Shown: positions 1 through 64,000 of the stretch, piece after piece
Position numbering within the stretch: the first letter of the stretch is position 1
How the letters are laid out: every line of letters starts with the position of its first letter
Assembly: GCA_021234155.1 (NCBI GenBank)
Contig: JAJEKV010000094.1
Location: 1 to 64,000 of the forward strand
DNA: 64,000 bases
Source: Isoetes taiwanensis
Lineage: Eukaryota > Streptophyta > Lycopodiopsida > Isoetales > Isoetaceae
Direction of reading: 5' to 3'
The notes under the pieces: generated by a model
What the model saw: only the letters and a program-made list of their open reading frames with translations
What the model was told of the DNA's origin: nothing
The model's database searches: none
Position numbers and translations under genes: made by a program

Positions 1-3000
1 CCTTGAAATTCTCAAAAGGTCATTAGAATCAAGTAAAGATTGATATGGTGGTGATACATGTCCAGCGAAATTGAGAAAACACATTAGCAGATGTTGAATT
101 TAAGGTATCACCCCAGGTCACTTCAGTGAATTACGGTCCATGGACCCGGGGAGATAGTCAAGGACCACTCTGTAGTGTTAAGTTGATTGGAGGGCTGTTT
201 GATGTTTGGTTGATCTTTCCCCAATTGAATGTGAATAAAGGCGATTTCTAATTTTTAATTGCTTATAGAATGTATACTTATTATGCGATATGTTACGTAT
301 ACATGCTAGCAAAGCATAATTTCATTAGTGTGGACTTTAGGCTGAGTCCATATGACTCCCCAAATATTACGATTTTTTAGAAATAAAGGGTTTTATTTAG
401 TAGAATGATGCAAATTTTGAAAATGTAATGCGAGGTAGGTAGGATGGGCCTTGTATCTATAAAGCCCAAAAGTGCCATAGAGTTTGTGTCTCGCCCAAAG
501 CATACGTGAAGCGATGAATCACCATACAATGGCCGGCGTTTCAATGAAATCTGCATGATGTAAATTCATATTAAATGGTGAGAATGGTCAGGAACGAGGC
601 GCTGACTATGGATTCCTGATAGGCGAAATCACGGTGCCGCTCGGCGTAGAACCAATATTGGCTCATGCGGGTAACCGGGTTGAGGTCGCGAGCGAGATAA
701 ACCAAAATGTACGCGAGAAGAAATGAAACCAACTTCGGGAAGCTCATTAGAGTAAGTGGAGAGTTGATGAAGGATGGCGATGGTAGGATAACTATGGCGG
801 GAGTGGTACGGGAAGGCACGCTTGATTTCCTTAGGCAGCCATATTTCACAGGCGGAAGCCTGCGAAGGAGTTCTTTGAAAATGGAGGATGTTTGGGCTGC
901 AACACTTCGGTCGTTGTTTAAGCTTCTGAAGGAAAAGAGCGTGTGGCTTTAGTACTTGAAACTCATCCTCGGCCTCTATCCAGATGGGGTGGATGGTACA
1001 TTTTGGATACACATCTTGTGGAAACAAGGAACTATCGAGTTCCAAGCGGGATCTAATTGCTGATTAGGCGGATATTGGTAGAAGCGTCCATATTTGATCT
1101 TTATCTATTATTATCTGTGTCTTTTCTGTTCAGCAATCGCTTTCGGTATATTTGTTTAGTTGATATTATTATCTCGTAATCCATGTGTACTCCCATTCCT
1201 ATGTAGATAGAATGTTTTGTCTACATTGAGGCATCGATGGCGTCTTGATTTACGGATAGTAATATCTTATTTCATGGGCCTCACGGTGAAGCAGCCCACT
1301 TTCCTTCGGAGGAGGTGGCTTATTTTCTTTGAGACCGTCTCCTCCCGAGGCTGCCCAGGCACTTTGCCCTTGGATGGCACGAAGGTAGTTTCCATGAAGG
1401 CTTCCACTTTCGGGAAAATTGGGCACCGCCCACTTTCCTTCTTAGAGGCAAAGGAAAAGCGGCGATAGTCGGAAGCCAGAAGATAACAAGCTGACTTATG
1501 CCAATGAGAATCATGCATAACAGTTACATCATCATATCATATAAAGTTATGAAATACATGAGTCATAGATTGCTAATTATTAGTAGTTATTAATCTCAAA
1601 AGCCTCGCTCGGAACCCACACAATATGGATAGTAACATGATACTGTAGAAGTCTTTCTTTCGACGATAGCTATACCATACAGCGAGGGATCGAGAGAGAT
1701 CCCTTTTCAACTTCATGAGCATAAAGATAAATATGGTCATAAAGAGCAAGTAAAGGGTGTCAACATGGGGCTGTGAAGATGGCGAGACATGGCGGCCGGA
1801 ATGTCTTTGTCTTGAGTGAATAAATATATTGCCGCCAAGGAATTATTATTGATGACTCTTGTAGCGGCATTATTGGTTGTATATCGCGGTGTACATCCAG
1901 TAATCTTTCACGTACAATACAGCTTCAATAATGATTGTGGGTATAAATATATCTCAAACAATTTGACCATCAAATTTGGCCGATACAACCATGTGGTCTC
2001 ATTACGGTCACGGCATTGATTCCATCAATGCCAGATGAATCCACGAAAACTTCCAGCGGTCTGTGGCCGAGAGATACCATAGACTGGCCCCGGGATGACC
2101 ACGGTCGCTCTAAATCCCCACCGCCATTATCAGTAATCCCGCCGGCGTTATATCCATCGATGGAATAGAGAGCATCAAATGTACATGATAGAAGATCATT
2201 TGGGGTGCTGGTGAAAATGACTCGAAGAGTCCCCTAAATGAGCAGCTTGTCATCTTGTTATGTCATTGTAATCATCTATGAGATAAAAGTATTAGTACAA
2301 CTTTATCTTTCTCTATTGCAACTTGTCAACATGTCATTGAAATTGGTAGCCATACACTTACACTTATGAATGCTCATGTCGAATGATCTTGCCTTGTGAA
2401 ATTGGCTGGCCCATGAATTCGTACGTCAAGGCCCTTTCGAGAGTGTACCCTTATAATAAGTTACCTATTCATTTAGTATGTCGCCAATAATTGACATCAA
2501 TAATTCTCACATTATAAGCATCCACATTTCATCTCTCATGGCTTCCTTAGGATGCGTCCAGGAGAACATCAGATCCTTCAAGTGCTACTTGAGTTACAGC
2601 GATATTTGCGAGTGCTATATGGCGGTGTTAGTCTTGATCCATGGCTCGATCCATGAGATGGACTGCAGTAGTACGGGGAAGCTCACTGCATTGTGGTCCA
2701 CACATATTGGCTTCTACGTCCGGCCAGTCTTTGGTGAATATACGCTTAGCGGCGTTGGCGGCAGTGACTCTTTGTACACTCGGATATGTTAAATGCGACA
2801 AGGATATAATATGTTGCAGGATACTTAATAAGCATAGTCAATATTATATAATATAGCGTGCACGAAGTAATTCGAGTGCGCTCTTTGATCTCCACTTTGT
2901 TTTACCGACTCCGCCTTTACTTCATGTTTTGATAAGCTTACTCGCGATAAGTGAAGTACGCCCAGCCCAATTTCTGCTTGGAGAGAGAGATAAGCAATCT

Positions 3001-6000
3001 CAAATAAATTTAATAAAAGGCTATAGTTTATGAGGGTTAACCAAATTGGTGGTAGCCCAATTTGGTTAGCAAAATAATAGAAATTTAAGACAAGGAAATA
3101 GGTGCAAGCGTTATCATTTACGAGAAAAGAAGTATGAATAATTATTTATTAACATATTTCGCGTATTTTTCAAATCATAAATTAAGCTCATTAAATTAAG
3201 GCATCTTAGAATAATCCCTCTTGGGTCTCACATCTTTGAAATTTTGAGGTTGTTGTCTTTGCCTCTTTGATCAATTCCATTCTTTGCATAAATCTTGGAC
3301 TCCAGTTCCTCATTCTCATCATATTGCACCTTGATTGTCTTACGTGTTAAGCCACCTCTTCCTCTACATCTTATTTGCTCATCGTGTTGGGACCACATCC
3401 TCTCATCACGATTGACCCTTCACACGTGTTTCCATGATGCTTGTGGTCAGGGCTCCCTAGCAACCTCTTCCTCGAACTTTGAGATGCGCTCAATCATATC
3501 ATTCAGTCCGATCTCTGCTTGATCGCGTTGATGTTGTTTTCTTCTCCTAAATAGTTCCAAATCGAGGCCTAGAGTATTTGCCCTTTTTGAGCTCTACTTG
3601 AATCATACAGCTCTTACATCACATCTCTCGAGTGGTGCACTTACGTTTATGGTTGTAGGCGAGCGGACAAGGTGTCTGGGGAAGGCGAGAAGTTGAAATT
3701 TGAGAGCATTTTGGAAGTAGGGCCTTCTTCTTTCCTCTTTTATCTTCTGTAGAGCTCTTGATTTTTCTCGTCTAACCCTTGTGAGCAGCCAGGGGTTGCT
3801 TTCAGTCATCGTACAAGCAATTTCGGCTTCGTACATCTCAAAGACAATGTTTTATAGCCCTGCTGTACCCGGCTCGGCTAAAAGCACCACCCAGAAAGAA
3901 GTTGAGAGCAGTGCAACCTTCGGCATCAACTTACGTACTAGATAGGTGCGTCCTGCTTTCCCAAGCTGATTTTGCCGATTACTCCTCCCCTGCTGCACCT
4001 TATGCGCGCAAAGTCGATACTGACCGATAGGCGCACGGAAAACAAATGTTAGAAGCGGTGATAATTGACAAACATTGGCCCAATTTTAAAATACATATTT
4101 CTTTGCACACTCGTGATGGCAAATTCTTTTCGATGTCTTATTTTTCGTAAATGCTTGGGAAACTAGCATATTGCTGGATGGTGGAATTAGGCCCGAAGCA
4201 AATATTTATTTCTTTTATGCGATGCGTGGCCATTTCGTCTGGCGACGCCATTAGCGGGGACAAGACATTTGCAACTCGAACTCTAGAGGTAGTGCTTGAT
4301 TACAGTAGGGGGTCACAGGTAGGAACCAGCAAGCTCTGGTGCCGTGTTGTCTTCATAGGATAGGCACTCATTGGCCCAGTGCAGGGTAATAATCTCTTCT
4401 GGTGAGGCTATTTGGTCCCGAATCATCGTGCTTAGGCCCCGGTCAAGGAATTTTCATAATCTTCCTTTGGCCCATTTCTTACATTATATCGAAGTAAGCA
4501 TCAATGAAGGCGGGCGAAGTGTTTACCGTCCACTTTACAAACCTCGCCGGACTAGCATTGGGAAACCCGCCCGAAGGTTCACCCACCCTCCTCAATGGCC
4601 TAGAAGATGTTAAATCCTTTCTTTGTAGAGGGACTCAGGAAGCTTTCCTTCTCCATCTCTTTCGTCATACGCCCATCCATGATGCTACTTGCGAACATAA
4701 GCATCGGATTCTCAGAGTGAATATGGGGTGAAGAGCTTGCCTCAAGGCGACCATGTCTTGAAGTTTCTTCACTTCCTTCATATATACGACAAGGGGCCGC
4801 TCCATTGTTCAATCTTCTTGACTCTCAGGCTCTCTGAGCCTTTTATAGTCGTCTCCCGGTATAATCCTTGCTTCCGCCGGGAATGTGGTGCCATCGCGAA
4901 TCTCCTTCCGGACCTTTGCGGTCAGAGGATGCATGGACTTTAATGGCGGCAAGGGATGTTAATTAGTGAAAAGTCTAAGCCTATCCTTCACCCTCAATTT
5001 TTCTCCTTCTGCGTCCCTTCCATGGGTCTTGCGGCGAATGGCCCGGGCAACTTGATTACACATATTTTGACTTCGTCATCAAGATATACAAAGTGATGCG
5101 TAGTCACATAGTTGACTTCTTAATCGTTTACTTGTCCTGACTTTCCAATCACGCATGACAAAGAAGGCGCGAGATAAAGCAGCATACACATCATCTTAAT
5201 TTTACTTTTTAGTATGAAGTGGTAGCCCATAATTGAATCATCAAACACTCGGGTGAAAGCTGGTGAGCGCCCAATTTCCTGAGCATTTTGAAGTAGGCGG
5301 CGCCTAAGCTGCGGCAGATTTGGGGGTGGAAACCCCCAATTTGAAAAATTGCCAACGAGGCTGAAATTATTTGGCCCAATTTGGGCTGTGAATGCGCCGG
5401 GAACTAATGGTGGCCAGTGCACTTACGAAGTCGCTCCATCGGCCAGGAGTACGCGTTTGCCTTTAAGTAGAATGCCGGATTGCGAAGCTGCTGAATTTCT
5501 TGAAAAAGCTACTTCCCTCGTGCCGTGCTTCTTTGATATATCATTATTCTCACAGCTTACCGCGACGTACTTTCGATTCGCGTGAGATTTCTGCCGGGGA
5601 CTGGCGTTTCGCACTGGCGCTAAAAGAATATAGAGTTCGCGAGTACTTCCCGCTGGGAGCCATGCAAAGCTTGTGTGACAAGCGTTGGGAATTGCCGATA
5701 GTCGTGTGGTTGCCATTAACAATCAGTGCATTTTGCGAGGATCCTGCGACTTCTTCCATGATTTGCTGCGCCTGTACGTGGGTCCGAGATAGCCGCGACA
5801 TGAAGCCGCGGGGAGGTGCATCGTGGTGATAGCGATTAAGTAGAGTGTCCAAGTGCTACGGACTTATGACCTACAAAGTCGCCATTTGCGGGGGCTTTGC
5901 CATCTTGAACACATAAAACTTCGATATGAAGCCCGCGGAGGGTAGATTTACTCTCCACATTAGCGATGCTTGCTATGGCACTGTGACAACTCATATGCGC

Positions 6001-8804
6001 TTCTCACGGGTGGCAGTAAGCCACGAGATGGAGTGAACTTCACGATCTGCTTGAAATTTCACTCTCAGAGTTCTTGAGATGAAGAAGGAGCAAGGACTCC
6101 TCTCAGGGTTTTTAAGATACTGTGATAACACGTCAAAACGCGCCTCTTGACGGACCACCTAGAAATCTTTTCCCATCGCTTGGGGTTCCTCTTGAGACTG
6201 ACTGAGATATATACACTTTCGCATGGAGCGACCTCGTGCTCTCTTCATTCCACCAAATATAAGTTTGAGTAGGCGACTTCTGATTGAATAGCGCCAGTGT
6301 CCTCGCTTGGCTAACATGTCGGGCTCCATTTTGCTGGCCCACATTGCTATTAACTTTCTCTACCTTTCTTGTATGGACTTAGCCACTTGATGTCGTACAC
6401 TTTAGGTTGATTTTTTGCCCACGATATAAAAGTGAGCAGTGCTTTTCATTTTTGATACGTTTTATTAATATCTCTATATCCAATAAACCGTAGTAGCCAT
6501 CAAAATGTCGGTTCTTGATTTGATGCGGCTCTCTAAACTCATATAGGTCCAGCGCCCATCTTCGGCGCAAAGAATGTGGGCTTTCCTTTATCTTGCGTTC
6601 ATCATACATGACTCGTACTTAGATAGTGGAACTTTATAGCGGACAAAAGTCAAGATCTGATGTCTTCAGCGTGATTGAGGAAGTCATCCTTGTTCTCGGC
6701 CGAGACCTCCATGTCGATGGCGATACATGGCAATTCATTTTTCTGCCCTATCTTGCCAAAAAAAGCGGAAGATCGCAGGAAATTGGTTTATGCAGGACCG
6801 GGATGAATATTCCTATCTCTATGCACCGGACCCATTCCTCGACAGCGGAGTCAAAATTTCATTGGGCACACTTTTGGATGCCCGACAAAGCAGTTCTTTC
6901 TTTTCTTTTCTTGCATTCTCTGTGCAATAGCCTCTGCAAATTTGGGTCAGTGCGGGAACGGCGATGCGCTTTGTTAGCGCCATATTAATTCTGCTTGAGC
7001 GGAAAGTAGTATTTGTTAGTACTTGGAGACTTGGGGGCTGAAAGAGGCATTTATACGATGGAAACAAATTAGTACGCCTTCGCGTTGCCACGATCTATAG
7101 CACACCAAATTGGTAGCAGCAATTTAACAAATAACTCATGACGACCTTGAGTCACGAGAAGGCGATTGTATCTGAGGGTGGTGGCTTGCTTGAATTTTGA
7201 ATCCGCACACTAAATTGAAACGCCCAATTTACTTATCCCTCACACGAAAGTAGGCGGGCGCCCGGTTACTTACCTATCGAGGAGAGCGACTTCGCGGGTA
7301 GTAGGCCTTGGTGGAAGTAAATTAGGGGCGGCCCAATTATCTATAAGTCTACCATCCAAGGTGATACATTGCTCCTAGGGATAGGCAAGCTGAAGCGTCG
7401 CTGCACTTGCAGTGTGTCAGGATAAGGCAGCGTCATGCATTTAGTGTGAGGATAAAGTAAATTGGGCGTCATACGTTAGTGTTAGGGAAAAAGTCCGATG
7501 TTTTCTTGAAATGACACACTAAAGGGAAGCAATTTGAGTGCCATCCGATTCACGCATCACAGTACAGCCATCTGTGGGGACATTAGAGGCATCTAGGAAT
7601 GTTCATATGTCGAGAGATGTTATGGCGGGATACTTAAATGAGTAAGCATCCGGTTTATATTAGAAAAGTGAAAGTCCACCTTTACCTTTGCCCACTTGGG
7701 TGGTGAGATGCCATCAAAGCTGTTTAAATTCCCTTGGTATGCGAAGTACCCGAGCGTCGTCAACCAGAGAAGGCATGCAGCAAGGATGGCGACAAGCGGC
7801 GGTAGAGAACCTGGCGCCAAGAGCGCCGATCAAGGCCAAGCGAATTTGGTTGGAGTATAGTCTCGCGGTGAAGCGACTTTCTGGCTTCTAAGAAATATGG
7901 CTTGATGTTTAGCGAACTTCATAAAGAAGCCGCAAAGGGTACCATCTGAGTCGAGGAGAATGAGGGCTTTAAGTTTATGGACCTCTTTTGGGTGAACAAA
8001 ATTATCGTGCATGTAAGCGCTTGGCCCTTTGAAAATAAAATGGGCCGTTGATGGGTTCGGCGTGAGGAATTAATTGTGGACCCTTAATAATGAGTCTTGG
8101 CAGTTTTTGAATTTCAAATCGTCATTAAAAAGCCAAAATTAATTGAGTCATGCACGTGTCATCCGTCCTTTAAAGGGAACTTGTGTTTCAAAGTTAGGGA
8201 CGGACACATTATTCGAAATTAGGTGGGACATTTAACTTTAAAAATGGGGAAATTACATTCAAATTTGGGGAATTCATGTTTAAATGTAAATGCGCTTCAA
8301 ACTGTTGTTTTTCTGGCGTGCCTTGTTTTGGCTACTATCTTTTTACAGGCGGCAAACATCTTTGATTCATATTCATGGCCACGAGATCTCAAAAGGTTTT
8401 GTCTTTGTTCCCACAATTAAATTTGCCATACCTCGATGTGTAATTCTTTGCCAAATGTGATGTGACCCGATTTTTATCAATCACGCCTTTCCATTCGTTT
8501 GTTCATTCAGCACCTCTTCAAGCCTTTGTTCATTTCACACCTTTCCATTCCGCGCCTTTTAGATGGCTTGACCCTTGATTTACTCCTCCTCATTCACAGT
8601 TCTTTGTCACATTTTACATAAACTCTAAATTTAGATCAGTCCGGTCGCCCTTTTCTGAGAAATTGTCATGCAGGATTTGTGCTTTGCTATTTTCTCCATT
8701 AACCCTTGTTTGTGATAGAGGCCCTTCCAATGCTCAATTGTATTTGTTTGGGAGCTCAATGATAAATTCGGTTAGTATACGCCTCCTTAGTTCTCTTAGT
8801 GTGT
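1..8804. other. Degenerate region, no recognisable gene
   Basis: I see no conserved domain, RNA gene or terminal repeat in this stretch on either strand. Short open frames exist (for example 629-1045, 5550-5852 and 6379-6609, all minus), but none resembles a family I know. The visible signal is recurrence of the 9-mer GCCCAATTT or its complement at 1426, 2965, 3055, 4078, 5269, 5374, 7222 and 7459, continuing into the next regions. Base composition is mixed, without long AT-rich tracts. It is most plausibly very old, rearranged transposon DNA; that is inference. Confidence 0.5.
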
Positions 8805-9345
8805 ATGTGGGTGACGGGTAGGTGGCTTGGGATGGGCAAAGCGTATCTCGAAGGTGTTTTATCTTGGTGACAACTAAATTGGGGCCCAGGAGTCTCGCGC
8901 CTACTTCGCGGGTCTTTAACCACCACGAACAAATTGAAGCCCAATTTGTCTTGTGATATATCTGCTTCAGGCGACAACCTTCTTTTGTACCCATTGTGAA
9001 ATTTGTACGCATCAATAATACCCATATATAGCGCTTTGGTCGGTTCAATTAGGTAGCCCAATTTGCAACAATGGGACAAATTAGTGATTAGCCCATATTA
9101 TCCTTTACGTAGATGACGGATAGGTGAAAGCGTAGGGATGGGTCATTTGTATCACCGAATGTGTTTTCTCTTGGTAGCTGATTCTAGGGTGGGTGGGGCC
9201 TGAGTTATGTGTGCCTACTTCTGACTCCTCTGCCAGTTTCGAACAAATTGGTAGCCCAATTTGTCTTGTGAATATAACCTCTTGGTGAAACCTTCTTTTC
9301 TACCCATTGTGAGACTTCGCATCCAATACTAACCTTATACAAGGG
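8805..9345. repeat. Diverged tandem duplication, period about 303 bp
   Basis: Copy 1 (about 8805-9040) and copy 2 (about 9108-9345) share the same order of landmarks: a GTGACGGGTAGG / GATGACGGATAGG start, a GGTGTTTT...CTTGG block, GAACAAATTG, AGCCCAATTTGTCTTGTG, an ACCTTCTTTT block and TACCCATTGTGA. The copies are separated by substitutions and small indels, so the duplication is old. Two of the GCCCAATTT words sit at equivalent positions in the copies (8939 and 9254). Confidence 0.7.
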
Positions 9346-10836
9346 GAATCTAAACACCTCATCATTAAAAAAGGGTTTCCGCCCAATTTTGTGTCCTTGT
9401 AACCATTGAATGGGAGTCCCCAGGTCATTTGCATTTGCTTTCTCGTCTTCCTTACCTCGATTTTAACACTCTTGAAATCCTTGTGCGGGGTTGTGTATCT
9501 CTTCCTTAATAGACATCTAGTAGCAAAGGGAGTTGTTGTGGGGCAAATGACACAATGCACTTCAAGGGAGATATGAAGGACTGCAGCGGCGTGGGTGTGG
9601 AGAAGTGTTGAAGGCCACCATACCCTTCCACGGCCAACTCGGATGCAACCACAATAGCGAAGCCGGGGGGCTCATTCGTTACGTGGAAGTGAAGATGCTC
9701 GTGAGTCGTGCGCTAATGGCGTCCCCAGCAAAACGGTGAGACGCCCGGTGGGGAAGGAGACACAACGGTGACAAGATATACCCTTCTTGAAAAGGATTGT
9801 GAGATATGGCACTCATGCGACTCCATTATTCTTGGAAAGAGATTCATATCTTTCAGGCCTGATGATACAGTTTGTGACCGGTTTACGGGTTTCAAGTTTG
9901 TGGGAGTATCGTGGCGAAGGTTCCCTCCCTTTCTGAAGTGAACATCGTTGCGGGGTTGCTTGCGGGTGCCGGCAGGGATGCTTCGTGAGATGGAGCAATG
10001 ATACCGTCGTGTTGCGGAGTAAAAGGTCACCGGAGATATTAATGTACATAGCAGGCGAATGTGTGTCGGCCGGGGAGCTGAACATCGAAGCACCCAAATT
10101 ATGAGAAAGCGACATTACACTTTTCATTCCGACAACCCGGGGAAGGTTGTTAGGCCACAAAGCTTGCTTTCGTCTCACCACTCGAGAATGCTATCCTCAC
10201 TTACGGGGAGGACCTTGTGTTGCAAGAATAGGTGTTGTGTCAGGGTTCTCTAGGAATCAAGTTGTTAACATCGAAAGGAATTCCTTGCCATGAAATCAAG
10301 TGATAGGGTTACTTTTTGTTTATGACATGTTAAGCCAACAACATGAAAGGTCGAAAAGTGGGGCGGCCCCAGTCTTGCTGCGAGGGAATCTCGTTTTGCG
10401 AAAAGGCGTGGTACCTTGGTCTCGGGATCTCAAAGTCGGCATATCTGAAATGGAAGCCCAATTTCTTGAGGGTGCCGCATAAAGGCCGAACATAGTAAGC
10501 TGTGGCACCTTGAAGCCTAAGCTCCTCGGGCGTTGGATGTGGTAGGTGTTTTCCATGTTCGTGAGGGGAAACGGTGAATCCCTTGCAAGTAGCGGGGGAA
10601 AGCGAGGAGGGATAAAGAAGAATGTCGGGGAAGTTGCACTGCAATGTTTGAAGTCCGGCATTCTAGAAGAGGTTAATCGCGAGGTTGTGGCATTGGCCCG
10701 GCAGAAGGTATCAAGCCGGTTTTCATAGAAGCGTGGAAGCCGAAGTTTCGGGACGTCGGTATCTCATAAAGAAAATTGCATTCTCAAATCGCGATACATG
10801 TGAGGTGATCCGTCTGAGGTTCTGCGAAGACCAAAG
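9346..10836. other. Intergenic or relic DNA, nothing recognised
   Basis: Several minus-strand open frames of about 100-126 codons overlap here (9713-10093, 9813-10181, 10320-10661), but they lie in competing frames with no recognisable domain. GCCCAATTT occurs at 9381 and 10456. I cannot assign a function. Confidence 0.4.
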
Positions 10837-12420
10837 ATGAAGGAGAGGAGGATGTTGCATGATGAAAGAAAAGCGCATAGACTAGAGCATGCCTGCGTGT
10901 CGCACACGATGCTGATGGGTGGAATTATACTCCCACGGTATCGGCCAATATCTTTGTATTATTCGCGACAAAATGGATCAAGCCAAAACAATGATTCCAA
11001 AATTGCAACAATCGTAAAAGTCTCTCACGGAGACTTGACAAAAGAAAACGACATTGCCCGGTGCATTGACTCATGGTCATGGGAATGGATCTTATGGAAA
11101 CTTTGCCACGGACTTATGGCGGATGACTCTAACTTCCATGTAGGTTCTTTGAATAGCATCTTGAAGAGATTAGAGATGGGGCAGCAGTATCACGAGGGAG
11201 GCCACGTGGAGTGCACTGAATCATCTGCTCCAAAATGGGTCTCCTCATTATTGAGAGACACTTGACCTTGGAGTCAAAGTTGTCACTATCAATACCGGCA
11301 TACACGCGCTAATTTGCCCACGAACACGGGGACCATCATTGAAGCCTCGCCCAAGATACTTTATTTAAATTTGGAGCGCATCACGGACCAGAGAACAAGA
11401 ATAGGTATGTCTTCTCCTATCTTTCTTACCTAGTATATCTTGGTGTGTTTGAAGAGATTGAGCTAGGGTTCATGATGCCGGTCCACACACATGATGATCT
11501 CGATGCCTTGTTTGGTAACTTCTCTACATCTTTAAAGAAACTGAGAGGTGCTCACAATGCGAACTCTTTGTATGAATTCCACAAATGCAACTTGAATACA
11601 CCCGTCCCTATGTTGTTGACAAAGTTCGGATTGGAAGGGTTTTATAGAAGGCTACATACCCGGATGGGGATGATAGATTGACGAGGTCATACCACCCTCT
11701 AACTTTCAGATTAGCTATGAATGGTGATTGGCCAGTCATGTATTTAAAACTAGACCCACTTACACGGATTGGTTTGCACTTTGGTGGAATAAAGATGTGG
11801 AAAAAAAGAGGGCGGGGAAGCCCATGATGCGGTTGGATATCTAAAGGCTGCTTCCTCCCAAGAAATCGGTGAAGGACCTTGGCACAACTGCAGCAGATAT
11901 CCACAAGCATATATTGCATTGGGTTGCTTGTTCAGCGTCTAACAAAGGTGCTCCGAAGCGCCAACTACCGCACGCGGTTCACGGCCCGCGATTGAATATT
12001 GGATGAAACTCTTGCAAGAACTTCGGGAACATCGCGTTGGCGAAGGCACTTATAATGACTTCCGGCCATGTACTAGGCAAAGCACAAGCTCCACCTCATG
12101 TAGGCTGTAGTGGTAGAGCCAATTGCTACTATCACTCCTCCTTATGTCGGCCCCTGGAAGGACAAACTGTCTTGGGAATTCAACCCATACAAAGATTTGA
12201 AGAAAGGTATGTTTATTATAGCATACGATGATGTGTTGTGCCCAACTTGGGTGGGGCTATCTTGAGGACCCACAAATGGATGATAAGAAGGAGAACTTTG
12301 AGACTATTACGGTGACTTGGTGGGAGCCAATCCAGTGAGAACCAAGTCTACCCGACTAATTATGCCAATTGTTGGAAAGAAGAGATGGAGCCAACGGCTG
12401 CAAGTGCCGCATAGAAGTGG
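10837..12420 (+). pseudogene. Relic of a DUF7869-like transposon-associated protein
   Basis: Several pieces in shifting frames follow the order I know from a plant family of transposon-associated proteins (DUF7869-like). At about 11374-11400 an ILYLNLE block matches the LYLQLDN motif. At about 11415-11560 there is NRYVFSYLSYLVYLGVFEE, then HTHDDLDALFGNFS, the family's GHTHEDIDALF hallmark. At about 11720-11810 comes WPVMYLK followed by a MWKKR block. At about 12200-12340 a short SH3/BAH-like tail reads GMFIIAYDD, then VTWWEP. Frames change at least four times and stops interrupt the reading, so it cannot make protein as read. The open frame 10837-11265 may be its upstream part, but I do not recognise it. 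The family's molecular role is not known to me. Confidence 0.6.
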
Positions 12421-12820
12421 AGACTATCGACTAAACTTGGGAGCCATCAAACAAGAAGAAGATACCTAATACTATTAAGATACAGGTGCATCTTCTTTGA
12501 GGCATATCACACTTTCATGAGGATGTCAACTAGTGTATGAAAATGAGTCATTCATCCAAGTGTACTAAAAAATGGTCCATAAATTCAGGTATTGTCCATA
12601 ATTAATGAAATTGTGCTTTAATAAACCTGAACTTTCAGCGACTACGACCCCTGGGTATAGCGGTCATCCCTTGGGTTGGGATTTCTGCTATGCCCGGATG
12701 AGCGTGGGCATTGTGGTGGGATTCAACTCCCCAGTCTCACTGATGGCTTGGCTTTGTTTGCTTGTAGTGTACGGAGTTGGAGATCATGTGTGATGCTAGC
12801 AAGGATTATGTATGAAGAAC

Positions 12821-12880
12821 ATCACTTTGATGCCACTGACTGTTGGATCTTTCAGTGGCAACCATTGACTTCAAAGTGAT
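12821..12880. repeat. Small two-part hairpin
   Basis: An outer stem pairs ATCACTTTGA (12821-12830) with TCAAAGTGAT (12871-12880). An inner stem pairs TGCCACTGA (12831-12839) with TCAGTGGCA (12852-12860), leaving a 12-nt loop and a one-sided 10-nt bulge. Both stems are perfect. It could be a tiny foldback element or a structured RNA; the sequence does not decide. Confidence 0.7.
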
Positions 12881-12928
12881 CATCTTTATGAATAGGCTTG
12901 CTGAAGTTCTGTTGAGCCATGCTTTTGT

Positions 12929-13014
12929 TATCTCTGATGTTGCTGAGAGCATGAGCGTTCTGTCACATGAGAGTTGCTAACAAAATACTCAAGCTCTCAT
13001 CGACATCAGAGATA
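12929..13014. repeat. Hairpin with 22-nt arms, miRNA-precursor-like geometry
   Basis: The arm at 12929-12950 and the arm at 12993-13014 pair at 20 of 22 positions around a 42-nt loop. The size resembles a short plant miRNA precursor, but no miRNA family is recognised. The same stretch can also be read as a short open frame starting near 12890 and running towards a CAG|GTAAGT splice-donor-like site at 13033-13038. It may therefore be a piece of an old exon whose palindromy is incidental. Confidence 0.45.
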
Positions 13015-13059
13015 TCCTCAAGGAGACGCTTCAGGTAAGTCCAGAGCATTGGATTCAAG

Positions 13060-13080
13060 TTGGGGTTCGATTCCCCAAGC
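13060..13080 (+). other. tRNA T-arm-like stem-loop (B box)
   Basis: TTGGGG and CCCCAA enclose TTCGATT, the shape and loop of a tRNA T-arm, and GGTTCGATTCC is a perfect pol III B-box match. The preceding AGAGCATTGGATTCAAG resembles a tRNA D-loop/anticodon stem, but no acceptor stem or full cloverleaf can be drawn and the A box is misplaced. It is at best a tRNA-derived remnant or a fragment of a SINE head. Confidence 0.3.
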
Positions 13081-13690
13081 TCACTTAGTTTTGGAATGAT
13101 ATAGTGTATCAGGTCATATGCCATATGCTGTTCAATCAGGTTTTGGAATACTATAGATAGATAGATAGTATTTTTACGTCATCGGGTTATATCATGTGTG
13201 TTGTATCAGCTTTGCAAAATAACCATTGGGTCTGGTTTAGCTCCTTACAAATCGGGCCAACCTGGGGCAGTTTGACCCAGGGTAGTTCATAGAATATTCT
13301 GGGGAATATCACACGATTTCAATTCCTGATATCCGTACCCGAGATTCAATTCCTGAGGCCCTCAGGTCCCGTTGTTTCCCTCTCACCTTTGCCATAAAAA
13401 AGAAATAAAATATTACGGGATTGCATTGTCAGCGGCTCGATCATCGCTTTGGTGATGATCTCTTAAGAATCGCCTCTCGAATGGTTTTGCAATGAGAATG
13501 ATCCACATTAGTTGCATGAAAGAATCCTCACGGCCCTGCTATGAAGTTAGAAGAATCACTTGTTATCAAGAATCACGGCCGAGAATCGATTGATCCCGGG
13601 CATTTGTTGTCTCCTCTGTGGTCTCCAACCAGCTCAAATGAATTAAAAGTCGTAGTAGTGCGGTCGAGAATCACGGTGTGAGCAAAGCAT

Positions 13691-13988
13691 TCAGGTTTCA
13701 AAAAGGCATTGCCATTGACATTATTTTTTAACAGGTTTTAGTCATTTGGGTTAGGCTGATACCACCCCTGAAGTTATATGACTGACATTATGTTTTCTAA
13801 TATTTGGTTAGTATAATTAAAGGTTTATGACTCTAAGTTATTCTCTGCTGAATTTATGATTTACAATTTATGTGCCGCATCTAACGTAATTTTAAAATCG
13901 TTGGATTTTTAGATGCTTAAATACTTTAGATGCTCACGTCTCCCGCATCTGTCTTTAGATTTTGAACTATGGCCAGAATGATCTAGTT
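13691..13988. repeat. Diverged duplication, copy 1
   Basis: This copy runs from TCAGGTTTCAAAAAGGCATT to CTATGGCCAGAATGATCTAG. Shared blocks with the second copy include AAGTTATATGACTGACATT, GGTTAGTATAATTAAAGG and TTAGATGCTTAAATACTTTA. The offset to copy 2 is 452 bp at the start and 500 bp at the end, so indels have accumulated. Confidence 0.85.
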
Positions 13989-14142
13989 AATCTAGGTTTC
14001 GTCCTCAGGCTGGATTCAAACTCTCTATGGGTTTCAAAATTTCCATGGATCAAACACTTGATCAAAGCTGTGAACCCAATCCTCTTCATACCCAGACAGT
14101 AGAGCAGATTTGAAGGTGCAGCAGCAGAGCAGAGCAGAGCCG

Positions 14143-14488
14143 TCAGGTTTGAAAAAGGCATCATTGCCATTATTATTTAACAGGTTAGTCATTTGGATTA
14201 TACAACAAAGGAATTCTTTCACAGACATTGGTCTGATTTATGCATTCTTGTTTAATTAGACAGACACCATTCCTGAAGTTATATGACTGACATTTATGCT
14301 CTTTGATATTCGGTTAGTATAATTAAAGGTTTATGATTCTAGATTCTTCTTTGCTGATTTTATAAGTTATGTGCCACATCTAATGTATTTTAAAAATTGT
14401 TGGATTCTTTAGATGCTTAAATACTTTAGATGCACACATCTCCTGCATCTATCTTTAGATTTTGAACTATGGCCAGAATGATCTAGCA
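14143..14488. repeat. Diverged duplication, copy 2
   Basis: This is the second copy of the 13691-13988 unit, with the same boundaries and about 48 bp of net extra sequence. A short (GCAGA)-type run (about 14121-14140) lies immediately upstream. No coding function is apparent in either copy. Confidence 0.85.
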
Positions 14489-15632
14489 ATTCTTCACTAC
14501 TTTTATATCAATCTCAAAGATGTTTATTCAATTCAAACCTAATCAGATTGTTAACATAAGTGTGAATAAGTGAAGATTGCTGGTAGTGGACATATTTACT
14601 GAAAACTTCTGCAGAAATGGATGAAGATATTCAGGAGATCATGCGAATGGTGTAGAATTAGTTACCAGCCACTGAAATTGAATTAGTTAGGTCAAAACGG
14701 CCTATCTATGTGAATTAAGTCTAGAGAAGTGGTTTCCCTGAGCTGCAGTACCTGTGCCCTGGAATTTTGATGCTCTCCAGCAAATTCCTTGAAGTTCGAA
14801 TCATGCAAAAGAACCAAGAAACGGTCTTTAGATAGCAAAGAGGATTGCATTTCACTTGATCTTTTACGAATGATGTAGCTTGGGAAGGTTTCTCAACAAT
14901 TACTCAATAATACAGCATGGCTGGCTCTGGATTGAGCTCAAGATAGAAGTGATACAAAAAATGGAGTATTTAGTGCCTAAAGTCCCCCGTTCTTGTATAG
15001 AATCAGTTAACTAAGAAAGGTTGACAAGGTGACTTTATATAATATGTGTCATGTGCGGGCAACATGTTTTCACTTATTATCTACAAGTCAGATTTCAGTC
15101 TTTTCGTCCAGTCCAAAGAACAATGTCTATAATGGTAAACATGATCGAAAGCACAAGAGGCATCAGTAAAGACAATTCTCAAAGCATCATGGATGAAGGT
15201 TTCCTATATCACCCTGTTGCAAGCAATGGGACAATATAAAGGAGCCAGGCTAACATCAATTTTGAAAGGATTTGCAAATAATGCAGCTGAAGAGAAGCTG
15301 AACCTGAAGTAGACACAAAGCTGAGATAACCTCCTGCTGTCTAAGAGTTAGGATTGAAAGGCCTGGCGTTTGAAGGCTTGCCCCATTAAAATTGTATTAG
15401 ATGAAGTGATGTGTGAATACTCTGCACATTCGTATCAAGGAGGTTAAACATCATTCTTGGCTTCGATCAAGAAAAGTTCTACCTCTTAAAAATACAATTT
15501 CATATGGAATAATACAAGTACATATCCATTCTTTTTATGTCAATCTTAATAATACTGCATGCATAGTTAAGAGTTTTGTGCAAGTGATTTTGGGACTAAA
15601 GTTTGCTAGCTACCAGGTTGGTTTCAGATACC
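14489..15632. other. Region upstream of the PIG-C copy, nothing firm
   Basis: No domain is recognised. A 62-codon open frame (15051-15239, plus) is unassigned. Just before the PIG-C start the sequence TTGGTTTCAG (15617-15628) looks like a splice acceptor, so a 5'-UTR intron in the ancestral gene is possible. I see no clear TATA box at a fitting distance. Confidence 0.4.
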
Positions 15633-16536
15633 ATGGATCCAAATAGCAAGAAGAGGTGGAAAAAGATACTTTATAGTGGGATGCAGCGTGGTTTCCCAGA
15701 TAATTACACAGATCCATCATTTTTAGAAGCAATGGTAATGAATGCCCATGTTGTGAAGCATGATCTGTGGACAGTGATGCAAGACTCGGTTGCCATATCA
15801 CAATATGTGTGTGTTGTTTCTACAGTGGCAATTGTATGGATGCTTGCTCTCAATTCCACGCTAGAAAGTTATGCTCCTCTCCTGATTGATGCTCTTATTG
15901 CTATTCTGGGTAGTGCAATCTTATTTACCGTAGAGGATGTTTCCTTGAAATTTGCATACAAGTCTGTTTTTAACCTGACATGTTTTGTCAGCGGCCTTTA
16001 TGTCATGACACCCATCCTTGAAACCTTGACAAGATCCATTAGTTCGGACTCTATTTTGGCCTCAATCATATGTCTTCTCATTGTCCATCTCTTTTTTCAT
16101 GACTATAGCCGCTCTAACTTAATTGTGGGCAATAAACAAGTAGTCAAGCATCTTCAAAATTCACCACCATCAGTTCTGGCAAATATCTCATTGCATTCAT
16201 CTATTGTAGCATCTGTTTTGGTTGCTTCTAGGCGCCATCTCGACTCCTAGTTTTTGCACTTTCGTGTTATTTTCATTGGAGTTCTTCCTTCTCTTTCCTC
16301 GATTTTCCTTTGCATCAGGTGCGCTCAAGAAAGATGGACTTGCTAATTTCACGCTAGCGATGACAATGCCGATAGCTTTGGTTTAAAAGCTTGGCCGGAC
16401 TTCTATGATATTTCCTTTTGGGAATTATAAGTTTTATAACTATCCTTTGTCCCATATGGTTAGTAAGCATTCAAGAGTATAAATTTGAAATAAATGGACA
16501 TGGGATGAAGCAAAGTTGTGTTTTGATATCGATTAA
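15633..16536 (+). pseudogene. PIGC: PIG-C (GPI-GlcNAc transferase subunit C), full length but broken
   Basis: PIG-C/GPI2 is a multi-spanning ER membrane subunit of the complex that adds GlcNAc to phosphatidylinositol, the first step of GPI-anchor synthesis. The ATG at 15633 opens MDPNSKKRWKKILY, followed by the family blocks GFPDNYTDPSFLE, DSVAISQY, LTRSISSDSI, HLFFHDYSRS and NISLHSSIVASVL, with hydrophobic segments between them. The reading frame ends early at 16250. Family sequence continues in other frames: FSLEFFLLFP from about 16275, CPIWLVSIQEYKFEING from about 16448, and WDEAKLCFDID before the TAA at 16534. The total, about 301 codons, matches plant PIG-C length and there are no introns. 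The breaks are frameshifts near 16245 and 16497, a shift near 16380 and a TGA at 16406. Either it is a recent pseudogene or the breaks are consensus errors in a working gene. The family call is firm; the functional state is not. Confidence 0.88.
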
Positions 16537-17450
16537 TCTCAAATGTTTATTTATATCAACCTTGACCCTCTTTTATGGCTTGATATTGTGCAAGGCTTTG
16601 CCTATGATTGTTAAGCTTTTTCCATTTTGTCTTTGAGGTGGTTGTGGAGTTTAAAATAGTGAGTTAATGTTGATCTTTTATAAGCGGTGAAGAACGGATT
16701 CTGTCTTAATACAAATTGTAAATACATAAGACCATAGGTGGGTGCAATTTCATTAGACCCTTTGTGTTTGTCTGTCATGATAAGATCTGATAAACTTACG
16801 TGTCTCTCTCATTTGTGGCATTTTTCCTCAATATAGGACCAATTGAATTCTAAGCTACTATGGTTGGGCGTGTGCCATCAAAGCTATATGAACTATTTTA
16901 GAAAAAGCTTGTCTCTATCGATAAGTTACGGGGAGAGGTTAGTTCAAGTAACTTAGCAGCGTCATAGAGTTCTTTGACAATATAACAAAATAAATTACGG
17001 ACTCTATTTTGAAGTTGAAAATTTACGCTATAGTGTAGGATAGGCAAGTGAGATTAAGCTATTAAGCCATAGTCGAATAATGATTCAGCCTCCGGCTAAT
17101 TTCTTGTCATTAAATACAATTATTTGCCATGGTGCCCATAATTTATGCATTGAAGTAGAACCATGGAATGAACACCATATGGCTGATTTTTATTAAGCGG
17201 TTTGCATTGATTAAGATTCCATTTTAATTTGATTACATTATTTAGTTCAACCTCCACTTGGTACTATTTTGTCCTATCTTTCATGGACCACGAGAGAAAC
17301 CACATTTTACATGTATAAATCATATAACGAATCTGAGGTTATGAAGTGACTTGTCTCAGAATCGAAGCGGCCGGTTGACAATTGGTGTGCGCCCACAATA
17401 AATTGAGTTGTATGGCGTCTAAGTCTTCTTTCTTAGATCTAATCGAATGG
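16537..17450. other. AT-rich flank downstream of PIG-C
   Basis: No gene, repeat or RNA is recognised. The sequence is moderately AT-rich with short open frames only. It is probably 3' flanking DNA of the PIG-C copy. Confidence 0.4.
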
Positions 17451-17451
17451 T

Positions 17452-17576
17452 TGAGCAGTTGGAGAGTGAGCTTAATACACACAAGAACAAGTTTATTGAA
17501 GCAAGATCAGATCTAGAACAGATCAAAGAAGAACAAGTTTATTGAAGCAAGATCGGATCTAGAGCAGATCAAAGAA
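17452..17576 (+). repeat. Coiled-coil coding fragment with a 46-bp tandem duplication
   Basis: From the ATG at 17452 a short frame reads MVEQLESELNTHKNKF and continues with a charged heptad-like stretch. The 46-bp unit at 17485-17530 is repeated directly at 17531-17576 with two visible substitutions. The second copy introduces a frame change and stop. It could be a gag or host coiled-coil fragment; I do not recognise the parent gene. Confidence 0.6.
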
Positions 17577-19140
17577 AGTAGGAACAACAAGGTGGGTATC
17601 AAACAAGGCAGCTATCGGGGAAATAGGGGTAAGTGGTGGTATAATTGGCGTAACGAGGAGGCCAAGCGGAAGTCATAGGGTACCACCAGCGGCGGAGATA
17701 TGCTTCAAGCCTCCGGCCGGTCTTGTCGGTGCCTTGGAAAGGCGATGGTGCCATTATATTTGGAATTGCGGCCTGTGGCTGAAAACCAAAATGCATGATC
17801 CACATTGCGGCCCGGCGATCATGAAGGTCCCCTTTGCGGCGCCCGTCTCGTTGGCTGTAGTGAAGTTGGGGCCGTCCGGGATCGATTGTCCATCACAAAC
17901 CACAGTCGGCTGGGTGCGTGTTTGTGTTCCCCATTTGGGCTGCTACTTTCGAACCCGTGGCATTTCGGATGATACCTTGTCGATACGACCACATTTTCAA
18001 GTGGATCTTTTTGAATGGCTTCTTCGCCATCCACTCTTTGCTGAAACCAATACCATAATCTGTAGCGACACCATCATTTCTTTGTGCTTGCCCTCATTTT
18101 CGTTCAAAATCAAAACTTGCGCTCTAAAGCTGCTCCGCCTCTGCGCATAAATTAAACTTATCACAACATATATAAAATTTTGTTTGATTTTTTGTTTGAT
18201 GAAATATTTCCGATCCAGGGAAAAAGCCCTGAAACCACGACGCGTGCATTTTTAATTAATAGAAAAAAAAAATATTTCTTGCTCTGTTTCTTGGTGCGCA
18301 AGCAAACTGCTTTTATGCCGGCTTTCGTGGCATCCCTATTCCGGCATAGCCGGGCAGCTCAAAGCATGTCAAGGACGGCCGCCTCACACGCTTCAAATCC
18401 ATTTGCTTCCCGTTTTATCTCTCGCAAGCGATTGGGACAAGTTTGGAGTTGCGGCCATCGTTCTTAACCGACTCAATTTGTTTTGCAATACCCGAGCTAT
18501 GGCGGATTGAATCATAGCTTTACTTGGGATTTTCGTAAAGTGGGCTTCAAATTTTTGTGGTGCTATGATTGGGGAGCCTCAGCGGATGAAGATGAATCTC
18601 CGCGGAGGTACCTCACCACCCGAGGAAGTGCTGTTGCTTGCATTAAGAGCCTCGACCCTTGCCCGATGCTTGAGTATGAAGATTTTTAAGCGGCTCTTAA
18701 TTAAGCCCCACGAGCTCGGCGATGGCGGAATAGCTTTTCCGTTTGGATTGTAGAATGCATTTAAGCCGGATGTCATTCATAGCCATCACCGCGACCCCTT
18801 AGAAGGTCGTCAGTGCGTGATAATGCTTGATCCGATCACGGTGCAATAGAACCTTTGCTACAAAAATCCTTCTTCCAGCGCGATTCGGCTATTACTAGGA
18901 TTAGCTCCGTGTATGTCGGCTTATCTCTATATTAGATGTAAACTTCTATTCGGGCCGAAAGCAAATGTTTAGGTAAGTTAACAAAAACAAGCATCTGTTG
19001 TAGAGTTGATCGCGAGCTTGATGTGTTTAGGTCTCAAAGTTTTTTTGAGTTTTCACAGGGTTGTGGATCTTATAGTGTTAACAATTTCAAGATTGCCTTT
19101 GGAACATCGATGTAGCTCTTAGTACTTCTCTTATCAATAT
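17577..19140. other. GC-richer relic region with unassigned ORFs
   Basis: A 138-codon plus-strand frame (17734-18150) and frames at 18180-18467 and 18483-18689 are open, but none shows a domain I can name. The cysteines in 17734-18150 do not form a proper CCHC knuckle. The composition and the coiled-coil fragment upstream suggest retroelement gag debris; this is inference. Confidence 0.35.
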
Positions 19141-19990
19141 GTATGGAAGATGTCTTTGATCTAACAAAATGCGAGAGAACATTGAACAAAATGACAAGGA
19201 AAGATGTCATTGCATGGAGTACCATGCTTGTGGGTTACTTTAATCGGGGATATATTAAGGAATCCCTACAAGCATTGTGCAAACATTTCAACAAATCGAC
19301 ACCAACAAGTGACTCAAATTAAGTAACTTTTGCTAATGTTATTGATGCTTGCGGGTCTACAAGATCTGCTTAAAGGAAAAGCAGGTCATTGCTTTCATTG
19401 TTTGTCGAGGGTTTTGAATCTAATATTGTAATTAGCTACGCCACATACAATGTATAACAAGTTTGGAAGTGTAGAATCTGCGAGTTTATATTCCCTGTCA
19501 TTTGATGATTGCGGCATATGTGCATAATGGGCATCCTGTGGATAATGGGCATATGTGCATAATGGGAATCTAAGTTGTTCCATTTGATGGATATGCCATT
19601 CGGGGGCTCTAATTGAGGGAAGGCAGTTAGTGCTTACATGATGGCTTGTGAAAAGAACATGACATTCATTGATTAATGCTCTTATTAATCTGAAGCATAA
19701 TAGAAGCAAGATATGCATTTGAGAAAATGGTTCACCATGACCTGACATCTTTGGAATGTGATTATTGCCAATGCCCTTAATGGCAATGGAAAATATGCCC
19801 TTGAAACCTTGAAGCAAATCACGACCATTCGGGCTTTGTAGATGAGGGCTGCATCACATATATCTTTCATTGATTATAGATTATCACATTACACCAACGA
19901 AGAGCATAATGGATCTTTTGTTGACCACGCTCAGCGATTTGGAAGAATTTTTTGAGGTGGAGGATTTAGTAAATAATAGCATTTAGTAAA
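19141..19990 (+). pseudogene. PPR (PLS-class) protein relic
   Basis: Pentatricopeptide repeat proteins bind organellar RNA. Successive repeat-like blocks appear in order: NKMTRKDVIAWSTMLVGYF with KESLQAL; VTFANVIDACGS; GFESNIV with YNKFGSVESA; INALIN and FEKMVHHDLTS; and finally HSGFVDEGC and VDHAQRFGR before EVEDLVN. These follow the order of a plant PLS-class protein with roughly three 35-residue modules and the post-PPR 'HAGLVDEG' region. At least four stops and several frame changes break it, and no start or organelle transit peptide is visible. It is an old fragment, unlinked in function to its neighbours. Confidence 0.72.
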
Positions 19991-20930
19991 TAATAAGCCT
20001 TTTGCCTCTTCTTGGATGGCCTTGCTTGGTGCATATAAAATCCGTCTATGAAATGTTATCAACTTGTGATGCTCAATTTCTATTTGCTTCTCTTGGTTAA
20101 GGAGAACAGTAAAAGTAAGATTGGAGACGAGTAAACTTAACGTGCAAGTTTTATAAAAAAAGGTTACAAGATGATTGAGGTATGTGTTATAGTTGAGGAA
20201 TTATAGTTTATGTCGGTGATGATTTCAAATGCAAGGTTGTGAATGTGATAGGCCTTAATGCTCAAATGAGGTGGCAAGTCGATGGAAATTTGAAATAAAA
20301 CCTATTTAATTAAAATTTATGATAATGTGGCAACACACGCTATCTATTTAAAATTGGAAAAAATGCCAGCCAATGTGTGTGAAACAAGAACAATGTGTGT
20401 AAAATATAAAATGTCGTACTGCATTATTAGATTTAATGTGTGCACACACTATGATGCCATAGGAATTATTTCCAATTATTCCATGCGATACCAATGCAAT
20501 GGACATAAAAATAGCAAGGCTTACCAAAGACTTTTTGCCCTGGCCATGACTTTTACATTGAATCAAGTGTGCTATAAAATGTATAATTACTCCAATTTGT
20601 AAGCATTATGCATTACCTTTCATGCTCTCACGTTTGACCTTTTTAAAAGCTCTTGAGTTCTTGAAAGACCTTGGGAATAATGAGCAATTCCAGAATAATT
20701 TTGAGAACGGGATACGATGCAATGTCGAGGCAACTTGACGAAGTCTAGACGAAATGTAGAAAATTGAAGGAATTTAACAAATTCGACATTCAAATTTAAT
20801 AAAATAATGTTTAGGATCTACAGTTGACACCAGGTCTCTTAATTCCTTCTTGAGAAATGTTCACTGTGGTGGTCGCATCGAATTTCTTTTCCATAAGGTC
20901 TCTTCTTATTTTCCCTTCAAGAGAAATGTT

Positions 20931-20952
20931 CGCGGCGGCCTTGGCCGCCGCG
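20931..20952. repeat. Perfect GC palindrome
   Basis: CGCGGCGGCC and GGCCGCCGCG flank a TT spacer, giving perfect 10-bp arms of nearly pure G+C in AT-rich surroundings. It lies in the second of two imperfect copies of an 80-bp block whose first copy lacks the palindrome. Confidence 0.85.
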
Positions 20953-21482
20953 ATAAATTTCTTGTAACCTTTAAGTCGTGCCGTGTCTGTATTGTATACC
21001 TTACTTGAGAATAAAATAGAATAAATTTTTAGCGTCAATGTGTCAAATGTGTTTTCCTTTTTTTGAACGTTCACATGCAACGTTTTGAACAAGGTTGAAG
21101 ATCCATGGGTCTAAAAAGAGGCTGTAGGTTGATTTTTGTTTTTTTCTCTCTTTTTTCTTTTTTCTGGGGCTTAGCAGCACATGGACATCAATCAAACATA
21201 ATGTGGTCCCATGTGGTTCTCCAACTTGTGTGTGGGGTGGGGCATTACCCACTTAAAGAATTAAATTTAGTGGTCTACATGTCATCAATTTTGGCTTGTT
21301 CAATCACTCACATTACTTAAGTTTGGTGGGTGGATCATTCCTATGTGCAAGTAATTGTAGAGATGCTTTATGTATGCCAAGATTAATGTCATTTGCTAGT
21401 GTCTAAAGAGTGTTAGGTATAACTTGTGTTCTTGTCCTCATTATGCTTTTTGACTTGGCTATGATAATATTTTAACTTGGCT

Positions 21483-21615
21483 ACTATAATCAACCCTTTT
21501 AATTTGAGATATCCGGTATGGCCAAAAAAGTTTTTGAAATTTTTTTAAGATTGATTTTCTAAGGTATAAGGGTTTTTCGCACCCGGAAATAATTCCCGAT
21601 ATTCCAAAAATCGAA
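21483..21615. repeat. Dispersed 133-bp repeat, copy 1
   Basis: The stretch shares TATAATCAA...TTAATTTGAGAT, a poly-T run, and TTCC[C/G]G[A/G]CATTCCAAAAATCG-type blocks with 24427-24560, in the same orientation. One copy lies just outside the CACTA left end at 22015 and the other about 2.4 kb inside it. Confidence 0.7.
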
Positions 21616-22014
21616 GAACTTTTGCCCGTATCATTTTTTGCTTTTGGATTTCGTTTGGCACCGCCCTTATCTAGTCGAGAGGTTATAGTACTATATGGAT
21701 GCCATGCAAAATTCACGTGCATATTGCGATTTCTTATTGCATCAATGTAAATGTTGTTGCTCCTTGATGAGGTTAATCCATATTCTTCTTTAGCCGGCTG
21801 GTTATATTGTAAGATTAAGTTTTTTTATCTTCTGTCGTGCAAGTGGATGCACTTCACAGTAAAGCTTGGTTCTGGCATCGGATCCTTCTGTTATGGAAGC
21901 ATACGTCCAAGTTTGGTTTATTGATAATCATCTTAGGTTATAATAGGTCGTAGCACCTTCTGAATTCTTAGGCCTGATTCCTTTTCATTTTTTATTTATT
22001 CGTAGAGGGTTGTG

Positions 22015-22032
22015 CACTACAAGAGAACAGTG
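22015..22032. repeat. CACTA terminal inverted repeat
   Basis: CACTACAAGAGAACAGTG carries the diagnostic CACTA start. The three bases before it (GTG) are the candidate target duplication, untestable without the other end. Confidence 0.75.
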
Positions 22033-22690
22033 ATTTATTGTCACTTTTTTTGTCACTAAAATATTATGTCCAAAAACTGATGTAAAAGTGAATAAAAATG
22101 ACAAAAATAGTGAAATCCAAATGATACTAAATGTGACAATAGAGTGATGCAACGGTGACAAAAGAAAGCAGATGGTGTAAATGTGACTATAATGTGACAA
22201 TAGAATGATATGGTTTTGACAAAACTATGTGTCAAAAATTTGACAATAAATTGACTTAATACTGACAAGAGTAATGACAAACAAATGCTATCAGTCTGAC
22301 TATAATGTGGCAACAGATGACATAACTATGACAATAGATTGACAAAGTTTTTACTAAACCATGTGCCAAAAATGTGTCAATAGACTGACTTAGTGACAAA
22401 AAAATGATATAAATTTGACCATAGTGTGACAATAAAATGTCATAACTTTGACAAAGATGTCGGAGAAAAAGTGGCACAAATGTGTCAATAGCGTGTCAAT
22501 AGAATGCGTCAAATGTGACAAGAGGGAGAGAATAAGTTGACAAAAAAGTGAATATAAATTGACAATAAGTTGGCATTAAAGTGTCAATATGACGACAATA
22601 AAATAACAATAAATAGATTTTGAAGTGACAATAGGATGGCAAATAAGTGCCAATAAACTAACTTTAAAGTGACAAGCTCATAAGAAATTA
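22033..22690. repeat. CACTA subterminal repeat array (TGACAATA-type)
   Basis: Short units built on TGACAATA/GTGTCAAT recur many times, for example near 22133, 22193, 22238, 22340, 22424, 22559, 22594 and 22624. Dense short subterminal repeats next to the terminal repeat are the binding region for the element's own TNPA-like protein in known CACTA elements. Open frames read through this array are repeat artefacts. Confidence 0.8.
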
Positions 22691-22783
22691 TTTGAGCATC
22701 ATCAATCATCTTCTTGACCATCATTGCTAGGCTCTAATGTAGGACTATCAATCAGACGTCTGCCCCTAGGTATGGACTACAAT

Positions 22784-23353
22784 TCACCATGTTGGGTTAA
22801 CAGGGTTTTCAAAAAAGAAAACCTGTTCAACTTGTTTAGGGTAAACGAAAGGTTCATTCATCTCTCCAAGAATCTGTGTTGAATCAATTTGGTAGAAACC
22901 TGAAGGATGTGATCTCATGGTCTGATTTCTGCCTCTATAAACAACTTTGAACCATTTTGCCCTCAAGATGGTTATATGAAATGAACGGAAGTCGACATCA
23001 ATAATATCAGTAGTTTGCCCAACACAATTAAGGTCACCGGTAATAGGTTGCCGATCATGTTGACTGGCTTGACTTTTTTGTTCAAATTGAGAAGCAATTC
23101 CACAGTCATATGCCAAGCGACCTTTGTCGACCTCTATAGTCCGAAGATGGTTTCCATAAGCCCACATTGAATTGTGAAAACGAGCCTGCATTGTAGAAGG
23201 ATACGAGAAATGAATCACATGCATGTGACACACATTGACAATAGATAGAAAACTGTACCCTTTTAACACATCCAAGTGCAATGTTGAAGTCATCCTTTGG
23301 AACATCCTCTCCTTTATCTCATGCATCTTCCATTGCTTCAAGCAACCAATCAC
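22784..23353 (-). pseudogene. CACTA transposase fragment, DUF4216 domain (copy A)
   Basis: This 189-codon frame contains MWAYGNHLRTIEVDKGRLAY, FEQKSQ, then IIDVDFRSFHITILRAKWFK and PSGFYQID with EPFVYPKQVEQVFF. That is the order of the DUF4216 domain that follows the transposase in plant TNP2/CACTA proteins. The N-terminal half (about residues 1-60) is not recognised and may include intron. The transposase core and DUF4218 are missing here. The frame ends near the subterminal array, as expected for the 3' end of the element's gene. A close relative lies at 26859-27239. Confidence 0.8.
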
Positions 23354-24084
23354 GAGTCATATCCTCAGGTAATTCTTCCAAAGACTCTGGATATAGAATA
23401 CGTTTTCGGCCATGATGTATGCTAAATCTCTTCTGGCTGCCTCTCTTTCTTCTCTAGCACATTTATATCTCTCTAGCACATTTGAGTTCCATGCTACAGC
23501 CGTAGACATCTGCATTACACAAACAATCCATATGCATATGCAGACCCACGGGTCTTTCCATTTGAGACTTTGCACTCAAAGCAGTTTCAAAGAGGGCTTG
23601 AGATAACTTTTTACTTAGGCGTTTTGCATCTTTACCAGGCTCATATTTGTATAAGTCTTCTATTCTGATAATTTACATTAACCTATTTTTGTTTTCTTAT
23701 TCTCAAGTTTCTCAGTTTTGATCAAATGGTTGTACTCTTTATCTCGTCTTAGCTTCCTTTTCATTACATTCTGCAGTCTTATATATAAGGTGCAGAAAGT
23801 AGATCAACATCTGCATTAATTTTTGTATAGGTATTAATACCATTGGAACTAAGCTGTATCCTTGATTTTTATTTAAGGATTAATACAAAGATGGGGTAAA
23901 ACCATTAAAACGAAGTTGTATTCTTGTTTTTTCATCTAAGCCTCAATACAAAGGTTGGAGTTTGAAAATTAACGTATTTGTCTAGGCAAATTCATGTCTA
24001 TCATTGAGAATTTAAGTACCTTGTTAGGGTGTAAGTTAAGTTTATGTATATTTTAATGTTGTGTTGCTAAATGTGCAGTGCAAG

Positions 24085-24426
24085 ATGGTTAACGGAAAGG
24101 ACAATGAAAAGGGGAAGGAGAAAGGTGTTGTTTCAGCTAAGATGTTATAAAAAATCTTGTCAATGTTGACGGAGGAACAAAAGGATGCAGTGGCACGTGA
24201 ACTATCAAATGGAGGCGCATCATCATCGAAGAAATCCAAGAGAAGAAGAATGTCTTCCGTTGGTAGTGGTACTTCCAAGGCACAAGAGAATGCACGTGTT
24301 GAAGGTAGTGAATCGATGGCATCGGGAAACTCTCGTGCTATGAGCTTTAAGAAGTTGGGGGACACTGAGATATATTGTACATCAATTTTAATTGTTTTGG
24401 GTGTTTGTTCCTATCTCGTTGATTAA
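24085..24426 (+). pseudogene. Small lysine/serine-rich ORF inside CACTA A
   Basis: From the ATG at 24085 the frame reads MVNGKDNEKGKEKG, then a TAA near 24148, then resumes in the same frame with LTEEQKDAVARELSNGG, a basic SKKSKRRR patch (likely nuclear-localising) and a serine-rich part. A splice-acceptor-like ATGTGCAG precedes it. I do not recognise a family. It is on the opposite strand to the transposase fragment. It could be an exon of a second element gene or a host fragment; the sequence does not say. Confidence 0.4.
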
Positions 24427-24560
24427 TATAATCAATCTTGTTAATTTGAGATTTTTCGGTCTGGTCTAAAATGTTTTTGGATTTTTTTTTTTAAGTTATA
24501 TTTCTAAGATTTTGGGGAAGTATAGGAGCCGGAACAAATTCCCGGCATTCCAAAAATCGT
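24427..24560. repeat. Dispersed 133-bp repeat, copy 2
   Basis: This is the second copy of the repeat at 21483-21615, directly following the small ORF. The poly-T run and the CATTCCAAAAATCG block are the best conserved parts. Confidence 0.7.
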
Positions 24561-25687
24561 GAGAGTTTTTCTGATATGATTTCAGAGCTCCAAATTTTCG
24601 ATTCGATCCTTTGACTCTCAAATTGCAGCTGGCGTTACATGCATGTATGCCATGATTATGGGTCTCAGCTTAGATTCTAAAATTATTCATGTGTGTTACA
24701 TGCTGATGATGTTCCCTTCTTGCCGTATTGCAGTGGGTTCAGAGTCTCTTCATCTTTTGCAACTAGGGTAGCTTTTTATCCATCGCTTTCTGCTTGATAC
24801 CATGCTATTTCCTTGCAGAGCTAGAAGGGTCCGCTTGATGTGCAGAGACGAATTTTAGTGGACTTGGAACTTCCAGGACTTGGCAGGGATCTATGTGCTC
24901 CATCTCGCTTTTACCTGATTTGAAGAGATTCACCTGATGAAATGTTTTGCAGTTGTAGTACTTGCAAGTGGTTTATAAATCATCAAGGTGCATAGTTTCA
25001 TGGATAAGGTGCATTGCCAATGCTCTGAGCTCTTGCAGCATATCTCAACAATGTAGATGCAACATGGTAGATCGATTCTATTTGAGCAGCTTTGCTATAT
25101 GATACTATCAAATCAGTAATCCCATGTATTTCTTCATTCATCTTTTCTTCTTCCAATTGCAAATGAATTAGAGCCTTTGTTTTTTGCTTTAGTTCCAGGA
25201 CCGTTTGTGAAACTAAAGAACCATTTAGGTTGTTTTGGATATGAGTTCTCAAATTTGGATGCAGAGTAGCTGCTTTTTATGTACCGGGAGTTGGTGCTAC
25301 AACACTTATCCAGTAGAGCTTTTATAAACAGTTTATCTGCTTGCAACCTAAATAGGCAGAATCATATTCAGGTATTCAGTTTTTGCATATCCCACATTCT
25401 TAAGTTCTTCCTATGGTTTCACATTTGTTGTTGTGTTTTGCTATGAAGTTGGTAAAAAAGTAATGGAATTTGTGGCCTCAAGTGAGTTTATTTTCTGAAT
25501 AGTTTAGTTAGCCATAGTTCTACTCTAAACAGCTAAACTCTTGATGCCATTTGTAGTTTATGCAGATTTCATTTGTAGGTTAGCTTTGGAATTATGCTAT
25601 GTTCTGGTTGCTTATATTATAAGGACGATTTTTTGGCTTCGCACAGAAAGAATATGTGGAGATTCGCATGCCTCTTCTTATTTTGTG
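24561..25687. other. Unassigned DNA between the two CACTA ends
   Basis: No domain is recognised. Minus-strand frames at 24998-25252 and 25134-25346 are short and overlap in competing frames. I could not locate a right-hand terminal repeat for CACTA A here. Confidence 0.35.
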
Positions 25688-25707
25688 CCCTACAAGAGGA
25701 TGGGGGT

Positions 25708-25870
25708 ATAGTGTCAACCCTTGTGACAAGCCCTAGATGTAGTGACAAATTTGTGTCGAATACTACTATCTTGACACAAAGTGCTTGTGTTGTGTCAACA
25801 TTGTGTCTACTGCATAGTGTCAAATCTTTTGTCAAAGCAATGACCTCCTTTTGTCAACTTTCTATAGCAT
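25708..25870. repeat. CACTA B subterminal TGTCAA repeats
   Basis: TGTCAA/TGACA words recur in both orientations (AGTGTCAACC, TTGTGACAAG, CTTGACAC, TGTGTCAACA, TTTTGTCAAC), resembling the array of CACTA A but shorter and more decayed. Confidence 0.6.
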
Positions 25871-26357
25871 GTTAAGTAGGTTTTTGCAACAACTTTTGAA
25901 CAATATTTAAGCTAAGTTGTGCCAACTTTTTCTTAGGACTTATAACAAACGATTATTCAAAATTTCATCTAATACTTTAACGGAACTTTGAGGAGCATTT
26001 TGTCAACTTTATATTGCAATTTAAGTGGGTTGTTGCAACAATTTTTTAACAAATTTATAAGTCCATCATTAACACATTTCTATGAGATTTATAACATAAT
26101 GCCATCCAATTTGTATCTAATATAGTAGTAGAATTGAGTTTGGTATTCATATATCATTAAAGATTTAGTATTGCGCTAAGGAATGTTACTTGATAGAAAG
26201 ACTGATCTAGACATGGTCAGATGAAGGGGAATAGATAATGGTGAAGGGTACCTGACAACTTGAACAAGGGAGCAAATTTATAGGAAGATAAAAAACAATA
26301 CTCAATACCAAATGATCTATACCATAGTAGTCATAGCAATAAGATTAACAATGTTGA

Positions 26358-26792
26358 TTAATCACATGTGGCAACTTCATTAAAATCGTTCTCAATATCC
26401 TCTATCTCATCCTCATATAGATATAAACAAAGAGCCAAATTCCTAATTGCTTCGGATGGATCATGTTGCATGTTCGGAGATCTGAGCACATGATTCACTT
26501 CTTTATCAACTTCCTCTCTTTGTGAAAGTTCTATGAATGGAGATTCTAAAGGAACATGTTCATCAGTATCATCCTCAAGCAAACCACCTTCGAGATAACC
26601 TTCTCCCATATATGCACTCTCCTCTTCAATATTGATGTCAATTTCTTCCATTTCTTCTTCTGCTTCATGAAATAATGGGTCATCGCCCTTGCCGCCGCCA
26701 CAATCATCATCATCAGTAGCAGCAACAACAACATCATCATCATTAGCATCATCATCATCATTAGCATAAATGTCATGGGAGAGCTCTTCCAT
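26358..26792 (-). pseudogene. Acidic C-terminal part of CACTA B transposase
   Basis: This 144-codon frame is extremely rich in D and E, starting with a run of aspartates encoded by a GAT/ATC microsatellite (26704-26761 on the plus strand). It sits directly downstream of the DUF4216 fragment, where CACTA transposases often carry an acidic tail. I infer it is that tail; no catalytic motif is present. The opposite-frame methionine-rich ORF is a repeat artefact. Confidence 0.55.
26704..26761. repeat. ATC/CAN trinucleotide microsatellite
   Basis: Imperfect CATCAT and CAACAA runs encode the aspartate-rich part of the acidic tail on the minus strand. Confidence 0.8.
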
Positions 26793-26858
26793 ATTATTTT
26801 CAGCTACAGATAGATCAATTACATGCCGAGCTCTTGGTTGACAATGTATGACAATCCA

Positions 26859-27239
26859 CTAGTTTGTCTCATTAGGATTCTCATGGAAAAATATCTGCTC
26901 GACCTGACTTGGAAAAACAAAAGGTTCCTTCATTTCAGCCAATACCTTTGAAGAATCCACTTCTGGAAATCCTGATGGATGAGTCCTAATTGTCTTGCCA
27001 CGACCTCTGTATACAACCTTGAACCATCGTGCCTTCAAGACATTTACACGAAAGCTACGATAATCCAACTCAATAATATCTATTAAGATTCCCGTGTAAT
27101 TCATGTTACTCTCAAGAAGGTTGCGATCCCTATTGCTAAATTGACTTTTTTGTTCAAATTCTGAGTTGATCCCTGAATCAAATGTAACTCTACACTTATC
27201 AACACCATGGATGCGAAAATGTTGCTCATATGCCCACAT
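26859..27239 (-). pseudogene. CACTA transposase fragment, DUF4216 domain (copy B)
   Basis: The frame contains MWAYEQHFRIHGVDKCRVTF, FEQKSQF, IIELDYRSFRVNVLKARWFK and PSGFPEVDSS with EPFVFPSQVEQIFF. These align block for block with copy A at 22784-23353 but with many replacements, so they come from two distinct elements of one family. The frame continues the DUF4218 and ERYMK pieces to its right. No catalytic transposase core is seen within the window. Confidence 0.82.
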
Positions 27240-27317
27240 TGAGGAATAATATCGTGCCTAGACCAAAATAATAATACTTATGAGTAACGTGTAGCATAAA
27301 GAGAATGGAACTTAGGA

Positions 27318-27800
27318 TTATACCTTTTTGCTACAACCGAGGGCAAGCTCATAATCGTCATCTGGAATAACTTGGCTATGATCTCTAGCTTCGTCCATAT
27401 GAGCCAACAACCATGCATTATCCATAGCATCTGGAATAGAGTGGCCTATTGATTGCCCCGTTGATCTCTGTGCATCCTCCTTAGTAGTTTCATACAAATC
27501 CCTCCATGGTGCTAAACTTGCAAAATTATTAAGAACAAATGTGCTTACTGCAAGAAGCATGTCATCACTCAGATTTTGCTCTACTCCATTACCCTGTAAT
27601 ACTTAAGTAATACTCTTTGGGCTCTTGAGGTCTCCCACAATTTAGGACCTTCAGGATGTCATGCAATAGTGGCATCATTTAGATAAAACAATGTCTCTTG
27701 TACAAGATGGCCTTCAGCCATGCAACCCTCTGGTTTTGCCATTTGACGCACAAAATCTTTGAGCACCTTCATGTAGCGCTCTAGAAAGAACATCCATCAC
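27318..27800 (-). pseudogene. CACTA B transposase, segment between DUF4218 and DUF4216
   Basis: At about 27795-27670 the minus strand encodes LERYMKVLKDFVRQMAKPEG followed by CMAEGHLVQE. This matches the conserved ERYMKTLKGYVRNRARPEG block that follows DUF4218 in plant CACTA transposases. A further 80-codon frame (27318-27560) lies between it and DUF4216 without a named motif. Frame changes separate the pieces; introns are also possible. Confidence 0.7.
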
Positions 27801-27942
27801 GCTAGGGCGCAGGTCCATAACCTTATCTCATTTGGAATATGTATCAACAGATGTACCTGTGTATATAAGCACATTGTTTATTGCTAGTTGCTAGAAATAA
27901 AATTACATGATTGCATAGAATTTGGTTAGTAGTACCTGTAGG

Positions 27943-28400
27943 TCAAAAAAACTGGTGGGAAATTCCAATGTCACAAAGCAGTATAATCACTTCCTCCTCC
28001 ACTTTTGGAATATCAGCCACGTCAATTTCTTTGGAGGAGACCCACCTTGCAAATTTACCCAATCGGAATATAATGCCCCTTATTTGTGGGGTCAAAAAGT
28101 CCCCTATCACACATGGAAGTATATGCTGCAAAGCCCATGTAATATCATCGCATACGTTGCAATATGATTTATTACAAAAAATAGAAGTACAAAAGTCAAA
28201 GCATACCTGGAGAAACTTGTGCCAATCATGCGTCTTTAATCCAGTGAGGCTACCTTTTTTTGTAAATGCCTTTCTTAAAGAAGCCCCATATCCAGTTGGT
28301 ATGTGCACCTTTGCTATCCTCTTATTTACTTCAATCTGTTGTTTCTTTCCCAAAACCCATGCACCTTGTTTCCATGTCAAAGTCTTCTTGCCTTTCTTGA
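27943..28400 (-). pseudogene. CACTA B transposase fragment, DUF4218 domain
   Basis: The minus strand encodes KVHIPTGYGASLRKAF, SLTGLKTHDWHKFLQ, then a degenerate LPCVIGDFL block and VEEEVIILLCDIGIS. This is the family's layout of 'P.GY..N', 'GLKSHDCHVLMQ', 'LP..' and the helix before 'YFPPSFFD'. The reading continues rightwards past 28380 in the same frame to the inverted-repeat boundary. Its counterpart on the right arm is just outside the window. Confidence 0.78.
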
Positions 28401-28696
28401 ATATTGCCTACTTATCAGGGTCGGTCACATTTCCAGATGCATGAATGACACCTCGTGAGCCACTAATGTTTTCCCAAAATGACTAGGCAATACCCTAAGA
28501 AATAATGAAGTGAGCCTCTCTAATGTTCTTGTTGAGTATAAGGTTCCGATTGTGGTACAAAAAATCGTTACCCCTCGAGAAAAATAGAACATGACCTAGC
28601 AAACAATGAAGTAAAGCTTTCTAATCCTAGCCATTGCACAACATTGATGTCTATTGCCTAAAACACAATATTCACACCATACACAATGGTATAGAT

Positions 28697-28795
28697 AATG
28701 TGCCAGGGCATGCAATTTTGTCTGGTAAGGGCTTGGCAATCCCGTAAGGGCGAGCCAAGGTCTGAGCTAGGCAAAATTGCCTGCCCTGGCACATT
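28697..28795. repeat. Foldback hairpin within the left arm
   Basis: AATGTGCCAGGGCATGCAAT... at the start pairs with ...GCCTGCCCTGGCACATT at the end over about 24 bp with one or two mismatches. The inner sequence (GGGCTTGGCAATCCC / GCGAGCCAAGG) is partly self-complementary. An equivalent hairpin is in the right arm at 63597-63695. Confidence 0.85.
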
Positions 28796-29403
28796 CTCTA
28801 ATGTAATGCTTTGGGGCAGCAGGTATTAGCTTTGTGCTGCTGCCCAAACATTACGAAAAAACCATTGCCCACATTATGAATAGAGTATCTTTGGTTCTAT
28901 TACATTAGATGTGGCTCAAACATGCCACTAGGCAGGCTTGAAAAGACAGGCTGTTAGCCTCCTTAATCCCCGGTTGGAATTTTATTTTCGGTTTTCAAGT
29001 CTATACAAAATTCGGCAAATACTCATTAGCTTATTTGCAAATCTGGTGGAGCATGACATACAATGGCAAATTTTCTAGATAGACGTACTAGGGATTTTGA
29101 ATCATGGCCACTAGAGTCCTAAAAATGCATCATTTATTTGTTTTAAGAATGAAATATGATATCTCTAAAATACAACCCCGAGTCTGAATACACCCATCCT
29201 AATCGCTAATCGCTTTTTCAAAAACATTAAAAAACAAAAATCAGCATTGATTCCCCAACCATTGATCTGCACAAAAAAAAATGGGGGTCGCATTGGCAAC
29301 ATATGCCCCGATCGAGGCAGCATGCCCATGTTCCAAACCGCAAAGAAAAAAAGAAGATAAGATTAGTTGCAAACGCATAAGATTAATTGCAAATGCAGCT
29401 CAT

Positions 29404-29495
29404 GATCGCAGAAGATCAGATTAGACAAGACCGCAGAAGATAAGATTAGACAAGATCGCAGAAGATAAGATTAAACAAGATCACAAAAGATTATG
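29404..29495. repeat. 25-bp tandem repeat, about 3.6 units
   Basis: Units start with GATCGCAGAAGAT at 29404, 29429, 29454 and 29479 (partial). The right arm (about 62930-62990) has one unit fewer, an arm-specific copy-number change. Confidence 0.85.
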
Positions 29496-29749
29496 ATGCA
29501 CAGAAACAGAGAGAACCAACAGAAACATAGAGAAACAGAGAACCAAGCAAAGAAGGTTGTGTAGGTTTTAAAAATATGAGATAAAAGTACAAAAATACAA
29601 GAAAACATGGAGCAAAGCCTTCAGAAAACCGGCGTCCCAAACCGGACGATTAGTGCCATATCCGTAAACTGCCGATTCTCTCGGATTTCAATAATGCGGG
29701 GGCTCCAACAATCAATCCACCGATTCCGAGTCACGATTTGGGAAACCGA

Positions 29750-31377
29750 TGCAATGGACGCTCACCGAACATATAATGACCCTCGGCCAGTATACATGCG
29801 GGGACTTTCCCTCCCATGGCAACCAACTTGCCATAAGCGGAGGCCCTCCGTCTAACTCCGGCCGTCTATAATAAGGCGGCTCAAGTGAAGGACACAGAGG
29901 GGTCATTCGCCCACGCCTTCAATGGGCTTATATGTCCAAGGCGTGAATACAAGGGTTAGCACACGGCATAAATCACATATAAATAACCACCCACGAAGGG
30001 TGGCACATCCATCCAAATACCAGCGGCAAAGAATATGCATCTAAACCTAAGAAAAACACCCCAAACCCCGGTGTTCTACCCCGTTCGGACTCAGGAGGAT
30101 AGACGGCTCGGCCTCAAGAGATCAGCGCATGCAGGTATAACTGGCGTTGGCGGGCATAGAACATCGGCTAGGGTTGTCCACTCCATCCGCCCTCCTGTGC
30201 ACACTTTGCGGATGGGTCGAGAAGTCACGCCATAAGCCGCTATAGCCTTAGGAGAGCAGAGGGCTCGAGGCATCACCTGCTGAGCCTACTCCGAGGGTTC
30301 ATGAAGCCGGGCCCGATGAGGGAGGTGGGAAGCGTCCCTCCCCGTAATCCACGGTGGTTCCATGGGTGAGCTAGAGAATACGTGCCGCATCAGCGACCCC
30401 TTGATCCGTGCAGCTTACTCACCCTAAATCTACTAGTCTGGGGATGCCCCATCGCGGGTCACACCTCGTACCCGGGGAAGTGTCGGACCATACCCGGCCC
30501 ACCTCGGCGCCTAGCTTCTTTGGTTAGGCTATTAGGCCTAGCCCGCTGTAGGAGTCTCGGGGAGCCTTTTATGTTAGGTGCAAGACCCCCACCCCACTTC
30601 ACCATGTGTTCCTTGTGCGGTGCTAAGCCGGTCCATAGCATCTATGACCCGGTGGGCTCTTGTGCCTGAGCCGCAACTAATGGGATAGTCTGGGGGGCTT
30701 TATCTAGGAGCATACTACAATAAATGGGCTCGAGGTCTCTACCCTCCGTGAATTCCCCATTTCCAAGAGCAATACTATGCAAAAACTAACAATCCATCCT
30801 TTGAGAGCAAACCCGTAATCGGAATATAAAGAGAACGAACTTTACCTTTACAATCAAGGGTTAGTTCCTACTGAGTAAAAACATAGAGAGAACGGACAAC
30901 CAACCCAACATGTGCCCTTGGTAGCTATCCTAGAATTCACAACTACACTAGCCACCTGTGTTGTTTCTACATTTGGACCCGTTATCATTGGGGATTTCCA
31001 TCTTCTCGGTCTTGGTGTTCAGCTCTGGTCACAAGGGTGGCGTCCAACTGCTCAAGGTGGCGCTCAGCTCTGGTCACAAGGGTGGCGCTCCACTGCTCAA
31101 GGTGAATTGTGGCTGATATGGGGGTGGTGATCCACCTTATTGGTCTCAATTAGTATCACCATGTTAGCCAATCGATGTTGGCCACGTGGCGCCTTCCCAA
31201 ACCATAATTGACTTAATTACCCCTTTTAAATATTAGTTCCCTAATTATAGGTTATTACCCTTAATGATTAAATTAGAGTCAACCCCCTAGGTTACCATAC
31301 CCCATGGTGGCGTATCTATACTGGGTGACGTGTCAATATATTTATACGTATACCGTATAAATACTTGGAACGTCACA
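29750..31377 (-). repeat. Element 1 3' LTR
   Basis: It is about 1628 bp. On the minus strand it opens TGTGACGTTCC; its other end, compared with the partner LTR, is decayed (TGCAATGG on the plus strand instead of TGTGATG). It contains a 45-bp direct repeat (31021-31065, repeated from 31066) shared with the other LTR. Long blocks are almost identical to the partner LTR, with differences clustered in GC-rich patches. Confidence 0.9.
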
Positions 31378-31391
31378 TTCTCCCCTCCTTA
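31378..31391 (-). other. Element 1 polypurine tract
   Basis: On the minus strand TAAGGAGGGGAGAA directly precedes the 3' LTR start TGTGACG, the position and composition of the plus-strand primer. Confidence 0.85.
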
Positions 31392-32041
31392 GAATTAATG
31401 CTGTCCTCATCATCAAATATAGTAAATGACATTATGAAGGAAGGAAATTCCTTATTTGAGAAGGTAATATATTAAAACTTCAAAGTTTAGAACAGTTTAA
31501 GCACGAAAGTGCAGTTCACATGATTATCATAATTTAAAAGTTCAAGGACCAAAGTCCAATACCAACATCAGTGGAACAACAAACAAAACATGTAGACAAC
31601 ATAAAGTGAAGAAATCGGGCCATCAGCAACCCTCTAACATGGGCAGGTCACGTACTGCTCACTGGCCTGTACATGTCAATATATCAGTTTGTATAGATAA
31701 AATAATTAGGTTGTGGTTGAAGGGTCCACCCCCTACAAGAAATAAAAGAAAATTTATCTACAAGGAACCTATCATGCCTATGGTTCACAATTCATTTCGG
31801 CGTAAGGAATGGTCAAGTTCCTATTATAGCCAAGATGAATGCGGCTATTATCTACATGCTTTACAAGCAGTTCGCGGTCGTGTCTACATTGACAGTACAC
31901 GACGTCCTAAGGAACACAAAGGTGATCCCCATCATCGATAATTGTTGTCAACTTCGATGCATCTACCCCTCTCTTTGCTGATTCTCGCCCGAATCAAGCC
32001 TTCAAGCTTACGTAGGGAGGCGGGGTTGATAGCATCGTTGA
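31392..32041. other. Element 1 3' untranslated region
   Basis: This AT-rich stretch lies between the end of the integrase reading and the PPT. A 111-codon plus-strand frame (31606-31941) is antisense to the element, lacks recognisable domains and is probably chance. Confidence 0.55.
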
Positions 32042-33486
32042 TGGTGCGACCTTGAGATTCCAGCGCATGAAGTCCGGATAGTGCTTCTCAAGGTCTGTTT
32101 CCATCACCCGCGTAGCATCCTCCACTGGCAAGTGTTTCCACTTGACCAAGTATTGCGACATCACGGTCCTTCGAAGTGCGCATATGCTCGATCAAGAAGA
32201 GCTTGGGCACTATATTCAATTGCTCTTCTGTCATTTCAAGTAGGGTGGGTGTATCCAAGATCTCACGGATCTCAGGGTGTGCTTCTTTAGAAGATTCACA
32301 TGAAAGACCTTGTGGATCTTCAAGCGGGGTGGCAAGTCGAGGCGATATGCCTGTTCCCCAACACATTCAGTGATCTTGAACAGCCCAGCCCATCTGGGTG
32401 CCAATTTCTTGCGATTACCAATCTTAAGCTTGGCTTGTTTGACTTTAATCTTAAAGTAAAACTGATTCACCCACTGGAAGACTTCGTGGGGTTACCTCAG
32501 GCTTATCGCAACACACTCTTTTGACCCATTTGCGTGCGCTAATAAGTACCCACGAACTTCTTCAACGAGAGCTTGCATTTCCAAGAGGAGTTGCTGAGAA
32601 ACCTCCACTTTGGAAACGGGGTTATGCCAAATTAATCGGGAGTAAGGCATTGATAACCATAATTTATCATGAAGGAGACATTCGGAAGACTCATTTCATC
32701 TTTGTTGTAGGCAAACTCAACTAGATAAATATAGTCGGCCCATTGGGATTGCTTACTCCACACATAACCCGTAGCATATCCTCTATAATACGATTGAGTG
32801 CGCCCCGTCGACCATCCCGTCCCGAGGATGATATCGCGTGCTCATAGCAAGCTTGGTCGGATGGTGGCAAAGAAATCTTTCGAGATAAACTTACAAATTT
32901 GGGATCCCCAGCCGGATACAATAACTTCGTGGCATTCCGGTGCAGGCTGAAGATCTCCTTTGCAAATAGGGAGCGGTATCGAAAGGTCGTATCGGGTGTG
33001 CGACATGGCAAGAAATGAGCCATTTTCGACAATTTGTCGAGCTACTACCATCAATGCATCATATCCACGGAGAGTATGCGTGGAAGGCCCACAATGAAGT
33101 CCATGGTTATCACTTCCCACTTGGCATTGGGCACATCCAACGGCTGCAACTCTCCCGGAATCCTTAATTGCTCAGCCTTAGTTTGTTGACACACTTGACA
33201 CTGCTTAATGTACCTGGCAATGTCCTTCTTCTTCGAAGGCGAAATAAGCTGGGCGGATCTTAAAGTAGGTCTTCATAAAACACGCATGTCCAGCTATAGG
33301 ACTGCGAAGCGTGTCATGGAGAATGAGCTTACGTACCCCCGAAGTCTCAGGTACACACAACTTATCCTTGTAATATAACAATCTGCCTTCTTTCTTATAT
33401 GAACGAAAAGCTTCACACTCCTTATCCGTGCGAGCTTCCTTAGCCAAACTGTCCCAAACATCACGGAACTTCGGGATCCGTGGCAA
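32042..33486 (-). pseudogene. Element 1 integrase with C-terminal chromodomain
   Basis: The order of pieces on the minus strand is: zinc-binding part with GHACFMKTYFKIRPAYF (33205-33486); DD35E core fragments with KMAHFLPCRTPDTTF (32721-33032) and MGSDNHGLHCGPS-type remnants; GPY/F-like part with KQAKLKIGNRKKLAPRWAGL (32231-32470); a linker EILDTPTLLEMTEEQ; and a chromodomain reading YLVKWKHLPVEDAT with DLEKHYPDFM (about 32050-32160, after a frameshift). Integrase inserts the cDNA; in chromoviruses the chromodomain is thought to guide it to marked chromatin. At least five frame changes break it. Its counterpart in element 2 is intact in one frame. Confidence 0.85.
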
Positions 33487-33494
33487 GGTTTGTT

Positions 33495-33758
33495 CTATTT
33501 GTTTCCCAAACTCGCGGTGAGTGTAGAAATTGCATTACAATGGGTTCGGGTTACTAAGGGATGGCGGACAATGCATCCGAAAAACCACATTGTGCTTCCA
33601 GACTTATACATAATCTCAAAGTCATACTCCTCGAAATTCCATCCATCTTCTCGACGGAGATTGAGATTTGGTGGGTGGATAAGTAACGGAGACCCGATGA
33701 TCCGTATCCAGTGGAATCTTCTACCAAGAAGGTAGTGTCTCCATATCCGGCAGAGCAC
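33495..33758 (-). pseudogene. Element 1 RNase H C-terminal part
   Basis: The frame reads RIWRHYLLGRRF, then NLRREDGWNFEEYDFEIMYK and SGSTMWFFG. This is the end of the RT-RNase H region, where 'LRRWALFLQEYDFEIVYRPGK..VADALSR' is the family pattern, with frameshift damage after EIMYK. It lies directly upstream of the integrase zinc domain. Confidence 0.7.
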
Positions 33759-34157
33759 GGATAAGCGCTAACAATTCACGATCATGGGTAGGGTATCGCT
33801 GCTTTCTGTTTCGTTCATTTCTTTGAATCATAGGCAATAACCCTCCCCCTCGCATTAGGACTCCCCAAGTAGCAATCTTATCGGCATTCGATTTGCCACT
33901 AGCTTATCCTTGTCGGGGATCGGACAGCGTGAGAGAATGGCGACGTTAAGGCATCTTTTTAAGCTGGCCGAAACTTTCTGAACCTTTGCTTTCCAATGCT
34001 CAATCCAATCCTTCACTTTCTCATGCTTTGTAAGATTAGTAAGAGGTGCTGCAATCTTTGCAAAATCCTTAACAAATTTCCGATAATATTCGGCTAGTCC
34101 TAGGAAACTTCAGACCTCGGAAACATTACTTGGAATAGGCCATTCCCTTCTACGCCT

Positions 34158-34953
34158 CTATCTTTCGGATGCACCGCCAATGCCCTCTGCTGAAATGATA
34201 TGTCCCAAATAATCCACCTTGGGAGTGGCAAAATTGCATTTAGAGAACTTGGCAAAGAGCTGATGGCGTCTTAACTTTTCTAGGGCCAACCAAAGATGTT
34301 TCTCATGCTCCTCCAAGGTCTTACTATAGATGAGAATGTCGTCAAAGAAGATAACAACAAAATCATCCAAATATTGTCGGAAAACATCATTCATTAACCG
34401 CATAAAGGTTGCGGGGGCATTAGTTAATCCAAAAGGCATAACGGTAAACTCATAATGCCCATATCTAGTGCGAAAAGCAGATTTATGGATGTCCTCCTCT
34501 TTAATCCTTATCGATGATATCGGGAGAAGATCAATCTTTGAAAAAATACTTGGCTCCTTGCAACCCGATCCATTAGATCATCGCCCTAGGCAAAGCATAG
34601 CGATTCTTGATGGTATGCTTGTTGAGTTGCCGATAATCGATACACATTCTCAAGGAGCCGTCCTTTTTCTTTACAAAAAGAATAGGAACGCCAAAGGGCG
34701 AAACACTAGGTCGAATAAAACCTAGGTTTAGTAGCTCTTGAAGTTGCTTCTTAAGCTCTGCCAACTCTGGGGGACTCATACGGTACGGGGCCTTGCTGGT
34801 AGGCTTAGTACCTGGTTCTAAAGCTATTTCACATTCTACTCCTCTGAAAGGAGGAAGCTTATGGATCTCGTCTGGGAAAAGATCGCTAAATTCGCGGAGA
34901 ATACTGGCAATCCTCCGGGGCAAGGTATTGATTACTTGGTTTTTTTTTAGCAT
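34158..34953 (-). pseudogene. Element 1 reverse transcriptase
   Basis: Two frames carry RT blocks. The first (34573-34953) has [57 protein letters not shown]-type sequence and [18 protein letters not shown]. The second (34158-34439) has [29 protein letters not shown] (the catalytic FxDD form) and [10 protein letters not shown]. Between them (34440-34570) the frame is shifted. All of the fingers and palm landmarks are present, so the break is limited. Confidence 0.88.
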
Positions 34954-35570
34954 CGACTCAATGGAAGCAAGGCTGATAACGCAGAGGAGCTTTTGCTGCG
35001 TATAGCTTTATCTAACGTCCGGATGGACATAGACCGCATGATAGGGTTGAATGGTTCACCTTTTATAGTTACGCGGGCTCCATTAGCTGCGTTGAAGGTA
35101 ACTTCTCTCTTCTCGCAGTCTATGTTGGCTTTTGCAGATGCCAAGAATTCCATACCAACAATGAGGTCGTATTTGCCAATATCCATTAACCTAAGCACCC
35201 ATAGCAAGAATTGCACCGGCAACCGCATCTTAAGATTGATCGGCGACCACGGTATGTCTAACCTTCACACATGTTGGGCTAAAGTGACAGGCTCCCGATC
35301 GCGGACCTTTGGGGTGTCCGGTTGTAGGGACCTGGGCCATTCTAGGAGAAGCAAAATTATGTGTACTCCCCGGTATCCATAAGAATTCACGAAAGGCTAC
35401 TTGTCTACTTGGCCTATGGTGGAAATAACCCATTAAAGCCAGGCTGACTTTCAGCATTGCCGGTTTCTATAGCTGCAAGGATATGAGATGCACCATGAAT
35501 GTACTCGGGAGCGTCCTCATCAGCAGGTAGTGTTGACTCAAGATCGTCCCAACCGAGGTCGGCCATGGCC
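34947..35570 (-). pseudogene. Element 1 aspartic protease and gag C-terminus
   Basis: Reading from the right on the minus strand, 35570-35460 encodes a gag-end segment reading ADLGWDDLE with ILAAIETGN, parallel to element 2. Next comes the protease active site: STHNFASPRMA is preceded by a GGGG run that shifts the frame out of DTG (about 35370). Then DIGKYDLIVGMEFLASAKA (34947-35228) gives the flap and hydrophobic-glycine motifs. The protease cleaves Gag-Pol. One extra G explains the loss of the DTG frame. Confidence 0.8.
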
Positions 35571-37209
35571 AGTTTGTAGGGTCACATGCGTGGCGTAGGG
35601 GGCAGTGCATGTAATGCGGGGTGAGTATATATAGTACCGACAATTTCAGGAGGCATAATGACTCGTCATGGAAGGGAATTATTCAAATTTATATTGGCAT
35701 TATGTATTGAATTGATACAATAGACAGTAATCATAAAGGATACACATCACGAGTGATAACCATGGCTTAAGACATTGCCAATGAAAATTTTACAGCTATT
35801 TCAAATACAAAATACATAATACAATTGTTTAGGAGCTAGGTCCCTCGTCTTCGATCCATCCATGAGGGAGGTGGGCTGGTAGCGCATCAAAGTGGGCTAG
35901 GGCTAGCTGCTTGAGAGGGCTGGCTCGAGCTGCTGCCTCTGGGGTAGGTAACAAGTAGCCAAAGGTGCCGCCACAAGGGGAGGCATGTTAAGCCACCGCC
36001 CGTCCCCAATGCTACTATAGCCAAATCTCTAGGACCAAAGTAATGGTGGTGGCGTGATAGTCAATCTTCTTATGGCCCGCTGAAGTGGATATGGCTCGGG
36101 AGGCCCACCAAGAAGCTTCAAAAAGACCCTAGGTTCTTGGAAAAATAGCACCTCTCCTGGCCCGGAAAGCGAGAGAAAAGAATCAGGGCCACATGGTTCC
36201 CCATTGCCCTAACTTGAGGGTCGGTGGAGGTCTCAAGCTTCTTTTCCAAGTTGATGGGAAGCTTCTCCCTCTTCTTCTTCTTCCTGTCATCCTTTGAGGC
36301 TGACCTTGGTGTCCCAAAGGTCTTCCTCGTCCCGATCCACCTCTCCCATGGTGATTTACAAAGGCGGATCCGAGAGAGAAGGCCGATGTCCGGGCCATAA
36401 AAATGCTCTTATGGAGGCTGTGGTGTGTCACTCAGTAAGAACTGGCGAAGTGACAAAAGAGTCTCAACGGGCTCTTGCTCTTCGGGCTGATATGCCAATA
36501 GGTTCTCTACTGGTGCGGGTTGCATAACCGGTGTGGTGAAGTCGATGAAGTCATCTTGGCAATACTCATAAGGTCATAGAGAATCTCTATCTTCTTCGCG
36601 GATCAAGAAGAACGCGGTAGGCCCACATGATATCCTCAAAAATCAGGTACTCTTGGTTATTCAAGAGTACGGTAGGAAGAAGGTTTAACCCTTCGAGCTT
36701 GAGGGCTTTCTGTCGGCTGGCAGGGGCTTCTGTGGCAAGTTCCTTCCACCTTACAAAATCCCGCTCGTCGACGACTTCGTCATCTTCCGGGTCAGGAGGT
36801 AGAGGCGTAGAAGAATGCTCAGCAGGATCTCCTTATCCTCTATGTACTGGTCCATGATAATGGCCAGTGCAAATCGGGCCTCGAAACAAATTTTCCGATC
36901 TATTGTAACAATAGGAAGGTCGGTCCCTCGCCGTCACGATGCCTTTGATGACATTGGGCATGCTCATCACCCCTAACATCCGGTGCGGTGTGGAAGTCAA
37001 GATAGAGCTGCTCATCGTCTTCATTGTAAAGCATCGGGTACAATCTCCTCACAATAAACTGAAGAAAAGCGGCATAATCTGCTGGCCCCGCATGTTGGAG
37101 ATAAGATCTACACCGCTAGAGCGGTAGGGTGAAGAAGATCAAAGGGAACCGCGGGGGTCCCAATGCTCTCGGCCCAAATACCACCGGCTGCGGGGGTTGG
37201 GCGAGCCAT
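35571..37209 (-). pseudogene. Element 1 gag-like ORF
   Basis: A minus-strand ATG at 37209 opens MARPTPAAGGIWAES. Pieces in several frames follow, including an ADYAAFLQFIVRRLYP stretch and RWKELATEAPASRQKAL (about 36700). I could not see the WW...F....F gag core or a zinc knuckle that are clear in element 2, so this is assigned to gag by position, between the H3 region and protease. Frames shift repeatedly. It may be a distinct gag type or simply too damaged to recognise. Confidence 0.5.
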
Positions 37210-37490
37210 GAGGAGTGAAGGCCAAAGGAGGGAGGCGGGAGGCGCTAAAAGCAAGGAAAAAGAATGAAACCCTAACGGCTCAAAAAGGGTTTTATACTTT
37301 TTGGGCACGTTTTTCCAAAGTTATTATTATTAATTATTATTTAATTAATAATATATTTATTTTCATTATTATTTTTTTCGAAAGGAAAAAAAAGAAAGTC
37401 ATTTTTTTTTTATATTCATAACCCCAAAAACGGGACTAGTACATGGATAAGTTACAAAAATTTTTACAAGGGAAAAAGACGGTCGCCTAA
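37210..37490. other. AT-rich spacer between H3 and gag in element 1
   Basis: It contains a run of TTATTATTA/AATTAATAATA and poly-A/T tracts (37318-37420), unlike the GC-rich coding DNA on both sides. A shorter AT-rich spacer occupies the same position in element 2 (46704-46780). Its conservation of position suggests that H3 and gag are separate ORFs, perhaps with separate expression signals; that is inference. Confidence 0.6.
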
Positions 37491-37791
37491 TCATCTAAAA
37501 TCCCCTCGGATCCGTCGTGCCAGGTGAAGGTCCTTGGGCATAATAGTGACCCTCTTTGCGTGTATGGCGCAAAGGTTGGCGTCGCTCAAAAGTTCAATAA
37601 GATAAGCCTCGGCGACCTCACTGTAAGGCGAGGACCGCCAAAAGCTTGAAACCTTAGGTCGGTTTTTGAAGTCCCAGGCGATCTCCCCGTACAAGCGGTT
37701 GGAAGGGAAGCCCGCTGGATCAATGGCTCATGAAGTCTTCGATACTTACGATCTCGAAGAGCTACCGTCTTGGTCGAAAACCTATGGGCTT
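37491..37791 (-). pseudogene. Histone H3 fold carried by chromovirus element 1
   Basis: Histone H3 is a core nucleosome protein. On the minus strand, starting at 37791, the landmarks come in canonical order and spacing: KPIGFRP (H3 KPHRFRPG), TVALR then RKY (alpha-N), [15 protein letters not shown] (LPFQRLVREIAQDFK), KTDLRFQA in a neighbouring frame, then [27 protein letters not shown] and HLARRIRG before the stop at 37491. The total of about 100 codons equals the canonical length of this part. It resembles canonical H3 and not CENH3, which has different residues in the last helix. At least three single-base frame changes lie between the blocks. The upstream basic region (37792-38140) may be a replaced tail; no ARTK start is seen in this copy. 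Confidence 0.93.
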
Positions 37792-38360
37792 AGCGGCTTG
37801 AGGGTCGGCCTTTAAGCGACGGAATGGATTTCCGCTTTGTTGAAGGATGCTTTGTCCATTTGGGCGATGTGCTCCCGATCCTCGAGCCCGATGTCTTCTT
37901 GGCAATTGTTGCATCCTGCTGCAGTCGGGTCTTATAGTGCACCCCACTCTTCACGGGTTTGGTTTTCTTTCTCTTCAATGTTCGGTTACCCCGCTCCCAC
38001 TGCTGCCTCTGTGTGGGGTTTCCCCGTGGGTCTGCCGATTGGTTCACGTCGCCAGGCATGTCCGGGTTTTCCTGGGGGTTAACGTTCTGGGCCGCACCTA
38101 GGTCCTGCTGGTCAACATCAAGGTTCTGCTGCTGATCCACCTGCTGGTGATCTTGTTGATCCCCCTGCTGATTCTCGCTCTGCTGGCTATGAAGGTCCTC
38201 CCCTTCCTTTTGGAGCCGCTCTCGCTCTTAGATATCCTCGGCCTCTTTATCCAGGGCGCATTTGTTCGCGGGCAATCTCGATATGGTATCGGTCCAGTGC
38301 GTGCCGCATGTCTTCTTGGATGGATTCCAGGTGGCGTTGGCTAAACCTTGGCGGAACATT
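37792..38360 (-). pseudogene. Element 1 region upstream of the H3 fold (basic, Q/N-rich)
   Basis: The minus-strand frame 37790-38140 begins MDQQQNLDVDQQDLGAAQN, is rich in Q, N, D and P, then becomes basic (RTLKRKKTKPVKSG...) as it approaches the H3 fold. It may be the N-terminal extension fused to the histone, comparable to the long charged insert of element 2. I do not recognise a domain. Confidence 0.45.
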
Positions 38361-38759
38361 TTAAAAAATGAAGCTGTTAAGGCCTTCATTCCAAGAAAAG
38401 GTAGGAAGATTAAAGTATTCTTGGTATGTGAGTATACAACCCTTTCCCAAGTAATAGAAGCGGTCCATCCTTATGTCTGGTGGAGCACTGGCTATCTGCT
38501 GCAAGTCTTCCACTCTCGCAAGATGCATGATCCTCTGGGCTTCATTCCGAATAAGCTCGGCAGGGTCGTCATCTGGTCCTGGTGAGGGGTAAAACTTAAC
38601 CACAGCCCATGCACGGTCCGGCTGCTCCACGAGAGTGTAGGCCTGATCGGCTTCATTCAACTTGATAAGAAAGCGCTCGTTGAAATGGAAGATAGGGTAG
38701 GGGACTCTTCGGCCCTCGACAAAGTGCTTGACGAAAAGACCAAGAATGGTATCTATCAT
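38361..38759 (-). CDS. Unknown 132-codon ORF upstream of H3 in element 1
   Basis: This open frame reads IDTILGLFVKHFVEGRRVPY, then a KLNEADQAYTLVEQPDRAW stretch and YPSPGPDDDPAELIRNEAQ, and ends near SWNEGLNSFIF. The composition is that of a folded, soluble protein, and it is unbroken over its length despite the damaged neighbourhood. It lies between the 5' leader and the H3 region on the element's coding strand, so it may be the first part of the same pre-gag ORF. I do not recognise a family and did not find a counterpart in element 2. The start shown is tentative. Confidence 0.5.
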   Translation of the reverse strand: MIDTILGLFVKHFVEGRRVPYPIFHFNERFLIKLNEADQAYTLVEQPDRAWAVVKFYPSPGPDDDPAELIRNEAQRIMHLARVEDLQQIASAPPDIRMDRFYYLGKGCILTYQEYFNLPTFSWNEGLNSFIF

Positions 38760-39540
38760 AGGGTCTTCGTCGGCAAGATGCTCGACTAGCTGACAAATAG
38801 TCGGAATACGCCAACTTCTTCAAGTCCACGGTTAGCTTTGAAGCTTGAGCGGCATGATTATACTAGCAAAGAACAGCAAGGGAGGAGGAAGGTGAGGCGC
38901 TCATGCAAGGATGGACGGCACTAAAGAGTAAGTAAGGGCGCTGAGGTGTAGGGCAGATGCAAGGGAGGCGTGGAGGTCAGCTATGGCGAGTTTGGAGCTT
39001 AAGTCGGCTATGGCTTTAAAGGGTGCTCGAGAGAAAGCCTGCACGCCCAAAAATATGGTTCAAAATTCAAATTTTAACTTTTAACTTTTTATTAAAATTT
39101 TCAAAAAATATTAATTTTTTATAAAAATTTTAAACGGCGCCATATAAAAATACAAAAACCGTATAGGTATTCTGCGTTGCTTATCGGCTTTTAATTTTTC
39201 AAAAGAAACACCTCTGATGCAACAGCGCCCTTTTCATTTTTTAGTGACCTGTTGTCTTTTTTTGACCCGGGGAGGCGTGCCCCTAGGGTATTTGGGAGGT
39301 GCCCAATCCATTGGAGCCGTTTTAGCCTTCATCAGGAGCTACCTACAAAAGTTATAGCTCTTCGAAACTTGGGTCTTCCAGTTGCCCCAGACTTCTTAAG
39401 GACTTATAGTCTATTACATTAACCTAGCACCAAACCAAACATCAAAGACTTAAACAATCACTCTTGCTTAAACCCTCTCTCCTAACTACCGAACTAGCGA
39501 GTTAGGGTTTAGTCGGTGCTATGATTTCAGTACTTAGAAA
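38760..39540. other. Element 1 5' leader
   Basis: This sequence lies between the PBS and the first clear ORF on the minus strand, with AT-rich tracts (39061-39140) and no recognisable coding content. Confidence 0.5.
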
Positions 39541-39558
39541 TCACGGCTCTGACTACCA
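39541..39558 (-). other. Element 1 primer-binding site
   Basis: On the minus strand TGGTAGTCAGAGCCGTGA begins two bases after the 5' LTR end. It differs by one inserted base from TGGTATCAGAGC, the usual initiator-Met tRNA primer site of plant gypsy elements. Confidence 0.85.
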
Positions 39559-39560
39559 GC

Positions 39561-41199
39561 TGTGATGCTCCACGAACATATCGACCCTCGGTAGGTATAC
39601 ATCACGGGGACTTTCCTCCCATGGCAACCAACTTGCCATAGCGTGGCCATCTGTCTAACTCGGGCCGTCTATAATAAGGCGCTCAAGTGAAGGAACCGAG
39701 GGGTCATTCGCCCACGCCTTCAATGAAGCCTACGATGGAAGTGAGCGTGAATACAAGGGTTAGCACACGGCATAAATCACATATAAATAACCACCAATGA
39801 AGGGTGGCACATCCATCCAAATACCAGCGGCAAAGAATATGCATCTAAACCTAGGAAAACACCCCAAACCCGGGTTCTACCCCGATTCGGACTCGTGAGG
39901 ATAGGCCCGATCTTCGGCCTCAAGAGATCAATGCATGCAGGTATAACCACGGCGTTGGTCGGCATAGAACATCGGCTAGGGTTGTCCACTCCATCCGCCC
40001 CTCGCGTACTAATCGTCGCGGATGGGTCGAATCACGCCTATGGCTTCTCGCTATAGCCTTAGGAGATGCGAGGCTTTGAGGCATCACCTGCCGAGCCTAC
40101 TCCGGGGGTTCATGAAGCCCGTCCGATGAGGCGTGTCGTGGAAGCGTCCCCTTCGAATCCTGATGGTTCCATGGGTGAGCTAGAATACGTCTCGCATCAG
40201 CGACCCAGCATCCATGATCCCGACTTACTCACCCTAAATCTACTCAAAGTACCCCGGGATGCCCTATGCGGGTCACACCTCTGTACCCAGGAAGTGTCAG
40301 ACCCATACCCGGCCCGGCTCGCGCCTAGCTCGCTGGCCGGCTATTAGGCCTAGCCCAATCGTAGGAGTCTCGGGGAGCCTTTTATGTTAGTGCAAGACCC
40401 CACCCCACTTCACTGCTGTGTTCCTTTGGGGTGCTAAGCGGAGTCCATAGCATCTATGACCCGGTGGGCTCTTGTGCACAGGCCGCAACTAATGGGATAG
40501 TACAGGGCCTTATCTAGGAGCATACTACAATAAATGGGCTCAGAGGTCTCTACCCTCCCGTGAATTCCCCATTTCCAAGAGCAATACTATGCAAAAAACT
40601 AACAATCCCTTTGAGAGCAAACCCAAAATCAGAATATAAAGAGAACGAACTTACCTTTACAATCAAGGGTTAGTTCCTACGAGTAAAAACACAGACAACC
40701 AACCCAACATGTGTCCAACAGGGGCGCTATCCTAGAATTCACAACTACACTAGCCACCCACCTGTGTTTCTGCTGGACCCGTTATCATTGGGGATTTCCA
40801 TCTTCTCGGTCTTGGTGTTCAGCTCTGGTCACAAGGGTGGCGTCCAACTGCTCAAGGTGGCGCTCAGCTCTGGTCACAAGGGTGGCGCTCCACTGCTCAA
40901 GGTGAATTGTGGCTGATATGGGGGTGGTGATCCACCTTATTGGTCTCAATTAGTATCACCATGTTAGCCAATCGACGTTGGCCACGTGGCGCCTTCCCAA
41001 ACCATAATTGACTTAATTACCCCTTTTAAATATTAGTTCCCTAATTATAGGTTATTATCCTTAATAATTAAATTAGCATAGCTAATTTAATCCCTTTTAT
41101 GTCAACCCCCTAGGTTACCATACCCATGGTGGCGTATCTATACTGGGTGACGTGTCAATATATTTATACGTATACCGTATAAATACTTGGAACGTCACA
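39561..41199 (-). repeat. Element 1 5' LTR
   Basis: It is about 1639 bp with intact ends: TGTGACGTTCC...GGAGCATCACA on the minus strand. It has the same 45-bp internal repeat as the 3' LTR (about 40821-40904). About 26 bp near 41080 are absent from the partner LTR. It is related to the element 2 LTR at 59343-60947. Confidence 0.93.
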
Positions 41200-42669
41200 G
41201 ATTCTTCAACCCTGGCTGCCCAAACCACTAGCTATGAAATCGCAACTGAATCTGTTCACCCAATCTCATCGCACCCAATTTGATCTCACCGTGCCTCTTC
41301 TGTTGGAGCTTCTATGCACTGCAAAGTAATGACAATGGCTGTGCGCCCAACGACGCTGCATCAAGCCGTAGGCCTCCAACAAATGCTCAGCCACAGCATT
41401 CATCGGTCCAGCAGAAGACATGTAATCCAGCGCTGCTGCTCTCAGGAGGCGTCCCCTCCTCATCTAGACAACTGTGCATGCCCTGCATGCCCTGCCCTGA
41501 TCTAACACTCCTAGCAATTCTCTTCAACATAGAAACACTGTGGAACATACCTATGTTGGCCTCCACACATCCTTGGCTACTCGACATGGTGCTTAGACAG
41601 AATAACAAACATGCAAGAAGTCAAGATGCCAGTCTCTTTCGGCCCAGCAGCATCGCCAGGCGTCACCAAATCCTCCCACTCTGGAGCTGGTCTTCCTGGC
41701 ATCGCCCATTCCATGCCATCAGTTTAGGCACATCTTCTTGCTATTTCCGGCCCCTCTCATCCCGACGTCCAGGTTCGTCCAGAACCCAATCGCACGGCCA
41801 ACAAAATTAACACCAGAAAAAATTTCCCCCCGCCCGACCACTAGTTTCATTGGGAAACCTACTGGGATCATCATTGATACCCCATGACAAAAAGGGGCAT
41901 AAGATGACGTGGTACGATGCTATTTAGAGTAAAAACCACAAATTTTGTCAATGGTGAAATTTAACAAAAGGAAAACTACTAAAATAGGCATGATATAATC
42001 GTATATTGATCAAGGGCGGAGATGAGCGGCTGAGATTGTGATCCAAGGCTAGCGATCCTATTGGTTCTAAGTGGGACCAAGATTTCATCTGATGTGTTTG
42101 TTTTCAGCCCTTCTATCTCCCCGCCGATCCCTCCCCTCTCGCTGCTTCTGATGATCTCCGCTTCTCCTCTTCTGATGATCATCGGAACCCATCATTCTAG
42201 TTTTGTTCATTGCTCTGTTCATCGGAATCGGAAGCGGCATGCATCGTTTGTTACTTTTTTTTACATTTTAAGTTTTTACTTGTTTACTAGATCATCTTCG
42301 ATGATCTCCGCTTCGATGATCTTCGATGATCTAAAAACTCGATCTGCGGTTGCAAAGTGCGGGGAGTTCTTTGGTTGCTCATCTTCGGGGCCGGGCCAAA
42401 AAGCGAGGATCTGTTCTTGCCCTCGATTTCGTCTGTTGGATTCATTACCATAAGCAAGGCTTTACCACAGTTCCTCCACAAAAAAGGCTCCATGCAAATC
42501 GTTTTCCGGGAACACAAGGGGCGAGGTTAGTCAAATAATAAAGAGATTTTTGATTCCCGGGGCTTTTATGTTTCTGGTGAAGGAATTATAGACACAAAGA
42601 CATGAATTTATTTGCTTCATCTTGTCTCTACAAAAAAGGTACAAGAATGGATTTGTTTTCCATGATCCA
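41200..42669. repeat. Large inverted repeat, left arm (inner part)
   Basis: This is the reverse complement of 61160-62650 at about 95-97% by eye. It ends exactly where a Helitron terminus begins (42670). A 176-codon frame (41280-41810, plus) is open in both arms, but the antisense strand also carries shared frames and no domain is recognised, so I do not call a gene. Short GATGATCT-type repeats occur at about 42160-42330. Confidence 0.95.
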
Positions 42670-43273
42670 CTAGAAACGTGTGCCCGGCGATGCCGGGCAT
42701 TAGTCATGGATGTGTGAAGGCATTTATGTGCAATAGTCATGGTCATGTCGTGAACATGCGCAATGCATTTAAGACAATATATGTTTAGGTGCAATAACGC
42801 ATATAGGTAGGGAACAAACTTTACCTTTAAAGTGTACACATCGTCAACCTGAATGGAACCACATCATGAAGAACCTATCCCAAAGAACTCTAGGAGCGTT
42901 GTCGGCTTGATATGAAGCTCATTTGCGAAGCTGACAGATATAGAAGCTCATCCCGTCATGTCTATGGTGGCGAACATGAATGTGTAAATATGCTCTGATA
43001 TCATTTACCACACTCGCGACTTGGGTCTACTAACAGCGATGTTATACTTGTTCAACAATATTAACTCGAGCTGTACATGTAGCCTTCCAGGCTTAGAAAG
43101 CAAAGCCCTCCCAAAATAATTAAGAAGATATAATCTAGAATGTCACTATCCATCATATCAAGCAACATCATTTGAAATGATTCATTATTAGTGTTTCAGC
43201 CTATAGAATAAGACCAAAGTTGTCATGAACTTGGGCTTGGGCCCTCTATGACATAAATTTGTGTTAGGCTAGT

Positions 43274-43396
43274 ACATAAATTTCACCACCATTATATTGT
43301 TTCCATATTTGTTTAAACAACATGTATTAGTAGTCCTCTATAAACTTCACCACCATTATATTGTTTTCACATTTGTATAAACAACATGCATTACAT
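43274..43396. repeat. 62-bp tandem repeat, two units
   Basis: AA[A/T][C/T]TTCACCACCATTATATTG begins both units, followed by TTT[C/T]...ATTTGT[T/A]TAAACAACATG. Confidence 0.75.
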
Positions 43397-43799
43397 CAAC
43401 GATAGATTGTTTGCAAATTGGTGAAATGCATTAGTAGTCATGTATAAACAATGCAATACACCTTGTAAACACAACGTTGATGTACAAAGTAGTCATTTTA
43501 ATATTCAAAATAATTGCACCAACAACAACAAAGCCACATTATATGACCTAACAGAAACTTTCAAGCTATTGCTGCACAAACCAAGTTCCATAGCCACCAA
43601 CTTATATAATTGTCTCTGCAACTGCTTTTTGTACTACATGTTATAGAAACGTACAAACCATTTCAATGCTGTTAAATTGATGTAGTAGCATTGAGATGCT
43701 TCGAGAAAGTCTATGGACAATAGACATACATGCAAGGTACTCCCTACTGGTGGTCATGGTTCTTCAACACTTAGGTGTCAAGCAGTAAATCTCAGCAAA

Positions 43800-44558
43800 A
43801 TGTATTATGATTAACGAACCAAATTACAATGTATGAGCTTGTAGCGAATAGCAACATTTTTCCACATTTTAAAGTCCAACATGAAAAAGCAACAATTTTT
43901 GAAGCATAAGTTACCCTTACCTACGTTTCTCTAAGAACCCTAAGCTTGCTATATAGAAAACATTTTTTGTTACCAATTTGATTCCCATAATAGGTGCAGG
44001 AAGACGGGGATGCAAATACTTACTGCAACTTGATTTGTTGAAGCTCCCAAAACGTGGATGCAATGAATAGCCATATATTGACATCCTCTAGCATGTGTTG
44101 CAATGCATCAAAAATAGACATTAGGCCTTGATGGTTCTGTGCATATGGGCATGATTCCTCCTACTAAACAAATTGTATCATGAATAACAAACCAAGTTAC
44201 AATGTATAAGCTTGCATTTTATGTAGTACCAATTAACAACATTCTCCCCAACTATTCTAAGGTCCAGCATAAAAAGCAATACTTTTTGAAACAAAACTGA
44301 CCCGTTCCTCCGTTTCTTTAAGAACCCTAAGCTTGTTATAGAAAAGGTTATCTGCTACTAAGTTGATTCCCATAATAGGTGCAAGAAGAAGAAGGGGATG
44401 CAGATAGAAGAAGAAGATGCAGATACTTACTGAAAATACTGATTTGCTGCAGCTTCTAAAAACATGGATGCAATGAGTAGCCATATATTGACATGCTCTA
44501 GCATGTGTTGCAGTGCATCAATAATAGACATTAAGCCTTGGTGGTCTTATATACAACC
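43800..44558. repeat. Diverged tandem duplication, period about 390 bp
   Basis: Copy 1 (about 43800-44160) and copy 2 (about 44168-44558) share AACCAA[A/G]TTACAATGTAT, AAGAACCCTAAGCTTG, TTGATTCCCATAATAGGTGC, TAGCCATATATTGACAT and CTAGCATGTGTTGCA. Copy 2 has an AGAAGAAGA expansion. No coding function is seen. Confidence 0.85.
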
Positions 44559-45632
44559 AACAAAACTAAGGGCTTGTTCTTCCGATATGATCAAACCAAA
44601 TGAAATGCAATTGTACAAAGGTACATAAAGGAAAGAAGCTTGGAACAATGAAATATGAATAAATATCTTGTTTCTTGATCTGAAAATTTTGGATTCATTG
44701 GCACTAAAAATTCTGGATTCATTTGCACCGTTACTCACCTTTAGAAAGAAATAAATTATCTTGCAAGAAAGGAATTACCCGAAAGCTTTCTGGATGAGAG
44801 ATTGTAGCACAGTAAAGGCGATGATTTTTTTTGACAGAATATCCCTTCGGTAAAATCTTATATTAAACATCTGCAAGGAATACAGATATCAAAATTTGCA
44901 GCTATCAACTTGCAATCACTCAGCTACCATAGTGCCGAAACAATCAAATTTAGATCATCTATTCTGCAAAGTGCAGATTCTGAATTGATAGAATGCCTAT
45001 ATGCTCCTTATGGCTAGTAAGTGTGCATAAGCCATGTCACCCCTAACCAACTAACAGTATTCAGAACATTCCAAAATGGGTCTCTGCTCTTACTTTTAAA
45101 ACAATGTCAAAACCAGAGAATAAACTCTTACAACTTGTGAGCTTATTATTTGTTCTCAAACTTTCTTACCTCGCTAAACACGAAACTAGAATAGCTCCCA
45201 TTTGGTGTTGTTAAAAATTTGTCTGCAAATAAAGAAAAAATAAAGTTTTACAATTGAGAAGAACAGAAAAATAGGCCTACAATTTCGTTACTTTTGCCAT
45301 GCATAACTAACAAAGGAACAAAAGCTTGAAACTTCTTCTCCGTTATCCAACCTGGTGATGCAATTCTTATCTTCATGGAACATGGAATAGAATTCAGAGA
45401 TGAACTTACAACATATTTGATACTGTGAAAAATTAAATTTAGGGAGGGATATTAATGAAAGGGGGCTCAATAAATTCCACCATAATGAAAAAGGAATATT
45501 CCTCCACGATTCCCCACAAACTACCTTTTTAAACTCAGATTAAGAAAAAGAACCCTAAAAAGCCTCTTAAGTTCCTTTTTCTTAGTAGGCAGTTCTATAG
45601 CCAATCAACGTCCGTTTTCTGAGATAAAAAAC

Positions 45633-46703
45633 ATGGCCAGAACCAAATCCACTGCCAGAGTTTGTGGCCCTTACGCTGAACAAATTCACTTAGCCGCTCG
45701 AGCAGCAGCTGCCCGCCCACCCCCTCGAGAAGAGGAAGTAGTTGAAGAAGAGGAGAACTTAAACAAGTGAGGGAAGAAGAGGAAGAATCAAGTGAAGAAC
45801 GGGGAGGTCGGAAGAAGAGCGGGCTAAGAAGAAGGATCCACTAGACCCACAACGTGGGAAGTACCGGCCAAAAAGGTATGAGACCCATAAGCAAGAAAGG
45901 CAAAGGAAAAAGTGTCGAATGGGCCTCGAGAAAGGAGGGAAAGAAAGAAAGGAAAGGGAGAAGGAGTTGAGAAGGCAAGAGAGGAGGACGAAGAGGAGGC
46001 AGGATAGGCCTAGGGGGACAATTAATATCGAAGAACCCCCTAGGGATGAAGAACCAACAGAAGAACAAGAGGAGGACGCTGAAGAAGAACAGGAGGAAGA
46101 CCCGGTAATTGAGAGATCAGGAGATGAAGCCGAACCCTCCAACCCCAATGCCCCTCCACCATATCCAATGTGGCCCAGGGCAGAGAAGAGCAAAAAGAAA
46201 CAAAAGCCGGGCGAAAGGGCATTCAAGTTGAGTCATGACGCCCAATTTGAAAGAAAGAAGGCGGCATATAAAATTTACTTTCGCCGATGGTACCTATACA
46301 ATGAATGGTATTGTAAACAGAATTTTCCAAGGACGGTAAAGGGGGGTAGACCCAAGAAAAATCAGCCGAAACCACCCCCACCATACCCCAGAGAACCCAA
46401 GAGGAAGCAACATGGCCCTAACTTCGGCCTCAGGTGTGTTTAGGGGAAATCGGCACTTTCAACATTGCACAAATCTTCTTATCATAAGGCACCCTTGACG
46501 GTTGCTAAGGGGAGGTGTTACTGAGGAATTCAAGGCAGTTATCGAAGTTCGCCTTTGATGGTTCGTGCCTTGCAGGAAGCTTCTGAGGCAGAGCTAGTAC
46601 AATTATTTGAAGAAGGTAACCTCCGTGCCATTCATGCCAAGAGGGTTACAGTAATGCCTAAAGATATTCACTTGGCAAGAAGAATTAGAGGGGCAAAGTT
46701 TTA
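45633..46703 (+). pseudogene. Histone-H3-like protein with long charged insert, in chromovirus element 2
   Basis: The ATG at 45633 gives MARTKSTARV, matching the H3 tail MARTKQTARK except at residues 5 and 9, followed by QIHLAARAAAARP where H3 has QLATKAARKSAP. K4 is kept; positions 9, 14, 18, 23 and 27 carry no lysine. A first stop is at 45768. An acidic and arginine-rich segment of about 230 codons follows in another frame (to 46443). Then the H3 fold appears: [32 protein letters not shown], and, back in the first frame, [32 protein letters not shown] and HLARRIRG before TAG at 46701. Order matches alpha-N to alpha-3. Three frames are used, so it is broken or contains sequence errors. Tail and final helix lie in the same frame. 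The insert is unlike canonical H3. Confidence 0.9.
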
Positions 46704-46779
46704 GAGGGTATAAAAATTGCCTAAATTTTTTTGTAAAATTTGACTCCAGGGTGTTAAAGGGAAATTATAATGATGTTTA
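46704..46779. other. AT-rich spacer between H3 and gag in element 2
   Basis: Begins with GGGTATAAAAATTG shortly after the H3 stop and is strongly AT-rich. It occupies the same position as the longer spacer of element 1. A TATAAAA word (46709-46715) is present, but nothing shows it acts as a promoter. Confidence 0.5.
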
Positions 46780-47556
46780 ATGCTTATTAAAAATTATAAT
46801 ATTATTTTGGAAAAGTCAACCCGAGGAAAAAAAAAAGTCCACTCGGGTCACACCCAAGAATTTGGCAACTCCTATGGAATGAAGGATAAGGACATAGGAA
46901 AGGTAGCAACAGCAAATTTGAATGGTCCAGCCAGAATATGGTGGAAGGGATATGCAAAATCTAATAGACTGAAAAGAAACAATTGTAAGTTCAAAACTTT
47001 CAGTAAAGCATTTCGCAAGCACTATGTACCTCGATCACATACAAGCAGGCAGATTCAACAATTTTATAGGTTGGATCAAGGAAACTTAACCGTAGCCAAA
47101 TATACGGAAGAGTTCATGAGGCTACGATTAAATGTGCCAACAATAACAGAAAGGCAAGCCGTAGATGGTTACATTGAAGGACTAAACCCCAACATCAAAA
47201 GACTTGTGCGGGCCATAAACCCAAAAGGTTGGTTGGGAAGTTGAGGATAAAGCCTTAAGTTTGGAAGAAACTCCACAAACACTGGGCCAAAAGCAGGCAA
47301 CTATTCAAAGGACAAGTCAATAGCTCCATACACTCCAAGGCAGCAGGGAAATCAACCTGCTAACCAACAGTTTCAAGGGAAGAATGAAAGGAAAGGACCA
47401 TACAGAAATCAGGCAGCTCAAGGGTCTTCATCTGGCAGGTCAATCAAAAGCTTCCTAGACAGTATTCCAAAAGAAAAGAGGGATGAATGCATCAAGAAAC
47501 AACTCTGTTTCAGATGTTTCCAACCGGGCCACAGAACACATACATGTCCTTTCGTC
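46780..47556 (+). pseudogene. Element 2 gag (N-terminus missing) with zinc knuckle
   Basis: Frame 46780-47244 has the gag core: LNGPARIWWKGYAK, FKTFSKAFRKHYVP, FYRLDQGNLTVAKYTEEF and GYIEGLNPNIKRLVRAI. A frame change follows near 47240, and LCFRCFQPGHRTHTC (about 47508-47552, CX2CX4HX4C) is a nucleic-acid-binding zinc knuckle in frame with the protease. A gag start is not visible; the sequence just upstream is poly-A-rich. Gag forms the particle and packages RNA. Confidence 0.85.
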
Positions 47557-48504
47557 ATGCAGGCAGCCTTAGCAGAGCTAGATGGATGGGAATCACCTAC
47601 TGAACAAGATGAAGATGATGATGATGAGGAAGCCCAAGATTACATAGATGGTGAGTGTAAGATTTGTGCAGCTATTGAGACTGATAATGTTGCAAGTCAG
47701 TCCACGGTCATCTCAGCTGATGCTATAATAGATGATAAACCGTATGTAATTCTAATAGACACGGGTAGTTCACACAATTTTGCATCTCCTAGACTGGCAG
47801 CATTATTGAAGTCAAAGACCATGAAATCTAAACCCAGACCAGTCAGCATGGCAAATGGGGCAATTCGACATACAAAGGGAAGAAGAGTTAATTTCGACGT
47901 CGGATTGACCGGAATTAAGTTCACCATGGGAGCTGAGGTAATGGATATTGGCAAATATGACTTGATAGTTGGAATGGAATTCCTCAAACCAGCTAAGGCA
48001 ATCATTGACTGCGACAATAAAGAGATAGCAATCACAGCACCAGATGGCAAACGAATAGTGGTCAGAGGTAAGGAAATTCCTTCAGTAATGCAGTGTATAA
48101 CTTTAAGCCAGTTGAATAAATGCAATTTAAAGAAGGAGATCGAATATATCCTTAGGCTAGAAGCAATTCAACCTGATAGTGAGAAAATAACACAGGAAGA
48201 AAGCATAGAAAAATTGCCTAAGCCTATTGCTAAAATCATAAGAGAATTCTATGATGTTTTTCCGGATGATATCCGAGAGCTACCACCCTATAGAGGTGTG
48301 GAATGTGAGGTTACTCTAGCCCCAGATGCTAAGCCTACTAGCAAGGCTCCTTACAGGATGAGCACACCGGAACTGGGAGAGCTCAAGAAACAGTTGAAGG
48401 AGTTGTTGGAAATTGGTTTTATAAGACCAAGTGTATCACCCTTTGGGGCACCTATTCTCTTCGTGAAGAAGAAAGATGGAAGTCTAAGAATGTGTATAGA
48501 TTAA
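47557..48504 (+). CDS. Element 2 protease and start of reverse transcriptase
   Basis: This 315-codon frame continues from the zinc knuckle. An acidic linker leads to the aspartic protease with VILIDTGSSHNFASPRLA (active site, about residues 65-82) and MDIGKYDLIVGMEFL (flap and second loop). It then enters RT with [45 protein letters not shown] and [14 protein letters not shown]. The TAA after MCID falls where family members continue YRQLNK, so the stop is a mutation or sequence error inside RT and not a natural end. The true polyprotein start is upstream. Confidence 0.88.
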   Translation: MQAALAELDGWESPTEQDEDDDDEEAQDYIDGECKICAAIETDNVASQSTVISADAIIDDKPYVILIDTGSSHNFASPRLAALLKSKTMKSKPRPVSMANGAIRHTKGRRVNFDVGLTGIKFTMGAEVMDIGKYDLIVGMEFLKPAKAIIDCDNKEIAITAPDGKRIVVRGKEIPSVMQCITLSQLNKCNLKKEIEYILRLEAIQPDSEKITQEESIEKLPKPIAKIIREFYDVFPDDIRELPPYRGVECEVTLAPDAKPTSKAPYRMSTPELGELKKQLKELLEIGFIRPSVSPFGAPILFVKKKDGSLRMCID

Positions 48505-49592
48505 ATGACTAAATAAACAAACGGTAAAGAATAAATACGCATTACCAAGGGCAGATGATCTAATGGATCAACTTCAAGGGGCAAAGATATTCTCCAAAAT
48601 AGACTTAAGGTCAGGGTACCACCAAATAAGAATAAAAGAAGAAGATGTTCATAAAACAGCTTTCAGAACACGCTATGGACATTGTGAATTTACAGTTATG
48701 CCATTTGGCCTATCAAATGCACCAGCAACGTTCATGAGGTTGATGAATGATATTTTTAGAGAGTTCTTGGATGATTTTGTAATAGTGTTCTTCGACGACA
48801 TCCTCATTTATAGTAAGTCAATCGAAGAGCATGATCACCACCTGAGAAAAGCATTACAGAAGCTAAGAAGGCATAAGCTATTTGCCAAATTTTCCAAGTG
48901 TCACTTTGCCACCCCCAAAGTTGATTACTTGGGGCATATTGTATCGCGAGAAGGCATTACCTTGAGATCCAGCAAAAATAGAAGCCATCATAGATTGGCC
49001 AGCACCAAGAAACATCCCTGAAGTAAGAAGTTTCCTGGGTCTTGCAGGATACTACAGAAAATTTGTAAAGGACTTTGCTAAGTGGGCAACTCCTTTGACA
49101 GACTTCACAAAGAAACAGAAGGTAAAGAACTGGATGGACAATTGGATACAAGAAGTACAAGTTTCTTTTGATAAGCTCAAAAGAAGCCTTGACAACAGCT
49201 CAGTTCTAACCTTACGACCCGAAAAAGATAAACTTGTAGCTAAGCCCGATGCAAGCATGATTGCCAAAGTGGGGTACTTTATGCGGGGAAGGAAAGGTAG
49301 TTGCATATGATTCAAAAAAAAGATGAATGAAGCGAGAACAACGATATCCAGGCTCATGATCAAGAACTATTGGCGTAGTGAGAGCACTACGCATTTGGAG
49401 ACATTACTTGTTAGGAAAGAAGTTCCAATTAGACCTGAGATCATCGAGTTTGCAATACATATTCACACAACCACTTGTAAATTTGAGACAAAGAAGGTGG
49501 ATGGAGTTTTTAGAAGAATATGACTTTGATATAGTCTATAAGCGAGGCAAATTGAATGTAGTTGCTGATGCTCTCTCTAAAGTAGACCAATA
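48505..49592 (+). pseudogene. Element 2 RT (second half) and RNase H
   Basis: Frame 48563-49021 has [65 protein letters not shown] (catalytic FxDD) and [10 protein letters not shown]. After a shift near 48965, connection and RNase H pieces follow: [17 protein letters not shown]-type sequence near 49030, a degraded primer-grip area, and FLEEYDFDIVYKRGKLN then VADALSKV (49500-49590). About three frame changes occur. The polymerase palm is intact by eye. Confidence 0.85.
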
Positions 49593-49672
49593 GTCACAAG
49601 AACACCTTGCAATGCCATATCAACTTTGTCAAGTGAATTCGGCAGAAAATTGAGGAGGCAATACCCTCTAGT

Positions 49673-51163
49673 GTGGAGTTCCAACAGGTTTGGGCAAGCC
49701 TTTGCAAGGGCCTTAAAGGACAAACAAGGAAAGGGAACTTTAAGAATTATAAGAAGGAAGGCAAGCTTCTTTACCATAAGGACAAATTGTGTGTCCCGAA
49801 ACATGGGGGAGTGAGAAAATTGATTCTCAACGATACTCACAATAGCTTCGATTGCGAGGTCATGCGGGGCTTTATGAAAACTTACTTCAAGATAAGAAGT
49901 AGTTACTTCTGGCCAGGTATGAAGAAGGACATTGCCAATTATATTCGGCAATGCCAATTATGTCAACAAACCAAGGCCGAACAACTTCGTATTCCTGGAG
50001 CCCTAGAACCATTAGCAGTTCCAGATGCCAAATGGGAAATAGTGAGTATGGATTTCATCACGGGCCTTCCAAGAACAGCAAGGGGGCATGACGCGCTCAT
50101 GGTAGTGGTCGATAAACTTTCAAAGATGGCACATTTCTTGCCATGTAGAACAACAGACACTGCCCTAGATACAGCCTTGCTCTTCACTAAAGAAATTTTT
50201 AGACTCCATGGCATGCCTAGGGGAATAATATCGGATAGAGATCCGAAATTTATAAGTGCATTTTGGAAGGACTTCTTTGGAACCATTGGCACAAAGCTTT
50301 GTATGAGTACAGCTTATCATCCTCAAACAGATGGTCAAACAGAAAGAACAAACAGAATTTTGGAAGATATGTTGAGACATTACGTGTGGAACAAACAGAC
50401 GAAATGGGAGGACTACATATACTTGGTAGAATTTGCATACAATAGTACCAAGCAAGAATCATCACAGATGTCCCCGTTCATGATTAACTATGGATACCAA
50501 TGTCTCACACCTGACACGTGGCATAATCCGGTGTCAAAAGTTGAAGTTTCTCAACAAATGCTAGAAGATATGCAAGAGCTAGTGCAAGAAGTTCGAGAAT
50601 ATTTGATAGCAGCTAGAAGCCGTCAAAAGAGCTTAGCAGATAAGCATAGAACAGTGAGAGAATTTCAAGTTGGAGATAGCGTATGGCTAAAGATCAAAGT
50701 TAAGCAAGCCAAGCTTAGAATTGGAAATTGCAAGAAATTGGCACCAAGATGGGCGGGACCATTTAAAATTATTGAGAGAGTTGGAAATCAATCCTACAGA
50801 TTAGACTTACCCGCTCATCTAAAGGTTCATAAAGTCTTCCACGTTAGTCTGCTTAAGAGGCATACTCCAAAACCGGAAGAAATTTTGGAGACTCCAACTT
50901 TATTGGAAATGACAGAGGAACATGTTGAAATTGTTCCTGAAACCATCCTTGACAAAGCACTCAAGAAAACACGAAGATCGGAATTTCTTCAGTACTTAGT
51001 CAAATGGAAGCATGTGCCAGTAGAAGACGCAACTTGGGTATTGAAACGAGATTTAGAAAGACAATACCCAGAATTTATGAACCAATTCGACGGCCAAGTC
51101 ATCTCCGAAATGGCCAACATCGAATATATAGGTCTGCCATTGTTAAAATCTGTGATAGATTAA
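49673..51163 (+). CDS. Element 2 integrase with chromodomain, open over 496 codons
   Basis: The order is: zinc-binding region ending CQLCQQTK (residues about 60-103); DDE core with SMDFITGLP, ISDRDPKF and DGQTERTN supplying the three acidic residues; the GPY/F-type module LGNCKKLAP-like to RWAGPFKI and HKVFHVSLLKRH; and a chromodomain with YLVKWKHVPVEDATWV and DLERQYPEF (about residues 430-465). The upstream His-His part reads HNSFDCEVMRGF where element 1 has IAGHACF, so the second zinc-ligand histidine is lost by compensating indels. Otherwise all catalytic residues are present. The chromodomain keeps the W of the usual methyl-lysine cage region. It sits about 700 bp before the Helitron insertion. 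Confidence 0.9.
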   Translation: MEFQQVWASLCKGLKGQTRKGNFKNYKKEGKLLYHKDKLCVPKHGGVRKLILNDTHNSFDCEVMRGFMKTYFKIRSSYFWPGMKKDIANYIRQCQLCQQTKAEQLRIPGALEPLAVPDAKWEIVSMDFITGLPRTARGHDALMVVVDKLSKMAHFLPCRTTDTALDTALLFTKEIFRLHGMPRGIISDRDPKFISAFWKDFFGTIGTKLCMSTAYHPQTDGQTERTNRILEDMLRHYVWNKQTKWEDYIYLVEFAYNSTKQESSQMSPFMINYGYQCLTPDTWHNPVSKVEVSQQMLEDMQELVQEVREYLIAARSRQKSLADKHRTVREFQVGDSVWLKIKVKQAKLRIGNCKKLAPRWAGPFKIIERVGNQSYRLDLPAHLKVHKVFHVSLLKRHTPKPEEILETPTLLEMTEEHVEIVPETILDKALKKTRRSEFLQYLVKWKHVPVEDATWVLKRDLERQYPEFMNQFDGQVISEMANIEYIGLPLLKSVID

Positions 51164-51868
51164 ATAAGTAAGTGAATACTTTGTAGTTAGCAATGATAAT
51201 TACAAGGTATAGATTACAGTGTTCTAGATAAGTCTAGAAGAGAGTGTTGGCGATGATGAGATCATCCATAAGACGTTCTCTACGCCATTACGCACTGCAA
51301 GTGTACATGACCATAGGGGGGTCATGTAAAAATAAAAGTGATCATGGGCAATGAAGGATACAACTGCATGTTCCTAAGCTTAAACCAGAAACCATGAAGC
51401 ACAGTGGGGTGCATGATCAACGAAGGGAGATCATGCACAAGGTAGCTACCATCATGGGCAATGATAGAATCATCTTAAATGATTCTTAGCTTAAACCGTA
51501 TGACCATGATCGTATGCAGTTAGAATAAGGTATAGAAAATAAATAGGGGGGTGGTCCCCTTAAAACCACAAATTAAAATAAAACTAACGTAATGTGCTAC
51601 TCATTGCAGGGAAGTAAATTCAAGCAAATACGAGGGAGCGCATTACGAGAAGTTAGGAGTTAAGAATTTTGTTGATAGCTTAAACTCCTAAACTTAAATT
51701 ATGAATTGATGTGTCCAATTCATAATGTTTTGTTATAAATAAACTTGAAAATACTTATGTATAAGATTGCTAGGATATTCTCCCAAGCTAATTTTGTAGA
51801 AACATATATATCGGAAGTTATCGTTTCTTTTTATATATATAAAAATGCAATCTAAGTATAATTAAGTA
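51164..51868. other. Element 2 3' untranslated region, interrupted by the Helitron
   Basis: Non-coding sequence with recurring ATCATG/CATGAT words (for example GGGGGTCATG, GATCATGGGCAATGA, GGGAGATCATGCAC, CATCATGGGCAATGA) and a repeated AGCTTAAACC. It resumes after the Helitron at 59272 and leads into the PPT. Confidence 0.6.
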
Positions 51869-51898
51869 CTAGTAACGGTGCCCAGCGTTGCTGGGCAT
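51869..51898 (-). terminator. Helitron 3' terminus: hairpin plus CTAG
   Basis: On the plus strand CTAGTAACG is followed by GCCCAGCGTTGCTGGGC (7-bp perfect arms). This is the rolling-circle termination signature of Helitrons. About 110 bp further inside, a related hairpin GCCCAGTGCTGCTGGGT recurs without CTAG. Confidence 0.88.
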
Positions 51899-52039
51899 TC
51901 GTTAGAAGTTTGTAAATGTTTTTATTGCAATAAGAAATGTGCGCAGTAAGCTTTTATTATTGGAATAGAGAAATATTCAAACATAGTTATAGTGCCCAGT
52001 GCTGCTGGGTATTAGTACAGTCTAAGAAATCTATAGAAA

Positions 52040-54058
52040 CTAAGGGGCTATTTCATCCCGTAGAATTTCTTTGTAAACTACATTTGGAGTGAACCTCCTT
52101 TTGTTTTTTAGCAGTGCTCCTTGTCTTGAGGTTTCTTGAATGTATACCTTCACTCCGTGTTGTGTGGTGCACCTTGAGAATGCGACATAGAGCTGGCCGT
52201 GTGCGAATACTGGAGTTGGTAGGTAGATGCCAACGGAGGTCATTGACTGTCCTTGGGACTTGTTTATGGTCATCGAGAATGCAAGTCGCACGGGGAACTG
52301 CCTTCGCTTGAAGGGGAGGAGGTCGTTATCTGATGGCTCCAGTGTTATCCTTGGTATGAGGACCCGTGTTCCTTTGTAGGTGCCAGTGATTATTTCTGCA
52401 TCTATGATTCTTGGGTGCGCTTTGATTACACGGAGGCGGGTGCCATTGCGATAGAGCCGGCGCCGGGTTCATGTTTAAAGTAGGATGATGATGGCACCGT
52501 CCTTGATGTGCAACTTATGCGGTGGCATGCCAGAAGGAGTCAGGTGGTTGATGAACTCAATTGGGAAATCCCTTGTAGCATCTTCGCCTTCTGCAATGAT
52601 GGCATCTATACTCGTGTACGTATGGAGTTGTCCATTCAACCTTAGAAGGACCTTATCGTTGATTCTCAGCGTGTCTTCATTCTTTGGAGTCAAGATGGCC
52701 TTGTCATACAGTAGGTGCACATTTGCCTCTGTTATTTCCTTGCCGAAGATGCTGTCAATCAAGTCGTCTTCTACCACGCATTCTTCGGGTATCTCGACCA
52801 GGTCGCGATCGAGTCCTGACTCATTGTTCATCCGTTCCCCATTACCGAGTCGTAGCAGCCAATTTGAGAAGATTTGCTCGTCTTTTCCGACCCGCATGTT
52901 TTGTGTCAGCTTGTGGGTTTTGAAATTAATCCACAATGGGTTTCTCTTGACACACTTCGAGATGATTTACGTTCTTGTTGCATGTTTGATCCGCGAGGCA
53001 ATTGTTGTAGGAAATCGCCGCCGGTGAGCATTATCATTCCCCAAGCGGACTGTCATCTTGGCGTATCTCGCGTAGAACCCTATGTCGGCCGGTGGTGAGT
53101 GCTTGTGTATGTGTCATCCCCATTTCGTCCCATACCATGATGCTTGCCTTTCTAAGTACCTCGCTTGTTGGCTTGTTGCCGTAGTCGCGAGGTTTACCTC
53201 TTGTGTGAGGTTGAGTGGTAACTTGAGCGTCGAATGAAGCTGTTTGTGCTCCCTTCAAGAGGAGGTGGCAATGCACTGTCAAACTCTTGACACAACACCC
53301 GCCGCATCCTCTTAGTATCTGATCGGACTATTGAAGAGGAATGTCTTGCCCGTGCCTCTGGGCCATCCACATTGATACATGGGGCTTGATCTTTGGTGAT
53401 TGCATCGAGGATAATGTCGGCTATGTGCTTACGCTCTCTGTTGAGCTTTAGTAGTTTTCTTGCCCTTCTTTCAACTCCTTTTACGCATCGAAGGTGGGTT
53501 CATTTGGGAGATTGCCTAGAATGTCCATCCGTGGTTCTGGCGGTCCAAGTTCTTTGGCATGTCGCGACCACTCATCACGAAGATGTCGTCGATGTCCTTC
53601 GGTGCGTGGTTATAAGCCTGCTCTTGTGGCATCTTCCGTTGGTAGTCTTACGTCAAAATTTGTCCTTAAAAAGAGCTCCCATAGCGCATTGGATCTTGTG
53701 GGTCATTGTATAGGCAAATGAATGCAAATGTCGGCGTGAGCTGCAGAGCATCTGGAAGAGGTTTGCGTCTTGGCGTTTTCTCCCATTCGACATCGTCTTC
53801 CGATGTAAGCCCGAGCTCTTTGGCGACTTCCTTAAAAAGTTGAACATAGTTTTCCATTGGCCGGTGCGCATGTCTTGAAAGCTTGGTAGCGCCCTTGATA
53901 TGTAGCAACGGGGAGGCGTAGGTAGTAGTGGTCCACCGATCCTTAGGGCTCACATTGTACATCCGTGTGATGAGCTTGAATTTGCCCTTTGCCTTTCGGC
54001 CGGTGGCGTGTGAACTTGTAGTACTGTGGGATCTCTGGATAAGTGTACTGATGCGCAT
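52040..54058 (-). pseudogene. Helitron helicase domain (PIF1-like), frame-broken
   Basis: It continues the Rep ORF in other frames. Landmarks from N- to C-terminus: ASPLLHIKGATKLSRH (about 53900); FAFICLYNDPQDPMRYG; Walker A GPRGTGKTFLFN (about 53340-53370); Walker B region IMVWDEMGMTHTQAL (53034-53282); a GGDF-type motif near 53030; LTQNMRVGKDE (52475-52936); and the last motifs [15 protein letters not shown] and [10 protein letters not shown] (52040-52291, ending DEIAP). The helicase unwinds DNA during rolling-circle transposition. At least four frame changes separate the blocks; introns or sequence errors could account for some. Confidence 0.85.
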
Positions 54059-56648
54059 TTGGGTCGTTCCTATTTAGCTCAAACCATGCTGTCAGCATTG
54101 TTTGTTTCTGCATCTCTCGTTCGATGGCTTCTCTTTCGTGGCCTTCTTGATAGTAGACGGCTTGGTTGTTAGGCAGGTGAACAGGTAGCCTATATATTGA
54201 ATGAGAGTTGCCATGCATCTTGAAGCCGAATAGCCTCCACATGGCTTCAGGTGCAGATACATATCTCGTGTCAAGGTACTGTTCGATCTCGTCCCAATTG
54301 AATGTGGATGTGGGTTCATCTGTTGGCTGTACAGTGACCTTTATAGATGCTCGATCATGCCCTTTGTGGATATACTTGTAGATGTACTTGACGCTGCCGA
54401 CACTGAAACATTGCTCGACATTGATATGTGCTTCGTACTTTTGAGTTAGCCACCGATTGTGGGGTACTATCCACCTATTGTCAATAGGCGTGTCACCCCT
54501 CATGAAGTGGCCTGTGTCTCGTCTTCTGTACTCTGGATAGCCATTTGTGTTGACTCTAGTGTGCTCATTAAATGGTTTTGGAAATCCCTTTGTGCATTCT
54601 TTTGTCGAGCTTCCTTCCTTGGCTTCCATGCAAGGAGCTTTAGGGTTCAGTGGGCCACATGGTCCATGGACCATATGCTTGATGACAATCTCTCGCAGAT
54701 CAGGGTTTTCTAGACATGGGACCTCAGCACTCGTGATGCTGTCAATGGCATCGCTATCCCGAATTTTGTCTTCTTGCTCGAGAATCATGAGGAGGTGGCA
54801 ATGTGGAAGCCCTCGCTTCTGAAATTCTATCGTGTACGTGTGCGCCTTCACCTTGCCCAAGATATCGTTATCAAAGAGATCGTGGAAGAACGCCTTGAGC
54901 TTTGTGTGATATACGCGTGCAATCAAGTCGGGCCTATCATGTGGTTGTTGTCCATGGAGCAGGTTGTGTCTGATCTCTATCCAATTTGGGTTGCAGGTAA
55001 ATGTCACAAAAAGGTCTGCTTTGCCAAATCTTCGTATCAAAGCCATTGAGTCCTGGTAGTTTTGTTGCATTGCTCTTGGGCTCCCATTGAACGAAGAAGG
55101 CAGGATGACCAGCTTGCCGGATCTTAAACCTCTTCGCTCTGCTTCATGGTCTATGTAGTCGATGAGGCCTTGATACAGCTCAACTCGTAGCTTCCTTTGG
55201 TTTTGCTTGATCCAGTTCAAATTGTTTGCCTCCACTCTCGAGTAGATGTCAACAATGAATTGTTGCGTTAGCTTGCCTGCACAAAGCAGTGGATTGCAAG
55301 TTGGGCTCCTTATTGCCAGCCGATAATTGTAGAATTGAAGCATACTTATATTTTCCTGCTTCTTTGAAGATGTTGAACCAAAAGATGTTTTTGCCTTCTT
55401 CATTCCTATTTTCCAGCCCTGTTCACCATTCGGAAAGAGAATGGGATAAACCAAGGGATCAAGATTTGGGTCCGTGATTTGGATCTTCTTGAGACCGCCA
55501 CCCTTTTGGTGTATGCAGATGTCTCTATCAAATGGCGGCTCACCATCTGGGTTTACAAATATAACTGCTACTTCGTTTGAGTATGATGGGTTGTACCTCC
55601 TATGGTCCAGGCTCCGGTCAGTGTTAAAGTACATTCTAATATCCATTACACCTTCGCCCGAACGTTGTGCTTGATCTTCTACCTCATGCATCATCATAAG
55701 AGCTGATGCATAGGGGTTGACGTTGCGCAGCTCAACATCTAGTTCTTTGAGAAGGTGGCTGTCACAATTTTCATTCTGGGGGTTCTGAACTCGTGTTTCA
55801 TGGGCGCAGTCGGCATCCAGAATATAGAGCTGGGAGTACGTTGCAGCTTGAGAATCATCAGCATACGCTGGCCCTACTCTATGATAAGTTTGCCCTTGGA
55901 TCTTGAAACAGTACGGGCCATGGCCTTCAAACTGCTCGATATGTGCACCAAAGGAAGCAAAGGCCAGTGCACTGTTGTAGGTCCTGATGTGCTGGTAGAA
56001 ATTATTGGCTTTTGGGTGTTGGCGGCTTAGTAACATCTGAATGAGGTGGGGCATTGGTTGTAGAGGCTCCAACTTGATTTGCCCATCGTGACAACAGTTT
56101 GTACCATCGTCCTTGAATGCTAATGCCCCACAATGCATGCATTCCTTGTTGAATGGCCCACAATGGTGTCGTTCGATCTGTGTGTTTTCAATAGTCCTTG
56201 CTACTCTGTATGTAGAAGGCTGGGCTCTCAATTGACGTTGATATTGTGCGAGTTCATCAAATCTTTGTTGTTGTTCCTCTTCTGTTTCTGTTGCAGCAAC
56301 GCGAGCACGCTTTTCGCGTCGATGTCTGGCAAGTTCGGCCAATCTTTGTTGATTCTCCTCTACAGTTTCTGTGGCGGCTCTTTGGCATCTTTTATCGTGT
56401 TTTTGTTGTGCATTTACTGCCAATCTTTGCAATCGGTGTTCTTCTGTTTCTATAGTATCACGTTGCAACTTTCTTCTCTTGTAATTCTCTCTTTGTTTCC
56501 CCAATCGAATTTCACGTTCTTGAGCTGTCTCTGCGGCACGCTTGTTCCTGTATCTATCTCTCGAAGCTGCAAGCCTTCTTTCTTCATCGTTCATGGCTGC
56601 AAGCCTTCTTTTTTGAATAACTATAGCTTTGTTTTTTCTATAAGTCAT
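53943..56648 (-). CDS. Helitron Rep (HUH) domain, open over 901 codons
   Basis: The first about 150 residues hold four tandem 30-residue repeats rich in R, E, A and L (pattern RR..R..AAET.EER..RL). A zinc-finger-like HHCGPFNKECMHCGALAF follows, then the Helitron-like N domain. Rep motifs are visible: FVTFTCNPNW, the HUH-type KRGLPHCHLLMIL and the two-tyrosine motif KYIYKYIHKGHD that nicks and joins DNA strands. The frame ends at 53943, but family sequence continues in the frame of 53666-54058. The start at 56648 is the first ATG after a long AT-rich repeat and precedes the charged repeats directly. The nuclease part appears intact by motif. Confidence 0.92.
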   Translation of the reverse strand: MTYRKNKAIVIQKRRLAAMNDEERRLAASRDRYRNKRAAETAQEREIRLGKQRENYKRRKLQRDTIETEEHRLQRLAVNAQQKHDKRCQRAATETVEENQQRLAELARHRREKRARVAATETEEEQQQRFDELAQYQRQLRAQPSTYRVARTIENTQIERHHCGPFNKECMHCGALAFKDDGTNCCHDGQIKLEPLQPMPHLIQMLLSRQHPKANNFYQHIRTYNSALAFASFGAHIEQFEGHGPYCFKIQGQTYHRVGPAYADDSQAATYSQLYILDADCAHETRVQNPQNENCDSHLLKELDVELRNVNPYASALMMMHEVEDQAQRSGEGVMDIRMYFNTDRSLDHRRYNPSYSNEVAVIFVNPDGEPPFDRDICIHQKGGGLKKIQITDPNLDPLVYPILFPNGEQGWKIGMKKAKTSFGSTSSKKQENISMLQFYNYRLAIRSPTCNPLLCAGKLTQQFIVDIYSRVEANNLNWIKQNQRKLRVELYQGLIDYIDHEAERRGLRSGKLVILPSSFNGSPRAMQQNYQDSMALIRRFGKADLFVTFTCNPNWIEIRHNLLHGQQPHDRPDLIARVYHTKLKAFFHDLFDNDILGKVKAHTYTIEFQKRGLPHCHLLMILEQEDKIRDSDAIDSITSAEVPCLENPDLREIVIKHMVHGPCGPLNPKAPCMEAKEGSSTKECTKGFPKPFNEHTRVNTNGYPEYRRRDTGHFMRGDTPIDNRWIVPHNRWLTQKYEAHINVEQCFSVGSVKYIYKYIHKGHDRASIKVTVQPTDEPTSTFNWDEIEQYLDTRYVSAPEAMWRLFGFKMHGNSHSIYRLPVHLPNNQAVYYQEGHEREAIEREMQKQTMLTAWFELNRNDPNAHQYTYPEIPQYYKFTRHRPKGKGQIQAHHTDVQCEP

Positions 56649-56654
56649 TCTAGG

Positions 56655-56860
56655 TCATTTATAAACCTAGGAAAAGGTCTAAAAGGCCATTTGTGAAAAG
56701 GTCACCTTTAAAAAAGGGCAAAAGGGATTTTTTTCTTACGTGATAGTGCCATTTCCGAAAAGGCAAAAAGGCCTTTTCTTCTTGTCGTAAAGCCATTTTT
56801 GAAAACGCCAAAAGGGCTAGGTCATTAAGGCCTTTTCTGAAAACAGTAAAAAAGGTTACT
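56655..56860. repeat. Degenerate AAAGGCCTTTTC repeat upstream of Rep
   Basis: AAAAGGCC/GGCCTTTT words with GAAAA recur about six times (56670-56860), each about 30-60 bp apart, directly before the Rep start codon. It could be a promoter-proximal or 5'-UTR repeat. Confidence 0.6.
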
Positions 56861-59271
56861 TTTATTTTGTTTTTTCTAAGTTTAAAAAAAGTGTTTAAAA
56901 ATGCATTTGGGGCATTTTGCGTTGGCAGCATTGCCATGAATGAAAAGGAAGGCTAAGGGACAGATGTATAACTCTGCTAATGGGCACAAATTCGAAAGTG
57001 GTTTGGGTTGATTCCAATGTTCTGAAATGTTGGTTCAGATGCTGGATGCCAGAACTGCAAGGGAAAATAATATATGATCAGTAGGGATAATCCTTCAAAA
57101 GGAATGGAGAAGATTGACATAATATTACCTGGTCACAGCATCCTTGAGCCCTCTACGATGTCATGGCTCCATTCTACAGGGAACAGCTCCATTCTGCAGG
57201 GAACAAAAGTTGTATGTGGGTAAGATGACATAAAGACATAATGCATGAAGCAAATCACCCAGGCATTGGGCAAAGCATTTCCTGTAGCATTGGCATTCAA
57301 TTTGACTCTGTTGGTCTCTAGAAGACCAAGGGCAAGACACCATAAACATCATATCTTTTTCGCGTATAGATAGGATATAATTACTATCTAGGACAATTTT
57401 TTACAATATTATCAGTAAGTTCTGAGGGTTATTCCGTGCTTTTCTGCTTTGATAATGAAAACTTCCATTTCAGAGATATATGACATGAATTAAGCTCAAC
57501 GGTCCAGCATTAAAGTTCAATCGAAATTCTGCCATCTGCTACATACTACAGGCTTTCAAGCAATTACGCATTTAGAAATAGATGGGTATCAGATGAATTT
57601 ACAAAAGTGCGCAAGCAAAATCTCACCAAATCAGAAATGAGCAAATAGCAACTTTACAGTAGCACAATTATTTGATAGTTGAAACGTGTTGATAACAAAA
57701 GCTTCAAAATTTAACATACCATTGGGAGAATAGGTAATGAACTGTATAGGTGCTGCACATATTTGCTTTGTTTTCTCTATAATCCTGTCTGTTTCATCCT
57801 TTCCTTAGAGCGGGTGGAATGTACAAAATTCCAAATTGTAGGTCAAGTGTTCTCTGTTCAGGAAGCATGCAAAGATATATGTTGTTAAACAATGTCTCAT
57901 TGTGTCCATAAAGCAGCAAATTTGTTGTTAAGGATAAATAACTCACAAATATATGTGAACCTCTTCCTAAATAAATGGGAAACTCAGCATAGTCAGAACT
58001 GTCATCTATCTTGTGCAATTGCAGAATGAGTGGTCTTCTTGTTCTCAAGCAATATAGGGAAGCTAATGTCTATAACAGAATGCACATCAGCTGAAATGCA
58101 AGCCGAAAAGCGTGTACACGGGGATTTTCAACATTCACTTTGGTCTCAATCTTCTACTGCATGGAAAACAAAAAATGGTGACAAACTGCCTATAAGCAAA
58201 CAAATCTATCATTTCTTTTTGAAAATCAAGAAGGCATAAAAGCCCAACTGCTTTTTCACATGCCACAGCAAGAAGGGGGTCCATCCATGTTCACCTGCTT
58301 ACTATAAGACTGGGGATTAAAATTAGATTTTCCAAATACTAATGCATTTATCTATACCAGATCTATCACATGTCTGTCCAGTGTATACTGTAACTGAATC
58401 TTGCATGGGTAAACACATTTTTCCTGTCTTATTGCCTCTCACGTATTTTATGGGATAGTAAAGGATTCCTAATTTCCTGGTTTTCACTCTCAGAAGCAAT
58501 CATAGCCTAGATCTAAAATCAAATCTTAATATCATGGGGATGGGAGGAAGACTACTCTGTATTTATAGATTCCGAAACCCAAAACGGGCCAAGAAATATT
58601 GGATCATGGATGAATAGGGATCCGGGCACGCTCAGCCTTTTCCTCAACTGCTTCATCTTTGAAGAGCCTATCTGACTGCAAAAAAGAATACCAAAATCCA
58701 TGTTAACCGGATATCAGAAGTTAAGGGATGATCTAAAACTTACCGCAAATGCCTTGATCTTACAACCCGAAAATGCGAAGCTGAAATATCAAGGAAGAAA
58801 CGTTGAACATCCAAATAAATCAAATGTAAAGGAGAAGGGAAAGCATACATACGCCGCTGAGAAAAGAGAGGGAAAAAAGATGCTGCAGGGTAGGGCCTTG
58901 CCCTAAGGATGTGGCAAAGCCTGTGGATCTGGCAGCTCCAAGAGGACGGCCATAGCCAGAAAAATTCCTCGATACAAAACAAAAGCTGCCTGGCCATGGT
59001 GGATGCCATAGCTGTCGCCTTTTTGTGTTGAATCCCCATCCTTCACCATGCCTGCATCGCCCAACAGAGGATTTGCAGCCTGGCGGCTCCTTTCTGTTCA
59101 ACAACAGGCAGATTAGAGAAGAATAGAAAAAGCTGCCGTGAAGGAGAAACCCTAAAGAAAGGTAAGCTGAAAGAAAAGGTGGAGATGATGCCACGTGTCT
59201 AAAAAAATCCAAACCGTCCAATTCAAAGTGTCGTTCAAGACAGACATACATTAAAATTTTATAATAAAAGA
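56861..59271. other. Helitron 5' region, non-coding or captured DNA
   Basis: No domain is recognised. The frame 57794-58048 (minus) lacks known motifs. Near the 5' end the minus strand reads GACACTTTGAATTGGACGG and then TTTAGACACGTGGCAT (59150-59230), sequence of a kind common just inside plant Helitron 5' ends. Confidence 0.5.
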
Positions 59272-59328
59272 TATAAGTATGCAGGTTCGAAAAACCTTAC
59301 TTTAATCTTTGCTTGACAAACATTATTC

Positions 59329-59342
59329 TAAGGGGGGGAGAA
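59329..59342 (+). other. Element 2 polypurine tract
   Basis: AAGGGGGGGAGAA directly precedes the 3' LTR start TGTGACGTTCC, in the orientation expected for a plus-strand element. Confidence 0.9.
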
Positions 59343-60947
59343 TGTGACGTTCCCCTAAAATATACGGTATGTATACGTATATTTTGGGCCACGTCACCAT
59401 ACAAATCCAGTATCACTTAGATTTGTATGACAAATACATAAGTTCAAGTCACATTAAAATGTAACTTGATTAACCTTAGGAAAGGATATATCCCATTGGC
59501 ACTACCTAATTGGGGTGGCGGCCCGCGTGTTAGATCCATTGGACAAGGTGTTAACCCTAACCCTAACTTGCCTATAAATACCTAACCCTAACCCGGAAGA
59601 CACTTTTGCTCCTCCCACTCATTGAGGCTATTGTCACAACCGAGTTCGATAATCAAGATCCGTGCCGGCAAAGATAGCACGGTTTAGCGACCCAAGCAGC
59701 GTGGACGTGTTGGATTCAGTAGCAGTAATCTCAAACATCGAAGAATCGATGGATAACCCAGGATCAGGAGGAAATGCGTGGAGAGCAGGTATTTTGAAGC
59801 AGTTTCAGCTATAGAGATGTAGTAGAGTCATGTATTCTAGTAGAGCCTTCCTAGAACCACTATTCAATTGATGAACCAGAATCAACGAACCCCTAACTCG
59901 TAGTTAGATTCATGTGATTAGGTTAGATATTATTCTTATTGTTCATATGTTATTGATATGATATGGTTGATCTCTTGTTATGCTTCTCATGTATTGGGAA
60001 GGGGGTAGAGACCTAGCGACCTTTATGTATGATGCTTCTAGATAGACCCATAATACCTATTATATGCGGCTTGTGCATAGAGCCCACCGGACTAAGGGAG
60101 TTATGGAATGACTAAGCACCATATAACGGGATCAGTGATTAGATGGAGGGATAGTCCCGCCGGCGGCCATGGGGACTTGGGCGCACTAGGCCTATGGTCG
60201 GTCGCCGTGTGGGCGGGCATGGGTTCGTCACCCCCGGATCAATGGTGCGCCCGATCCACGAAGAGCCGCAGTGCCGGCCCGGTTCTTGCTTTTGGGGGTT
60301 AAAGGCGTGAGCGGACGTGTCGCCACGATCCTCTAGTCGCCCATCGAATCACCGATTTCCGGAAGGGGAGATGTAACCCGACCTTGCCTCATCGGGCGAG
60401 GGAGATGCAACACAGAGTAGTCTCTTAGGGGTGAATCCAAGAGATTATTGATCCGTGGCTTCTGATCCACGCCATAGCTCGATTTAGCCCATCCGCAAAG
60501 TATGCAATGGGGAGGGGCGGATGGAGTGGTCAACCCTTAGCCATTGTCTTATAGCCAGCCCCGCCATTGTTTATACTTCCGTCTGTATCTATCTTGAGAC
60601 CTAGCCGTCAGTATACTTTCCCCTACGAGTCAGAGCTTGGGTAGAAGCTTTATTGTTTTATGGTGTATTGATCCTTCTGACGATTCTATGGATGGATAGA
60701 TTGAGCTACCCTTCGAGGTAGACTTATTATTATTGTTGTTAGTTGCTAGTACTGACATTTAGTTATATGCTTCCGCTGTTGTTAGAAGTCCATAGGGGAC
60801 GGATTTACGAGACACCTCCGTGTCCCTTACCGTTCTAGCCATCCCTAGAACGGGATAGATGGAGGGCCCATCCAGTAGACGACACTGGTTGGGGGATTTT
60901 CCGTGGAGTGTACGGTGGTTACCGTATATTGTGCGGGGAGCGTCACA
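59343..60947 (+). repeat. Element 2 3' LTR
   Basis: It is about 1605 bp, TGTGACGTTCC...GGGAGCGTCACA. It shares landmarks with the minus-strand LTRs of element 1: a TATACGGTAT...TATACGTATA near-palindrome close to the start, CACGTCACC, AGAGCCCACCGG, CCCATCCGCAAAGT and GCGGATGGAGTGG. It is therefore a diverged member of the same LTR family. The sequence right of it (TCTCTCCACTCTTAATC) looks like a complementary PPT, which is unexpected. Confidence 0.9.
59553..59594 (+). promoter_or_regulatory. LTR core promoter candidate: TATA box flanked by CCCTAA repeats
   Basis: TATAAATA (59573-59580) is flanked by CCCTAACCCTAA (59554-59565) and CCTAACCCTAACCC (59581-59594). Its place about 230 bp into the LTR fits a U3 promoter. 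Telomere-like boxes near TATA are known in some plant promoters; a role here is inference. Confidence 0.5.
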
Positions 60948-61159
60948 TCTCTCCACTCTTAATCTCATGCTATACTTGGTAATTCGAAAACAGACAGGCT
61001 GGGCTTTGGATAAATATTTCGACTATGGCAGCACTGAAGGATGTAATGCATCATTCTGTAAATAATCTGGTTTTTCAGGCTGATAAGAAAGAAAAAATTA
61101 AGCTGGCTATGGTGTCCAGAAAAAAAACTAGGTTGCCCCTGTGTTGTTCCAGAGCAACA
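60948..61159. other. DNA between element 2 LTR and the right arm
   Basis: About 212 bp with no gene. It should be the continuation of the inverted-repeat host sequence beyond the Helitron insertion point of the left arm, but no counterpart was found there. Confidence 0.5.
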
Positions 61160-64000
61160 TGGATCATGGAAAACAAATCCATTCTTGTACCTTTTTTGTA
61201 GAGACAAGATGAAGCAAATAAATTCATGTCTTTGTGTCTATAATTCCTTCACCACAAACATAAAAGCCTGTCCGAATCCAAAAAATCTCTTTGCGCTGGA
61301 CTAACCTGGCCCTTGTGTTCCCTGGAAAACAGATTTGCATGGAGCCTTTTTTGCGGAGGAACTGTGGTAAAGCCTTGCTTATGGTAATGAATCCAGCAGA
61401 TGAAATCGAGGGCAAGAACAGATCCCTGCTTGGGCCTGGCCCCGAAGATGAGCAACCAGCAACTCCTTGCAGTTTGCAACCGACATCAGAAGCGGAGATC
61501 AGCAGAAGATCATCAGAAGCGGAGATCATCAGAAGATGATCTAGTAAACAAGTAAAAAAAACTTAAAATGTAAAAAAAAGTAACAAACGATGCATGCCGC
61601 TTCCGATTCCGATGAACAGAGCAATGAACAGAACTAGAATGATGGGTTCCGATGATCATCAGAAGCGGAGAAGCGGAGATCATCAGAAGCGGCAGGAGGG
61701 AGGGATCAGAAGTGGGCGGGAGATAGCAGGGCTGAAAGAAACACATCGTAGGATGAAATCTTGGCCGTCCACTTAGAACCAATAGGATCGCTAGCCTTGG
61801 ATCACACTCTCAGCCGCTCATCTCCGTCCTTGATCAATATACGATTATATCATGCCTATTTTAGTAGTTTTCTTTTTGTTAAATTTCACCATTGACAAAA
61901 CCTGTGGTTTTTTCTCTAAATTATACCCTGTATAAATATTAAGCATCGTACCACGTCATCTTATGCCCCTTTTTGTCATGGGGTATCAATGATGATCCCA
62001 GTAGGTTTCCCAATGAAACTAGTGGTCGGGCGGGGGGAAATTTTTTCTGGTGTTAATTTTGTTGGCCGAGCGATTGGGTTCTGGACGAACCTGGACGTCG
62101 GGATGAGAGGGGCCAGAAATAGCAAGAAGATGTGCCTGAACTGATGCCATGGAATGGGCAATGCCAGGAAGACCAGCTCCGTAGTGGGAGGATTTGGTGA
62201 CGCCTGGCGATGCTGCTGGGCCGAAAGAGACTGGCATCTTGACTCCTTGCATGTTTGTTATTCTGTCTGAGCACCATGTCGAGTAGCCAAGGATGTGTGG
62301 AGGCCAACATAGGTATGTTCCACAGTGTTTCTATGTTGAAGAGAATTGCTAGGAGTGTTAGATCAGGGCAGGGCATGCAGGGCATGCACGGTTGTCTAGA
62401 TGAGGAGGGGACGCCTCCTGAGAGCAGTAGCGCTAGATTACATGTCTTCTGCTGGACCGATAAATGTTGTGGCTGAGCATTTGTCGGAGGCCTACGGCTT
62501 GATGCAGTGTCGTTGGGCGCGCAGCCGTTGTCATTACTTTGCAGTGCATAGAAGCTCCAACAAAAGAGGCACGGTGAGATCAAATTGGGTGCGATGAGAT
62601 TGGGTGAACAGATTCAGTTGCAATTTCATAGCTGGTGGTTTGGGCAGCCAGGGTTGAAGAATCGGTTTCCCAAATCGTGACTCAGAATCAGTGGATTGAT
62701 TGTTGGAGCCCTATAATATTGGAAATCCAGAGAATCCGCAGTTTCTGGATATGGCACTAATCTGTCCAGTTTGGGACGTCAGTTTTGCAGTGAAGCCTGT
62801 TCCATGTTTTCTTGTATTTTTGTACTTCTTATCTCATATTTTTTAAACCTACACAACCTTCTTTGCTTGGTTCTCTCTGTTTCTCTATGTTTCTGTTGGT
62901 TCTCTCTGTTTCTGTGCATCATAATCTTTTGTGATCTTGTTTAATCTTATCTTCTGCGATCTTGTCTAATCTTATCTTCTGCGATCATGAGCTGCATTTG
63001 CAATTAATCTTATGCGTTTGCAACTAATCTTATCTTCTTTTCCTTTGCCGGATTTGGAACATGGGCATGCTGCCCTGGATTGGGCATATGTTGCCACGTG
63101 TACAACCCATATTTTTTGTGCATATCAATGGTTGGGGAATCAATGGTAATTTTTGTTTTTTAATGCTTTTGAAAAAGCGATTAGCGATTAGGATGGGTGT
63201 ATTCGGACTCGGGGTTGTATTTTAGAGATATGATATTTCATTCTTAAAACAAATAAATGATGCATTTTTAGGACTCTAGTGGCCATGATTCAAAATCCCT
63301 AGTACGTCTATCTAGAAAATTTGTCATTGTATGTCATGCTCCACCAGATTTGCAAATAAGCTAATGAGTATTTGCCGAATTTTGTATAGACTTGAAAACC
63401 GAAAATAAAAATTCCAACTAGGGATTAAGGAGACTAACAACCTGTCTTTTCAAGCCTGCCTAGTGGCACGTTTGAGCCACATCTAATGTAATAGAACCAA
63501 AGATACTCTATATTCATAATGTGGGCAATGGTTTTTTCGTAATGTTTGGCATCAGCACAAAGCTAATACCTGCTGCCCCAAAGCATTACATTAGAGAATG
63601 TGCCAGGGCATGCAATTTTGCCTAGCTCGGACCTTGGCTCGCCCTTACGGGATTGCCAAGCCCTTACCAGACAAAATTGCATGCTCTGACACATTATCTA
63701 TACCATTGTGTATGGTGTGAATATTGTGTTTTAGGCAATAGACATCAATGTTGTGCAATTGCTGGTATTAGAAAGCTTTACTTCATTGTCTGCTAGGTCA
63801 TGTTCTATTTTTCTCGAGGGGTAACGATTTTCTGTACCACAATTGGAACCTTATACTCAACAAGAACATTAGAAAGGCTCACTTCATTATTTTTTAGGGT
63901 ATTGCCTAGTCATTTTGGGAAAACATTAGTGGCTCACGAGGTGTCATTCATGCATCTGGAAATGTGACCGACCCTGATAAATAGGCAATATTCAAGAAAG
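61160..64000. repeat. Large inverted repeat, right arm (runs off the window)
   Basis: Reverse complement of 41200-42669 joined to 28392-29749. It lacks both the chromovirus (empty site near 62670) and the Helitron end (empty A|T at 61159|61160). A GATCATCAGAAGCGGA-type short repeat lies at 61490-61690. The far end carries the start of CACTA DUF4218-adjacent sequence, so a second CACTA copy on the plus strand is predicted just outside. Confidence 0.95.
63597..63695. repeat. Foldback hairpin within the right arm
   Basis: Counterpart of 28697-28795 in inverse orientation, with the same 99-bp length and the same self-complementary ends AATGTGCCAGGGCATGCAAT / TGACACATT, with one or two changes. 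Confidence 0.85.

Follow-up and report, generated by a model that had tools for sequence, protein, structure and literature searches.

A chromovirus carrying a broken histone H3 sequence

The window analysed here is the whole 64,000-nucleotide stretch of Isoetes taiwanensis contig JAJEKV010000094.1. Its minus strand contains a chromovirus (element 1) bounded by a 5′ LTR at 39564-41199 and a 3′ LTR at 29757-31377, which pair with each other at 86.4%. The 3′ LTR starts with TG behind an adjoining polypurine stretch, AAGGAGGGGAGAA (31378-31390, minus strand), which we take to be the polypurine tract from established knowledge of LTR elements. Past the 5′ LTR, inspection of the sequence by eye revealed the primer-binding-site-like TGGTAGTCAGAGCC (39545-39558, minus strand), presumably resembling the initiator tRNA-Met site; it was not listed by a scan for TGGTATCAGAGC allowing at most two mismatches. 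The ends of element 1 are well defined because its flanks recur in inverted orientation, joined without the element, at 61160-64000 (minus strand). Matches of 92% link 28392-29750 to 64000-62661 and 41197-42669 to 62666-61160, and the junction sequences place the empty site near 62661-62666. Together these regions make up a large inverted duplication (roughly 2.8 kb, 92% identical), one arm of which is split by element 1 while the other retains the empty site. Only 2-3 bases at the ends of the element can be read as repeated.

The LTR pair differs by 173 substitutions over 1580 aligned bases and by 38 indel events (ratio 0.22), compared to indel:substitution counts of 9:76 and 12:101 (both 0.12) for the two flanking duplications. 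Element 1 is probably simply old, with about 11% between its LTRs and some excess of indels. The LTR differences are unevenly distributed, 30974-31377 and 40774-41199 being almost identical and the remainder far more diverged, which may reflect gene conversion or uneven sequence quality.

The replication genes of element 1 survive as pieces between 35.5 and 32.07 kb, in the order protease, reverse transcriptase, RNase H, integrase and chromodomain, 3′ of the histone sequence described below. The protease pieces (35007-35521, minus strand) were recovered by tblastn with a related chromovirus of the window, element 2, as were the integrase pieces ending in a chromodomain (32066-33504, minus strand, 38-48%, broken frames). 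Four pieces with broken frames at 33894-34950 (minus strand) match the reverse transcriptase and RNase H of element 2 with 58-79% identity. Pfam analyses supported the reverse transcriptase (RVT_1, E 6.6e-24), the end of the integrase (SH3_Tf2-1, E 2.1e-9) and the chromodomain (Chromo, E 1.3e-4, under the curated cut-off). No gag profile was detected between the histone sequence and the protease in three frames at E 1, and the sole Pfam match in this interval (E 0.2) is a chance hit to an unrelated family.

Upstream of these genes, at 37491-37903 on the minus strand, lies a histone H3 domain comprising a weak tail part and a core, delineated by tblastn, Pfam, comparison with solved H3 chains and frame-aware alignment, and ending in a terminal stop at 37493-37491. 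A tblastn search of the window with canonical plant H3 matched 37,706-37,500 (minus strand, 59% over 69 residues, E 2e-19, 75 bits) and 37,900-37,643 (minus strand, E 1e-6); the best H3 scores in 20 trinucleotide-shuffled windows ranged from 18.9 to 23.5 bits. Profile search of the three-frame translation, which the first-pass annotation had proposed as a check, returned a significant match to the Pfam Histone family from one frame alone (E 5.8e-15). Comparison with solved histone H3 chains gave an E value of 1e-17, and each of the 60 PDB matches listed was to an H3 chain, so that the sequence specifies an H3-type fold in particular. Frame-aware alignment with the H3 core of P0123, a relative presented below, revealed 73 identical residues out of 108 and five frame changes, with a score of 265 compared to 25-38 for ten shuffled cores. 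No stop falls at aligned residues; the one stop codon present belongs to a tail insertion outside the alignment. Because the five frame changes are accompanied by no stop at aligned residues, assembly error was considered as a source of the broken frame. No MARTK tip was found in element 1, either by eye in three frames or among the best tip matches, and the tail, which is frame-shifted and weakly aligned, lacks K9 and reads KRKSIP near K27. The segment 37,903-37,491 is thus a broken yet unmistakable histone H3 inside a chromovirus with both LTRs. The first-pass annotation had listed eight H3 landmarks in canonical order at 37491-37791 (minus strand); seven are exact, but they are spread across three frames, and the eighth, LPxxRL, is exact in no frame, its nearest counterparts being LPFQPLV and FPSNRL. 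Its statement that the H3 was kept as an open reading frame does not apply to this copy, which has five frame changes and one stop.

The H3 of element 1 is the end of a longer protein consisting of a domain of ~170 residues, a linker and the H3. The extra domain (38253-38819, minus strand) is 33% identical to P0123 over 171 residues (E 4e-26) and is open from 38361 to 38819 (152 codons), followed by one stop; homology to P0123 spans 38,756-38,253 (minus strand), with zero frame changes across 162 aligned residues. The linker was assigned to 37904-38252 (minus strand) by its position between the aligned parts. The domain matched no Pfam family (E 0.1) and its AlphaFold models were too poor (mean pLDDT of 42.8 and 46.7), so that any role attributed to it is a guess. 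A second copy of the domain, suspected by eye downstream of the H3, was rejected since its scores of 45 and 30 fall inside those of the shuffled controls (35-45 and 26-40; six each). An exact canonical H3 length, as first claimed, holds for the core but not for the gene, which is longer and has the extra domain in front; what had been taken for a plain canonical H3 is instead a core that terminates a domain-linker-H3 protein. Likewise, the H3 had been placed between leader and gag, and it does lie upstream of pol, but the gag of element 1 was not recognised. The central proposal, that a chromovirus carries a host-type H3 ahead of its replication genes, is supported.

A second H3-bearing chromovirus and two open relatives

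Element 2 is a plus-strand chromovirus related to element 1 (79% over 124 residues of the reverse transcriptase). At 45633-45770 (plus strand) it encodes an H3 tail tip, MARTKSTAR..., which is open for 45 codons and then meets a stop. This tip at 45,633 is the best H3 tip match of the window in all six frames (score of 38, next best 25), and none of 200 shuffled tips reached its score (maximum 34). A tblastn search with H3 tail residues 1-30 gave 47% (E 1.1), and in this weak alignment R2, K4 and R8 are kept while K9, K14, K18, K23 and K27 are absent. The tip is separated from the core by a charged insert (45796-46443, plus strand), open for 215 codons in a frame that differs from that of the tip. 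The insert had no Pfam match, and the best stretch that it shares with the P0123 domain covers just 21 residues, with a score of 39 that has no shuffled control. The H3 core (46436-46704, plus strand; Pfam Histone, E 1.6e-15; tblastn, E 7.5e-17) is identical to the P0123 core at 44 of 85 residues, with one frame change and one stop, and ends ~70 bases ahead of the gag frame. The gag (46774-47244, plus strand) is open from stop to stop (Pfam Retrotrans_gag, E 9.9e-18) and is followed by a protease, reverse transcriptase and RNase H region (47251-49310, plus strand; Pfam RVP_2 and RVT_1) and by an integrase with a chromodomain (49637-51163, plus strand; Pfam Integrase_H2C2, rve, SH3_Tf2-1, and Chromo with E 6.3e-10). 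The segments of both elements that we take to be RNase H were assigned by position and not by a Pfam match. The Ty3-type order protease-reverse transcriptase-RNase H-integrase is present in both elements, in pieces in element 1.

No LTR pair was found for element 2 in the window. Upstream of it, at 43796-44545, roughly 370 bases are directly repeated in diverged form (76%), possibly as part of an old element 2 leader or LTR. Downstream of its integrase, 52040-56654 on the minus strand is occupied by a Helitron with an open frame of 903 codons (Helitron_like_N, E 7.8e-62) and weak PIF1-type helicase pieces that fall below the cut-off.

When 38,819-37,494 was translated in a single frame, with X in place of stops, and used as a protein query, it retrieved P0123, a protein of 373 residues that is open throughout and originates from an ENA contig of 2953 bases. 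The other matches among the best 120 of 2073 resembled ordinary H3s, judging by their names and by the part of the query that they covered (16% in most cases), P0121 being the only one whose sequence was inspected. In the first protein search, against 7997 candidates of similar length, the eight inspected among the best 120 were ordinary or rearranged H3s. P0123 begins with an H3 tip, MARTKSAAS, followed by the extra domain, a basic linker and the H3 core, so that the domain lies between the tip and the core. A search with residues 1-240 of P0123 against 3641 candidates, all of comparable length and sharing 5-residue words with the query, returned only two proteins, P0123 itself and P0241. The latter, from a contig of 1386 bases, covers the end of the extra domain, the linker and the H3, and matches P0123 at 83% over 223 residues. 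In keeping with protein-level constraint, the two proteins diverge at 27 of 126 positions of the domain end and linker but at only 10 of 97 in the core. The domain-linker-H3 order is common to element 1 and P0123, and P0241 shares it from the domain end onward. Relatives were detected neither in viral contigs with four queries nor, for P0123, in the genome contigs searched. We infer that P0123 and P0241 may also be part of retrotransposons.

P0123 aligns to plant H3 without gaps, and its core keeps 84 of the 96 residues at positions 38-133. It retains C110, H113, A114, R116, D123 and L126 and carries Q at D77; C110, H113, R116, D123 and L126 are, as we understand it, H3-H3 contact residues. 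K23, K36, K37, K56, K64, K115 and K122 are kept, as is K4 in the tip, and K79 is replaced by R; in the ungapped alignment, K9, K14, K18 and K27 correspond to T, V, A and A, respectively. Positions 86-90 read LFGML; in plant H3 this stretch, presumably read by chaperones, is SSAVA or SHAVL. L90 is presumably as in H3.3 and F41 as in H3.1. Of the tail residues K4, K9, K14, K27 and K36 of canonical H3, P0123 retains only K4 and K36, and of those from K4 to K27 element 2 retains only K4. As judged from these alignments, P0123 is an H3-derived protein and not a canonical H3. K9 is absent from P0123, element 1 and element 2 as aligned, and loss of K27 is not universal.

Probable origin and inheritance of the H3 gene

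To place these sequences, a maximum-likelihood tree was built from 46 H3 rows: 40 H3s, which were the first listed of 130-150 residues from the first protein search, two plant H3s and the four H3s under study. Element 1, P0123 and P0241 form one clade (96/82) whose nearest neighbour is plant H3.3 (94/80). The H3 of element 2 is a long branch outside this clade, and 0% of the 200 bootstrap trees united the four sequences. The bootstrap values had not yet stabilised, and the row of element 1 was likewise marked as long. The tree supports one capture for three of the four H3s, those of element 1, P0123 and P0241. For the H3 of element 2 we infer the same origin, with a second, independent capture as a possible alternative: its H3 is off the clade and its insert is unlike the P0123 domain.

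Centromeric H3s (CENH3/CENP-A) have a diverged core and a lengthened loop 1. A centromeric identity was rejected for P0123, whose core aligns ungapped with plant H3 and groups beside H3.3 in a tree that contained no plant CENH3. Compared to plant H3.3, P0123 is without K9, has K27 replaced and carries an extra domain past the tip.

In an unbroken stretch of 40 codons, the two elements exhibit 13, 4 and 26 differences at first, second and third positions, respectively, a codon-level pattern that is one of protein-level constraint. Since host H3 also evolves under constraint, this pattern alone does not separate constraint within the element from constraint that preceded the capture. The H3 is likely to be an inherited part of the element lineage, a one-off insertion being improbable because the domain-linker-H3 arrangement recurs in P0123 and P0241 and because element 2 has an H3 ahead of its gag. 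A host histone resembling plant H3.3 is the likely source of the gene, which the element lineage would have inherited after its capture.

Alternatively, the domain-H3 fusion could belong in the first place to the host, as an uncommon variant of H3 represented by P0123 and P0241, which element 1 took up as passenger cargo of no use to it. Both proteins being open while the copy in element 1 is broken is compatible with such a history. Against it, a second, diverged element carries an H3 directly before its gag, with the tip apart from the core, and the 3641 length- and word-matched candidates included no named protein of a host that contains the extra domain. We consider a host-gene origin of this kind unlikely.

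A possible role in resistance to silencing

Plants silence retrotransposons largely via marks on histone H3. Because the element H3s lack K9, we propose that the product of a captured and inherited H3 gene would be built into nucleosomes and make them resistant to silencing, a reading to which we give about an even chance of being right. The RNA of the element would give rise to an H3 variant whose core is nearly canonical, and this core, with its contacts C110, H113, R116, D123 and L126, could allow host chaperones to load the variant. We would expect it to pair with H4 and to enter nucleosomes. Its tail could bear marks of active chromatin at K4 and, in P0123, at K36, and, for want of K9, nucleosomes containing the variant would escape K9 methylation, the mark by which plant elements are silenced. 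Recruitment of the variant to the DNA or RNA of the element might be the task of the extra domain. In its full form, in which an LTR lineage would make its own nucleosome variant from a captured H3.3, a targeting domain and a tail without K9 while its integrase chromodomain reads host H3, the proposal is tentative and rather doubtful. Against such a mechanism, both H3 copies of the window are broken, element 1 is without a recognised MARTK tip, and its KRKSIP near K27, in a weakly aligned and frame-shifted tail, indicates that K27 was not lost everywhere.

The inherited H3 could instead act as a packaging or tethering protein that would compact element DNA in the particle or pre-integration complex, in the way that the histones of giant viruses compact viral DNA, or tie it to host chromatin. 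The nearly complete H3 core of P0123, its basic linker and the highly charged insert of element 2 agree with such a function, but the ARTK tip, needless for packaging, is kept in P0123 and element 2, and PF00125 matched only H3 pieces, and no other histone, in the Pfam scans, whose ORFs and pieces represent part of the window frames. Packaging is in our estimation an improbable role. A decoy appears rather improbable as well: an over-made H3 variant would absorb H3 chaperones or K4/K36-type enzymes and disturb host silencing in trans, as the kept ARTK tip and the altered 86-90 stretch (LFGML in P0123) might suggest, but conservation of the core extends well beyond what a tail decoy would need. 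Finally, chance or a one-off processed H3 pseudogene landing in element 1 after its insertion is extremely improbable in spite of the broken state of that copy, as scores far exceed those of shuffled sequences, a second element has an H3, and P0123 and P0241 repeat the succession of extra domain and H3.

If resistance to silencing through an H3 without K9 is correct, an element-encoded H3 devoid of the silencing-mark residue would be a direct counter-move in the conflict between host and element, and would provide a natural experiment on the requirements of the H3 tail. The broader idea that mobile elements may carry their own altered histone code is testable.

The arrangement of gag, protease, reverse transcriptase, RNase H, integrase and C-terminal chromodomain that is common to chromoviruses is shared by element 2 and, in pieces and with an unrecognised gag, by element 1; what distinguishes the elements described here is an added upstream gene for an H3-containing protein. 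In the accessible portions of two chromovirus papers, an additional ORF of unknown function is mentioned and histones are presented as targets of the chromodomain and not as a gene of the element (PMC2864245, PMC3350952); the chromodomains of chromoviruses were reported there to read histone marks (PMC3350952). A parallel is found in orchids, where, according to the portion of the report available, Ty3/Gypsy elements acquired an m6A RNA demethylase domain (PMC9289625). As proposed here, a host gene was taken up and kept through later diversification, but the captured gene codes for an enzyme rather than a histone (PMC9289625). The same report, as far as available, counts 15 non-canonical domains across 121 angiosperm genomes, and the nine named in its text include no histone (PMC9289625). 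Histones encoded by non-cellular genomes are otherwise described, in the excerpts available, for giant viruses such as Medusavirus and Melbournevirus, which code for all four core histones or for doublets whereas a single H3 is found here, and for the insect polydnavirus CpBV, which carries a histone H4 (PMC10208167), whereas the H3 considered here belongs to a retrotransposon and has additional sequence separating its tip from its core. No retrotransposon-borne core histone was found in the open-access literature searched, subscription papers being largely outside its scope; as far as this literature goes, no earlier description of a retrotransposon with a core histone exists, and the H3 reported here would be the first.

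Other coding sequences of the window are a host-type gene for GPI2, a phosphatidylinositol N-acetylglucosaminyltransferase subunit, at 15600-16250 (E 2.1e-44, open for 216 codons), and two diverged pieces with DUF4216, mainly a plant domain that, like the H3.3 neighbourhood in the tree, makes a plant host likely, on the minus strand at 22784-23356 (E 1.8e-5) and 26859-27257 (E 6.2e-6), both below the cut-off, which are possibly remains of CACTA-type transposons.
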